From Nitrospirae bacterium JdFR-86 (GTDB lineage Bacteria > Nitrospirota > Thermodesulfovibrionia > Thermodesulfovibrionales > JdFR-86): a DNA stretch of 37,739 nt. The notes under the pieces were generated by a model. The model did not search any database, was not told where the DNA came from, and was given only the letters and a program-made list of their open reading frames with translations. Positions 1 through 37,739 of this stretch are shown here, piece by piece. The stretch is from the NCBI GenBank assembly GCA_002011815.1, contig MTOV01000014.1, positions 1 through 37,739 on the forward strand. The letters are read 5' to 3'. The first letter of the stretch is position 1; every line of letters begins with the position of its first letter. The translations under genes and the position numbers were made by a program.

Positions 1-157
1 TGTGAAAATTTCCGGGCGGCTTACTCGGTCTGCCTCCGGTAAAATTTTTTAAACTCAACCCTTCGGGTTTCAGACACAAAAAATTTTTTAACCCTCCGGC
101 ATCCCTCGCAAGCCTGAAATTTTCAAACGGGGATAAGATTTAGGATTTAGTATTTAT

Positions 158-170
158 GGGGCTCTGCCCC
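158..170. repeat. 13-nt GGGN-CTNTG-N'CCC palindrome, copy 1
   Basis: GGGGCTCTGCCCC is a perfect 4-bp hairpin with the loop CTCTG. It lies in the noncoding first 230 bases of the window, which otherwise hold AT-rich sequence with repeated TGAAATTTTCA words (about 114-124 and 252-262) and no gene I can support. Similar palindromes occur at 238-250, 4186-4200 and 9600-9612. Whether this copy terminates transcription is unclear, since no T-run follows on either strand. Confidence 0.4.
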
Positions 171-232
171 AAACCCCTTGTTACTTTTTGCTCGGTGGCA
201 CAGCCACTTTTAAAGGTTTTCAAGCGTGCATT

Positions 233-250
233 AAAAAGGGTCTGTGACCC
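233..250 (-). terminator. Rho-independent terminator after the GGDEF gene
   Basis: Read on the minus strand, GGGTC-ACA-GACCC is followed directly by TTTTT. It sits about 30 bases past the stop of the minus-strand diguanylate cyclase gene, where an intrinsic terminator is expected. The stem is only 5 bp, so strength is uncertain. Confidence 0.6.
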
Positions 251-278
251 TGAAATTTTCAGATGAGGGTATAAAGGT

Positions 279-1376
279 TTACACAGAGGGCATCAGTTCA
301 TAAGGTGTGGGGATATCGGAGAAGTAGGTCTTCAGGCAGGGCACTACCTTGTTTCGTGTTGCCTTTGCCCTGTAGAGCATCTCATCGGCTTCCTGTAAAA
401 GCCTGTGTATGTCCGAACCTTCTTTAAAAGTGGCAACCCCGAAACTTGCCGTTATGTTTATGTCCCTATCGTCCAGATGTATCTTTTTAACCTCGAGTTT
501 TTGCCTGATTCTTTCTGCCAGTTCAACAGCAGAACGGAATTTTGTGTTGCGAAGAACAATAATGAATTCCTCCCCGCCATACCTTGCAAGATAGTCGCTT
601 TTTCTTATCATTGAACGCACGGTCTCGGCTGTCTCCCTTAAAGACCTGTCACCTGCCTGGTGCCCGTATAAGTCATTTATGGTTTTGAAATGGTCAAGGT
701 CAAACATGATAACCGAAAGATGTCCTCCATGCCTCTTTACATGGGCTATGTCGTGCTCCAGATAGCTCATCAGCGCCCGTCGGTTATAACAGTTGGTAAG
801 CGGATCAGTAATCATTGCCCTCTCAAGCCTCTTTATGTTCATGGCGTTGTCAAGGGCAATCCCTAATGTCCTTACTATGATGTCCATTATCTCACTGTGA
901 TAGTAAAACATCCTTCTGCCCGGCACTAAATAAAGCCTTGCATTGCCGGATACCGTGTAGGAGAGAAGCTTGGTCACATCAAAACCGTCAGGATTATGAC
1001 CATTTTCCCCTGAATTTTTGTTGAAATAATGGACGTTAAAGTCAATTTTTTGACCTTCAAGCTCGCCCTGTATTATGTCTATAAGGGGGGTTTTATACGC
1101 ACTGGGGTCTACCCATACGTCTACAGCGTTGCCGTCTTTCAGGGCAAAACCGTAAAGTTCGTAGTTCAGAATGTCCTTCAGACACCTTGCTGTTTCGTGC
1201 AAAATGCGGTCAATGTCCCGTAACTGGTTGATTTTTAAGATATAATTGTTTAGCTTCTTGTAATCGGCTCCCATAAGCACTTTATACCGGAGCCTTGCTA
1301 CAGCCAGAATGTGGTTGATGACTCTTTTCATTTTAACTAACATCTCGAAATGCAAGTAAAGCAAATTCAATGCCAT
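279..1376 (-). CDS. GGDEF diguanylate cyclase with GAF-like N-terminal domain
   Basis: Predicted cytosolic enzyme making cyclic di-GMP from two GTP. Residues about 45-180 form a GAF-like sensory region, unassigned beyond its position and helix-strand pattern. Residues about 186-345 are a GGDEF domain with the intact signature GGEEF at 267-271. An RKSD motif at 258-261 lies exactly five residues upstream, matching the RxxD inhibitory site, so product feedback inhibition is likely. There is no signal peptide or membrane segment. Three in-frame ATGs lie near the start (1376, 1343 and 1331) and none has a good Shine-Dalgarno sequence, so the first 15 residues are uncertain. A terminator follows the stop. 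The cognate signal and the effectors are not visible here. Confidence 0.9.
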   Translation of the reverse strand: MALNLLYLHFEMLVKMKRVINHILAVARLRYKVLMGADYKKLNNYILKINQLRDIDRILHETARCLKDILNYELYGFALKDGNAVDVWVDPSAYKTPLIDIIQGELEGQKIDFNVHYFNKNSGENGHNPDGFDVTKLLSYTVSGNARLYLVPGRRMFYYHSEIMDIIVRTLGIALDNAMNIKRLERAMITDPLTNCYNRRALMSYLEHDIAHVKRHGGHLSVIMFDLDHFKTINDLYGHQAGDRSLRETAETVRSMIRKSDYLARYGGEEFIIVLRNTKFRSAVELAERIRQKLEVKKIHLDDRDINITASFGVATFKEGSDIHRLLQEADEMLYRAKATRNKVVPCLKTYFSDIPTPYELMPSV

Positions 1377-1461
1377 TGTCGATATTCGCGGTTATACAGG
1401 CTAACACCGGGTTTAATGCAGGAAATTTTTTCCTCAGGCGGGATGTTTCTGCCGGGGTCTT

Positions 1462-2247
1462 TCAGTCATTTAATTTCCGGTTTACGAACTCTTCGAGGAG
1501 TGATACTGCCTTTTTCAACTTATCGGCATTAGGCAGTGTGGATGCAAGCCTGTGGATATAGTTCCTTTCTTTGAGCATTCTGAAAGACGGCTTGAAGTTC
1601 AGGTCATAGACCCATGAAAGCTGAAGAAGTTTGAAGTCATTGAGTGTTCTGACTTCTGAGATAGAGGCTATCTGGTTTTTATAGATGTATGAAAGGACTG
1701 TTTCTGAGTATTCCGGGGTATCAGGCAGCCCAAGACCTGCTGCTGATGCCCTTTCCTCAGGAGCGCTTTCATAGTATTCGGTGAACACACGCCATATATC
1801 GAGCTTGTCTGCGTCGCGTATTAGTCTTAAAAACAGCAGGGTTTCCGGCTCATCGAGCGCAGGCAGGCTGAAGGCATTGTGGAATTTAACTGCATTTAAT
1901 ATTATGTCCTGCTCCTTTTTCGGAAGGCTGTCGAGGACTTTCTCCTCCTTAAGGACTTCTGAGCCGAGCTCGCCGTGGTTTACAGAGGTGCTGTCACGGA
2001 ATGTCCTGTATCTTGCATACTGCGGAAATCTTCCTACATCGTGAAAAAGACCGATTGTTTCGGCAAGCATGAGCATGTCTTCGCTTAATGCCTGTTCTTT
2101 GGCTATCTGAATTATGTTGCTGCATACATTATAGGTGTGCTCGACTTTGAGGTATATGTTCCTCTGGTCATCTTTATCGGATGAATAAAATGACTTTGCA
2201 TATCCAGAGAACCATTCTTTGAACTGCGTCAGGTCAGTATAATTCAT
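1462..2247 (-). CDS. HD-domain phosphohydrolase
   Basis: A 261-aa metal-dependent phosphohydrolase of the HD superfamily. Seen: H37 (KVEHTYNV), the pair H69-D70 (GLFHDVGRF), H123 (KFHN) and D145 (RDADKLD), the expected order of HD ligands. The superfamily hydrolyses nucleotides or phosphoesters; the substrate cannot be read from sequence. I place the start at the ATG at 2247 because AAGGAG stands 7 bases before it. An alternative ATG at 2292 overlaps the stop of the upstream exporter gene as ATGA and would add 15 residues. Close coupling to the LysE-type gene suggests one transcript. Confidence 0.85.
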   Translation of the reverse strand: MNYTDLTQFKEWFSGYAKSFYSSDKDDQRNIYLKVEHTYNVCSNIIQIAKEQALSEDMLMLAETIGLFHDVGRFPQYARYRTFRDSTSVNHGELGSEVLKEEKVLDSLPKKEQDIILNAVKFHNAFSLPALDEPETLLFLRLIRDADKLDIWRVFTEYYESAPEERASAAGLGLPDTPEYSETVLSYIYKNQIASISEVRTLNDFKLLQLSWVYDLNFKPSFRMLKERNYIHRLASTLPNADKLKKAVSLLEEFVNRKLND

Positions 2248-2288
2248 TTCTTTCTCCTTATTATAATCTGAAGTCTCATACAGGCGGT

Positions 2289-2915
2289 TCATTTGATAAG
2301 CAGTTTCACTGAATCCACGATAAACACACTCCCGTAAAAAAGCATCACTATTCCGCAGAAGATACTGATTTTTTTGTAAAGCCCGGCGCCGAATGTCTTG
2401 ATACCTTTATGTGAAGCCATGGATAAAAAACTCAGCCAGATGAGGTCGCAAAGCCAGTGGACTGCTGCAAATAGAACCAGTCCTGTAATCCCGAAGTCCG
2501 TGGCGCTGATAACAAGCCCAAGCCCTATTGTTGCCCACCAGAGGAGGAAATAGGGATTGCCAATACTCAAAAAGGCACCTGAATAAAAAGAAGAAGGTAT
2601 GCGCCTTTCATAGTCTTTTTTGTTTTCTCCGGGGCGGAGCAGACCTTTCCCCATAAAGAGGAGGTATATGCCTCCTGCAATGCCGACCACGATTCGCACC
2701 TGCTCAAGCTCAAAGAAACTGCCTGCGCCGAGTGAGATTAATAATATAAGAGGCAGCTCAACAACCCCATGCCCAAGAGAAAAATAAACCCCTGAAAGTT
2801 TGTTTCTGCCTCCCTGCTCAATGACCGCTGCGGTCAGGGGGCCTGGCGAAAGCACGCCTGACAGGGATATAATCACTGCTGAAAAAAGGAATATAATCAG
2901 GTTTTGTTCCATCAC
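2289..2915 (-). CDS. LysE/RhtB-family exporter
   Basis: A 208-aa inner-membrane protein with about six hydrophobic segments. The N-terminal SGVLSPGPLTAAVIEQG stretch matches the conserved first helix of LysE-type amino-acid and metabolite exporters, and a Pro-containing GNPYFLLWW segment follows in mid-protein. The family expels amino acids or similar small molecules using the proton gradient; the substrate here is unknown. GTG at 2915 and ATG at 2912 are both possible starts next to AGGAG. Its stop overlaps an upstream alternative start of the HD gene, so the two are probably cotranscribed. Confidence 0.85.
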   Translation of the reverse strand: MMEQNLIIFLFSAVIISLSGVLSPGPLTAAVIEQGGRNKLSGVYFSLGHGVVELPLILLISLGAGSFFELEQVRIVVGIAGGIYLLFMGKGLLRPGENKKDYERRIPSSFYSGAFLSIGNPYFLLWWATIGLGLVISATDFGITGLVLFAAVHWLCDLIWLSFLSMASHKGIKTFGAGLYKKISIFCGIVMLFYGSVFIVDSVKLLIK

Positions 2916-2952
2916 TCCTGTCTCTTTTCCCTTACTATAAGAACGAACCTTT

Positions 2953-4140
2953 TCATTTCAGTATAAAGTACTCGACAGCAGCTACCAGAAGCACGATGAG
3001 GACAGGAGGCATCATTTTTCTGTATATGCCTGCCATGTCGGCTTTAAAATACTCCCTTGTAAGGATAAGGCAGACGTGCACAGGTGAAAGCAGAACTCCC
3101 AGAAACCCAGAGGCGAACGCAAAGGTTACAGAGGCAACTGTGTTGCCGCCGGCAAGGCTTATAAGAAGAGGGAACGTGCTTCCGACAAATCCGATGGTAA
3201 GTCCTGTAAGTATGCCTGTGATGAAAGGCAGCATAAAGAGCATTGGAACAAGAGGTATCCCCTTTGATGAAAAATAAGCACTCAGGTTTTCTACTGCACC
3301 CGAAGTCTCCATTACACCCTTAAACAGCATCACACCGAGTATGAGGACTATAACATCAAGCGAAAACCCCTTCCTCAGCGCCCTCAATATTTCAGAGGGT
3401 CTGTACCTGTAGAAGGCAAAAAGTCCTACGGTTACGATTAAGAGTGAGATGTGGAGCTCTGTGTGGAGGACCACCACAAGGGCAAGCACACTTGCAATAG
3501 GCAGAAAGTTAAGTATTTCTTTTTTTGTTATCCTCCGGCTCTTTTTGTGTTTTTTAACCTGTCTCATGCTGAAGAGGAATCCTCCTATAGCCATTGAGAC
3601 AGCATATGCGAGGTTTGCAAGTATCAGGGTTCTGAGTTCGATTCCTGATATAGCCGAGGCAAGGAGTATTCCGGGATAAAGGGGAAGGATAAATTCCCAT
3701 GGATGCCTGAACCAGTAGTTTATGAAGCTTTTTTCCTCCGGAGTCATTCTCAAGTCCTTTGTTGATTCGTCCACCATGGGTGCTGAGAAATACGCTCCGC
3801 CGACAGATGGAAGCATTCCGATAAGAAGTGGCATGGAGACCATTACCGCTTTTCTGTTGCCGAAAATGGCTTTGGATGCATCCATCATCTCCGAGAGGAT
3901 GCGCCTTTCGCGCAGTATAAGCTCAAAGACGCGTATCAACAGAAGGGCGACTATGAGCTTGAGTGTAACGCCGTCTGTCAGTGTATCCCTGATTGTACGG
4001 GCTATGGATGCCGGAGGCATCAGATAAAGCAGGGCAAGGAACGCCGCACCAAGGAGCATAACGCGCCCGATGTTGAACTTCTTCCTCAGAAGTAAGACTA
4101 TAAGGAGGAAAGTGGCTGAAAGTCTAAATATATCGAACAT
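2953..4140 (-). CDS. DUF401-family integral membrane transporter
   Basis: A 395-aa protein with about ten hydrophobic segments, resembling the DUF401 family of putative ion-transporter-type permeases found in archaea and anaerobic bacteria. Conserved-looking stretches include GMLPSVGGAYFSAPM, FRHPWEFILPLYPG and the glycine-rich ITGILTGLTIGFVGSTFPLL, typical of paired re-entrant transport motifs. Substrate unknown. The start ATG is preceded by AGGAATAGG. It is the first gene of a minus-strand run with LysE and HD, 37 bases before the LysE gene. Family assignment is from recognition, not a search. Confidence 0.8.
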   Translation of the reverse strand: MFDIFRLSATFLLIVLLLRKKFNIGRVMLLGAAFLALLYLMPPASIARTIRDTLTDGVTLKLIVALLLIRVFELILRERRILSEMMDASKAIFGNRKAVMVSMPLLIGMLPSVGGAYFSAPMVDESTKDLRMTPEEKSFINYWFRHPWEFILPLYPGILLASAISGIELRTLILANLAYAVSMAIGGFLFSMRQVKKHKKSRRITKKEILNFLPIASVLALVVVLHTELHISLLIVTVGLFAFYRYRPSEILRALRKGFSLDVIVLILGVMLFKGVMETSGAVENLSAYFSSKGIPLVPMLFMLPFITGILTGLTIGFVGSTFPLLISLAGGNTVASVTFAFASGFLGVLLSPVHVCLILTREYFKADMAGIYRKMMPPVLIVLLVAAVEYFILK

Positions 4141-4185
4141 CCCTATTCCTTTCTGATAAGCAAGACGAATGCAAATGCTGATATA

Positions 4186-4200
4186 AGGGGACTGTGCCCT
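4186..4200. repeat. 13-nt palindrome family, diverged copy
   Basis: AGGGGACTGTGCCCT resembles the GGGN-CTNTG-N'CCC palindromes elsewhere in the window, but the fourth pair is mismatched (A against C). It lies between two divergent genes, where no terminator would be expected, which argues that these elements are not all terminators. Confidence 0.35.
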
Positions 4201-4228
4201 GACTCTTTCATTTTTTTCGTTCGATGTT

Positions 4229-4234
4229 TATAAT
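4229..4234 (+). promoter_or_regulatory. Probable -10 box of the ftsEX operon
   Basis: TATAAT is followed by only 8 bases before the ATG at 4243, and no Shine-Dalgarno sequence is present. That spacing implies a start of transcription at or next to the ATG, so the first gene would be read from a leaderless mRNA. The -35 region (TTTCAT about 17 bases upstream) is poor. Confidence 0.45.
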
Positions 4235-4242
4235 AAGTTTTA

Positions 4243-4596
4243 ATGCTTCTCGGTTTCAATACGAATGTTCCTTACAAGGGCAATATATATCATGTCCAGA
4301 CCGAGGACAACGGGGTCAACAACCCGATAATCGTCACACATCTTTACTTTAAGGGAGCAATCCTCGCCTCGAAAAAATCCGTCTATGCACATCTGCTTGT
4401 GGAAGAGGACTGGAAAGAAAAAGTAGTAGAGATGATGAAGAGTCAGCACCGCGACGTCATAAAGGAGCTTCTTGCAGGCAAATACACGGATAAACCACAA
4501 CAGGAGTTAAAAGAAGAGACTGTCTCAGAACGTGCAGACACCAAAAGAAGCCTTGAGGATATTGTTCTCGATTACATAATAAGCATTCGGAAGTAA
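4243..4596 (+). CDS. Conserved hypothetical leading the ftsEX operon
   Basis: A 117-aa soluble protein. The N-terminal half (GFNTNVPYKGNIYHVQTED, then GAILASKKSVYAHLL) is a compact beta-rich module I recall as a conserved stand-alone protein in several phyla, often with no assigned role. The C-terminal 50 residues are charged and helical (KEKVVEMMKSQHRDVIKELL). It ends 5 bases before ftsE and so is very likely in the same transcript, but nothing shows that it acts in division. No signal peptide, no catalytic motif seen. Confidence 0.75.
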   Translation: MLLGFNTNVPYKGNIYHVQTEDNGVNNPIIVTHLYFKGAILASKKSVYAHLLVEEDWKEKVVEMMKSQHRDVIKELLAGKYTDKPQQELKEETVSERADTKRSLEDIVLDYIISIRK

Positions 4597-4601
4597 GGAT
4601 T

Positions 4602-5261
4602 ATGATTCGGTTTTTCAATGTGTCCAAGTTTTATGACAATTTGACTGCCCTGCGGAACGTTACGTTTTCCATAGACAAGGGTGAGATGGCGTTCATTGCA
4701 GGTCCAAGCGGGGCAGGAAAGTCCACGCTTCTTAGGCTCGTGTATCTTGCGGAAAAGCCTGACGCAGGCAGTCTCACTGTAGACGGCATTGAGCTTGAAA
4801 ACATGAAGGAATCCGAAATCCCTTATCTTAGAAGAAAGATAGGGGTCGTGTTTCAGGACTTCAGACTGCTTAACAGAACAGTGTTTGACAACGTTGCACT
4901 TGCACTGAGGATAAGGGGAATAAGCGAGAGGGAGATAAAACCGCTTGTGTATGAAACACTAAAGATGGTGAACCTCAGGCACAAGGCAGACAGTTTTCCC
5001 TCTGCGCTGTCCGGTGGAGAACAGCAGAGGGCAGTCATAGCAAGGGCTATAGTAGCCGAGCCTACAGTATTGCTTGCGGATGAGCCCACAGGCAATCTTG
5101 ACCCGGACACTGCAGCAGGCATTATCCGCCTGTTTAAAGAGATAAATGCAAGAGGCACTACTATCGTTATCGCCACGCACAACAGGGAACTGTTTAGAAA
5201 CACAGGAAAGCGAGTCTTTACGCTTGACAGCGGAAACCTTGTCTCGCAGGGAGTAGGATAA
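4602..5261 (+). CDS. ftsE: Cell-division ABC ATPase FtsE
   Basis: A 219-aa ABC ATPase, the usual FtsE length. Walker A GPSGAGKS at 34-41, Q-loop VVFQDFRLL near 83-91, signature LSGGEQQ at 136-142 and Walker B/D-loop DEPTGNLD at 160-167 are all intact. FtsE pairs with FtsX at the division site and powers the conformational signal that activates EnvC-type regulators of peptidoglycan hydrolysis. The stop overlaps the ftsX start (TAATG), and an EnvC-like gene follows, so the identification rests on both motifs and context. Confidence 0.95.
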   Translation: MIRFFNVSKFYDNLTALRNVTFSIDKGEMAFIAGPSGAGKSTLLRLVYLAEKPDAGSLTVDGIELENMKESEIPYLRRKIGVVFQDFRLLNRTVFDNVALALRIRGISEREIKPLVYETLKMVNLRHKADSFPSALSGGEQQRAVIARAIVAEPTVLLADEPTGNLDPDTAAGIIRLFKEINARGTTIVIATHNRELFRNTGKRVFTLDSGNLVSQGVG

Positions 5262-6136
5262 TGTTTACTTCTTATCCGTTTAAAGTTGCGCTGACAGGCA
5301 TATGGAGAGAAAAGTGGATAAACTTTCTGTGCATTCTGACCATTGCTACCGGTCTGTTCCTTATAACCCTGGCAGTGCTCTTCGTGCACAACATAGAGCT
5401 TGCAACCAGAAAACTGCCTGAAAAATTCTCTATTACGGTTTTTCTGGAGGAAGGGCTTTCTTCAAAGCAAATACAGGGCATTATCAGAACCATAAAGAGC
5501 AACAGTGCAGTGAAAAAGGTCAAATACATATCAAAAGAAGATGCACTGAAGGAGTTGAAGACTTCTCTGGCGGATGCAGAGTATCTTCTTGAGGGACTGG
5601 ATGAAAACCCTCTGCCGGCAACCATAGAGCTTGGATTAAGAAGAAGCTCGGTGACAGGGGCAGCTGTTGAAAATCTGCTTGAAGAGCTAAAGTCTATAAA
5701 CGGGGTTTCAGAGGTGCAATACGGCAGAAAACTTCTCTCCGCCATTCAGACAATCAAAACGAATTCCGAGGCAATAGGATTCATACTGATAAGTGCACTG
5801 TCGGCAGGAATAGTCTTTGTATGTTACAGCACAGTCAAGATTCTCTTTTACAGGAAGAAGGATGAGATAGAGACGCTGAAACTTCTGGGTGCCACAAAGG
5901 GGTTCATAAGGGCTCCGTTTCTTATAGAAGGTGGGGTTATTGGTTTAATAGGCGGAGTTATCAGCGTGGCAGGAATGCTTTCTCTTTATTATCCCTTGTA
6001 TCAGAGGCTGACCGTTTCCATACCGCTGCTGAAGGCAGTGAGTATCCCGCTTGGAATCTTGCCTTATCCGCCGATAGCTGGTCTGGTCATAGGTGTAGTG
6101 GGCGCACTTATAGCCATAGGCAGAATAAAGTTTTAG
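5261..6136 (+). CDS. ftsX: Cell-division permease-like protein FtsX
   Basis: A 291-aa membrane protein with FtsX layout: cytosolic N-terminus, TM1 about 19-40, a 120-residue extracytoplasmic domain (about 45-165) with the family feature KFSITVFLEEGLSSKQI near its start, then TM2 about 172-192, TM3 about 222-243 and TM4 about 268-290. The GATKGFIRAPFLIEG segment before TM3 is the conserved cytosolic coupling region. It does not transport but relays FtsE ATP hydrolysis to the periplasmic partner, here most likely the EnvC-like product of the next gene. Start overlaps ftsE by one base. Confidence 0.95.
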   Translation: MFTSYPFKVALTGIWREKWINFLCILTIATGLFLITLAVLFVHNIELATRKLPEKFSITVFLEEGLSSKQIQGIIRTIKSNSAVKKVKYISKEDALKELKTSLADAEYLLEGLDENPLPATIELGLRRSSVTGAAVENLLEELKSINGVSEVQYGRKLLSAIQTIKTNSEAIGFILISALSAGIVFVCYSTVKILFYRKKDEIETLKLLGATKGFIRAPFLIEGGVIGLIGGVISVAGMLSLYYPLYQRLTVSIPLLKAVSIPLGILPYPPIAGLVIGVVGALIAIGRIKF

Positions 6137-6142
6137 CAGGAA

Positions 6143-7312
6143 ATGCGCAGCTTGAATCGCAGGAACCGGAACTTTCCAATCTTCGTTGCCCTCTTATTCA
6201 TCAGCAGTCTGCTCATCTATAACACCGTTTTTGCCAAGAACATAACAAATGTAAAAAAAGAATACAAAGAGATTCAGGAGAAGATAAAGACCCATAAGAA
6301 AAAACTTAATGAGGTTAGAAAACGCGAATACTCCACACTTGACGAGCTGGACAAAACTAACAGACAACTGAATATCGTCGAAAAGAAACTAAGGAAATAC
6401 AGAAAGAAGCTTAAGGCGACGAAAAAAGAGATAAGCACTGTTGAAGCCGAGATATCAGCATTATCGAAGAAGCTTCAAGACCGAAAGAGATGGCTTAAGC
6501 GAAGACTGCGCGCCATGTACCGCTATGGCAAATACGGCAGTATCATTCTTGTTCTTAGTGGTTCAGAAGACATTTCACAGCTTCTGAGAAGATGGAAATA
6601 TCTGGAGGCTCTCTCTGCATATGAACACAGAATGATAGAGAACTTCAGGGAGGACATTGCAGCCTTAAACAATAAAAAGTCAGAGTTAAAACAGCTTTAT
6701 GCACGGCTCAAGAAAGAGGAGAGGAGAGTCCGGCAGGCTGAAAGAGACTTAGCCATCAAAAAGAAGCGGAAGAAAGAGATTCTTGCCTCTGTGCGAAGGG
6801 AAAAGGCTACATATGAGAAGATGCTTAAGGAGCTTAAAGAAGCGTCAAAAAGGCTTTTTGAGATAATCAAAGAGGCGGAGAAGGCTGAAAAATACATTGC
6901 AAAAGGGTTTCGCAAACTTAAAGGCAAACTGCCATGGCCTGTAGAAGGCAAGATTGCTCTTCCTTACGGCACGCATAAAGACCCAAGGTTCAACACACCT
7001 GTCTTCAGAAACGGCATATATATAGCTGCAAACAGCGGGGCTATTGCAAAGGCAGTGCACAGAGGAAAGGTGGTTTTTGCCGACTGGTTTAAAGGCTACG
7101 GACAGCTTGTAATCCTGAACCACGGAGGCGGCTACCATACCCTTTATGCAAATCTGTCTGAGATTTTTTTGAAAACTGGAGATATAATAGAAAGAAAGGG
7201 AGAAATAGGCAGGGTTGGAAGTTCGAGTGTTCTGGACAGGCCCTCCCTGTATTTTGAAATAAGGTATAAAGGGAAACCTCTCGATCCTGTTCAGTGGTTA
7301 AGAAGGAGATAA
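6143..7312 (+). CDS. EnvC-like murein hydrolase activator, degenerate LytM
   Basis: A 389-aa exported protein. A hydrophobic N-terminus (about 11-31, ending VFA) acts as signal sequence; residues about 35-250 are a long charged coiled coil; about 275-385 is a LytM/peptidase M23 fold. Catalytic M23 enzymes use an HxxxD pair and an HxH motif; here the equivalent places read RNGIYIAA, HTLYANLS and LYFEIR, so zinc ligands are missing. This is the pattern of EnvC, which activates amidases instead of cutting peptidoglycan. Position right after ftsEX fits the known FtsX-EnvC coupling. No amidase gene lies nearby in this window. Confidence 0.9.
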   Translation: MRSLNRRNRNFPIFVALLFISSLLIYNTVFAKNITNVKKEYKEIQEKIKTHKKKLNEVRKREYSTLDELDKTNRQLNIVEKKLRKYRKKLKATKKEISTVEAEISALSKKLQDRKRWLKRRLRAMYRYGKYGSIILVLSGSEDISQLLRRWKYLEALSAYEHRMIENFREDIAALNNKKSELKQLYARLKKEERRVRQAERDLAIKKKRKKEILASVRREKATYEKMLKELKEASKRLFEIIKEAEKAEKYIAKGFRKLKGKLPWPVEGKIALPYGTHKDPRFNTPVFRNGIYIAANSGAIAKAVHRGKVVFADWFKGYGQLVILNHGGGYHTLYANLSEIFLKTGDIIERKGEIGRVGSSSVLDRPSLYFEIRYKGKPLDPVQWLRRR

Positions 7313-7329
7313 ACTGGAGGTTTAAGAAT

Positions 7330-8655
7330 ATGTTCGGAAGAAAGCGGTTTTTAGTACTGGTGTTTATATCCGTGCTTGCTCTGGCGGTTGTCCTTGCAGG
7401 CAGGTGGTCAATTACGGATGTAAGCGCAGAAGCTGAAACATATGAAAACCTGAAGGTCTTCACCGAGGTTCTTTCAGTTATACAGAGGAGTTATGTTGAA
7501 AAGGTAGACTCCAAGGAGCTTGTATATGACGCCATAAGAGGAATGCTTAAGTCTCTTGACCCGCATTCAGGTTTTCTCCCGCCTGATGCATACAAAGAGA
7601 TGCAGGTAGAGACCAAAGGGGAGTTCGGTGGTCTCGGCATACAGATATCAATGAGAGATGGCATTCTGACAGTGATAGCACCTATAGAGGATACTCCTGC
7701 ATGGCGGGCAGGAATAAAAGCAGGTGACAAGATAGTCAAGATTAATGGAGAGCCGACAAAAGATATGACCCTTCAGGACGCCGTCAACAAGATGCGCGGT
7801 CCTAAGGGAACTTCCGTAACCATTACGATTGTGCGTGAAGGATGGGATGAGCCTAAGGACTTCACCATCATCAGAGACATCATACGAATAAAGAGCGTGA
7901 GGTTCAAGGTCCTTGAGGATAATATCGGCTATGTGAAGATAAACCAGTTTCAGCAGAGGACTGCATCAGAGCTTGCCTCTGCACTGAAGAGCCTGTCCAA
8001 GGACGGGATTACCTCTCTTATTCTTGACCTGAGGAACAATCCAGGCGGACTTTTAAACGCTGCAGTGGATGTGACAGGTCAGTTTCTGCCCAAAAACACG
8101 CTCGTTGTTTACATCAAGGGAAGGACAGGCGAAAGAACAGAATACAGGACAAGAGGAAAGAATTCTCCTTTTAATCTGCCGATGGTAGTGCTTGTTAACC
8201 AGGGCAGTGCAAGCGCATCCGAGATAGTCGCCGGAGCACTTAAAGACTGGAAAAGAGCGGTTATACTCGGAGTGCAGACATTCGGCAAGGGCTCTGTCCA
8301 GAGCATAATCCCGCTCAGCGACGGCTCAGGGCTAAGACTTACAACTGCAAGATACTACACCCCGAAAGGAACGTCCATACAGACGAAAGGCATAACCCCT
8401 GATATCGTTGTCAAGCTGAAGGCAAAAAACGGTGAAGAACATCCGGTTATAAGGGAGAAAGACCTGAGAGGACACCTCGAAAACGATCAGGATAAAGACA
8501 AGACAAAGGAGGAGGATACAAAGCCGGAGACTGCTGTCTTCAAAGTGCCTGACGAAAAGGACGACACACAGCTTCAAAGGGCAATAGACCTTCTTAAGAC
8601 ATGGACTATTTTCAAAGAGCTGTCCGGCGTATCGAATGTCACGGCTAATCCTTGA
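7330..8655 (+). CDS. ctpA: Carboxy-terminal processing protease, S41 family
   Basis: A 441-aa exported serine protease. Order: signal anchor (about 5-23), N-terminal helical region, PDZ domain (about 95-170, starting FGGLGIQISM), and S41 catalytic domain. The GSASASEI motif supplies the catalytic serine (S295 by comparison with E. coli Tsp) and FGKGSVQ the lysine (K320), 25 residues apart as in Tsp. The acidic C-terminal tail (KDKTKEEDTKPE) is variable. I chose ATG 7330, 9 bases after GGAGG; an earlier in-frame start at 7294 would overlap the EnvC-like gene. Such proteases trim or degrade periplasmic proteins, including peptidoglycan hydrolases and their regulators. Confidence 0.93.
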   Translation: MFGRKRFLVLVFISVLALAVVLAGRWSITDVSAEAETYENLKVFTEVLSVIQRSYVEKVDSKELVYDAIRGMLKSLDPHSGFLPPDAYKEMQVETKGEFGGLGIQISMRDGILTVIAPIEDTPAWRAGIKAGDKIVKINGEPTKDMTLQDAVNKMRGPKGTSVTITIVREGWDEPKDFTIIRDIIRIKSVRFKVLEDNIGYVKINQFQQRTASELASALKSLSKDGITSLILDLRNNPGGLLNAAVDVTGQFLPKNTLVVYIKGRTGERTEYRTRGKNSPFNLPMVVLVNQGSASASEIVAGALKDWKRAVILGVQTFGKGSVQSIIPLSDGSGLRLTTARYYTPKGTSIQTKGITPDIVVKLKAKNGEEHPVIREKDLRGHLENDQDKDKTKEEDTKPETAVFKVPDEKDDTQLQRAIDLLKTWTIFKELSGVSNVTANP

Positions 8656-9310
8656 TATAGAAACCATTGGCAGGGATATCGACAGCTTTGACGAAGCCTC
8701 ACGGGACTACCTTCTCAGATGGGCTGATACAGAAGAGGAGATACAGCAGGTAGAGGACAGTCTTTCGTTTTATCCCCTTACAGGCGAGATAATTGCCATA
8801 GGTCTTTTGAATCCTGATACGAACAAAGGGGTGGTGTATTTTCAGACGCCTGGAGCAGAACCAGCACTGCCTTTTGAGGAAGAAGGCATAAGGTTCGAGA
8901 CAGGCACTGAAAAAGAAATACTCGAAAAATTCTGGCAGACCATAAAGAGTTACGACGAGGTTGTAACGTTCAACGGAAGGGGTTTTGACTGCCCTTTTAT
9001 ACTCATCCGTTCGGCTGTCCACAAATTAAAGCCCACCAAAGAGCTTATGCCTAACAGATATAGCGATTCCCACATAGACCTGCTGGAAAGACTTACATTC
9101 TATGGTGCATTCCGCAGAAGATTCAGTCTTGACATGTGGTGCAAGACCTTCGGCATTCAGAGTCCTAAGACCGAATTTACCGGTTATGAAGTAAAAGAAC
9201 TGTTTAAAGAAGGCAGATACCTTGAGATTGCAAGATACTGCGTTGGCGACTTAAGGGCAACAAAAGAGCTTCTGAACTACTGGGAAAGTTATATAAAGTT
9301 TCGTCCCTGA
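8636..9310 (+). CDS. Predicted 3'-5' exonuclease, PolB exonuclease-like
   Basis: A 224-aa RNase H-fold nuclease of the DEDDy group. Seen: ILDIETIG (D7, E9; ExoI), VTFNGRGFDCPFI (ExoII) and ARYCVGDLRATKELL (ExoIII with the Tyr and Asp). The whole protein is only the exonuclease domain with no polymerase part, matching the family of stand-alone proteins related to the PolB exonuclease domain. It probably trims single-stranded DNA or RNA ends; the substrate is unproven. It starts inside the last 20 bases of ctpA, indicating translational coupling. Its stop faces the minus-strand HMA gene 22 bases away. Confidence 0.85.
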   Translation: MSRLILDIETIGRDIDSFDEASRDYLLRWADTEEEIQQVEDSLSFYPLTGEIIAIGLLNPDTNKGVVYFQTPGAEPALPFEEEGIRFETGTEKEILEKFWQTIKSYDEVVTFNGRGFDCPFILIRSAVHKLKPTKELMPNRYSDSHIDLLERLTFYGAFRRRFSLDMWCKTFGIQSPKTEFTGYEVKELFKEGRYLEIARYCVGDLRATKELLNYWESYIKFRP

Positions 9311-9331
9311 AACACGTTTTATGCCTGACGG

Positions 9332-9565
9332 TCAGCCCTCGATTATCTTTGTTTTAAATCCGAGCTTTCTTACAGTGTAGAAGACCTGTTTTTTGTCGAT
9401 TACCTCCGGGTCATACTGAATGCTTACCGTGCCGTCTGCAAAACTGACTGAGGCTTTTAGAATCCCGTCGGTATTGTTAAGGATGGTTTCCATATCCTGA
9501 GCACACCCTGTGCAGACAATGCCTTCAAGCTGAAGTTTCAGAAACGCGCCCTCTTTTTTGTCCAT
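9332..9565 (-). CDS. Heavy-metal-associated (HMA) domain protein
   Basis: A 77-aa single-domain protein with ferredoxin-like beta-alpha-beta-beta-alpha-beta pattern. The metal loop GIVCTGCAQDM gives a CxxC pair at C18 and C21, as in copper chaperones and the N-terminal domains of P1B ATPases. Likely binds Cu(I) or another soft metal in the cytosol. No copper ATPase or metal regulator is adjacent, so the partner is unknown. It lies between convergent genes; a Shine-Dalgarno is poor (AAAGG about 13 bases upstream). Confidence 0.85.
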   Translation of the reverse strand: MDKKEGAFLKLQLEGIVCTGCAQDMETILNNTDGILKASVSFADGTVSIQYDPEVIDKKQVFYTVRKLGFKTKIIEG

Positions 9566-9594
9566 GTTCGTAACTGCCTTTCAGTTTCAGGTAT

Positions 9595-9612
9595 AAAAAG
9601 GGACTATGTCCC
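9595..9612 (-). terminator. Terminator overlapping the transaldolase stop codon
   Basis: On the minus strand GGGAC-ATA-GTCCC is followed by TTTTT. The transaldolase stop codon TAG lies inside the hairpin, so termination would occur immediately after the gene. Same palindrome family as 238-250, with a compensating change in the fourth pair. Confidence 0.6.
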
Positions 9613-10257
9613 CCCTTTCGGAACTTTTTCCCAGTCTTTGAGGAATTTTTCTATTCCGATGTCTGTTAAAGGATGTCTGGTAAGCTGGGTTATTACTGAA
9701 TAAGGTATGGTGGCGACATGTGCGCCCATTTTAGCTGCCTCAAGCACATGAAGCGGATTACGGATGCTTGCTACTATGATTTCTGTCTTAAACATATAGT
9801 TTTCGTATATCTGGAGTATCTCGTCTATCAGAGCCAAACCCTGATGACTTATGTCATCGAGCCTTCCAACAAACGGGCTTACATAAGTAGCACCTGCCTT
9901 GGCAGCAAGAAGCGCCTGAGACGCAGAAAACACAAGAGTCACATTCGTCTTAATCCCAAGGGACGAAAGTTTTTTTACCGCTCTTAAGCCGTCCTCTGTC
10001 ATCGGTATCTTCACTACGATGTTTTCATGGATTGAAGAAAGCTCCTCTGCCTCCTTCACCATTCCTTCTGCATCCATGCTTACTGCCTCTGCACTGACAG
10101 GACCGTTTACAATACTGCATATCTCTTTAAGAAGTTCCACAGGCTCTCTGTTTTCCTTTGCAATGAGCGAAGGGTTCGTTGTCACGCCGTCAATGACTCC
10201 GAGTTCCCATGCACGCTTAATCTCCCCGACGTTTGCCGTGTCAATAAAAAACTTCAT
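9604..10257 (-). CDS. tal: Small transaldolase (TalC/MipB/FSA type)
   Basis: A 217-aa enzyme of the short transaldolase/fructose-6-phosphate aldolase group. The Schiff-base lysine is K83 in VVKIPMT, the usual position for the group. Other family motifs are [13 protein letters not shown] at the start, [32 protein letters not shown] and SPFVGRLDD. It moves a dihydroxyacetone unit between sugar phosphates in the nonoxidative pentose phosphate pathway. Sequence alone does not fully separate transaldolase from aldolase activity. Start is preceded by GAGGTGG; a terminator covers the stop. Single-gene transcript. Confidence 0.93.
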
Positions 10258-10318
10258 AATGCCACCTCTCTTATTTTTAAGGTTGCCCCTTTATACGGTT
10301 ATCAATTATAGCAGGAAT

Positions 10319-11479
10319 TCACTTAAAGTTAGAGTGCTGATGCCCGGCGGCTTCTGCTGCCTCGGCAATGAGTTCTATTATATGCATCACGTTTTTGTGC
10401 TGTCTTTTCAGCTGGAGTATGCATCCGGGGCAGGAGGTCACCAGTGTATCCGCCTTCTGGTATTCATTAAGGTTTTTCAGCAAGCCAGAGGATATTTCTT
10501 TGTGGGAGAGACTGAGGCTGAAGCCGCAACAGCCTGCCTCCTCCGGCTCGATTCCCTTGATGCCGAGCTGTCTGAGAATTTCTCTTGGTTGTTCTTTTAT
10601 TCCGAGTCCGTAATACAGGTGGCAGGGGTCGTGGTAGATTACGTTTTTATAGTGCGTGACAGCAGGAACTGCAAGCTTGTCCAGAAGAAACTCTGATATG
10701 TCCATTGTGTTTTCAAGCCCCTGTCCTATAAGTCTTGGGTAGTGTTTTTTTATAGTAAGGGTGCATGTCGGGCAGAGACTTAAGACTGCTTCTGTGTGGA
10801 GCTTCCCAAAGACCTCGATGTTTTTTCTTGCAAGCTCTGCTGTTTCCTGCTCAAGTCCGAGCGTCCTTAAGGGTGCGCCACAGCAGACCTCTCCCGGGGG
10901 AAGCACAACCTCATAGCCTGCCCTGAGGAGCACTTTTATCAGCAATTCCCCAAGGCGTGGAAAAAGAAAATTCACACTGCATCCGGTAAACAGTGCTACT
11001 CTGCCTCTGGTTTTCTTCGGCTTGAATATCCATTGTTCGTTCTTCAGAGGCTCTTCAGGCAGTTGTATCTCAAAGGGCAGTGTTCCTTTTTTATGAAGAT
11101 AAAGAAGGAAGGGTCTCAGGAGTTTGACTGCCCTGAAACTCAAGAGGGGTCTTTTAACAGAGAACTTTGCGACTGCCCTCAGGTATCGTCTTTGTCTGTC
11201 GGATGACCTTAAATGGTTTCTTCCGTAGTATATGGCTTCTGTTATATTCACGCCGGTGGGGCATGAGCTTTCGCAGATGCCGCACAGGGTGCAACTGAAG
11301 AGTCTGTCATTAAGAGCAGGAGTGGGTTTTAGCTGTCCCTGATAAAGCCCGTAAAGGAGCATGAGTCTTCCCCGTGCAGTCATCGGCTCGACATTGTCAT
11401 GATTGTAAGTGGGGCAGAAGGCTTTACAGCTTCCGCACCGCACGCATTTAAGCAGGTCGTTCAGGGTATGCTCTTTCAT
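10319..11479 (-). CDS. Iron-sulfur oxidoreductase subunit, GlcF-like
   Basis: A 386-aa protein with two 4Fe-4S motifs near the N-terminus (CVRCGSCKAFCPTY at about 12-25, then CTLCGICESSCPTG) and two CCG domains: CSVNFLFPRLG...CCGAPL and DPCHLYYGLGI...GCCGFSLS. This layout is that of GlcF, the Fe-S subunit of glycolate oxidase, and of related lactate or heterodisulfide-type electron carriers. No FAD-binding GlcD partner is adjacent, so the donor is unknown. Its start overlaps the stop of larE by four bases (ATGA), linking it to LarE. GlcF is the closest match but I would not assign the symbol. Confidence 0.85.
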   Translation of the reverse strand: MKEHTLNDLLKCVRCGSCKAFCPTYNHDNVEPMTARGRLMLLYGLYQGQLKPTPALNDRLFSCTLCGICESSCPTGVNITEAIYYGRNHLRSSDRQRRYLRAVAKFSVKRPLLSFRAVKLLRPFLLYLHKKGTLPFEIQLPEEPLKNEQWIFKPKKTRGRVALFTGCSVNFLFPRLGELLIKVLLRAGYEVVLPPGEVCCGAPLRTLGLEQETAELARKNIEVFGKLHTEAVLSLCPTCTLTIKKHYPRLIGQGLENTMDISEFLLDKLAVPAVTHYKNVIYHDPCHLYYGLGIKEQPREILRQLGIKGIEPEEAGCCGFSLSLSHKEISSGLLKNLNEYQKADTLVTSCPGCILQLKRQHKNVMHIIELIAEAAEAAGHQHSNFK

Positions 11480-12270
11480 CTTAGAAGCCTGTTCATGCTT
11501 CCGGATGTAAGCCCCTCAAGGTCAAGACTTACGAACTTATATCCAAGCTGTTTAAACTCTTCGATGACTTTTTCCCTTATCTTTAAGATGTCGGGAATGC
11601 GGGATTCAGACACCTCGATTCTTGCTATTTCTCCGTGGTCTCTCACTCTGAGTTCGGAAAACCCCATTGCTCTTAAGAGCTTCTCGGCACTGGCAACCCT
11701 GTTTAATGCCTCCTTTGTTATTCTCATGCCGTAGGGGAATCTTGTCGAAAGGCATGGTGAGGCAGGCTTGTTCCATGTGGGCAGTCCGAGTGCTTTTGAT
11801 GCATCTCTTATATCCTGTTTTGTAAATCCGGTTTCCATGAGCGGGCTTCTTACGCCGTGCTTTTTTGCGGCTTGTCTTCCAGGGCGGAAGTCGTCTTTGT
11901 CGTCGAGGTTGCTTCCATCCAGCACATATTTGAAGCCTTCGGCTTTTGCAATCGCCTTTAGTTCTTTAAACAGTTCGTCCTTGCAGTAAAAGCACCTGTC
12001 AGGCGGGTTGTTTACGAAGTTTTCGTTCTGAAGCTCAGAAGTCCTGATGATTCTGTGTTCGATGCCGATTTCCTTAGCCATGCGCTTTGCGTCATTAAGG
12101 TCGTGTTCAGGGGTCGTCTCGGAATGTGAAGTCACTGCAGTTGCCCTTATGCCGGAAAGCTTTACCGCCTTAAGCAGAAAGGTGCTGTCAAGCCCGCCTG
12201 AGTAAGCAAGCAGAGCACTTTCCATTCCTTTAAGAGTTTCAATGAGATTATCTAATTTTTCCCTGAACAT
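11476..12270 (-). CDS. larE: Sacrificial sulfur transferase LarE
   Basis: A 264-aa PP-loop ATPase. SGGLDS at 24-29 is the pyrophosphatase loop; CFYC at 93-96 and the conserved PASPCLSTRFPYG with C173 match the LarE family, in which this cysteine donates its sulfur to the nickel-pincer cofactor precursor. The family product serves lactate racemase LarA and its relatives. LarA, LarB and LarC are not in this window, and the neighbour is a GlcF-like Fe-S protein, hinting at a hydroxy-acid context. Start has GAAGGG just upstream. Confidence 0.88.
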   Translation of the reverse strand: MFREKLDNLIETLKGMESALLAYSGGLDSTFLLKAVKLSGIRATAVTSHSETTPEHDLNDAKRMAKEIGIEHRIIRTSELQNENFVNNPPDRCFYCKDELFKELKAIAKAEGFKYVLDGSNLDDKDDFRPGRQAAKKHGVRSPLMETGFTKQDIRDASKALGLPTWNKPASPCLSTRFPYGMRITKEALNRVASAEKLLRAMGFSELRVRDHGEIARIEVSESRIPDILKIREKVIEEFKQLGYKFVSLDLEGLTSGSMNRLLR

Positions 12271-12364
12271 AAACCCTTCTTTAATAATATTTGATTTTAG
12301 ACCGAAAAGTAAAAAGATGCTTTAAAGTGCTGAAAATTGCCTTTCACTAACCCCAAAAATCCTC

Positions 12365-12393
12365 TTGAATACCCCGTTATTTCGTGATAGTCT
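12365..12393 (+). promoter_or_regulatory. Probable promoter of the ferritin-like gene
   Basis: TTGAAT and TAGTCT are separated by 17 bases, a reasonable sigma-70-type pair, about 40 bases before the start codon at 12,432. Confidence 0.35.
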
Positions 12394-12404
12394 TTTCCTA
12401 AACC

Positions 12405-12417
12405 TTGTTATTAACAA
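12405..12417. promoter_or_regulatory. Perfect 13-bp palindrome before the ferritin-like gene
   Basis: TTGTTA-T-TAACAA is a perfect palindrome lying between the predicted promoter and the Shine-Dalgarno AAAGGAGG. Its place suggests an operator or an mRNA hairpin affecting initiation. No matching regulator is identified, and it does not look like a classical Fur box. Confidence 0.3.
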
Positions 12418-12431
12418 AAGGAGGATTTCAT

Positions 12432-12851
12432 ATGGCAAGCAAGAAGCTTCTGGATATGCTTAATGATGCGATTGCAAGGGAGATTGCCGTCAGCATTCAA
12501 TATATGTGGCAGCATATAATGGTAAAGGGCATTGCCGCAGAGACGGTAGGCGGGGTCTTCAGAACAATTGCACTTGCCGAGATGCTTCATGCCGAACTGA
12601 TAGCCGAAAGGCTCGACTACCTCGGCGGAGTCCCTACGACAAAGCCTGCGACAATAGAAGTCGGCGGCTCTGACGCTGCTAAGATGCTAAAGCTCGATGT
12701 AAAAGCCGAAGAAGAGGCAATCGACATGTATAAGAAGATTATAAAACTCGCAGATAAAGAAGGTGATTCAACTACAAGAAAACTCTTCGAACAGATACTT
12801 GCTGAGGAGGAAGACCACCACAATACCTTTTCTACACTTCTTGGAAAATAA
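12432..12851 (+). CDS. Ferritin-like diiron protein (bacterioferritin/Dps-like)
   Basis: A 139-aa four-helix-bundle protein. Candidate diiron ligands are E17, E50 and H53 (LAEMLHAE), E94 or E95 (AEEEAIDMY), and E126 with H129 (AEEEDHH), giving two ExxH-type sites as in the ferritin-like superfamily. It probably oxidises and stores iron or removes peroxide. It is shorter than usual bacterioferritin (about 155-160 aa), and I cannot identify a heme-ligating methionine. The start is ATG 12,432 after AAAGGAGG; an upstream in-frame start would precede the ribosome site. Convergent with hemW, 6 bases apart. Confidence 0.85.
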   Translation: MASKKLLDMLNDAIAREIAVSIQYMWQHIMVKGIAAETVGGVFRTIALAEMLHAELIAERLDYLGGVPTTKPATIEVGGSDAAKMLKLDVKAEEEAIDMYKKIIKLADKEGDSTTRKLFEQILAEEEDHHNTFSTLLGK

Positions 12852-12857
12852 ATGCCT

Positions 12858-13976
12858 TTAGAGCGAAAGAGCTTTAAAAAGCCTTACAATTACCTGATTG
12901 GATACCAGAATCCCTTTTCTGGTGAGCTTGAGGTAATCACCCTCAAGCTCCATCAACCCTTCACTGATTAACTCCTTTGAAGCTTCTGCCAGTCTTTCCT
13001 TAAGGTCTCCGGCTTGCCTTGTGTTTATCCCGGCAGCCGTTCTTAAGCCTAAGAATATAAATTCTTTTGTTGCATCCTCAGGTGAGACCTTCTGGCTTTC
13101 CTCAACAGGAAGAATGCCATTGGATGAAAGCTCTATATATTTAAGGATGTCCTCGGTGTTTTTTTGTCTTTTGCCGTTTGCAAAAGAATGAGCGCCTGCT
13201 CCTGCTCCGATATACTCTCCTCTTTGCCAGTAATTAAGGTTGTGCCTGCACTCGCAGCCGGAAAGCGCATAGTTTGAGATTTCGTAATGCCTGTAGCCTC
13301 TGCTGGTAAGGGTATCTATGGCTAAGTTAAACATCTCCACAATTTCATCTTCGGATGGAAGCGCAAGCAGGTTGCTTTTAATCGCCTGATAAAGAGGCGT
13401 GCTTTTTTCAGGCGTAAGTTCGTATGCAGAGATGTGCTTTGGGCTCAGGTCTAAAGCCGTTAAGAGGGATGCCTGCCAGCGTTTAAGCGTTCCATGAGGT
13501 ATGCCGTAGATAAGGTCAAGGGAGATGTTTTCAAACCCTGAATTTTTTGCCGTTTCCACTGCTTTTACTGCCTCCTCAGATGTGTGCGTTCTGCCAAGGG
13601 CAGCAAGCTCTTTGTCATTAAAAGACTGCACGCCGATGCTCAGACGGTTTGCACCTGCTGAACGCAGGGCTTCTGTTTTTTCAGCACTTAGTGTTCCGGG
13701 GTTTGCCTCAATTGTAATCTCTATATCAGGATGGAGCTCAAAGCACTCTTTAAGGGTTTTGAAAATCTCAGTTAAAGATTTTGCTGAAAGCACGGTGGGT
13801 GTCCCGCCGCCGATGTAGATTGTCTTCAGTCTGTGCCCTGCCTTTAGATGAAGCTCTTTTGTCAGTGCCTCTGTATATTTTTCTGCAAGTGCTTTGTCAA
13901 AAGGCACGGAAAGGAAATCGCAGTAGATGCATTTTTTCAGGCAGAACGGGATGTGGATGTAAAGACATTCAGGCAT
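12858..13976 (-). CDS. hemW: HemW-type radical SAM heme chaperone
   Basis: A 372-aa radical SAM protein, once annotated as an oxygen-independent coproporphyrinogen oxidase. The CxxxCxxC cluster site is C12-C16-C19 (FCLKKCIYCDF), followed by the glycine-rich IYIGGGTPTVLS. It has the single-domain HemN-like C-terminal half and lacks the N-terminal extension of true HemN, which favours HemW, a heme-binding chaperone. The start ATG has no Shine-Dalgarno; TAAAAT 7 bases upstream on the same strand suggests near-leaderless transcription. It is divergent from mazG, sharing a 39-bp control region. Confidence 0.9.
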   Translation of the reverse strand: MPECLYIHIPFCLKKCIYCDFLSVPFDKALAEKYTEALTKELHLKAGHRLKTIYIGGGTPTVLSAKSLTEIFKTLKECFELHPDIEITIEANPGTLSAEKTEALRSAGANRLSIGVQSFNDKELAALGRTHTSEEAVKAVETAKNSGFENISLDLIYGIPHGTLKRWQASLLTALDLSPKHISAYELTPEKSTPLYQAIKSNLLALPSEDEIVEMFNLAIDTLTSRGYRHYEISNYALSGCECRHNLNYWQRGEYIGAGAGAHSFANGKRQKNTEDILKYIELSSNGILPVEESQKVSPEDATKEFIFLGLRTAAGINTRQAGDLKERLAEASKELISEGLMELEGDYLKLTRKGILVSNQVIVRLFKALSL

Positions 13977-14015
13977 AAGTTTATTTTACACGGGATATTC
14001 GTTTATGATAAACAA

Positions 14016-14795
14016 ATGGGGCTTGATGAACTCATAAAGATTATGGATGCCTTAAGGGAAGGCTGTCCGTGGGACAGAAAGCAGACGAGGCAGTCGCTTA
14101 AGCCTTTTCTCGTTGAGGAGACATACGAACTTCTGGAGGCAATCGAGGAAGACAATCCCGAGAAGATAAAAGAGGAGCTTGGAGACCTCCTGTTTCAGAT
14201 AGTCTTTCACAGCCGGATAGCAAAGGAAAGAGGCGAATTCGATATGTCTGATGTGATAACAAATATCAGCAAGAAAATGATCTCAAGGCATCCTCATGTT
14301 TTTGGCGAGGAGAAATACAACACTCCTGAAGAAGTCATCTCTCACTGGGAGGAGCAAAAAAAACGGGAGGGAAAGCTCAGAAAGTCCCTGCTTGAGGGCG
14401 TGCCCAAGACTATGCCTTCGCTCCTGAGGGCGCACAGGCTTCAGGACAGGGCTGCAAAAGTAGGCTTCGACTGGGAAAAAACCGAAGATGTCCTTGAAAA
14501 ACTCGACGAAGAACTGAAAGAATTTAAAAAAGCGCTTAAGAGGAAGAACCAGGATGAAATAGAAGACGAGCTCGGCGATATATTCTTTGTGCTTGTTAAT
14601 GTCTCTCGTTTTGTAGGCGTCAATCCAGAAGACGCCTTGAGAAAAACTATAAGTAAATTTATTTCAAGATTCCGGCATATAGAAATGGTTGCTGCTGAAA
14701 AAGGCGTTAAGCTTTCGGAGATGACACTTAAGGAAATGGACAGCCTGTGGGAGGAAGCGAAAAAACAGGAGTTGAAAATTGAGAAACGGAACTAA
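14016..14795 (+). CDS. mazG: Nucleoside triphosphate pyrophosphohydrolase MazG
   Basis: A 260-aa all-helical enzyme with two MazG modules. The first carries CPWDRKQTRQSLKPFLVEE and EELGDLLFQIVFHSR; the second DELKEF-type helix then EDELGDIFFVLVNVSRF. The EExxE and ExxD acidic motifs that bind Mg-NTP are present in both. It hydrolyses NTPs, probably house-cleaning or reducing ppGpp by draining nucleotides. I chose ATG 14,016 because family homology starts there; an open frame upstream runs into hemW. TATGAT ends 6 bases before the ATG and there is no Shine-Dalgarno, so a leaderless start is plausible. Confidence 0.92.
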   Translation: MGLDELIKIMDALREGCPWDRKQTRQSLKPFLVEETYELLEAIEEDNPEKIKEELGDLLFQIVFHSRIAKERGEFDMSDVITNISKKMISRHPHVFGEEKYNTPEEVISHWEEQKKREGKLRKSLLEGVPKTMPSLLRAHRLQDRAAKVGFDWEKTEDVLEKLDEELKEFKKALKRKNQDEIEDELGDIFFVLVNVSRFVGVNPEDALRKTISKFISRFRHIEMVAAEKGVKLSEMTLKEMDSLWEEAKKQELKIEKRN

Positions 14796-14799
14796 CCTG

Positions 14800-15306
14800 A
14801 TGAGAAACCATGCACTCTGGATTATGCCTTCAGGAGATGTCTATGAAAGGCTGAGCGGTTTAATCCGCAAGCTGGCTGAAGAATATTCCACACCGGTGTT
14901 TGAACCCCATATCACCCTTGCCGGAGGACTGATAGGCGACGGGGAAGATGTGATATCAAAGACCTCACAGCTTGCATCTTTGATTAAACCTTATGAGGTC
15001 ATGCTTACAACGGTTGAATATCTTGATGAATACTTCAAATGTCTTTTTATCAAGGTGGAAGAGACAGCCGGAATAATGAATGCTCACCTGCAGGCGAAAA
15101 AAGTGTTTGCTCTGCCACATGACACAAAATACATGCCCCATCTGAGCCTGATGTATGGCTCTCTCACACCGGAGAAAAAAGAAGAAATCATCAAAGAAAC
15201 AGGCAAGCGGTTTGATATGAGTTTTGAGGTCAAAAGCCTTCATCTTTACTGTGTGGAGGGAGAACCCGAGGCATGGCACAGAGTGAAAGAGTTCTCTTTG
15301 GAATAA
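14800..15306 (+). CDS. 2H phosphodiesterase (cyclic phosphodiesterase / 2'-5' RNA ligase-like)
   Basis: A 168-aa protein of the 2H superfamily with two H-x-T/S-L motifs, HITL (H37) and HLSL (H114), that form the active site for cyclic-phosphate or 2'-5' phosphodiester hydrolysis. The pattern HALWIMPSGD near the start and KVFALPHDTKYMPHLSLMYG resemble plant and yeast cyclic phosphodiesterase-like proteins more than bacterial ThpR. A TTG at 14,779, with AGGAG 7 bases before it, is an alternative start inside the mazG end and would add seven residues. Tight coupling to mazG suggests nucleotide or RNA housekeeping. Confidence 0.8.
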   Translation: MRNHALWIMPSGDVYERLSGLIRKLAEEYSTPVFEPHITLAGGLIGDGEDVISKTSQLASLIKPYEVMLTTVEYLDEYFKCLFIKVEETAGIMNAHLQAKKVFALPHDTKYMPHLSLMYGSLTPEKKEEIIKETGKRFDMSFEVKSLHLYCVEGEPEAWHRVKEFSLE

Positions 15307-15400
15307 ATTCTCTTCAAAGGCCGGTATTTCCTGTAGGCAGTCCCTTAAATAGTTGTTATAATGAGATTGACTACACTATAGCGTATATTAAAAGGTTTAT

Positions 15401-17083
15401 ATGACTCTAAAGCAGTCACTGGAGAATATATTTAAGACCAAGTTTCTGAGAACTGTTCTGTTCGTGTCTCTTGTCTCGGTTATAATGCTCCCTGTGTATA
15501 TTATCTTTTTTGTATATCCTTCATTTACAGAGTTGCTGGCGGAGAGCGCTGAAAATGACGCTATACGTGCAGCAACGCATCTGAAGGATATGCATATATC
15601 AACCGAGACCGCACTGACTAAAGATTCCCTGTCGCCTGACTTTTCAGAGATGGTCGAAGATGTGATGAAGGATTTTAAACTCATGAAGCTGAAGGTCTTT
15701 GCGCCTTCAGGCGAGATAATTTACTCCACCGACCCTGAGGACATAGGGAAGGTGAACAAGAAATGGTATTTTCACCAGATCGTAGCCAAAGGCAAATCTT
15801 ACGCAAAGCTGGTGCGGAAGGATACGCTGTCTCTTGAAGGGCAGATGGTAACTGCTGATGTCGTGGAGACGTATGTACCGATAATGGTAGACGGCGAGTT
15901 TGTTGGAGCGTTTGAGATTTACTATGACATTACCGTTACAAAAGAAAAGCTTAACAGACTGCTGTCGAGGTCTTATTTCATTCTTTTTGCAGTGGCATTT
16001 GTCCTTCTGGTGGCTGTTGTCGCAAGCTCGTTCAAGGCAGGCAGAAGCATTGCCGAGCGCAGGCAGGCGGAAAAACAGGTCGTCAAACAGAACGTAGAGC
16101 TTGCAGAGTTAAACTCTGAGCTTTCAGTGCTTTACACGATTTCTTCGGCTATAAGCCGCACGCTCGATATAGACGAACTCTTCTCCATTATTTTGGATAC
16201 CATTACCAGCCGTGAGATATTCAAGGTCGAGCGCAAGGGCGGGATATTTATTGTCGAGGGTGAGAGAATGCACCTTGTGTTTCAGCTTGGTCTTACGGAA
16301 ACTTTTGTGAAGGCTCACGACAATATGAAGGTCGGCGACTGCCTCTGCGGACTTGCCGCAAAAACAGGGGAGGTAATCATTTCGACAGATTCCAATAAAG
16401 ACGACCGTCATACCATAAGATATCCGGGGATTGCTCCGCACGGGCACATAATCGTGCCTCTTAAGGCAATGAACAAGCTCGTAGGAGTGCTGTATCTTTA
16501 TCTTCCGGCTGACACCGAGGTTGATGAACGTGTGCAGAATATGCTCCGTTCCATAGGAAATCAGATCGGCATTGCGATTGAAAATGCAAGGCTTTATAAG
16601 AAGACAAAAGAACTGTCACTGCATGACCCGCTTACAGGGCTTGCCAACAGACGCCTGATGTACATCGAGCTTGAAAGAAGCTTTGCAAAGGCAAAGCGGT
16701 ATGAAACCCCGCTTTCAGTCATCATGCTCGATATAGACTATTTCAAGAAGTATAATGACACATACGGTCATGCCGCAGGAGATAAACTGCTTAAGGACAT
16801 CGCAGAGATAGTCCAGCAGAGCGTGAGAAAAGCAGACCTTGTCGCCAGATACGGCGGGGAAGAATTCTTTATCCTGCTTCCTGAGACAAGACTCACAGAG
16901 GCTTATGCAGCAGCCGAAAGAATAAGAAGAGCAGTTGAAAGAAGAACAGAAGTCACTATTAGTCTCGGTGTTTCCTCTTACCGGCAGGATATGCAGATAA
17001 AGGAAGACCTTATAAAAAAGGCTGACGAGGCTTTGTATCAGGCTAAGGAAAGAGGGAGAAACCGGGTGGAACTTAGTGCTTAA
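15401..17083 (+). CDS. Membrane sensor diguanylate cyclase (periplasmic sensor-GAF-GGDEF)
   Basis: A 560-aa c-di-GMP synthase. TM1 about 17-38 and TM2 about 192-210 bracket a periplasmic Cache-like sensor of about 150 residues (with IYSTDPEDIGKVNKKW). A short coiled linker (about 215-245), a GAF domain (about 250-395, with GDCLCGLAAKTGE) and a GGDEF domain (about 405-560) follow. GGEEF is at 485-489 with an RKAD inhibitory-site motif at 476-479, five residues upstream. It likely senses an external ligand plus a cytosolic cue through GAF. TATAAT near 15,356 may belong to its promoter. Its stop overlaps the convergent ABC ATPase gene by four bases. Confidence 0.93.
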   Translation: MTLKQSLENIFKTKFLRTVLFVSLVSVIMLPVYIIFFVYPSFTELLAESAENDAIRAATHLKDMHISTETALTKDSLSPDFSEMVEDVMKDFKLMKLKVFAPSGEIIYSTDPEDIGKVNKKWYFHQIVAKGKSYAKLVRKDTLSLEGQMVTADVVETYVPIMVDGEFVGAFEIYYDITVTKEKLNRLLSRSYFILFAVAFVLLVAVVASSFKAGRSIAERRQAEKQVVKQNVELAELNSELSVLYTISSAISRTLDIDELFSIILDTITSREIFKVERKGGIFIVEGERMHLVFQLGLTETFVKAHDNMKVGDCLCGLAAKTGEVIISTDSNKDDRHTIRYPGIAPHGHIIVPLKAMNKLVGVLYLYLPADTEVDERVQNMLRSIGNQIGIAIENARLYKKTKELSLHDPLTGLANRRLMYIELERSFAKAKRYETPLSVIMLDIDYFKKYNDTYGHAAGDKLLKDIAEIVQQSVRKADLVARYGGEEFFILLPETRLTEAYAAAERIRRAVERRTEVTISLGVSSYRQDMQIKEDLIKKADEALYQAKERGRNRVELSA

Positions 17084-18153
17084 TCCTGCCGGCTGATTCT
17101 TGTCCCGTTATAAAAGCAGTGGATTTTCCTCGGGTTGACTGAAAGAGATATTCTGTCTCCTGCCTTTCCCTGAAAGTCAGACGGTGCTCTGGCTATAAGC
17201 CTTGCATCTCCGGATTTCAGATAAATGATGGTTTCAGAGCCGAGATGCTCGATGACCTCCAGATATCCCTGAATCGGACCGTCTCCGGGGTTGAGGGATT
17301 CAGGTCTTATGCCTATGGTAATCCGGGAGCCTGAATATTTCTTCAGTTCTTCTTCAGGGTCGAGTTCGATTGAAAACCTTTCTGACTGAAAGAGGGTTTT
17401 CCCTCCTTCTGTGATTAGTTTTCCTTCGATGAGGTTTATCTGCGGGCTTCCGATGAACGTTGCGGCAAAGAGGTTTAATGGTTTTTCGTATACTTCTTTT
17501 GGGGTGCCTATCTGCTGGATTTTGCCTCCTTCAAGGAGTATGATTTTTTCTCCGAGTGTCATTGCCTCTGTCTGGTCGTGTGTGACATAGAGCATTGTAG
17601 TGCCTAATTTCTGGTGCAGTTTTGCAAGCTCTACCCTCATTGAGCTTCGGAGTTTTGCATCAAGGTTTGAAAGAGGCTCGTCAAAGAGAAAGATCTTCGG
17701 ATTCCTTACGATTGCCCTTCCGATGGCAACCCTCTGTCTCTCACCGCCTGAAAGCTCAGCCGGCTTTCTATCCAGTAAACCTTCTATGTTCAGAAGCCTT
17801 GCGGCTTCTATGACTTTTTGTCTTGTTTTCTGTTTTGGGGTTTTCTTTATCGTAAGGGGAAAAGCCATGTTTTCATAGACGGTCATGTGTGGGTAAAGCG
17901 CATAGCTCTGAAAGACCATGGCAACGTCTCTTTCTTTTGGTGTGAGGGAGCTTACTTCTTTTTCGCCTATGAATATCTCGCCTTCATTCTGAAACTCAAG
18001 CCCTGCAATGAGCCTGAGGATGGTGCTTTTCCCGCACCCTGATGGACCAAGCAGGATGCAGAATTCACCTTCTTTGACCTCAAAGGATATGTTGTCTACT
18101 ACGGTGTTTGTGCCGAAGGATTTTTTCAGGTTTTTTACTCTTAATCCAGCCAT
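17080..18153 (-). CDS. Sugar ABC importer ATPase, MalK/UgpC family
   Basis: A 358-aa ABC ATPase. Walker A GPSGCGKS at 36-43, the CUT1-type VFQSYALYPHMTV Q-loop, signature LSGGERQ at 134-140 and FDEPLSNLDAKLR are intact. Residues about 240-358 form the TOBE/regulatory domain of MalK, UgpC and MsmK proteins, with GIRPESLN as its hallmark. I begin at ATG 18,153 with AAAGGGA just upstream, two bases past the permease stop; an upstream in-frame start would overlap that gene by about 115 bases. It powers the importer encoded by the next three genes. Confidence 0.93.
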   Translation of the reverse strand: MAGLRVKNLKKSFGTNTVVDNISFEVKEGEFCILLGPSGCGKSTILRLIAGLEFQNEGEIFIGEKEVSSLTPKERDVAMVFQSYALYPHMTVYENMAFPLTIKKTPKQKTRQKVIEAARLLNIEGLLDRKPAELSGGERQRVAIGRAIVRNPKIFLFDEPLSNLDAKLRSSMRVELAKLHQKLGTTMLYVTHDQTEAMTLGEKIILLEGGKIQQIGTPKEVYEKPLNLFAATFIGSPQINLIEGKLITEGGKTLFQSERFSIELDPEEELKKYSGSRITIGIRPESLNPGDGPIQGYLEVIEHLGSETIIYLKSGDARLIARAPSDFQGKAGDRISLSVNPRKIHCFYNGTRISRQD

Positions 18154-18155
18154 GC

Positions 18156-18968
18156 CTATCCCTTTATTGCTCCTGCCGATAGCCCTCTTACGATTCTCCT
18201 CTGAAACAGAAGCACAAGAAGCACAAGAGGTATCGTAGCCACTGTAGAGGCAGCGGCAATCTCTCCCCACGGCAGTGTGTATTGTCCCTGAAAAAGCGCA
18301 ATTCCCACCGGAAGGGTCTGGAATTCCTGCTGGGTCATAATCAGGAGTGCAAAAAAGAACTCATTCCATGCATAGATGAACACGAGTATTGCTGCTGTAA
18401 AGACTCCTGGTGCAGCAAGCGGAACCATTATCTTAAAAAGGGTCTGCGTGTGACTGCATCCGTCGATTTTTGCCGAGTCTTCAAGCTCCGAGGGCAGTTC
18501 CTTAAAGAAGCTTGCCATTATCCAGACCCCAAGTGGAAGCGTAAGGGTTACATAGGGGAGTATAAGCCCCTGATAGCTGTTCAGCCAGCCGAGTGACTGA
18601 AGTATCCTCCAGACCGGTCCTGCTATGGATATCTGCGGAAACATCGAGACCATCAAAAGCGCACCCATAATCAGCCCTTTGTATTTCAATCTGAGGCGAG
18701 CCACTGCATACCCTGTGAAAATAGAGATTGATATGGTGATGACTGTCACAGAGCCTGCGACTATTATACTGTTTTTTACGTAATGCAGAAGGTTGTAGTT
18801 TTCTATGCTTGAGCGGTAGAAATGAAGCGTGCCCGACGGCAAAAGCACAGGCGGTATCGCAGTGACCTCTATCTCTGTCTTAAGCGATGTGTCCACAAAC
18901 CAGAGAAACGGTAAAAGACTAAAGAATATTACAAGTGTTGTAACTATATAGAAAGCTAGTCTGTTCAT
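18156..18968 (-). CDS. Sugar ABC importer permease, MalG-like
   Basis: A 270-aa inner-membrane permease with six hydrophobic segments. The coupling (EAA) loop is ELEDSAKIDGCSHTQTLFKI followed by VPLAAPG, typical of the second permease of CUT1 importers. The N-terminal LLPFLWFVDTSLKTEIEV stretch is also characteristic of MalG-type proteins. It overlaps the MalF-like gene by four bases. Substrate is unassigned: no glycosidase or sugar kinase lies next to the operon. Confidence 0.92.
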   Translation of the reverse strand: MNRLAFYIVTTLVIFFSLLPFLWFVDTSLKTEIEVTAIPPVLLPSGTLHFYRSSIENYNLLHYVKNSIIVAGSVTVITISISIFTGYAVARLRLKYKGLIMGALLMVSMFPQISIAGPVWRILQSLGWLNSYQGLILPYVTLTLPLGVWIMASFFKELPSELEDSAKIDGCSHTQTLFKIMVPLAAPGVFTAAILVFIYAWNEFFFALLIMTQQEFQTLPVGIALFQGQYTLPWGEIAAASTVATIPLVLLVLLFQRRIVRGLSAGAIKG

Positions 18969-19864
18969 GCTGTCTCCTTGAAGAGTTTTGTCCCTATGAA
19001 CCTGATATAAAGCATGGCGACTGCGAATGAAATCAGAAATACGAGCACAGAGATCGTAGAGCCGTAGCCCATAAGCCCTTCGGTGAATATCTTTTTATAG
19101 CCGTAGAACTGAAGCACATTGGTCGAGTCAGCCGGACCTCCCTGCGTCATTACGAACACGAGGTCAAACACCCTGAAGGCATCCATCGTTCTGAAAAGAA
19201 GTGCCACAAGCAGTGCAGGCTTAAGGAGCGGAAGGGTGATTTTTCTGAACTGCTGCCATGCACTTGCCCCGTCTATCCTTGCTGCTTCATAAAGCTCATC
19301 AGGTATGGTCTGTAGCCCTGCAAGTATAAGAAGCGCTGCAAAACACGATGTCTTCCACACATCAGTGATGATTATCGCCAAGAATGCAAAGACCGGCTCT
19401 GCAAGCCATGCCTTGTAGCTTGATACATCAGTGCCGAACAGAATGAAATTAAAGAGTCCGTATTTGTCATTGAAGATAAACCTCCACATCTGCGAGGACA
19501 CTACAGTCGGTATCGCCCACGGAATAAGCACAGCAGCCCTTACAAACCCTCTTCCTTTAAACTGCCTGTTTATGACAAGTGCAATGACCAGTCCGAAAAG
19601 AAGTTCAAAAAAAGTGGATATGAATACGAAGAGGAAGGTGTTGATTAGGGAGTGCATTGCAACTTTGTCATGAAGCAAAGCCCTGTAGTTTTCAAGCCCT
19701 ACAAAAGGCTGTCCTATCTCCGGAAGACTAAGTATTATCCTGTGCAGGCTCAGATAAAAAGAATATCCGATGGGATAAAATGCAAATACCGTAATGAACA
19801 GGATACAGGGTATTATTAAGACAGCGGCGAATATTCTTTCTCTTTTAATCAGAGGCAGGCTCAT
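18965..19864 (-). CDS. Sugar ABC importer permease, MalF/UgpA-like
   Basis: A 299-aa inner-membrane permease with six hydrophobic segments. The EAA loop is ELYEAARIDGASAWQQFRKI followed by TLPLLKP. The protein begins with an ILIPCILFITVFAFYPIGYSFYLS-type first helix (longer than one motif; key features are the FYPI turn and following LS pair), normal for UgpA/MalF relatives without the long MalF periplasmic loop. Its start overlaps the binding-protein stop and its end overlaps the MalG-like start, four bases each, so the operon is translationally coupled. Confidence 0.92.
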   Translation of the reverse strand: MSLPLIKRERIFAAVLIIPCILFITVFAFYPIGYSFYLSLHRIILSLPEIGQPFVGLENYRALLHDKVAMHSLINTFLFVFISTFFELLFGLVIALVINRQFKGRGFVRAAVLIPWAIPTVVSSQMWRFIFNDKYGLFNFILFGTDVSSYKAWLAEPVFAFLAIIITDVWKTSCFAALLILAGLQTIPDELYEAARIDGASAWQQFRKITLPLLKPALLVALLFRTMDAFRVFDLVFVMTQGGPADSTNVLQFYGYKKIFTEGLMGYGSTISVLVFLISFAVAMLYIRFIGTKLFKETA

Positions 19865-21189
19865 CTGGCTAATTCAAGGAGCTTGTCTATCTCCTGTGCA
19901 GCGGTCTTTGCCTTGGCTTTGATGTCAGAGTCCGGCTTTGATATGACTGTGCTGAAATAGCGCTGAAGAACATTTGAGACAGAGGGGTAAAGCGGGCTTC
20001 GTGGTCTTGGATAAGCGGTCAGAAACACATCTTTCATATCAGAGAAATGAGGGTTTGCACGGATGATTTCAGCGTCTTGATACAGTGCTTTTCTGGTTGG
20101 TGCGCGACCTGCCTTAAGTGCAAGGAGCTTCTGGATTCTTTCGCTTGTAAGGAACTTTACAAACCGCCATGCGGCTTGCTTGTTTTCAGAGTAGGAGCTT
20201 ATTCCGACCTGCCAGCCTCCTAAAGTTGAGTAGCTTTTTCCTCCGGGGAAGTGCGGAAGCTTTGTAATGCCCACCTTGCCGGCAATGGTTGAGCGTTTCG
20301 GGTCGTTTGAGACCTCCCATGCGTAGGGCCAGTTTCTGTGAAAGACTGCCTTGCCCTGTATGAACAGGTCAAGGGATTCAGGCTCCTGATATGTGAGCAC
20401 ACCGCGTGGTGCGATTTTTCCGATGATATTGTCACGAACGAATTTTACGGCTTCGATGGCTGGTTTTTCTGCAAGTCGGGTTTTTCCTGTCTCAGGGTCG
20501 AGGATTTTTCCGTTGTTACTCAGGATGTATTCCATCATATCGCATACAAGTCCTTCGTATTGTTTGAACTGTCCTGAGAAGCCGTAAATCTCCGTGCCTT
20601 TTTTCGCCTCTTCCGAGACTATGATTTCTGCCTGTCTGACCATTTCCTGCCATGTCCTCGGCGGGTTGAATCCGTATTTTTCAAGCAGGTCTTTCCTGTA
20701 ATAAAGCACACCGCTGTCTATAAAAAGCGGCACACCGTAGATCTTGCCTTTATAGGTGTTTGCCAGTATCGTGCCTTCGAGGAATTTTTCCTGCTCGGCC
20801 GGTGGGAAGAACTCATCAAGGGGCATTGCCCAGCCGGAGGCGGCAAACTCAGGCGGCCAGATTACATCCATTAAAAAGACGTCAACATCCTTGCTTTTGT
20901 TCTTGAGCTTTTGCGTAAGCAGGTCGTGAAAGGCAGTGGAAGAATGGGGCCCGACTTCTCTGATGAGTTTGATGTCCGGGTTTTCGGTCTCGAAGATTCT
21001 GTATATTTCTTCCCATGCCTCTGGCACGTTAGGTTTCCATGTAACGAAGCGGATGGTGGTTTTCCCGGCTTCTTCTTTTTTGGCGCAGGCTGCTGTAAAG
21101 AGCAATATAAATATAAGGATAAATCCGGTAAGCGCTCTAAATATTAGATGAATGGTGTTTTTTCCTGCATCTGGAGATAGGCTGTTCAT
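19861..21189 (-). CDS. Sugar ABC importer substrate-binding lipoprotein
   Basis: A 442-aa extracytoplasmic binding protein of the MalE-like family 1. A lipobox LFTAAC places the lipidated cysteine at C35 after a hydrophobic signal (about 15-34). The mature part has the family marks: IRFVTWKPN strand, DVFLMDVIWPPEFAASGW, KIYGVPLFIDSGVLYYRKDLL, and KSYSTLGGWQVGIS. Ligand class is probably a di- or oligosaccharide such as trehalose or maltose (inferred from resemblance to ThuE-like proteins), not proven. GGAGG is 7 bases before the ATG. First gene of the four-gene importer operon. Confidence 0.92.
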   Translation of the reverse strand: MNSLSPDAGKNTIHLIFRALTGFILIFILLFTAACAKKEEAGKTTIRFVTWKPNVPEAWEEIYRIFETENPDIKLIREVGPHSSTAFHDLLTQKLKNKSKDVDVFLMDVIWPPEFAASGWAMPLDEFFPPAEQEKFLEGTILANTYKGKIYGVPLFIDSGVLYYRKDLLEKYGFNPPRTWQEMVRQAEIIVSEEAKKGTEIYGFSGQFKQYEGLVCDMMEYILSNNGKILDPETGKTRLAEKPAIEAVKFVRDNIIGKIAPRGVLTYQEPESLDLFIQGKAVFHRNWPYAWEVSNDPKRSTIAGKVGITKLPHFPGGKSYSTLGGWQVGISSYSENKQAAWRFVKFLTSERIQKLLALKAGRAPTRKALYQDAEIIRANPHFSDMKDVFLTAYPRPRSPLYPSVSNVLQRYFSTVISKPDSDIKAKAKTAAQEIDKLLELAR

Positions 21190-21333
21190 TTATTGCCTCC
21201 GTTTTAATCAGGGTTTGGATATGATAACAAAAATAATCCTATCACAAAAACAGTATTTATCGTTGGTGTATTATTTTTGGCACTGACGGGTTAAAGGTTT
21301 TTTTAAGGACTGTGTGGCAGACATATAAATGGA

Positions 21334-21666
21334 TTATTCGTTTTCCCTTATGGAAAAGAGCTGCCCTTGTATTAATTCGCTGCGGCAAGCAGGGCACTTG
21401 CCGGGTTTTTTGAGGCGTTGTCTTTTTTTGAATATAAACCCGCATTTTCTGCATTGAGCAGGTGTAACTGCAAGGTGGTGGTCTTTTTTGTTCATCGTCT
21501 TCTGGATGTGCTCAAGGTGGGCATATGTTTCTTTCTCTGAAATCCCGACCTCTACGGATATCTCCTTGGATGAAAGAGCCCGGTTCATAAGGGCGGAGAT
21601 TATCCTCCGCCGCAGGGTTTCATGTCTTTCAGCAGGTATAGACGGCTCTCTGGATTTCGTTTTCAA
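21334..21666 (-). CDS. HTH plus Zn-ribbon transcriptional regulator
   Basis: A 110-aa DNA-binding protein. Residues about 13-58 form an ArsR-like winged helix (RIISALMNRALSSKEISVEV, then KETYAHLEHIQKT), and C72, C75, C91 and C94 (CRKCGF...CPACRS) form a C-terminal zinc ribbon. This matches a known family of small predicted regulators with an HTH fused to a zinc ribbon. The start is TTG at 21,666, preceded by AAAGGAG at good spacing. It lies upstream of the importer operon on the same strand, but regulation of that operon is only a guess. Noncoding sequence of about 140 bp separates it from the importer. Confidence 0.85.
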   Translation of the reverse strand: MKTKSREPSIPAERHETLRRRIISALMNRALSSKEISVEVGISEKETYAHLEHIQKTMNKKDHHLAVTPAQCRKCGFIFKKRQRLKKPGKCPACRSELIQGQLFSIRENE

Positions 21667-21758
21667 GCTTTCTCCTTTGGAGGATATTATATATTGGTAA
21701 GAGTAAAAAGTGTCTTGTCTTGTTCACATCCCTTCAAGCGGACCTTTTCCTGGGGCTT

Positions 21759-21789
21759 TTGAAAAACTCTGGAACAAATACGATAGAAT
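21759..21789 (+). promoter_or_regulatory. Probable tRNA-Leu promoter
   Basis: TTGAAA and TAGAAT stand 19 bases apart, with the tRNA 5' end 18 bases downstream. The spacing is long, so confidence is limited, but the position suits a tRNA promoter. Confidence 0.35.
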
Positions 21790-21807
21790 CCTTTAAAATC
21801 AAACATA

Positions 21808-21847
21808 GCGAGAGTGGCGGAACTGGCAGACGCGCTGGACTTAGGAT
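21808..21847 (+). pseudogene. tRNA-Leu(UAG) fragment, 5' half only
   Basis: The 40 bases start with acceptor strand GCGAGAG, continue through a normal D arm (TGGCGGAACTGGCAGACGCG) and the anticodon stem CTGGA with loop CTTAGGA, then stop matching after one T. Bases expected next (CCAG to close the stem, long variable arm, T arm GGTTCGAATCC-like, 3' acceptor CTCTCGC) are absent here, and I found no 3' half in the following 500 bases. The break at the anticodon loop is a typical recombination point of tyrosine integrases. The product cannot fold as a tRNA unless a distant 3' half is joined. Confidence 0.75.
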
Positions 21848-21975
21848 TTAAAATTTTAAGAATTTTCTAAAGAGGCTTAAGGCCTGGCTTTCCCCTCTAA
21901 AGCCTTGTCTATCAAGGGTTTGAGCGATTTTTATCGTTTCTATCTGTTTGGACAGATTCCACTGTTTTCGATAGA

Positions 21976-22007
21976 TTTTATCACAATTTTATCACAGTTT
22001 TATCACA
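21976..22007. repeat. Three TTTTATCACA repeats with 11-bp period
   Basis: TTTTATCACA occurs at 21,976-21,985, 21,987-21,996 and 21,998-22,007, each separated by one base. The 11-bp period puts all copies on one face of the helix, as for cooperative protein sites. Being next to a tRNA-borne junction, integrase arm-type sites are one option; an operator for the operon 350 bases downstream is another. Confidence 0.6.
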
Positions 22008-22318
22008 CCTGATTACTCTTGCCGGCAGTTCTATTAAATGGCTCCATTCAAAATCTTAGCCGTTTCTGGTGGTGGGTAGAATAATCACAATGCATACCCA
22101 ATGCTTGATAAGCTAAGCCTGCTGAGGAGGTTTAGTTTTATTGATTTTAAAGGTAAAATTACTGTTTTGTTCTTTCTGCTACATACAATTTTGCTACGGT
22201 AGGGACGGTTGCTTAAATCAATAAAGAACTGAAGCCTTAACCGTTTGGGGAGACTATTGGATAAAAACTTGTTATAATTTATCGCCGTAAGCTCTACGCC
22301 GGAGATTACTTGCAGTCT

Positions 22319-22346
22319 CTTAGGGCTTGGGGGAGACCTAAGGAGG
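22319..22346 (+). promoter_or_regulatory. Hairpin overlapping the Shine-Dalgarno of the defence operon
   Basis: CTTAGG (22,319-22,324) can pair with CCTAAG (22,337-22,342), and outer bases CTC and GAG may extend the stem past a bulge. The right arm includes the first bases of the strong ribosome site AAGGAGG (22,340-22,346), 6 bases before the ATG. Folding would hide the site, suggesting translational damping. Energy not computed. Confidence 0.35.
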
Positions 22347-22352
22347 GTTTTT

Positions 22353-24968
22353 ATGAGCTTCTCTCAGATACTTAGACCCAGACCAGATGTTCTATCAGAT
22401 GAAGGTATAGACGGAATTATTGACCTTGCAAACCTTGACGACCCCAAGGGTAAAAAGCTTGAAGCAAACCCTAAACGGTTCTTTTCTTTAACTTATCCCA
22501 CCGCAGATGTCCGCCGGGTTATTCAGAAGCTGTCCGACAGATTCTCAGGGCGTAAAGATACACCGGGGTTATTCCTTTTTGAGGGTCTGAAAGGAAGTGG
22601 AAAATCTCACCTACTTCTTATGATTTATCACCTGTTCAGGAATTATAAGGTAGCCAGGGAATGGCTTGATGCCCATAAAATGTATTGTGAACTTCCAGAG
22701 GATACAGTAATTGTTGTAAATAAATTTACAGACCTACCTCTTTACTCTATCTGGGATTTCATCTTCGAGAAATTGACAAACCACCGCCCTGAGAAAAGCG
22801 TTGTCCAGCCAGGACTAAAAGATGTCGAAAAAGTTCTAGGAGACAAAAGACTGGTTCTCATACTGGATGAGCTGGAGCAGGGTATTCGTGTAATAAGTGA
22901 CCCGTCACTAAGACAACAGAATATAGCATTCCTTCAGATGCTTTCGGAATGGGCAAACCGTTCTGATAAAGTTACAGTATTTGCAAGTATTTATAGTAGT
23001 CAGGAAGAACCAGGAAGTACTCTTAAAAGGGTTCCAAGTTGCCGTGTTCAATTTGCATATTCAGCGGATAAGGCAAAGGTAGTGCTTCATAGACTTTTTG
23101 AAAACTACCTTGATTCCAGCTATGATGCTTATGCTTCGACCATTGATAGTTACCTGAATACATGGCGTCGCCACCAGCTTTCCTCGCCTGAAGAATACAG
23201 GTCAGAGATGCTTCTTACATATCCATTTTTACCGGAAGTCCTTGAGTTGATTCTTGAAAGAGTGCCTGCACGAGGAGGCTTCCAGAGTGTCCGCGGGGCA
23301 CTGGGATTTCTAGCAAATATGGTTAGATTAACCCATGACAAAGCCGATTTAATCACTGCAGCCCATGCTGACCTTTATGACAGGGAAGTAGTGGCAAGAC
23401 TTTCAGACCTTGACCCAAGCGGAGATTTGATTTCAAAGGCGCGTGGAAATCTCGATGAATTAAAAGGTCAGCCGCTGGTGTCCGAGATTGCCGCTACTGT
23501 GATGCTTTATACGCTTACAGGTTCCGGTCGTAGTTTGGGGGCTACTCGAGAAGAATTAATACGACACGTCCTGAACCCTAAAGTAGATATAAATGACTTT
23601 GAAAGGACACTTCTTGCCCTGCAGAAATATGCATCAAATTTCTGGGTACAGGAAGGCAGATACTACTTTGATCTTGAGGAAAATCCTGACTCAAAGGTCG
23701 AATTCCATTCTTTGCGTATTGACCGCAGTAAAGCACAGAGTCTTCTCCACAATCTCTGGCTGGATGAGATTTTCAGGGAACCCAATTGCGTTATCTACCA
23801 AGGTGAGGAAGAGACAAAGGGTGCACTGGACGAACTTGAAAAGAACCGTCTACGATATATCCTTTCCCCTCGTAAGTTGAGCCAGGAAGAACGCCATGCA
23901 CTTTTTCACGGCGTTCCTATGCGAAATCAGGTTATTCTGCTTGAACCAAAGGACCCGAATTTCAATCTCGATGCTCATAAAGACCTTCTAAAATGGGCTC
24001 AGAGACAGCTTGCCGCGCAGGAGCTTGCAACAAATACAAGAGATTCAAGCCGGAAGGCTGAATATGAAAGAATTTCACGGGAAGACAAACATCACTCTAT
24101 TGATACAATCAGGCGGGCAGGACTTGTTTTTATCCTGTGGGAACATTATGGGAACACAGCAAGCGAAGACCAAATAGAGGAAGAAGCCATCCCTGGTACT
24201 ACAAGAGAAGACGTGCTCAACTATCTTTCTCAACAACTTTTTCCCACCCAGCTGTTTGAAGAGCACCTCTTGTCCCGTTTAAGCGACATTCTTAATCTCA
24301 CTGTGAAAGACATAGATAGACAATATCGTTCAATACTTGGTTTCCCTGTCCCAACAACCATAAGGGCAGTCAGTCAGGCACTTAGAGAATTATGCCGAAA
24401 CAGGCAGCTCAGCATAAAACACCCGAGAGGAAATTTTTGTGGGGAAAACCCGAGTCTTACGGAGACAGAATTTTTCGAGGCTACCGTAGGAGAACCTTTT
24501 GAGACGCCTGCGGTTCACCCTCAAATGTCAATCCCCATCGGTGAGAAAGAAAAAACACCAACTCCTGAACATATGCAAGAGGGCATTACCACGGTTATAT
24601 CTCCACCTCCAGTTACTGCAAGAAGGCAGGAAATCAGCATTCTGCCCCAAGAAAGTAGTGGGGCGCTAAGGCAAGCCGTGGCTCTCAGACTTCAGGAATT
24701 CCCTGATGCAAGGGTAACGCGTATTCGAGCTACTATATTTTTAGAAAAGAATACGAGTGATCTCAGCACCCTACCTGCTACAATCAGAGGCAATCTCAGC
24801 GGGCAGGGGTTAGTTACCACAGAGACCACTATTACCAAAGAAGGTGAGTTCACTAAAGGAGAGGTGGAGACAATTATCGAGTCTCTTCCAGTTCTACCTG
24901 ATGCAAATTATGGGGCAAGGTTAGATCTTTTGATTCCGACCACTGAAGAGGAAAAGAAAAATGAGTAA
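22353..24968 (+). CDS. DUF499-like AAA ATPase of a PglZ-linked defence system
   Basis: An 871-aa P-loop ATPase. Near the N-terminus LRPRPDV and RFFSLTYPTADVRRVIQKL resemble the start of anti-phage-associated DUF499 proteins. Walker A is GLKGSGKS (78-85) and Walker B LVLILDE (167-173), followed by ASIYSSQEEPG as a sensor-like strand. The middle is helical with winged-helix-like segments; about 725-765 is a proline-rich linker and the last 100 residues a separate small domain. DUF499, BrxC and PglY ATPases are thought to play equivalent roles beside PglZ; this one is shorter than BrxC (about 1,200 aa). It overlaps the PglZ gene by 8 bases, so the two are coupled. First gene of the cluster. Confidence 0.8.
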   Translation: MSFSQILRPRPDVLSDEGIDGIIDLANLDDPKGKKLEANPKRFFSLTYPTADVRRVIQKLSDRFSGRKDTPGLFLFEGLKGSGKSHLLLMIYHLFRNYKVAREWLDAHKMYCELPEDTVIVVNKFTDLPLYSIWDFIFEKLTNHRPEKSVVQPGLKDVEKVLGDKRLVLILDELEQGIRVISDPSLRQQNIAFLQMLSEWANRSDKVTVFASIYSSQEEPGSTLKRVPSCRVQFAYSADKAKVVLHRLFENYLDSSYDAYASTIDSYLNTWRRHQLSSPEEYRSEMLLTYPFLPEVLELILERVPARGGFQSVRGALGFLANMVRLTHDKADLITAAHADLYDREVVARLSDLDPSGDLISKARGNLDELKGQPLVSEIAATVMLYTLTGSGRSLGATREELIRHVLNPKVDINDFERTLLALQKYASNFWVQEGRYYFDLEENPDSKVEFHSLRIDRSKAQSLLHNLWLDEIFREPNCVIYQGEEETKGALDELEKNRLRYILSPRKLSQEERHALFHGVPMRNQVILLEPKDPNFNLDAHKDLLKWAQRQLAAQELATNTRDSSRKAEYERISREDKHHSIDTIRRAGLVFILWEHYGNTASEDQIEEEAIPGTTREDVLNYLSQQLFPTQLFEEHLLSRLSDILNLTVKDIDRQYRSILGFPVPTTIRAVSQALRELCRNRQLSIKHPRGNFCGENPSLTETEFFEATVGEPFETPAVHPQMSIPIGEKEKTPTPEHMQEGITTVISPPPVTARRQEISILPQESSGALRQAVALRLQEFPDARVTRIRATIFLEKNTSDLSTLPATIRGNLSGQGLVTTETTITKEGEFTKGEVETIIESLPVLPDANYGARLDLLIPTTEEEKKNE

Positions 24969-25935
24969 TCTGCTGGTAGATAATTTTGAGAGCTTAATAG
25001 CACAAGGGCCAAGAGTCAAGTGGCTTGAAAAGTGGCTATTAGGAGAAGTTTGGACTGTTGAGCGATATCAAAGTCTTTCCTCACATGATTATCTAAAGAA
25101 TGGTGAATCAAAGGTCAACGAGCTTGAAGAGATAATAGCACAGGCAGCCTACAGGCTTTACGACGAATTTCTCGATGACCCTCCAGAGGAAAGGAATGTC
25201 CTGAGTTTTCTTGAAAGTGAGAAATTAAATGCTCTGGTTATCTTTGATGGGCTATCCTTAAGGGAGATTCCAGTACTTTTGAACCTTGCCCAAAAATCAA
25301 ATTACACGGTTCATGAGGTTGGAATAACTTACTCTGTGTTACCGACAGAAACCAACGATTTTATAGAACAGAGATTAAAGTTCGGAAATATTGCTCCATC
25401 TTTACTTCCGAAAAGAAGAGAAATAAAAGAGAAAGGAATCGCCGCATATTATTATTACGATACAAACCAACAGCATCTGCTTGACCGGGATTCAAAGAAG
25501 CTCCTTTTGTGGTCTGCATTTCCTGATAACACTTATAGTGACAGCACTGCCCGTTTCGACAGGCACTTTGAGCAGATCCATACGCTTCTTGAAGTTTCCT
25601 GGCTTAATACAGTCCAGCAGATTCCCCGAGGGCGGAAAATTTTAATAACCAGTGACCATGGATATGTATATTTCGGGGCAGGGCTTTCTTTTGCGAGGTC
25701 AAATTCTGAATTAAGACCGCTAACAGCATATCTTGGAGGTGAACGTTACAGGCGTCTGGAGGAAGGCGTTGTTCCGCCTGAACACCCTGATCTGGCAGTA
25801 TATCCTAATCGTAAGATTGCGGTTTTAAGGGGGCGTATTCAAACTCATCCTCCAGGTAAAGGAGCAAACAGGCTCTACAAACATGGAGGACTTTCAATAA
25901 TGGAAATCCTTGTGCCCTGGATTGTCCTGGAGTAG
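24961..25935 (+). CDS. pglZ: Minimal PglZ-domain protein
   Basis: A 324-aa protein of the alkaline-phosphatase-like PglZ family. Expected metal-site pieces are present: D96 in LVIFDGLSLREIP, a T/S-rich SVLPTET at 125-131, D232-H233 in LITSDHGYVYFG, and H308 in KHGGLSIMEILVPW, the closing signature of PglZ. BREX PglZ proteins usually exceed 650 residues; here almost only the catalytic core remains, with about 90 residues in front. PglZ is the defining component of Pgl/BREX-type phage defence, with reported phosphodiesterase or nuclease-like capability in some members. Start ATG overlaps the ATPase stop. Confidence 0.88.
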   Translation: MSNLLVDNFESLIAQGPRVKWLEKWLLGEVWTVERYQSLSSHDYLKNGESKVNELEEIIAQAAYRLYDEFLDDPPEERNVLSFLESEKLNALVIFDGLSLREIPVLLNLAQKSNYTVHEVGITYSVLPTETNDFIEQRLKFGNIAPSLLPKRREIKEKGIAAYYYYDTNQQHLLDRDSKKLLLWSAFPDNTYSDSTARFDRHFEQIHTLLEVSWLNTVQQIPRGRKILITSDHGYVYFGAGLSFARSNSELRPLTAYLGGERYRRLEEGVVPPEHPDLAVYPNRKIAVLRGRIQTHPPGKGANRLYKHGGLSIMEILVPWIVLE

Positions 25936-25943
25936 ATAAAGGT

Positions 25944-27602
25944 ATGAGTATTATTGACATTAAGCGGTTACTCAAGCAGTCTGAGGGACAATTTCTTGAA
26001 AGGAAGACGTGTTATGAATATAGAGATGGAAAGAGACGTCTCAGGAAAGCAAAGGATGTTGCCAGAAATGTTGCAGAAACACTGTCAGCTTTTGCAAATG
26101 CTGATGGTGGCACCCTTTTATTGGGTGTAGAAGATAATGGGGCTGTCTCAGGAGTTGATTTCCCTGAAGATAAACTCAAAGTTATACAAAATGCTCCCAA
26201 AAACCTGATAAAACCTTCCTTACGGGCTGAAATCAATAAAGTTGATTTCGAGGGAAAAAGGCTCTTCATTTTCACTGTCAACTGGATGCCTGATGTCTAT
26301 CAACTAACCGATGGGCGCTATTTGCTTCGTATAGGCGATTCAAATGTGCCTTTTCCTGCAAGTCAAATTGAACAACTTAAATTAGGGAAGAGAAAAGCTG
26401 CTTTTGAAAGTCGCATCGAGCCCACTGCTACATGGAATGATATTTCTAAATCACTTGTATTAGATTTTGGCAAAAGAGTTGGTATAAAAGGAGATGCTGA
26501 GACTATCTTGAGTCAGTATCGTTTGATAGAGTACAACAATGGAACCCCAAGGTTTAAACTGGCAGCACTGCTTCTTTTTGGCAAGGACCCTTTAAAGTGG
26601 CATCCACGATGCGGAATAGACTTCATAAAATATGAAGGGGTAGAGAGGGAAACAGGCAGGAAACTGAATATCGTTAAGAGGGAAAGAATAGAATTTCCTC
26701 TTGTGAAATTGATTGAAGAAGCCTATAAAACTATTTCCGTCCATATTAAAGAACGGCAATACCTTCACGACTTGTTTTTCATCGAAAAACTTGAATATCC
26801 TGCTTTTGCATGGCAGGAGGCAATTGTGAACGCTGTTGCCCACAGGGACTATAGCATTAATGGTCTATCTATAGAAGTATGGATGTTTGATGACCGGATG
26901 GAGGTTCGCAGTCCCGGTTTACCTCCCGAACCGGTCACACTGGAAAAGATTCTCAAGAGGGAAAAGATCCATGCCAGCAGAAATCCGCTTATTGTGCGAG
27001 TCTTGACTGATTTAGGCTACATGCGAGAGACTGGAGAAGGAATTCCCAGAATGTTTGACGAGATGGAAAAGAACGGGTTATATCCTCCAAAGCTTGAGAT
27101 TATTGCTGACTCGTTATTTTCTGTGACTTTAAACAATCAGCCAATGTATTCCGCAGAGGATATGAGATGGCTTGAGCAGTTTGCCGGGCTAAATCTTAAT
27201 CCTGACCAGAAACGGATGTTACTCTTTGCACGGTCTCACGGTGGGTCATTCACAAGCAAAAATTGGCGAAAAGTATGCGGAGTGGATATCTATACTGCAT
27301 CGAAGGATATCAAGGATATGATTAGAAAAGGGTGTCTTATTCATCCTCAGAAAGGTAGTAGAGTTTATCATATAAGTTATCCCTTTGAAAGAGAAGAGCG
27401 AAAGTTTCCTGAAGAGTATGGTGCTATTGAAGAGACCTTAAATAAGCAAGGTTATATAACAAATCAAGATATCCGAGAAATACTGAAAGTGCCGAGATTT
27501 CAAGCTGTCAGGATAGCAAAGCAGTTGATTGAGTTGGGGGTCTTAGAGCTTGTTGGCAAAGGGAGAGGGGCAAAATATATTAGAAAGCAGTTACAAAAAT
27601 GA
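25944..27602 (+). CDS. AlbA_2/Schlafen-domain ATP-binding regulator-like protein
   Basis: A 552-aa protein. Residues about 10-125 are an AlbA_2 (Schlafen-type) domain: EGQFLERKTCYE, AETLSAFANADGGTLLLGVED, then YLLRIGDSNVP. About 285-385 is the GHKL-like ATP-binding module shared with RecG-like regulators (EAIVNAVAHRDYS, GLPPEPV, ETGEGIPRMFDEM). A C-terminal winged helix spans about 490-550 (QGYITNQDIREILKVPRFQ). Such proteins are often called transcriptional regulators and are frequent in defence islands; Schlafen-type domains can also cleave RNA. It follows pglZ by 8 bases. Sensor, regulator and effector are all possible. Confidence 0.82.
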   Translation: MSIIDIKRLLKQSEGQFLERKTCYEYRDGKRRLRKAKDVARNVAETLSAFANADGGTLLLGVEDNGAVSGVDFPEDKLKVIQNAPKNLIKPSLRAEINKVDFEGKRLFIFTVNWMPDVYQLTDGRYLLRIGDSNVPFPASQIEQLKLGKRKAAFESRIEPTATWNDISKSLVLDFGKRVGIKGDAETILSQYRLIEYNNGTPRFKLAALLLFGKDPLKWHPRCGIDFIKYEGVERETGRKLNIVKRERIEFPLVKLIEEAYKTISVHIKERQYLHDLFFIEKLEYPAFAWQEAIVNAVAHRDYSINGLSIEVWMFDDRMEVRSPGLPPEPVTLEKILKREKIHASRNPLIVRVLTDLGYMRETGEGIPRMFDEMEKNGLYPPKLEIIADSLFSVTLNNQPMYSAEDMRWLEQFAGLNLNPDQKRMLLFARSHGGSFTSKNWRKVCGVDIYTASKDIKDMIRKGCLIHPQKGSRVYHISYPFEREERKFPEEYGAIEETLNKQGYITNQDIREILKVPRFQAVRIAKQLIELGVLELVGKGRGAKYIRKQLQK

Positions 27603-27646
27603 AGCAGTCTAAAATGTTACTTTTCGAATTTTAAACTGCTTCATTT
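27597..27646. terminator. Long imperfect hairpin between the AlbA_2 and methylase genes
   Basis: AAATGAAGCAGT (27,597-27,608) pairs with ACTGCTTCATTT (27,635-27,646), and after one C/A mismatch TAAAAT pairs with ATTTTA, leaving a 12-base loop. The left arm begins inside the AlbA_2 stop region. There is no clean T-run after it, so a classical terminator is not certain; partial terminator, RNA-processing site or a trace of a small mobile repeat are alternatives. Confidence 0.45.
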
Positions 27647-27670
27647 ATGATTTAGATTGTTACATTCAGT

Positions 27671-30600
27671 ATGGAAAAAGCGATTCAAGACTCAAAACTA
27701 AAATCCTGCGGCTCTACAAAGTATGCCATTGAAGACTCCTTCCCCATTGTGGAGATAAACCGCCTTGCGATTCCAGAAAGGAACGCCTTTAAACCTATAT
27801 ATCAGATGCATAAGTGGTTTGCTCGCAGGGCTTCCTGTGTGTTTAGGGCAATTCTTCTCGGGTGTATGAAGCCTCTTCCTCTGGATGAAAATGGAAAACC
27901 GTTGAAAAGCGGTGCCCAGATAATAATGGAAGAATTCTATAAAGATCACACGAATGACCCGGATACAAACGGAAAAGTCATCCTTGACCCTTTTATGGGT
28001 GGGGGCACAACAGTAGTCGAAGCCCTGCGTCTTGGATGTAAGGTCATAGGGATAGATCTCAATCCAGTTGCATGGTTTATAGTAAAGACCGAAGTCGAGC
28101 CCGTTGATATTGCTGAATTAAAGGCGTCATTTGAGCGTCTGGCTGAACGAAAAGTTGCATGGAGCGGGAAATCAGTAAAGGAGACCCTTCTTGAACAGTA
28201 TAAAACCGAATGTCCCTGTTGTGGTACAGGCAGGGAAGAAGCAGATATTATCTATACTTTCTGGGTTAAGTCTGCCATTTGCACTAATTGTAAAAAAGAG
28301 GTTCCGCTGTTTTCGGATTATATTATTGCGGCTAAGACTCCTTCAATAAAATATAGTCGGGATGTAGAATGCCCTGAATGCGGCAGGACATTTGATTGGG
28401 AGTTAGAACCAGCGAGTCTGATTGCTGAACCGGGACTTTGTATAGCAAGTCCCTCTTATTCTGCGGGGATTGGTCGCACAAGTGTGCGATGGGCGTTTTC
28501 TGCTGGTGATAAAGTGAAATGTCCATGGTGTGAGAAGATTATAAAAGCAAGAATTACGCATAAAAAGAAAGAACGGAAAAAGGTGCCGCTTACTGTTCTT
28601 CTTTGCCCTCATTGCTATTCTGTATGGCAATGGAGGGGAAATCTTCCTGAAAAGGTGAACTGCCCTGTTTGTAATAAGAGTTATGACCCTAAGAAAGGCA
28701 ACGTCCCTAAAAGTGGTTGGTTTCTGTGTTCCTGTGGGCATACAGACAGGATAATAAACTCTATACGGAGCCTGCCCAAAGACCAGCTTTTTCCAATGCG
28801 TCCTTATGCTATTGAAGGTTATTGTCCTCATTGTGCAGGTGATTTAGAGGGAGAAACAGATTTAACCCAGATGACAATTGAAGGCACTAACTTAAAGCTT
28901 AAGATTAAAAACTCAAAACTAAATAGCCACCTCTGTTTGCTTACAAAAAACAATGGAAAGTTTTTCAAAAGGATTACTTCTTCAGACCTTGCCAGATATC
29001 AGAGGGCATGTGAAATATGGGAAAAAGAAAAAGTAAATTTGCCATATCCAAAGCAGAAAATCCCTGAAGGATTTAATACTAATCAAATGAGAAATCACCA
29101 TTATCATTACTGGTATCAGATGTTTAATCCAAGGCAATTGCTTTGCCTTTCGATACTGCTGAAGGCGATAGACGAGGAACAGGACCAAGTGTTGAAGGAA
29201 ATGTTGCTGAGTGGGTTTTTCAACCTCTTGAATAATGTAAGTGACTTTTGTTCATATAGGACTACTGTCCTTGCATTGCGCCAAGTTTTTGCTCGTCATG
29301 ACTTTGCCCCCAAAAACACGCCTTGTGAAAATAATGTATGGGGATTGAAATTTGGCATGGGAAGCTTTGAATCATGCGTTCAAACCGTATATGATGGAAT
29401 TCGGTTTGCTATTAGCCCTTCTGATCGGCGTTTTACTGGTCAATTTAACAAAAAAAATCAACCCATCATTAGTGATATGAAATCTTCTGAAACAGTTTAT
29501 TCCGGTAGGCCCAATCTTATGTCAGAGGATTCAAAAAGATTGGCTGTGACTGTCAAAAATAACCCTATACACATCGTTGTTACCGACCCTCCATATGCAA
29601 GTAACGTTAATTATTCAGAACTATCTGACTATTTTTATGTATGGTTAAGCCTGGTGTTGAGTAAAACTTATCCATATTTTGCGCCTGATGCTACTCCAAA
29701 AAGGGAAGAAATAATTGAAAACCCGACTCGTGGGTATACCATAACAGATTTTGAAGAGGGGTTAAAGTCTGTATTTGTAGAATGCAAGAAAAAACTCGAT
29801 GATAGAGGACTGTTAGCTTTTACATTCCATCACGCTGAGGGGCGTACATGGGAATCGCTTCTAAAAGCTGTATGTGATGCAGGGTTTATTGTTGAAGCCG
29901 TCTATCCGATACATGGAGAACCTGAAGCTTCTCTACACCTTCAGGATAAAAAGGCAATTGCTTATGATCTCATCCATGTCTGCCGCAAGAGACCAATTGT
30001 GCAGAATGTTCAAAAACGTTCGTGGGCAGGTATTCGTCAGGAAATTCGGCGTAGGGCAAGGGAAGAGATTAAAGTCATTGAGGCAGGAAGATATGGTAAT
30101 GAGCCGCTTTCTCCAGCTGATATAAACATCATCCTTATCGGCAAATGCCTTGAACTTTACAGTCGTCACTACGGTGCTATCGTTGACCATGAAGGAAATG
30201 AAGTTCCATTAAAACAGGCACTTGAGGAAATCCGCATGATGGTAGACCAACTTCAGTCGAAAGAGCAGCCTTTACCTTCTGAGCTTTCTGACATTGACCC
30301 TGAATCCTATGTATATCTGACCTGCCTCTGTAACAGAAAGGAAATCAAAAGCGATGAGGTACATAAAGCTACAAGGGGAATCTTGGAGCCGGATTCTTTA
30401 TTCGAAGCAGGTCTTATGATAAAGGGCAGAGCTAAACGCGGCAGGACTTACGAGGTAAAACAACCTCTTGAGCGCTTTGATTCTCTGGTTGAGAAGTTCA
30501 AAGAGCCCCAAGTTGAAAAAACTTTATTCGGCGACATGGAAGTACCAACTAAAATGAAAAAGAAAATATATTTCATTGACTATGTCCATTTTCTTATGGC

Positions 30601-30766
30601 TCTTGTTGAAGGTGGAGAAAACATCGTGCCATGGCTTGAACGCTTCAGAAGAGAGACACCAAGGCTTAGAGCCGCATGCGAATATCTGATGGGAAAGAAC
30701 AACGGCTTTGCGCCTACGCTTAAAAAAATCCTTGATATGATAGATATGGGACCACTGTTTAGATAG
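27671..30766 (+). CDS. DUF1156 DNA methyltransferase with zinc ribbons
   Basis: A 1031-aa DNA amino-methyltransferase. The DUF1156 hallmark MHKWFARRAS is at 46-55; the SAM motif ILDPFMGGGTT at 104-114; catalytic DPPY at 639-642 inside VVTDPPYASNVNYSELSDYF. Between them are eight cysteine knuckles (about 181-184, 204-207, 234-237, 284-287, 312-315, 331-334, 353-355, 385-388), enough for four zinc ribbons. It probably methylates adenine N6 or cytosine N4 to mark self DNA. This family (Zn-ribbon adenine methylases) serves as PglX of BREX type 3, as I recall, and occurs with DUF499 ATPases. The ATG has no Shine-Dalgarno, suggesting a separate short-leader transcript. Confidence 0.88.
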   Translation: MEKAIQDSKLKSCGSTKYAIEDSFPIVEINRLAIPERNAFKPIYQMHKWFARRASCVFRAILLGCMKPLPLDENGKPLKSGAQIIMEEFYKDHTNDPDTNGKVILDPFMGGGTTVVEALRLGCKVIGIDLNPVAWFIVKTEVEPVDIAELKASFERLAERKVAWSGKSVKETLLEQYKTECPCCGTGREEADIIYTFWVKSAICTNCKKEVPLFSDYIIAAKTPSIKYSRDVECPECGRTFDWELEPASLIAEPGLCIASPSYSAGIGRTSVRWAFSAGDKVKCPWCEKIIKARITHKKKERKKVPLTVLLCPHCYSVWQWRGNLPEKVNCPVCNKSYDPKKGNVPKSGWFLCSCGHTDRIINSIRSLPKDQLFPMRPYAIEGYCPHCAGDLEGETDLTQMTIEGTNLKLKIKNSKLNSHLCLLTKNNGKFFKRITSSDLARYQRACEIWEKEKVNLPYPKQKIPEGFNTNQMRNHHYHYWYQMFNPRQLLCLSILLKAIDEEQDQVLKEMLLSGFFNLLNNVSDFCSYRTTVLALRQVFARHDFAPKNTPCENNVWGLKFGMGSFESCVQTVYDGIRFAISPSDRRFTGQFNKKNQPIISDMKSSETVYSGRPNLMSEDSKRLAVTVKNNPIHIVVTDPPYASNVNYSELSDYFYVWLSLVLSKTYPYFAPDATPKREEIIENPTRGYTITDFEEGLKSVFVECKKKLDDRGLLAFTFHHAEGRTWESLLKAVCDAGFIVEAVYPIHGEPEASLHLQDKKAIAYDLIHVCRKRPIVQNVQKRSWAGIRQEIRRRAREEIKVIEAGRYGNEPLSPADINIILIGKCLELYSRHYGAIVDHEGNEVPLKQALEEIRMMVDQLQSKEQPLPSELSDIDPESYVYLTCLCNRKEIKSDEVHKATRGILEPDSLFEAGLMIKGRAKRGRTYEVKQPLERFDSLVEKFKEPQVEKTLFGDMEVPTKMKKKIYFIDYVHFLMALVEGGENIVPWLERFRRETPRLRAACEYLMGKNNGFAPTLKKILDMIDMGPLFR

Positions 30767-30811
30767 TTGTGAATTAAAAAGGGAATGAAAATATTTTTAA
30801 AGAATTAAATC

Positions 30812-31627
30812 ATGGCACCAAACAAATATAAGCTGAAATCGTCTGCGCTTACTCAAGAAATAAATTACCTTTTTGGGAGTTTCGCATCTGAAAATTTACG
30901 AGAGTTTGCACAGTATTTAAATTTAATCGATGGTCAGCGACCACGAAGTTCGGAAATTCTTAAATGGTACAGCTGGGTAAAGCCTCGTTTAACAAATGAG
31001 AATCCTTACCAAGAAGGAATGGTGCTTATCCGACTCTTAATTTTCCAATTCATGGTAGAAGGATGCACAAAACAAATGTTCAAGTTGCTCCTCAGGACAT
31101 TAGTTCATCAATTTCCTGAATATAATAAAGATAAAATTCGCAAACTTCTTAACCCTAATAAAGGTAAAGTTACTGATCTAAGACCACTTGAGGAAAATAT
31201 TTTATCTATACTTGGTGCTTCTGATAAGTTTACTATTCTGTATAAGGGATTAGAAGAGCTTTGTTCTCCACATTTATATGAGTTGCGTAATGCAATAGCC
31301 CATCAGAGATTCTATATCGAGCCGCAAGGTAATGACCGTCTCATCTTCTACCAGCCCGAAAGACGACGACTGACAAAAACAAATGCAAAAGCAATAAAAG
31401 CATCGGAATTTTTCAAAAAAATGGATTCTCTGGAAATATTTTGGGCTTCTTTTTTTGAGGCATATAGTGTTCTATCTTTAAAACTTATCGAGTCAGGACA
31501 ACTTCTGGATCATCCTTGTGGCGAGTGTGGGAGTCTTATAATATATGCCAGGGGAGAAAAGCCGCCAACAAAATGCAATTTTTGCGGTTTCAGGGTTCAA
31601 TTAAAAACTCAACACCCGGAGGAATGA
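30812..31627 (+). CDS. HEPN-like Zn-ribbon protein of the defence cluster
   Basis: A 271-aa protein I do not recognise as a named family. It is mostly helical; ELRNAIAHQRF contains R159-N-A-I-A-H164, matching the R-x4-6-H catalytic motif of HEPN ribonucleases. The C-terminus has a zinc ribbon, C236-C239 and C255-C258 (CGEC...CNFC). HEPN proteins are common RNase toxins or effectors in defence islands, so an RNA-cutting abortive role is possible; non-catalytic RNxxxH helices also occur in ordinary proteins (for example DUF4145-like). It follows the methylase by 45 bases without a strong ribosome site and is one base before the next gene. Confidence 0.7.
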   Translation: MAPNKYKLKSSALTQEINYLFGSFASENLREFAQYLNLIDGQRPRSSEILKWYSWVKPRLTNENPYQEGMVLIRLLIFQFMVEGCTKQMFKLLLRTLVHQFPEYNKDKIRKLLNPNKGKVTDLRPLEENILSILGASDKFTILYKGLEELCSPHLYELRNAIAHQRFYIEPQGNDRLIFYQPERRRLTKTNAKAIKASEFFKKMDSLEIFWASFFEAYSVLSLKLIESGQLLDHPCGECGSLIIYARGEKPPTKCNFCGFRVQLKTQHPEE

Positions 31628-31628
31628 A

Positions 31629-32066
31629 TTGCCAGGATACCAGCTTGTAGAAATAGGAAATTTAAGTCCAAATAAGAATAACGGCATTTTACCTTACAAA
31701 AATAAGATAGGCTTTCTGGACTTTTTACGGGAAATTACTCAAGACCCGCTGCCGTTTCCGAAATTCTACAAGGTGCAAGTGGTTGGATTGGAAGAAGTGC
31801 TTTTTGCAGCTCGTCCAAAACAGGAGGAAATGGCACTTAAGATATATAGCCTGCTGAAATCTGCTGCGCAGAACCTTGAAAGAAAGCTTATAGATGTTCA
31901 GATTGTATTTCGGGGAAGACTTGTAAGAGGCGAAAGTTTCTGGGTTGAATATAGAAATGTAAAGCTCCCGATAGGACACATTTTCGGCTCACCTATGAAA
32001 CAGACCGATGCACAAGGAAATCATTTTTATAAGAAAAGCTTTAGTTTAACCAATGGGATAATTTAG
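31629..32066 (+). CDS. Unrecognised 145-aa protein in the defence cluster
   Basis: Translation starts at TTG 31,629: GGAGGAA ends four bases before it and the previous stop is one base upstream, so coupling is clear. The protein is mixed alpha/beta with LEEVLFAARPKQEEMALKIY, LIDVQIVFRGRLVRG and LPIGHIFGSPM. No catalytic motif, membrane segment or signal peptide is visible and I do not know the family. Its conserved place between the HEPN-like and helicase genes suggests a system-specific part, perhaps a specificity or bridging protein. Confidence 0.65.
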   Translation: MPGYQLVEIGNLSPNKNNGILPYKNKIGFLDFLREITQDPLPFPKFYKVQVVGLEEVLFAARPKQEEMALKIYSLLKSAAQNLERKLIDVQIVFRGRLVRGESFWVEYRNVKLPIGHIFGSPMKQTDAQGNHFYKKSFSLTNGII

Positions 32067-32094
32067 TTTTTAATTATGAGTTTTAGTTAGGTTT

Positions 32095-34938
32095 ATGGAT
32101 AAAAAGACTAAGAAAACGGTTAATACAGGAGAAAAAGTAAAAGCGTATGGACTCGAGCACCTTGGAACAGGTGAGGTTCTCAGGGTGCGTGAGTCAGGAG
32201 CTACCTATCAAGCCGATGTCGTATTTGACAGTGCAGACGGGCGGCGGTTGGAGACAATTCCCATAGATAGGCTTGAGCGTGTTCCCGACCTGATTGAACG
32301 ACTTTCTACAGGAGACGTGGACTCGCCACTTGATTTCTATCTTAAACAGCTTGCATATCAACTGCCGCTCAATAATGCTGGAGGTGAGCTCTCAAACTCA
32401 AGAACCGACCTTTTGCCACACCAGATTCTTCTGACACGGGACATTGTTGAATCCGAGCGGCGAAAGTTCCTTATAGCCGATGAGGTCGGGCTTGGAAAAA
32501 CCATAGAAACAGGACTTATCATAAGAGAGTTATTTGCTAGAAATGAGGCAAAGCGAGTTTTGATAATTTGTCCTGCAGGGCTGACCAGAAACTGGCAGCA
32601 GGAGCTCAAGGACTGCTTCAGGCTACACTTTGATATACTCGGAATTGACTTCAATGATACAAGCTCGCTCTCATGGGAAAACCATCATCGCGTAATCGCC
32701 TCAATAGATACCATCAAGCAGGCAAAAAGAATTGAAAAGCTAAGACAGGCACCCAAGTGGGACTTAATAGTGTTTGATGAGGCACATCATCTGAGCCGTA
32801 AAAAGTATGGTAAAAAAGTGGATTATACACAGAATTATCGTCTGGCTGAGGCGCTGAGAGGTTATACCAGAGATATGTTTTTCCTTTCTGCAACTCCTCA
32901 TCAGGGCGATGCATATCAGTTCTGGTCTTTGATTCAACTCCTCGATGACCAGCTGTTTGAATCTCCAGAAGTCATGGCAGACCATAGGGGACTTCTTAAC
33001 CGGGTAATGTTTCGGAGAACAAAGCGGGAGGTTACTGATGCAGAAGGTAATCCACTGTTTATGCGCCGTCAGGTGCATACACAAACATTTCCGTTAGCAG
33101 CACGGGAAAGGTGGTTCTATGATCGGCTTACTGAATATTTGAAGGAGGGCTATGGAGTTGCCGGTATAGGAGAGAAAAAGACCACAAGTAAACAGAGGGC
33201 TGTAGGCTTTGTTATGGCTACATTCCAGAAAATGATGTCGTCAAGCCCCCGTGCTATTCGTCAGGCATTAAGGAGAAGACTTTTGGTGTTACTTGCACGT
33301 GAACAGATGGCTCTGGAGAAAAAAATCCAGAAATCCCGTGCTGCTGGGCTGGCAGAGAAGATATTGAAAATCCAGGAAGAGATGAGAAATCTTGCTATTG
33401 AAATTGCTTCTATTCCACCCTCAGCAGAACAGATAGCATCAGCAGATTCTTATATTGCAAAAGTAAAGCAGCGGCTTGCCCGAAAAGGTTATCCAAGCGA
33501 AGAGGCAACACCCTGGGCGCTTGATGCTGAGGAGGAAGCTGAAAATATTATTTATGCTGAAGCTGTAATACCCGATGAAATTCAAAAAGTGCGCGAGTTG
33601 ATTAAACTTGCTCCGGAAGGAACAGATAGAAAATTTGACACTCTCGTAAGGGCAATTGAGCAGGTTAGAAGGCTTTCTCCACAGGAAAAAATTGTTATCT
33701 TTACGCAATATAGAGAGACATTGGAGTTCTTGAAAGAAGAGCTGAGTAAATTATATGGTGAAGAAAAGATTGCTACTCTTAAAGGTGGTCCTCTTGAAGA
33801 AAAGATTGCAGCTGTAGAGTCTTTTTGGGAACCAGACGGAGCGCAGTTCTTAGTCAGCACTTCAGCCGGAGGCGAAGGAATAAACCTCCAAGTATGCCAT
33901 ATCCTTTTTAACTATGATCTTCCATGGAACCCAATGGCAGTCGAGCAGCGGATAGGCCGTATTCATAGATACGGGCAAACTGATACCGTACAGGTTTATA
34001 ACCTTGTTGCCGAAGATACGGTAGAGGAACGAATTTATAACCTGCTTGAAGAAAAGTTGCTTGAGATTGCCCGGGCAATAGGGAAAGTTGATCAGGTAAC
34101 AGGGCAGGTTGTAGAGGACTTCAGGTCAGAAATCCTCGGCTTCTTAGGCAGTTCCCCTAACTATCAAGACCTCTACAAAAAAGCCCTTATGGACAAAGAT
34201 TATCAAAGGACCGAGGAGGAGATAGTCGAGGCAATCAGAAAAGCTCAGCAAGCCAGCGAAGCCCTCCGTTATCTTGCACAGGACCTCGAATCTTTCAATT
34301 TTGGCCGATACAGAAATATGAAGGGACCGTTTACCCTTGATGACCTTAAACTCTTTGTAGAAAGAGGTATCTTGAGGTTGGGAGGAGCATTTATACCCCA
34401 AGGAGATGTTTTCTATATAGAGACCCCTGAAGTCTTGCATCGGTATCCAAACATTTCACCCCGATACGAAAACGTAGTATTTGACCGAAAGCTCGCCATG
34501 AGGAAACGAAAAGCTGAATTGTTTGGTATCGGGCATCCTTTAGTCGATGCCCTTATTGAACATTTCAAAGGACCTCTTTTCTCTGGTGAGGTGAGTATTA
34601 GTGAAACAACCTCTAATGCTTATCCAATCTCAGTTAGATACGTGTTTATGGTAAACTTCGAGGAAGGTGTGAAGAAGGTCTTTTATAAAGGATTCAATTT
34701 GAATGAGAATGGGAATTTGGAAAGGTTTCAACCCAGAAGCGACATAGAGGCACTACGTAATCTAAGAAACAGACTAAAGCCAGTTTCTAAAAAGGGAGTT
34801 TCAGTTCCAGAGTGGCTAAAGGAGAGAATTAACTCTATTATTATCGAGGAGGAAGCCCGATTAAGAGCCAAGTTTGATAATGTGTTATCAATACAAAGCA
34901 AAATAGTTGGAATTAGTTTCAGGGAAACCTCAGGGTAG
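32095..34938 (+). CDS. SNF2-family helicase (BrxHII/DrmD-like)
   Basis: A 947-aa superfamily 2 DNA translocase. Motif I ADEVGLGKT at 128-136, DEAH at 228-231, motif III SATPHQGD at about 265-272, motif V STSAGGEGINLQ and motif VI QRIGRIHRYGQ at about 620-630 are complete. The N-terminal 60 residues look like a small beta barrel (GTGEVLRVRESGATYQADVVF). The roughly 250 residues after the motor are a family-specific C-terminal region. It resembles the RapA/HepA-like helicases of BREX type 3 (BrxHII) and DISARM (DrmD). Translocation along DNA could expose or sense unmodified phage DNA. Only a weak AGG precedes the ATG. Last gene of the cluster. Confidence 0.88.
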   Translation: MDKKTKKTVNTGEKVKAYGLEHLGTGEVLRVRESGATYQADVVFDSADGRRLETIPIDRLERVPDLIERLSTGDVDSPLDFYLKQLAYQLPLNNAGGELSNSRTDLLPHQILLTRDIVESERRKFLIADEVGLGKTIETGLIIRELFARNEAKRVLIICPAGLTRNWQQELKDCFRLHFDILGIDFNDTSSLSWENHHRVIASIDTIKQAKRIEKLRQAPKWDLIVFDEAHHLSRKKYGKKVDYTQNYRLAEALRGYTRDMFFLSATPHQGDAYQFWSLIQLLDDQLFESPEVMADHRGLLNRVMFRRTKREVTDAEGNPLFMRRQVHTQTFPLAARERWFYDRLTEYLKEGYGVAGIGEKKTTSKQRAVGFVMATFQKMMSSSPRAIRQALRRRLLVLLAREQMALEKKIQKSRAAGLAEKILKIQEEMRNLAIEIASIPPSAEQIASADSYIAKVKQRLARKGYPSEEATPWALDAEEEAENIIYAEAVIPDEIQKVRELIKLAPEGTDRKFDTLVRAIEQVRRLSPQEKIVIFTQYRETLEFLKEELSKLYGEEKIATLKGGPLEEKIAAVESFWEPDGAQFLVSTSAGGEGINLQVCHILFNYDLPWNPMAVEQRIGRIHRYGQTDTVQVYNLVAEDTVEERIYNLLEEKLLEIARAIGKVDQVTGQVVEDFRSEILGFLGSSPNYQDLYKKALMDKDYQRTEEEIVEAIRKAQQASEALRYLAQDLESFNFGRYRNMKGPFTLDDLKLFVERGILRLGGAFIPQGDVFYIETPEVLHRYPNISPRYENVVFDRKLAMRKRKAELFGIGHPLVDALIEHFKGPLFSGEVSISETTSNAYPISVRYVFMVNFEEGVKKVFYKGFNLNENGNLERFQPRSDIEALRNLRNRLKPVSKKGVSVPEWLKERINSIIIEEEARLRAKFDNVLSIQSKIVGISFRETSG

Positions 34939-34999
34939 ATAGCTAGGCATAATGTATTTCTGCTCTTTATTGAGGTTGACCTATTAGCGATTAAGCTCA

Positions 35000-35032
35000 G
35001 TCAAATCTCTTTTTAGAGCTCCTCTTTATTTC
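35000..35032 (-). repeat. Relic CRISPR repeat outside the array
   Basis: The 33 bases begin GTCAAATCTCTTTTTAG and end CTCTTTATTTC. They match the eroded array repeats (GTCACAATCCC...CCTTTATTTC) apart from a short internal deletion and several substitutions. The copy stands 62 bases after the helicase stop and 735 bases left of the array. A still weaker copy may lie at about 34,946-34,971 (GGCATAAT...CTCTTTATT), unproven. The noncoding interval 34,939-35,105 holds nothing else I can identify. Confidence 0.6.
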
Positions 35033-35105
35033 GAGGCTATTCGGTAATTTCTAAGGTTCTCGGTGGGTTTTCTTCTGCCAGAAGGTTTAGAAACTTTTCT
35101 GGATT

Positions 35106-35657
35106 CTAAGGATCCTCTCCGAGGTCCGGCATGTCTTCCTCGGATGGAAGAAGTATCCACTCCTCCCTCAGCAGTTCCCATGCTGTCCGGTGAGCTTGTT
35201 CTGGAGTGTATCCGTTCTCTACCAGTTGCGCCTTCACTCTCTCCATGGCTTCCAGTGTGTTTCTTACTGCGTTTTCCAGTACGTTTTCCAGCTTTCCGTT
35301 TTTCTTTAGTTCCCGATACATCTTCGGTCTGTGCTCCTTCCAGTGCTCTTTAGCTAGTTGCTTCAGCCCTTCTGGAGACTTCTCCGGTTCCAGTCTCTTC
35401 TTTATGTCTTTGGAGATCGAGGTTTTTGGCTCCCCCGGTGTTAACGCTTTTTGTTTTTGTGAAGGTTGCTTTTCCTTTGGCGCCAGCCTCACCGTAATCT
35501 TTACCTTCCTCCTGTCCTTTGGGGATAGGGGAGGCAGGCTTTGTAACCACTCCAGAAGGCTTATGCCCTCTTTCACTCCTTCTACCCTCGGAGGTAGCTC
35601 TCTGCCTGTTTTCATAAAGTATGGAGTCCGCCTCTTGAAATGTTCGTCCAAGCCCAT
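35106..35657 (-). CDS. Unrecognised 183-aa charged helical protein
   Basis: A soluble protein of unknown function. Residues 1-50 have a proline-rich stretch, about 50-90 are lysine-rich and probably disordered, and about 95-183 form a helical domain with RPKMYRELKKNGKLENVLENAV and AWELLREEWILLPSEEDMPDL. The MYRELKKxGKLE...A pattern reminds me of small TnpV-like proteins seen near mobile elements; this is weak. GGAGG stands 8 bases before the ATG and a stop is directly upstream in frame, so the start is sure. It lies on the strand on which the CRISPR array is probably transcribed, between a relic repeat and the array. Confidence 0.7.
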   Translation of the reverse strand: MGLDEHFKRRTPYFMKTGRELPPRVEGVKEGISLLEWLQSLPPLSPKDRRKVKITVRLAPKEKQPSQKQKALTPGEPKTSISKDIKKRLEPEKSPEGLKQLAKEHWKEHRPKMYRELKKNGKLENVLENAVRNTLEAMERVKAQLVENGYTPEQAHRTAWELLREEWILLPSEEDMPDLGEDP

Positions 35658-35767
35658 AATCTAACCTCCATTCGCTCAAAGTATATTCGTTTTCCGTCAG
35701 GAGATTCAACCTCGATTTCGCTTCTTTCAATCCTCTTTTGTACTCTCTTAAGGGCTTTCTCTGCCTC

Positions 35768-37739
35768 ATCACAATCCCTTTTTATATAGGTCTTCTTTAT
35801 TTCATAGAATAGCAGACAAAATCCTCAACCTTGAACTGTCCCAATCCCATTTTATAGAGGTCTCCTTTATTTCGGCTAATGGCACAAATTGTTATACCGC
35901 AGAAAGGGTCCCAATCCCTTTTTGTAAAGGTCTTCCTTATTTCCTTCGTGCGGCTCGATGGCTTTGCGCCCAGAAAAGTCACAATCCCTTTTTATAGAGG
36001 TCTCCTTTATTTCCCTGTATCTCTACAAAGAGGAAAAAGGATACTCTAGTCACAATCCCTTTTTATAGAGGTCTTTTTTATTTCACTAAAGGAGTATTTC
36101 TATGCCCGTCGTAACTGTCGCAATCCCTTTTTGTTTAGGTCTTCTTTAGTTCATGCTCACTATAGGTTACATCAAGAGGAAAAAACAAAGGCGTCGTAAT
36201 CCCTTTTTGTTTAGGTCTTCTTTAGTTCAGTGTGTATGAGTTTTTAAGAGAGAGAAAGAGAGAGGGTCGTAATCCCTTTTTGTTTAGGTCTTCTTTAGTT
36301 CAAGGTAAGCAGAAGACAATCTCAAAGAAAGCCATACTGTCGTAATCCCTTTTTGTTTAGGTCTTCTTTAGTTCTCAAACACAGGCACACACCCAGCCTT
36401 GTCGCAAAGTCGTAATCCCTTTTTGTTTAGGTCTTCTTTAGTTCGAGACTGCGAGGTTTTAAGCCTCGAGTCTCTTAGCGGTCGTAATCCCTTTTTGTTT
36501 AGGTCTTCTTTAGTTCTGCGAAGCGTTTGCAAAAGCTTGGTGTCACGGTTGGTCGTAATCCCTTTTTGTTTAGGTCTTCTTTAGTTCCTCTTGCCGTAGT
36601 TACCATAACGGTAATAAGCGCAGTCGTAATCCCTTTTTGTTTAGGTCTTCTTTAGTTCTAGCACGGGGTGGCTGGAAGTCCTACAGTGGTAGGGCGAGGT
36701 CGTAATCCCTTTTTGTTTAGGTCTTCTTTAGTTCCAGAGGCTATTTTAAAGAAAGAGGCCGACTTCCTTGTCGTAATCCCTTTTTGTTTAGGTCTTCTTT
36801 AGTTCATCAAAGAGTTATACAAGAAGATACCGACTTTTAGTCGTAATCCCTTTTTGTTTAGGTCTTCTTTAGTTCAGCTCTTGGTCCGGACGGTTCTGTG
36901 ATTTCAGCCGCAGTCGTAATCCCTTTTTGTTTAGGTCTTCTTTAGTTCAGAACACAAAAGCTCAAAGACAAGATAAAAGCAGGTCGTAATCCCTTTTTGT
37001 TTAGGTCTTCTTTAGTTCAGATGACCGCCCTTAAAAAGCTCATAGAGACTGTAAGGTCGTAATCCCTTTTTGTTTAGGTCTTCTTTAGTTCAGGAATTGC
37101 CCTGCAAAATAGGAGAAGTCATAGGGGCGGTCGTAATCCCTTTTTGTTTAGGTCTTCTTTAGTTCCGCTTGGGGAGTGTGGAAGATAAAAGTTGACTCCA
37201 TGTCGTAATCCCTTTTTGTTTAGGTCTTCTTTAGTTCAAAAAACAGACAAAAAATAAGAAAAATTTTGAAGAGTCGTAATCCCTTTTTGTTTAGGTCTTC
37301 TTTAGTTCATTAAAGTGAGTGAGAAAGAGGTTGAAGAAGAGTATAAGAGGTCGTAATCCCTTTTTGTTTAGGTCTTCTTTAGTTCAAAAATTTGAAAATG
37401 AAAGGAGGAACAAAATGGATAGGTCGTAATCCCTTTTTGTTTAGGTCTTCTTTAGTTCTTAATGCCGGCAGAAATAAGCCCCGGTATAGGTGTGTCGTAA
37501 TCCCTTTTTGTTTAGGTCTTCTTTAGTTCAAGCCGGGGATAAAACGGTTTGGTAACGTAACGGTGTCGTAATCCCTTTTTGTTTAGGTCTTCTTTAGTTC
37601 CTCCATGCAAAGAGGAGGTTACGTACATAAAGTGTTGGGTCGTAATCCCTTTTTGTTTAGGTCTTCTTTAGTTCTGGACACCTTGCGATGAGTGCGGTTT
37701 GACCGCTTGTGAGTCGTAATCCCTTTTTGTTTAGGTCTT
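35768..37739 (-). CRISPR. CRISPR array, 28 repeats seen, continues past the window
   Basis: 27 complete 36-bp repeats plus a final one cut at the window end, with 27 spacers of 32-41 bases. On the plus strand the main repeat reads GTCGTAATCCC-TTTTTGTTTAGG-TCTTCTTTAGTTC. Starts: 35768, 35838, 35908, 35978, 36049, 36117, 36193, 36266, 36339, 36409, 36481, 36552, 36623, 36699, 36770, 36840, 36913, 36983, 37056, 37130, 37202, 37273, 37350, 37423, 37494, 37565, 37639, 37713. Repeats 7 onward are identical; repeat 6 differs at one base; repeats 1-5 are variable and end in TATTTC. Erosion marks the left as the old end, and the reverse-strand repeat ends GGGATTACGAC, like known 5' handles, so crRNAs are probably read right to left. 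No cas genes or leader are in the window. Confidence 0.98.

Follow-up and report, generated by a model that had tools for sequence, protein, structure and literature searches.

A probable Type-3 BREX-related operon with RNase-type cargo genes from an uncultured Nitrospirota lineage

Results

A seven-gene cluster resembling Type-3 BREX-related systems

A cluster of seven genes on a contig from Nitrospirae bacterium JdFR-86 very probably constitutes a Type-3 BREX-related (BR) anti-phage operon, in which genes 1, 2, 4, 6, and 7 form the core and genes 3 and 5 are accessory cargo of the RNase type (Table 1). We place the probability of this reading at roughly 0.88. Within the window, by which we mean the whole stretch of 37,739 nucleotides that was analyzed, the cluster occupies positions 22353–34938 as seven intact open reading frames (ORFs) on the plus strand, whose successive junctions are an 8-bp overlap and gaps of 8, 68, 45, 1, and 28 bp. 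These coordinates and ORFs agree with a first-pass annotation, which had described seven genes on one strand separated by short gaps or overlaps. The gene content and order of the cluster, its intact motifs, and the conservation of its core are directly observed. Scans for promoters and terminators returned sites no more numerous than in shuffled sequences.

Table 1. Genes of the cluster, with window coordinates and the basis of each assignment
Gene	Coordinates	Strand	Length (aa)	Assignment	Basis or position
1	22353..24968	+	871	DUF499/BrxC-like AAA+ ATPase	Walker A GLKGSGKS, Walker B LVLILDE; profiles, tree
2	24961..25935	+	324	Standalone PglZ, candidate metal-dependent nuclease/phosphodiesterase	Profiles, alignment
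3	25944..27602	+	552	Schlafen AlbA_2 + HATPase_c_4 + C-terminal wHTH-like region	Slot A (between PglZ and methylase)
4	27671..30766	+	1031	DUF1156 N6-adenine methyltransferase	Motif I DPFMGGGTT; DPPY at 639; profiles
5	30812..31627	+	271	HEPN-like + C-terminal Zn ribbon	Slot B (between methylase and gene 6); weak profiles, motifs
6	31629..32066	+	145	Core small protein (TTG start), probable BrxB/BrxF-like iSTAND	Profile, model, alignment
7	32095..34938	+	947	SNF2 helicase, BrxHII-like	Profiles

Profile searches uphold the initial domain calls for the DUF499-like ATPase and for the PglZ, AlbA_2/GHKL, DUF1156, and SNF2 proteins. Gene 1 matches PADLOC DUF499 (4.6e-16) and HmaC (2.8e-13), as well as NCBIfam DUF499_antiphage at 1.7e-21, which lies below the equivalog cut-off, and its match to Pfam DUF499 is likewise sub-threshold. 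Among the loci searched, 86 gave a profile match to this protein, and the ATPases of relatives span roughly 850–960 aa, such that gene 1 is of normal size for its family; the earlier remark that a BrxC of normal size is missing was therefore mistaken. The PglZ protein is recognized weakly by NCBIfam BREX_PglZ_4 (1.2e-6), and an alignment reveals that residues D96, T131, D189, D232-H233, and H308 are invariant across its relatives. Because the PglZ and DUF499 matches fall below the Pfam cut-offs, assignment to these families leans on the relatives and on gene context. Gene 4 scores 26.2 bits against DUF1156 (cut-off 24), also matches N6_N4_Mtase, and carries an insert with seven CxxC motifs at 181–388. 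The helicase matches BrxHI/HII (1e-105) and HmaA (3e-105), and Pfam revealed no nuclease domain on this protein.

Conservation of the operon and of its core

A scan with a PglZ alignment across 84,980 species, each represented by a single genome, identified 224 relatives. The best 80 of these were taken for comparison together with ten further loci from genomes of the window's phylum, four of which coincide with loci already among the 80. In most intact loci, which derive from bacteria of many phyla, the genes follow the order ATPase, PglZ, slot A, methylase, slot B, small gene, helicase. The closest locus (L022) encodes a PglZ that is 80% identical and includes genes 1, 2, 3, 4, 6, and 7 but not gene 5.

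In a tree of the ATPases, PglZ-bearing systems are split from four PglZ-less DUF499 systems with support of 100/100. The ATPase of the window adjoins sequences from Nitrospinota and Latescibacterota metagenome-assembled genomes. Long reference branches restrict inference from the tree beyond these points. The same order of genes is found on a Klebsiella pneumoniae conjugative plasmid (NZ_CP083769; locus L106), which encodes in succession a DUF499 protein, a PglZ-like protein of 339 aa, cargo, a DUF1156 methylase, a 166-aa protein, and a SNF2 helicase. It differs from the window in that its ATPase belongs to a diverged branch and in its slot A, where SIR2 and HerA-like genes (positions 12735–15612 of that locus) lie between PglZ and the DUF1156 methylase of this Type-3 BR-like operon.

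Two loci on haloarchaeal plasmids (L104, 10001–17473; L105, 10001–17475) contain the ATPase, PglZ, the methylase, and a gene 6 homologue, followed by a DNA adenine methylase. The gene 6 homologue in these plasmids is 132 aa long and matches the profile of gene 6 at 25.6 bits, and no SNF2 helicase is annotated beside either locus. The PglZ protein of the first of these is annotated as "alkaline phosphatase". No relatives of PglZ were confirmed among IMG/VR viral contigs.

Gene 6 as a probable iSTAND component

Gene 6 had been listed initially as one of two proteins of unknown type, the other being gene 5, whose presence in related loci would bear on the nature of the cluster. The two proved to have contrasting distributions, with gene 6 present in nearly all complete relatives and gene 5 found, within the sequences searched, in this genome only. 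Profile searches (including Pfam, PADLOC, and NCBIfam) assigned gene 6 to no family, and a profile built for it matches proteins in 38 loci. The other four core genes (ATPase, PglZ, methylase, and helicase) occur together in 52 loci. A gene 6 homologue accompanies them in 31, and in another 19 its slot is taken by a protein of 166 aa, so that this position is filled in 50 of 52 cases. The two exceptions (L070 and L075) also have fragmentary methylase ORFs. Gene 6 is thus a core component that is nearly universal between the methylase and the helicase.

In an alignment, 27 homologues have in common an MPGY sequence, conserved at the N-terminus, and an FG motif. In the AlphaFold2 model of gene 6 (pLDDT 88.5), the predicted elements are ordered as strand, strand, helix, strand, helix, long helix, strand, and three short strands, and the three-stranded insert that follows strand 4 agrees with the published hallmark of iSTAND proteins. 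The predicted fold therefore indicates that the BrxB/BrxF component, which the first-pass annotation had thought missing, is probably gene 6, a role with which its position and size also accord. A Foldseek search of the model against the PDB returned no significant match, AAA/RecA-type folds being among the weak, unusable ones. In sequence, gene 6 is only weakly linked to the family of 166-aa proteins: an hhalign comparison of the two scores 23.2, exceeding the values of 200 column-shuffled controls (at most 19.3), yet the HH-suite probability is only 6%, and hence the identification is likely rather than proved. The AlphaFold2 model of the 166-aa counterpart is poor (pLDDT 51); from residue 57 it exhibits the order E-H-H-E-E-E-H-E-E, which resembles that of gene 6.

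Relationship to known BREX and BR systems

A survey of BREX diversity has defined three BR systems centered on DUF499 ATPases (Rakesh and Krishnan, 2026; PMC12839542). The third of these, Type-3 BR, is described there as combining a DUF499 ATPase, a DUF1156 N6-methylase, and a BrxHII-like helicase lacking a nuclease; of its 569 taxa, nearly all possess a standalone PglZ and 82% a small inactive STAND (iSTAND) protein. A later paper on BrxC (PMC13326643) restates this composition, identifying the extra pair as a minimal PglZ together with a homolog of BrxB. The window shares with Type-3 BR the DUF499 ATPase, the standalone PglZ, the DUF1156 N6-methylase with several Zn fingers, and the nuclease-free BrxHII-like helicase, and its gene 6, whose strand order resembles that of iSTAND proteins, is the probable counterpart of the iSTAND component; it differs in carrying Schlafen and HEPN-like/Zn-ribbon cargo within the operon. 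The five-gene core very probably belongs to this system, which was published under that name in January 2026 (PMC12839542), and the distinct BREX subtype that the first-pass annotation had envisaged does not hold for it. The alternative put forward alongside, in which BREX and the DUF499-DUF1156 module are combined into a hybrid bearing a possible RNase arm, was essentially right, except that this hybrid already has a name, Type-3 BR.

Other assignments fit less well. Type 3 BREX shares with the window a BrxHII-like helicase, a PglXI-like methylase, PglZ, and a BrxF-like iSTAND analogue, whereas the window lacks BrxA, has an ATPase of the DUF499 rather than the BrxC/DUF6079 type, and encodes a PglZ that is short and standalone. 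BREX proper (types 1–6, including type 3) was rejected because the BrxC model yields only 11 bits on the ATPase and because none of the seven proteins matches BrxA or BrxL, two absences also listed by the first-pass annotation. The Hma, or Type-1 BR, system has a homologous helicase, a DUF1156 methylase, and a DUF499 ATPase, but PglZ is absent from it, and a C-terminal PD-(D/E)XK nuclease is usually part of the helicase (the HmaA model spans 1176 positions, as compared with the 947 aa of gene 7). This assignment was rejected because PglZ is present in the window and profile searches revealed no nuclease domain on gene 7. Type-2 BR, which is characterized by a DUF3780 gene and an HKD nuclease-helicase, was rejected because the seven proteins contain neither DUF3780 nor a PLD domain, in comparison with an Acinetobacter locus (L107).

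Cargo in the two variable slots

Gene 3 matches SLFN_AlbA_2 (4.8e-20) and HATPase_c_4 (6.5e-23), and a Schlafen gene also occupies slot A in the nearest relatives, L022 and L023, and adjoins a PglZ fragment in L025. For gene 5, the initial description as an HEPN-like Zn-ribbon protein is borne out in part: two CxxC motifs form a ribbon at the C-terminus and an RX4H motif (RNAIAH) is located at residue 159, but matches to HEPN profiles are sub-threshold (HEPN_RiboL-PSP, E 0.14; DzbB, 5.6e-4). No relatives of gene 5 were found in related loci, among PDB sequences, or on plasmids, and none were confirmed in IMG/VR viral contigs; across 396 genomes of the phylum, the window itself was the only occurrence. 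Since no search found gene 5 outside this genome, it defines no subtype. That the whole seven-gene set represents a distinct and undescribed BREX subtype is accordingly very improbable and largely refuted, for although gene 5 lacks a known relative and the exact set recurs in no other locus examined, gene 5 is missing even from the closest one and the core genes fit a named system.

In other loci, slot A accommodates Fic, DUF3800, SIR2 with HerA, or a PIN ribonuclease-like gene paired with a small RHH-like gene (PIN-RHH), and slot B accommodates a Swt1-type HEPN, an AAA_15 ATPase, or a DUF433 protein. One such Swt1-type HEPN gene (L049, 13809–14597) lies in the slot that gene 5 holds in the window. 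Slots A and B thus look like interchangeable cargo positions that often carry RNA-cleaving modules, and genes 3 and 5 are cargo that would most likely serve as back-up RNA-cleaving effectors.

The PIN-RHH pair occurs in slot A of 24 of 47 window-like loci (including L015, L016, L048, L055, and L066) versus none of 24 diverged loci, and it is present in all ten rows of one clade of the ATPase tree. In the same tree, the window-like ATPases (24 rows) form a clade with support of 100/99 that is separate from the Sphingomonas/Klebsiella type, and among the methylases inspected the window-like proteins have 4–8 CxxC motifs versus 3 in the diverged type. These patterns would fit a new lineage inside Type-3 BR that is characterized by a Zn-rich methylase insert and ribonuclease cargo, the fixed cargo being PIN-RHH in one clade and Schlafen in that of the window. 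We hold this only tentatively, at a little under even odds, for the survey already reports two 4C Zn fingers in part of the Type-3 BR methylases, and Schlafen, HEPN, and PIN proteins figure there among the auxiliaries of BREX and BR systems generally, so that the branch may fall within its counts (PMC12839542). The same survey describes Type-3 BR neighborhoods as lacking conserved adjacent standalone nucleases, and the frequent occurrence of PIN-RHH in slot A of window-like loci, where it is common in a sister clade, runs contrary to this. The fuller claim, in which the window-like branch is a separate Type-3 BR lineage whose two slots repeatedly recruit PIN-RHH, Schlafen, and HEPN effectors and in which gene 5 is a new HEPN-Zn-ribbon effector, we consider unlikely.

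Comparable in standing to the new-lineage reading, and similarly somewhat short of an even chance, is the possibility that the cargo works separately from the core, genes 3 and 5 being self-contained modules of toxin or defense function that are carried along in the operon as passengers. The variety of unrelated modules found in the same slots of relatives speaks for such independence, but the co-directional placement of the genes within the operon, with spacings of 1–68 bp, and the repeated recruitment of RNase-type modules suggest co-regulation.

Sequences downstream of the cluster

A CRISPR array with a 36-bp repeat, GTCGTAATCCCTTTTTGTTTAGGTCTTCTTTAGTTC, follows the cluster at 35773–37739 and runs off the end of the contig. 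It contains 22 repeat copies at 36117–37674, with degenerate copies at 35773 and 35907. Profiles for Cas1, Cas2, and RAMP proteins found no match in the genome, which comprises 25 contigs and is 100% complete; cas genes could sit in an assembly gap. Between the cluster and the array, a 183-aa ORF on the minus strand (35106–35657) has a sub-threshold match to TnpV (E 0.0015).

Discussion

In type 1 BREX, BrxB, BrxC, and PglZ form a core complex that is needed for both methylation and restriction, and PglZ nicks DNA (PMC13326643). By analogy, we infer an anti-phage function for the cluster of the window in which the gene 4 methylase would mark adenines at target sites in host DNA, with the ATPase, the iSTAND protein, and PglZ probably required for methylation as well. 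The ATPase, gene 6, and PglZ might form a complex for DNA scanning and switching, such that an encounter with unmodified phage DNA would cause an ATP-driven reassembly of the ATPase with the SNF2 translocase and thereby activate PglZ, with gene 7 providing movement along DNA. Activated PglZ would then nick or block the unmarked DNA and stop phage replication. Should restriction fail, tRNA or other RNA could be cut by the Schlafen protein and perhaps also by the HEPN-like one, resulting in abortive infection; genes 3 and 5 would in that case act jointly with the core. Every biochemical step of this scheme is modeled on related systems.

With the core accounted for by a named system, the residual interest of the cluster lies in its RNase-rich cargo slots and in gene 5. 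If a separate branch that recruits RNases does exist, it would join DNA restriction to a built-in RNA-cleaving abortive arm. The cluster represents a complete Type-3 BR operon from an uncultured Nitrospirota lineage, and Type-3 BR offers a minimal natural system in which to ask whether BREX-like immunity relies on PglZ as its DNA-cutting effector.

Follow-up and report, generated by a model that had tools for sequence, protein, structure and literature searches.

Spacers biased to one coding sense in a Nitrospirota CRISPR array, probably the older half of a type III-A array with crRNAs antisense to mRNA

A CRISPR array at the end of a contig in the MAG of JdFR-86 (Nitrospirae bacterium) raises the question of why its spacers seem to read in the coding sense of one strand. 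The window, i.e., the whole stretch of DNA analyzed here, is the complete contig C15 (37,739 nt) of a genome of 2,103,466 nt in 25 contigs. A sequence-only reading had proposed minus-strand crRNAs that pair with target mRNA, as expected from type III RNA targeting or from RNA-derived acquisition by a reverse transcriptase (RT) linked to Cas1. The array, its coordinates and the peptides quoted in that reading were all found again in the window. It is likely that the array is the older half of a type III-A array, whose minus-strand crRNAs are mostly antisense to mRNA and have been kept by selection, apparently in an RT-free system.

The array and its probable leader half

The array repeat, with the plus-strand consensus GTCGTAATCCCTTTTTGTTTAGGTCTTCTTTAGTTC and the minus-strand reading GAACTAAAGAAGACCTAAACAAAAAGGGATTACGAC, is unique to C15 within the 25 contigs of the JdFR-86 genome and alternates with spacers of 32–41 nt (Table 1). 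Its five leftmost copies are degenerate, which fits an old, leader-distal array end, and the 28th copy is partial, being interrupted where the contig ends.

Table 1. Coordinates of the array, its parts and other genes discussed in the text (positions in the window unless a contig or locus is named).
Feature	Coordinates	Strand	Description
CRISPR array	35768..37739	minus	27 complete 36-nt repeats and 27 spacers; runs off the contig end
Five degenerate repeats	35768..36084	minus	old leader-distal (trailer) end
Spacer	36085..36116	plus	ribosome-binding site and ATG (AAGGAGTATTTCTATG), pointing to a target gene start in plus sense
Spacer	36588..36622	plus	exception according to the sequence-only reading; plus preferred by the codon model
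Spacer	37386..37422	plus	ribosome-binding site and ATG (AAGGAGGAACAAAATG), pointing to a target gene start in plus sense
Repeat cut by contig end	37713..37739	minus	reverse complement shares 21 nt with the end of MTND01000030.1
Defense-like gene cluster	22353-34938		left of the array
Lone cas6	G000:C3:181343-182311 (L164:9344-10312)		extreme end of C3; reads towards the contig end, beside an IS element
Second cas1 genes	L186:874-1686; L058:13342-14166; L060:13200-14018; L178:1957-2802		

In the JdFR-86 genome, Cas1, RAMPs, type I Cas7 (PF05107) and reverse transcriptase (PF00078) were all without match, and the purely type I neighborhood that had been named as counter-evidence was not found. 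A scan of genome contigs detected the identical 36-nt repeat in MTND01000030.1 (L184-L186, G177:C20), which is binned as Archaeoglobi JdFR-42. This contig carries the effector genes cas6, a CARF gene, cas10, csm2, csm3, csm4, csm5 and a CARF-PDDEXK gene, an adaptation part (first cas2, cas1, cas1', second cas2, then the leader), and an array of 21 repeats and 20 spacers that stops inside a repeat at the contig end. For RNA-activated cleavage and cyclic oligoadenylate signaling, the CARF effector genes are the only sign seen. The Cas10 and Csm2–Csm5 operon lies beside the identical repeat, yet in another bin, while the bin of the window is without RAMP; the proposed type III assignment gains support from this adjoining III-A operon.

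When the window is reversed, its end and that of MTND01000030.1 share 21 nt, which lie entirely in the repeat. From the identical repeat and the end overlap, we infer that MTND01000030.1 is probably the other, leader half of the window array. Spacers are as long in MTND01000030.1 as in the window (35.75 and 36.0, p=0.83), and those of related arrays have a different length (p about 0.001). Tetranucleotides of the cas part correlate at 0.885-0.913 with the JdFR-86 genome versus 0.595-0.698 with its bin-mates; for the first 30 kb the affinity is less definite. The link rests on these four features, namely repeat, overlap, spacer length and tetranucleotides, rather than on reads. Both bins come from one study (PMC5369317); mis-binning of the leader half would be the simplest reading, and the public archaeal MAG JdFR-42 probably contains a bacterial type III-A locus.

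Related repeats are present in other Nitrospirota, the majority of them within the same order. Two relatives, G037 (III-A) and G039 (III-B), have their related-repeat arrays flanked on the GAAC side by cas1, a second and diverged cas1, and cas2; the leader and cas1-cas1'-cas2 take this position on MTND01000030.1 too. This order, shared by the relatives and the identical-repeat contig, indicates that the minus strand of the window gives the crRNAs, in agreement with the earlier proposal. The crRNAs would thus be minus-strand transcripts, predicted to be antisense to target mRNA.

The second Cas1 proteins (Table 1) are diverged, with 41-55% identity among relatives; by eye, the catalytic His and one Asp are kept in them, the last acidic residue not. 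The second Cas2 is encoded upstream of cas1 on MTND01000030.1 and in UBA665. One cas6 is found at the end of contig C3 of the JdFR-86 genome and another, together with the leader, on MTND01000030.1. The C3 gene was considered as the start of the array locus, a candidacy weakened by the different cas6 that MTND01000030.1 has of its own; it may come from another type III locus missing from the assembly.

Left of the array, the defense-like cluster encodes a DUF499-type ATPase, a PglZ-like protein, an AlbA/HATPase protein, a DUF1156-type DNA methylase, a SNF2 helicase and the products of two unknown genes. It matched the BREX, DISARM and Hma models only distantly, far under the curated cut-offs where these exist.

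Strand bias in the window and in other arrays

Searches of phage, plasmid, IMG/VR and order-level genome sequences found no protospacer for any of the 27 window spacers. By blastn, the array (against phages and plasmids) and the relatives' spacers (against phages) gave chance-level matches or none; comparison with 177 genomes of the order gave, apart from the own array, only short and mostly A-rich matches, and pattern scans of IMG/VR gave no window-spacer protospacer. A G037 spacer motif, SEIMAGN, had a match pair in IMG/VR within an ORF of 77 aa that lies upstream of a lysin-like gene; it was not counted because identity outside the pattern was scant, although the match is in frame. Since protospacers of the window spacers were not detected, the target strand was derived from composition and codon statistics.

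The open frames from which plus sense had been argued proved to be an invalid cue, with 49/81 frames open on the plus strand and 53/81 on the minus strand, and at least one on both strands in 27/27 spacers. Compared with shuffles, open frames per spacer were more than expected on plus (1.81 vs 1.44) and showed no excess on minus (1.96 vs 1.91). The high purine contents noticed before were confirmed (36,949, 76%; 37,238, 80%; 37,309, 80%; 37,386, 81%), and spacer 36,229 is likewise purine-rich (76%). Plus-strand purine exceeds 50% in 20 spacers and is below 50% in four (sign test, p=0.0015).

For coding sense itself, the best plus frame minus the best minus frame under a codon model was set against the values from each spacer's own dinucleotide shuffles, which takes out the effect of composition. 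The score was positive for plus in 24/27, 22/27 and 20/27 spacers with three training sets, and the maximum-likelihood sense fraction was 1.0 with all three (lower 95% bounds 0.81, 0.77 and 0.74). Held-out 35-mers of real coding sequence reach z>0 in about 69% of cases, so the window array resembles sense coding DNA. Two window spacers (36,085 and 37,386) bear a ribosome-binding site with ATG on the plus strand; no window spacer bears one on the minus strand. Spacer 36,588, singled out earlier as reading better on the minus strand, is not borne out as an exception, the codon model favoring plus (z 0.6-0.75). Thus the bias to plus coding sense exceeds chance by purine content and codon model alike, the open-frame cue being uninformative.

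The same bias was found in related arrays. The window and seven related arrays hold 186 distinct spacers with a purine ratio of 133:38 (p=1.5e-13). With MTND01000030.1 and further arrays added, the repeat family comprises 285 spacers, most of them from other Nitrospirota; their purine ratio is 206:63 (p=7e-19), and their sense fraction after control for composition is 0.77 (0.64-0.90). In the 20 spacers of MTND01000030.1 the purine bias is weaker (14:5, p=0.064; difference from the window spacers, p=0.027), and taken by themselves they give no coding signal (sense fraction 0.31, 0-0.98). Several non-identical spacer pairs vary only at third codon positions of the plus frame (LSEIMAGNL, LPEYWEAV, PAGGETFK); because in some cases the changes are just as silent in the mirrored minus frame, such differences fix the phase more than the strand. 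Several spacers of G037 (L059) and G039 (L061) form strong hairpins, some of them terminator-shaped, and these tile the same target in a single orientation.

Arrays adjacent to type I Cas7 genes in the same order (28 arrays, 756 spacers oriented by repeat) served as negative control. They showed no bias (purine 367:334, sense fraction 0.43, 0.35-0.52), whereas 110 spacers of type III arrays with unrelated repeats were clearly biased (purine 76:27, sense fraction 0.89, 0.65-1.0). In this dataset the bias is a property of type III arrays, and with these controls the purine and codon statistics support the suggestion that the spacers are complementary to mRNA.

Selection of useful spacers or biased uptake

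Type III complexes need pairing of the crRNA with a transcript to become active. Under this requirement a strand bias follows from selection of useful spacers, in line with published work (PMC8482600, PMC9048733). Transcription of the window array as minus-strand crRNAs would render most of them complementary to virus or plasmid mRNA. Csm/Cas10 would act only on crRNA-transcript pairing, only antisense spacers would protect, and these would be retained by selection, apparently with no part played by a reverse transcriptase. We infer that selection for transcript-targeting spacers, not biased uptake, is the likeliest cause of the bias; in RT-free type III systems of Thermus, strand bias has been explained by selection as well (PMC9048733).

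It is less probable, and on balance unlikely, that strand-selective, RT-free uptake made the bias, with an adaptation complex of two Cas1 and two Cas2 yielding antisense crRNAs before selection, possibly from DNA that transcription displaces in single-stranded or structured form. Consistent with it, leader-proximal halves of the relatives' arrays are as biased as the old ones (0.583 vs 0.557, p=0.28); leader-proximal spacers being not less biased, a positive sign of selection over time is missing. Moreover, overlapping spacer pairs in related arrays share one orientation in 22 cases and are opposite in four, which are palindromic or 12 nt long; this speaks equally for the preferred antisense reading. 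RT-free type III systems also prefer ssDNA hairpins according to the literature (PMC9048733), and type III arrays contain a somewhat larger share of hairpin-forming spacers than type I arrays. Nevertheless, this excess is weak (16% vs 10%, p=0.04) and missing among the window spacers, the published coding-strand enrichment in RT-free systems reportedly brings no direct defense benefit (PMC9048733), and type III arrays with unrelated repeats have the same bias. That the RT-free module itself, with two different Cas1 (the second diverged) and two Cas2, orients spacers antisense at uptake seems quite improbable, and the share of this double-Cas1 module in the bias becomes a testable question.

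Mere preference for purine-rich DNA at uptake, unrelated to coding sense, could account for purine skew being the strongest single signal and for the very purine-rich spacers 37,238 and 37,386, which lack coding signal beyond composition (z -0.2 each). Such a preference is very improbable as the whole cause, for the codon-model excess survives dinucleotide shuffles, and of 160 spacers of the relatives, 10 have a ribosome-binding site with ATG on the non-crRNA strand and one has it on the crRNA strand.

Copying of spacers from RNA by an RT linked to Cas1, as in Marinomonas, is compatible with the strand bias and the type III setting but is largely refuted and deserves hardly any credence: PF00078 was not found in the JdFR-86 genome or in the JdFR-42 bin with the matching operon, which leaves this part of the earlier proposal unsupported, Cas1 is a plain, unfused protein of about 312-320 aa, RT matches in the relatives' genomes sit on contigs other than the array contigs, and RT-active systems reportedly acquire most genes in both orientations (PMC9048733).

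Comparison with known systems

Selection of transcript-targeting spacers thus remains the preferred reading, and the coding-strand bias of type III spacers is an already known phenomenon. Type III spacers favor the coding strand by 65% on average and by 88% in Moraxella III-B (PMC8482600). As in the data of Vink et al. (2021; PMC8482600), type III crRNAs are complementary to mRNA here and type I-C-like arrays lack bias; the bias is stronger here, with a sense fraction of about 0.8-1.0 against the reported mean of 65%, and was derived from the spacer sequences themselves instead of mapped protospacers. Spacer strand bias can be measured by setting composition and codon statistics against those of type I control arrays. 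Such a protospacer-free test is a useful method and may give the polarity and likely RNA targeting of orphan or truncated arrays.

Thermus thermophilus, in the account of Artamonova (2020) given in PMC9048733, is similar in having antisense crRNAs and no reverse transcriptase. The present case differs from that account in being a natural array instead of an infection experiment, and in an adaptation module with a diverged second Cas1, to which the matching contig adds two Cas2. The RT-Cas1 type III-B system of Marinomonas mediterranea is alike in being type III and RNA-targeting, the latter predicted here from sequence, whereas no RT was found in JdFR-86 and Cas1 is not fused. Compared with these systems, the window array stands as a strong example of the known bias, apparently RT-free and with a double Cas1.
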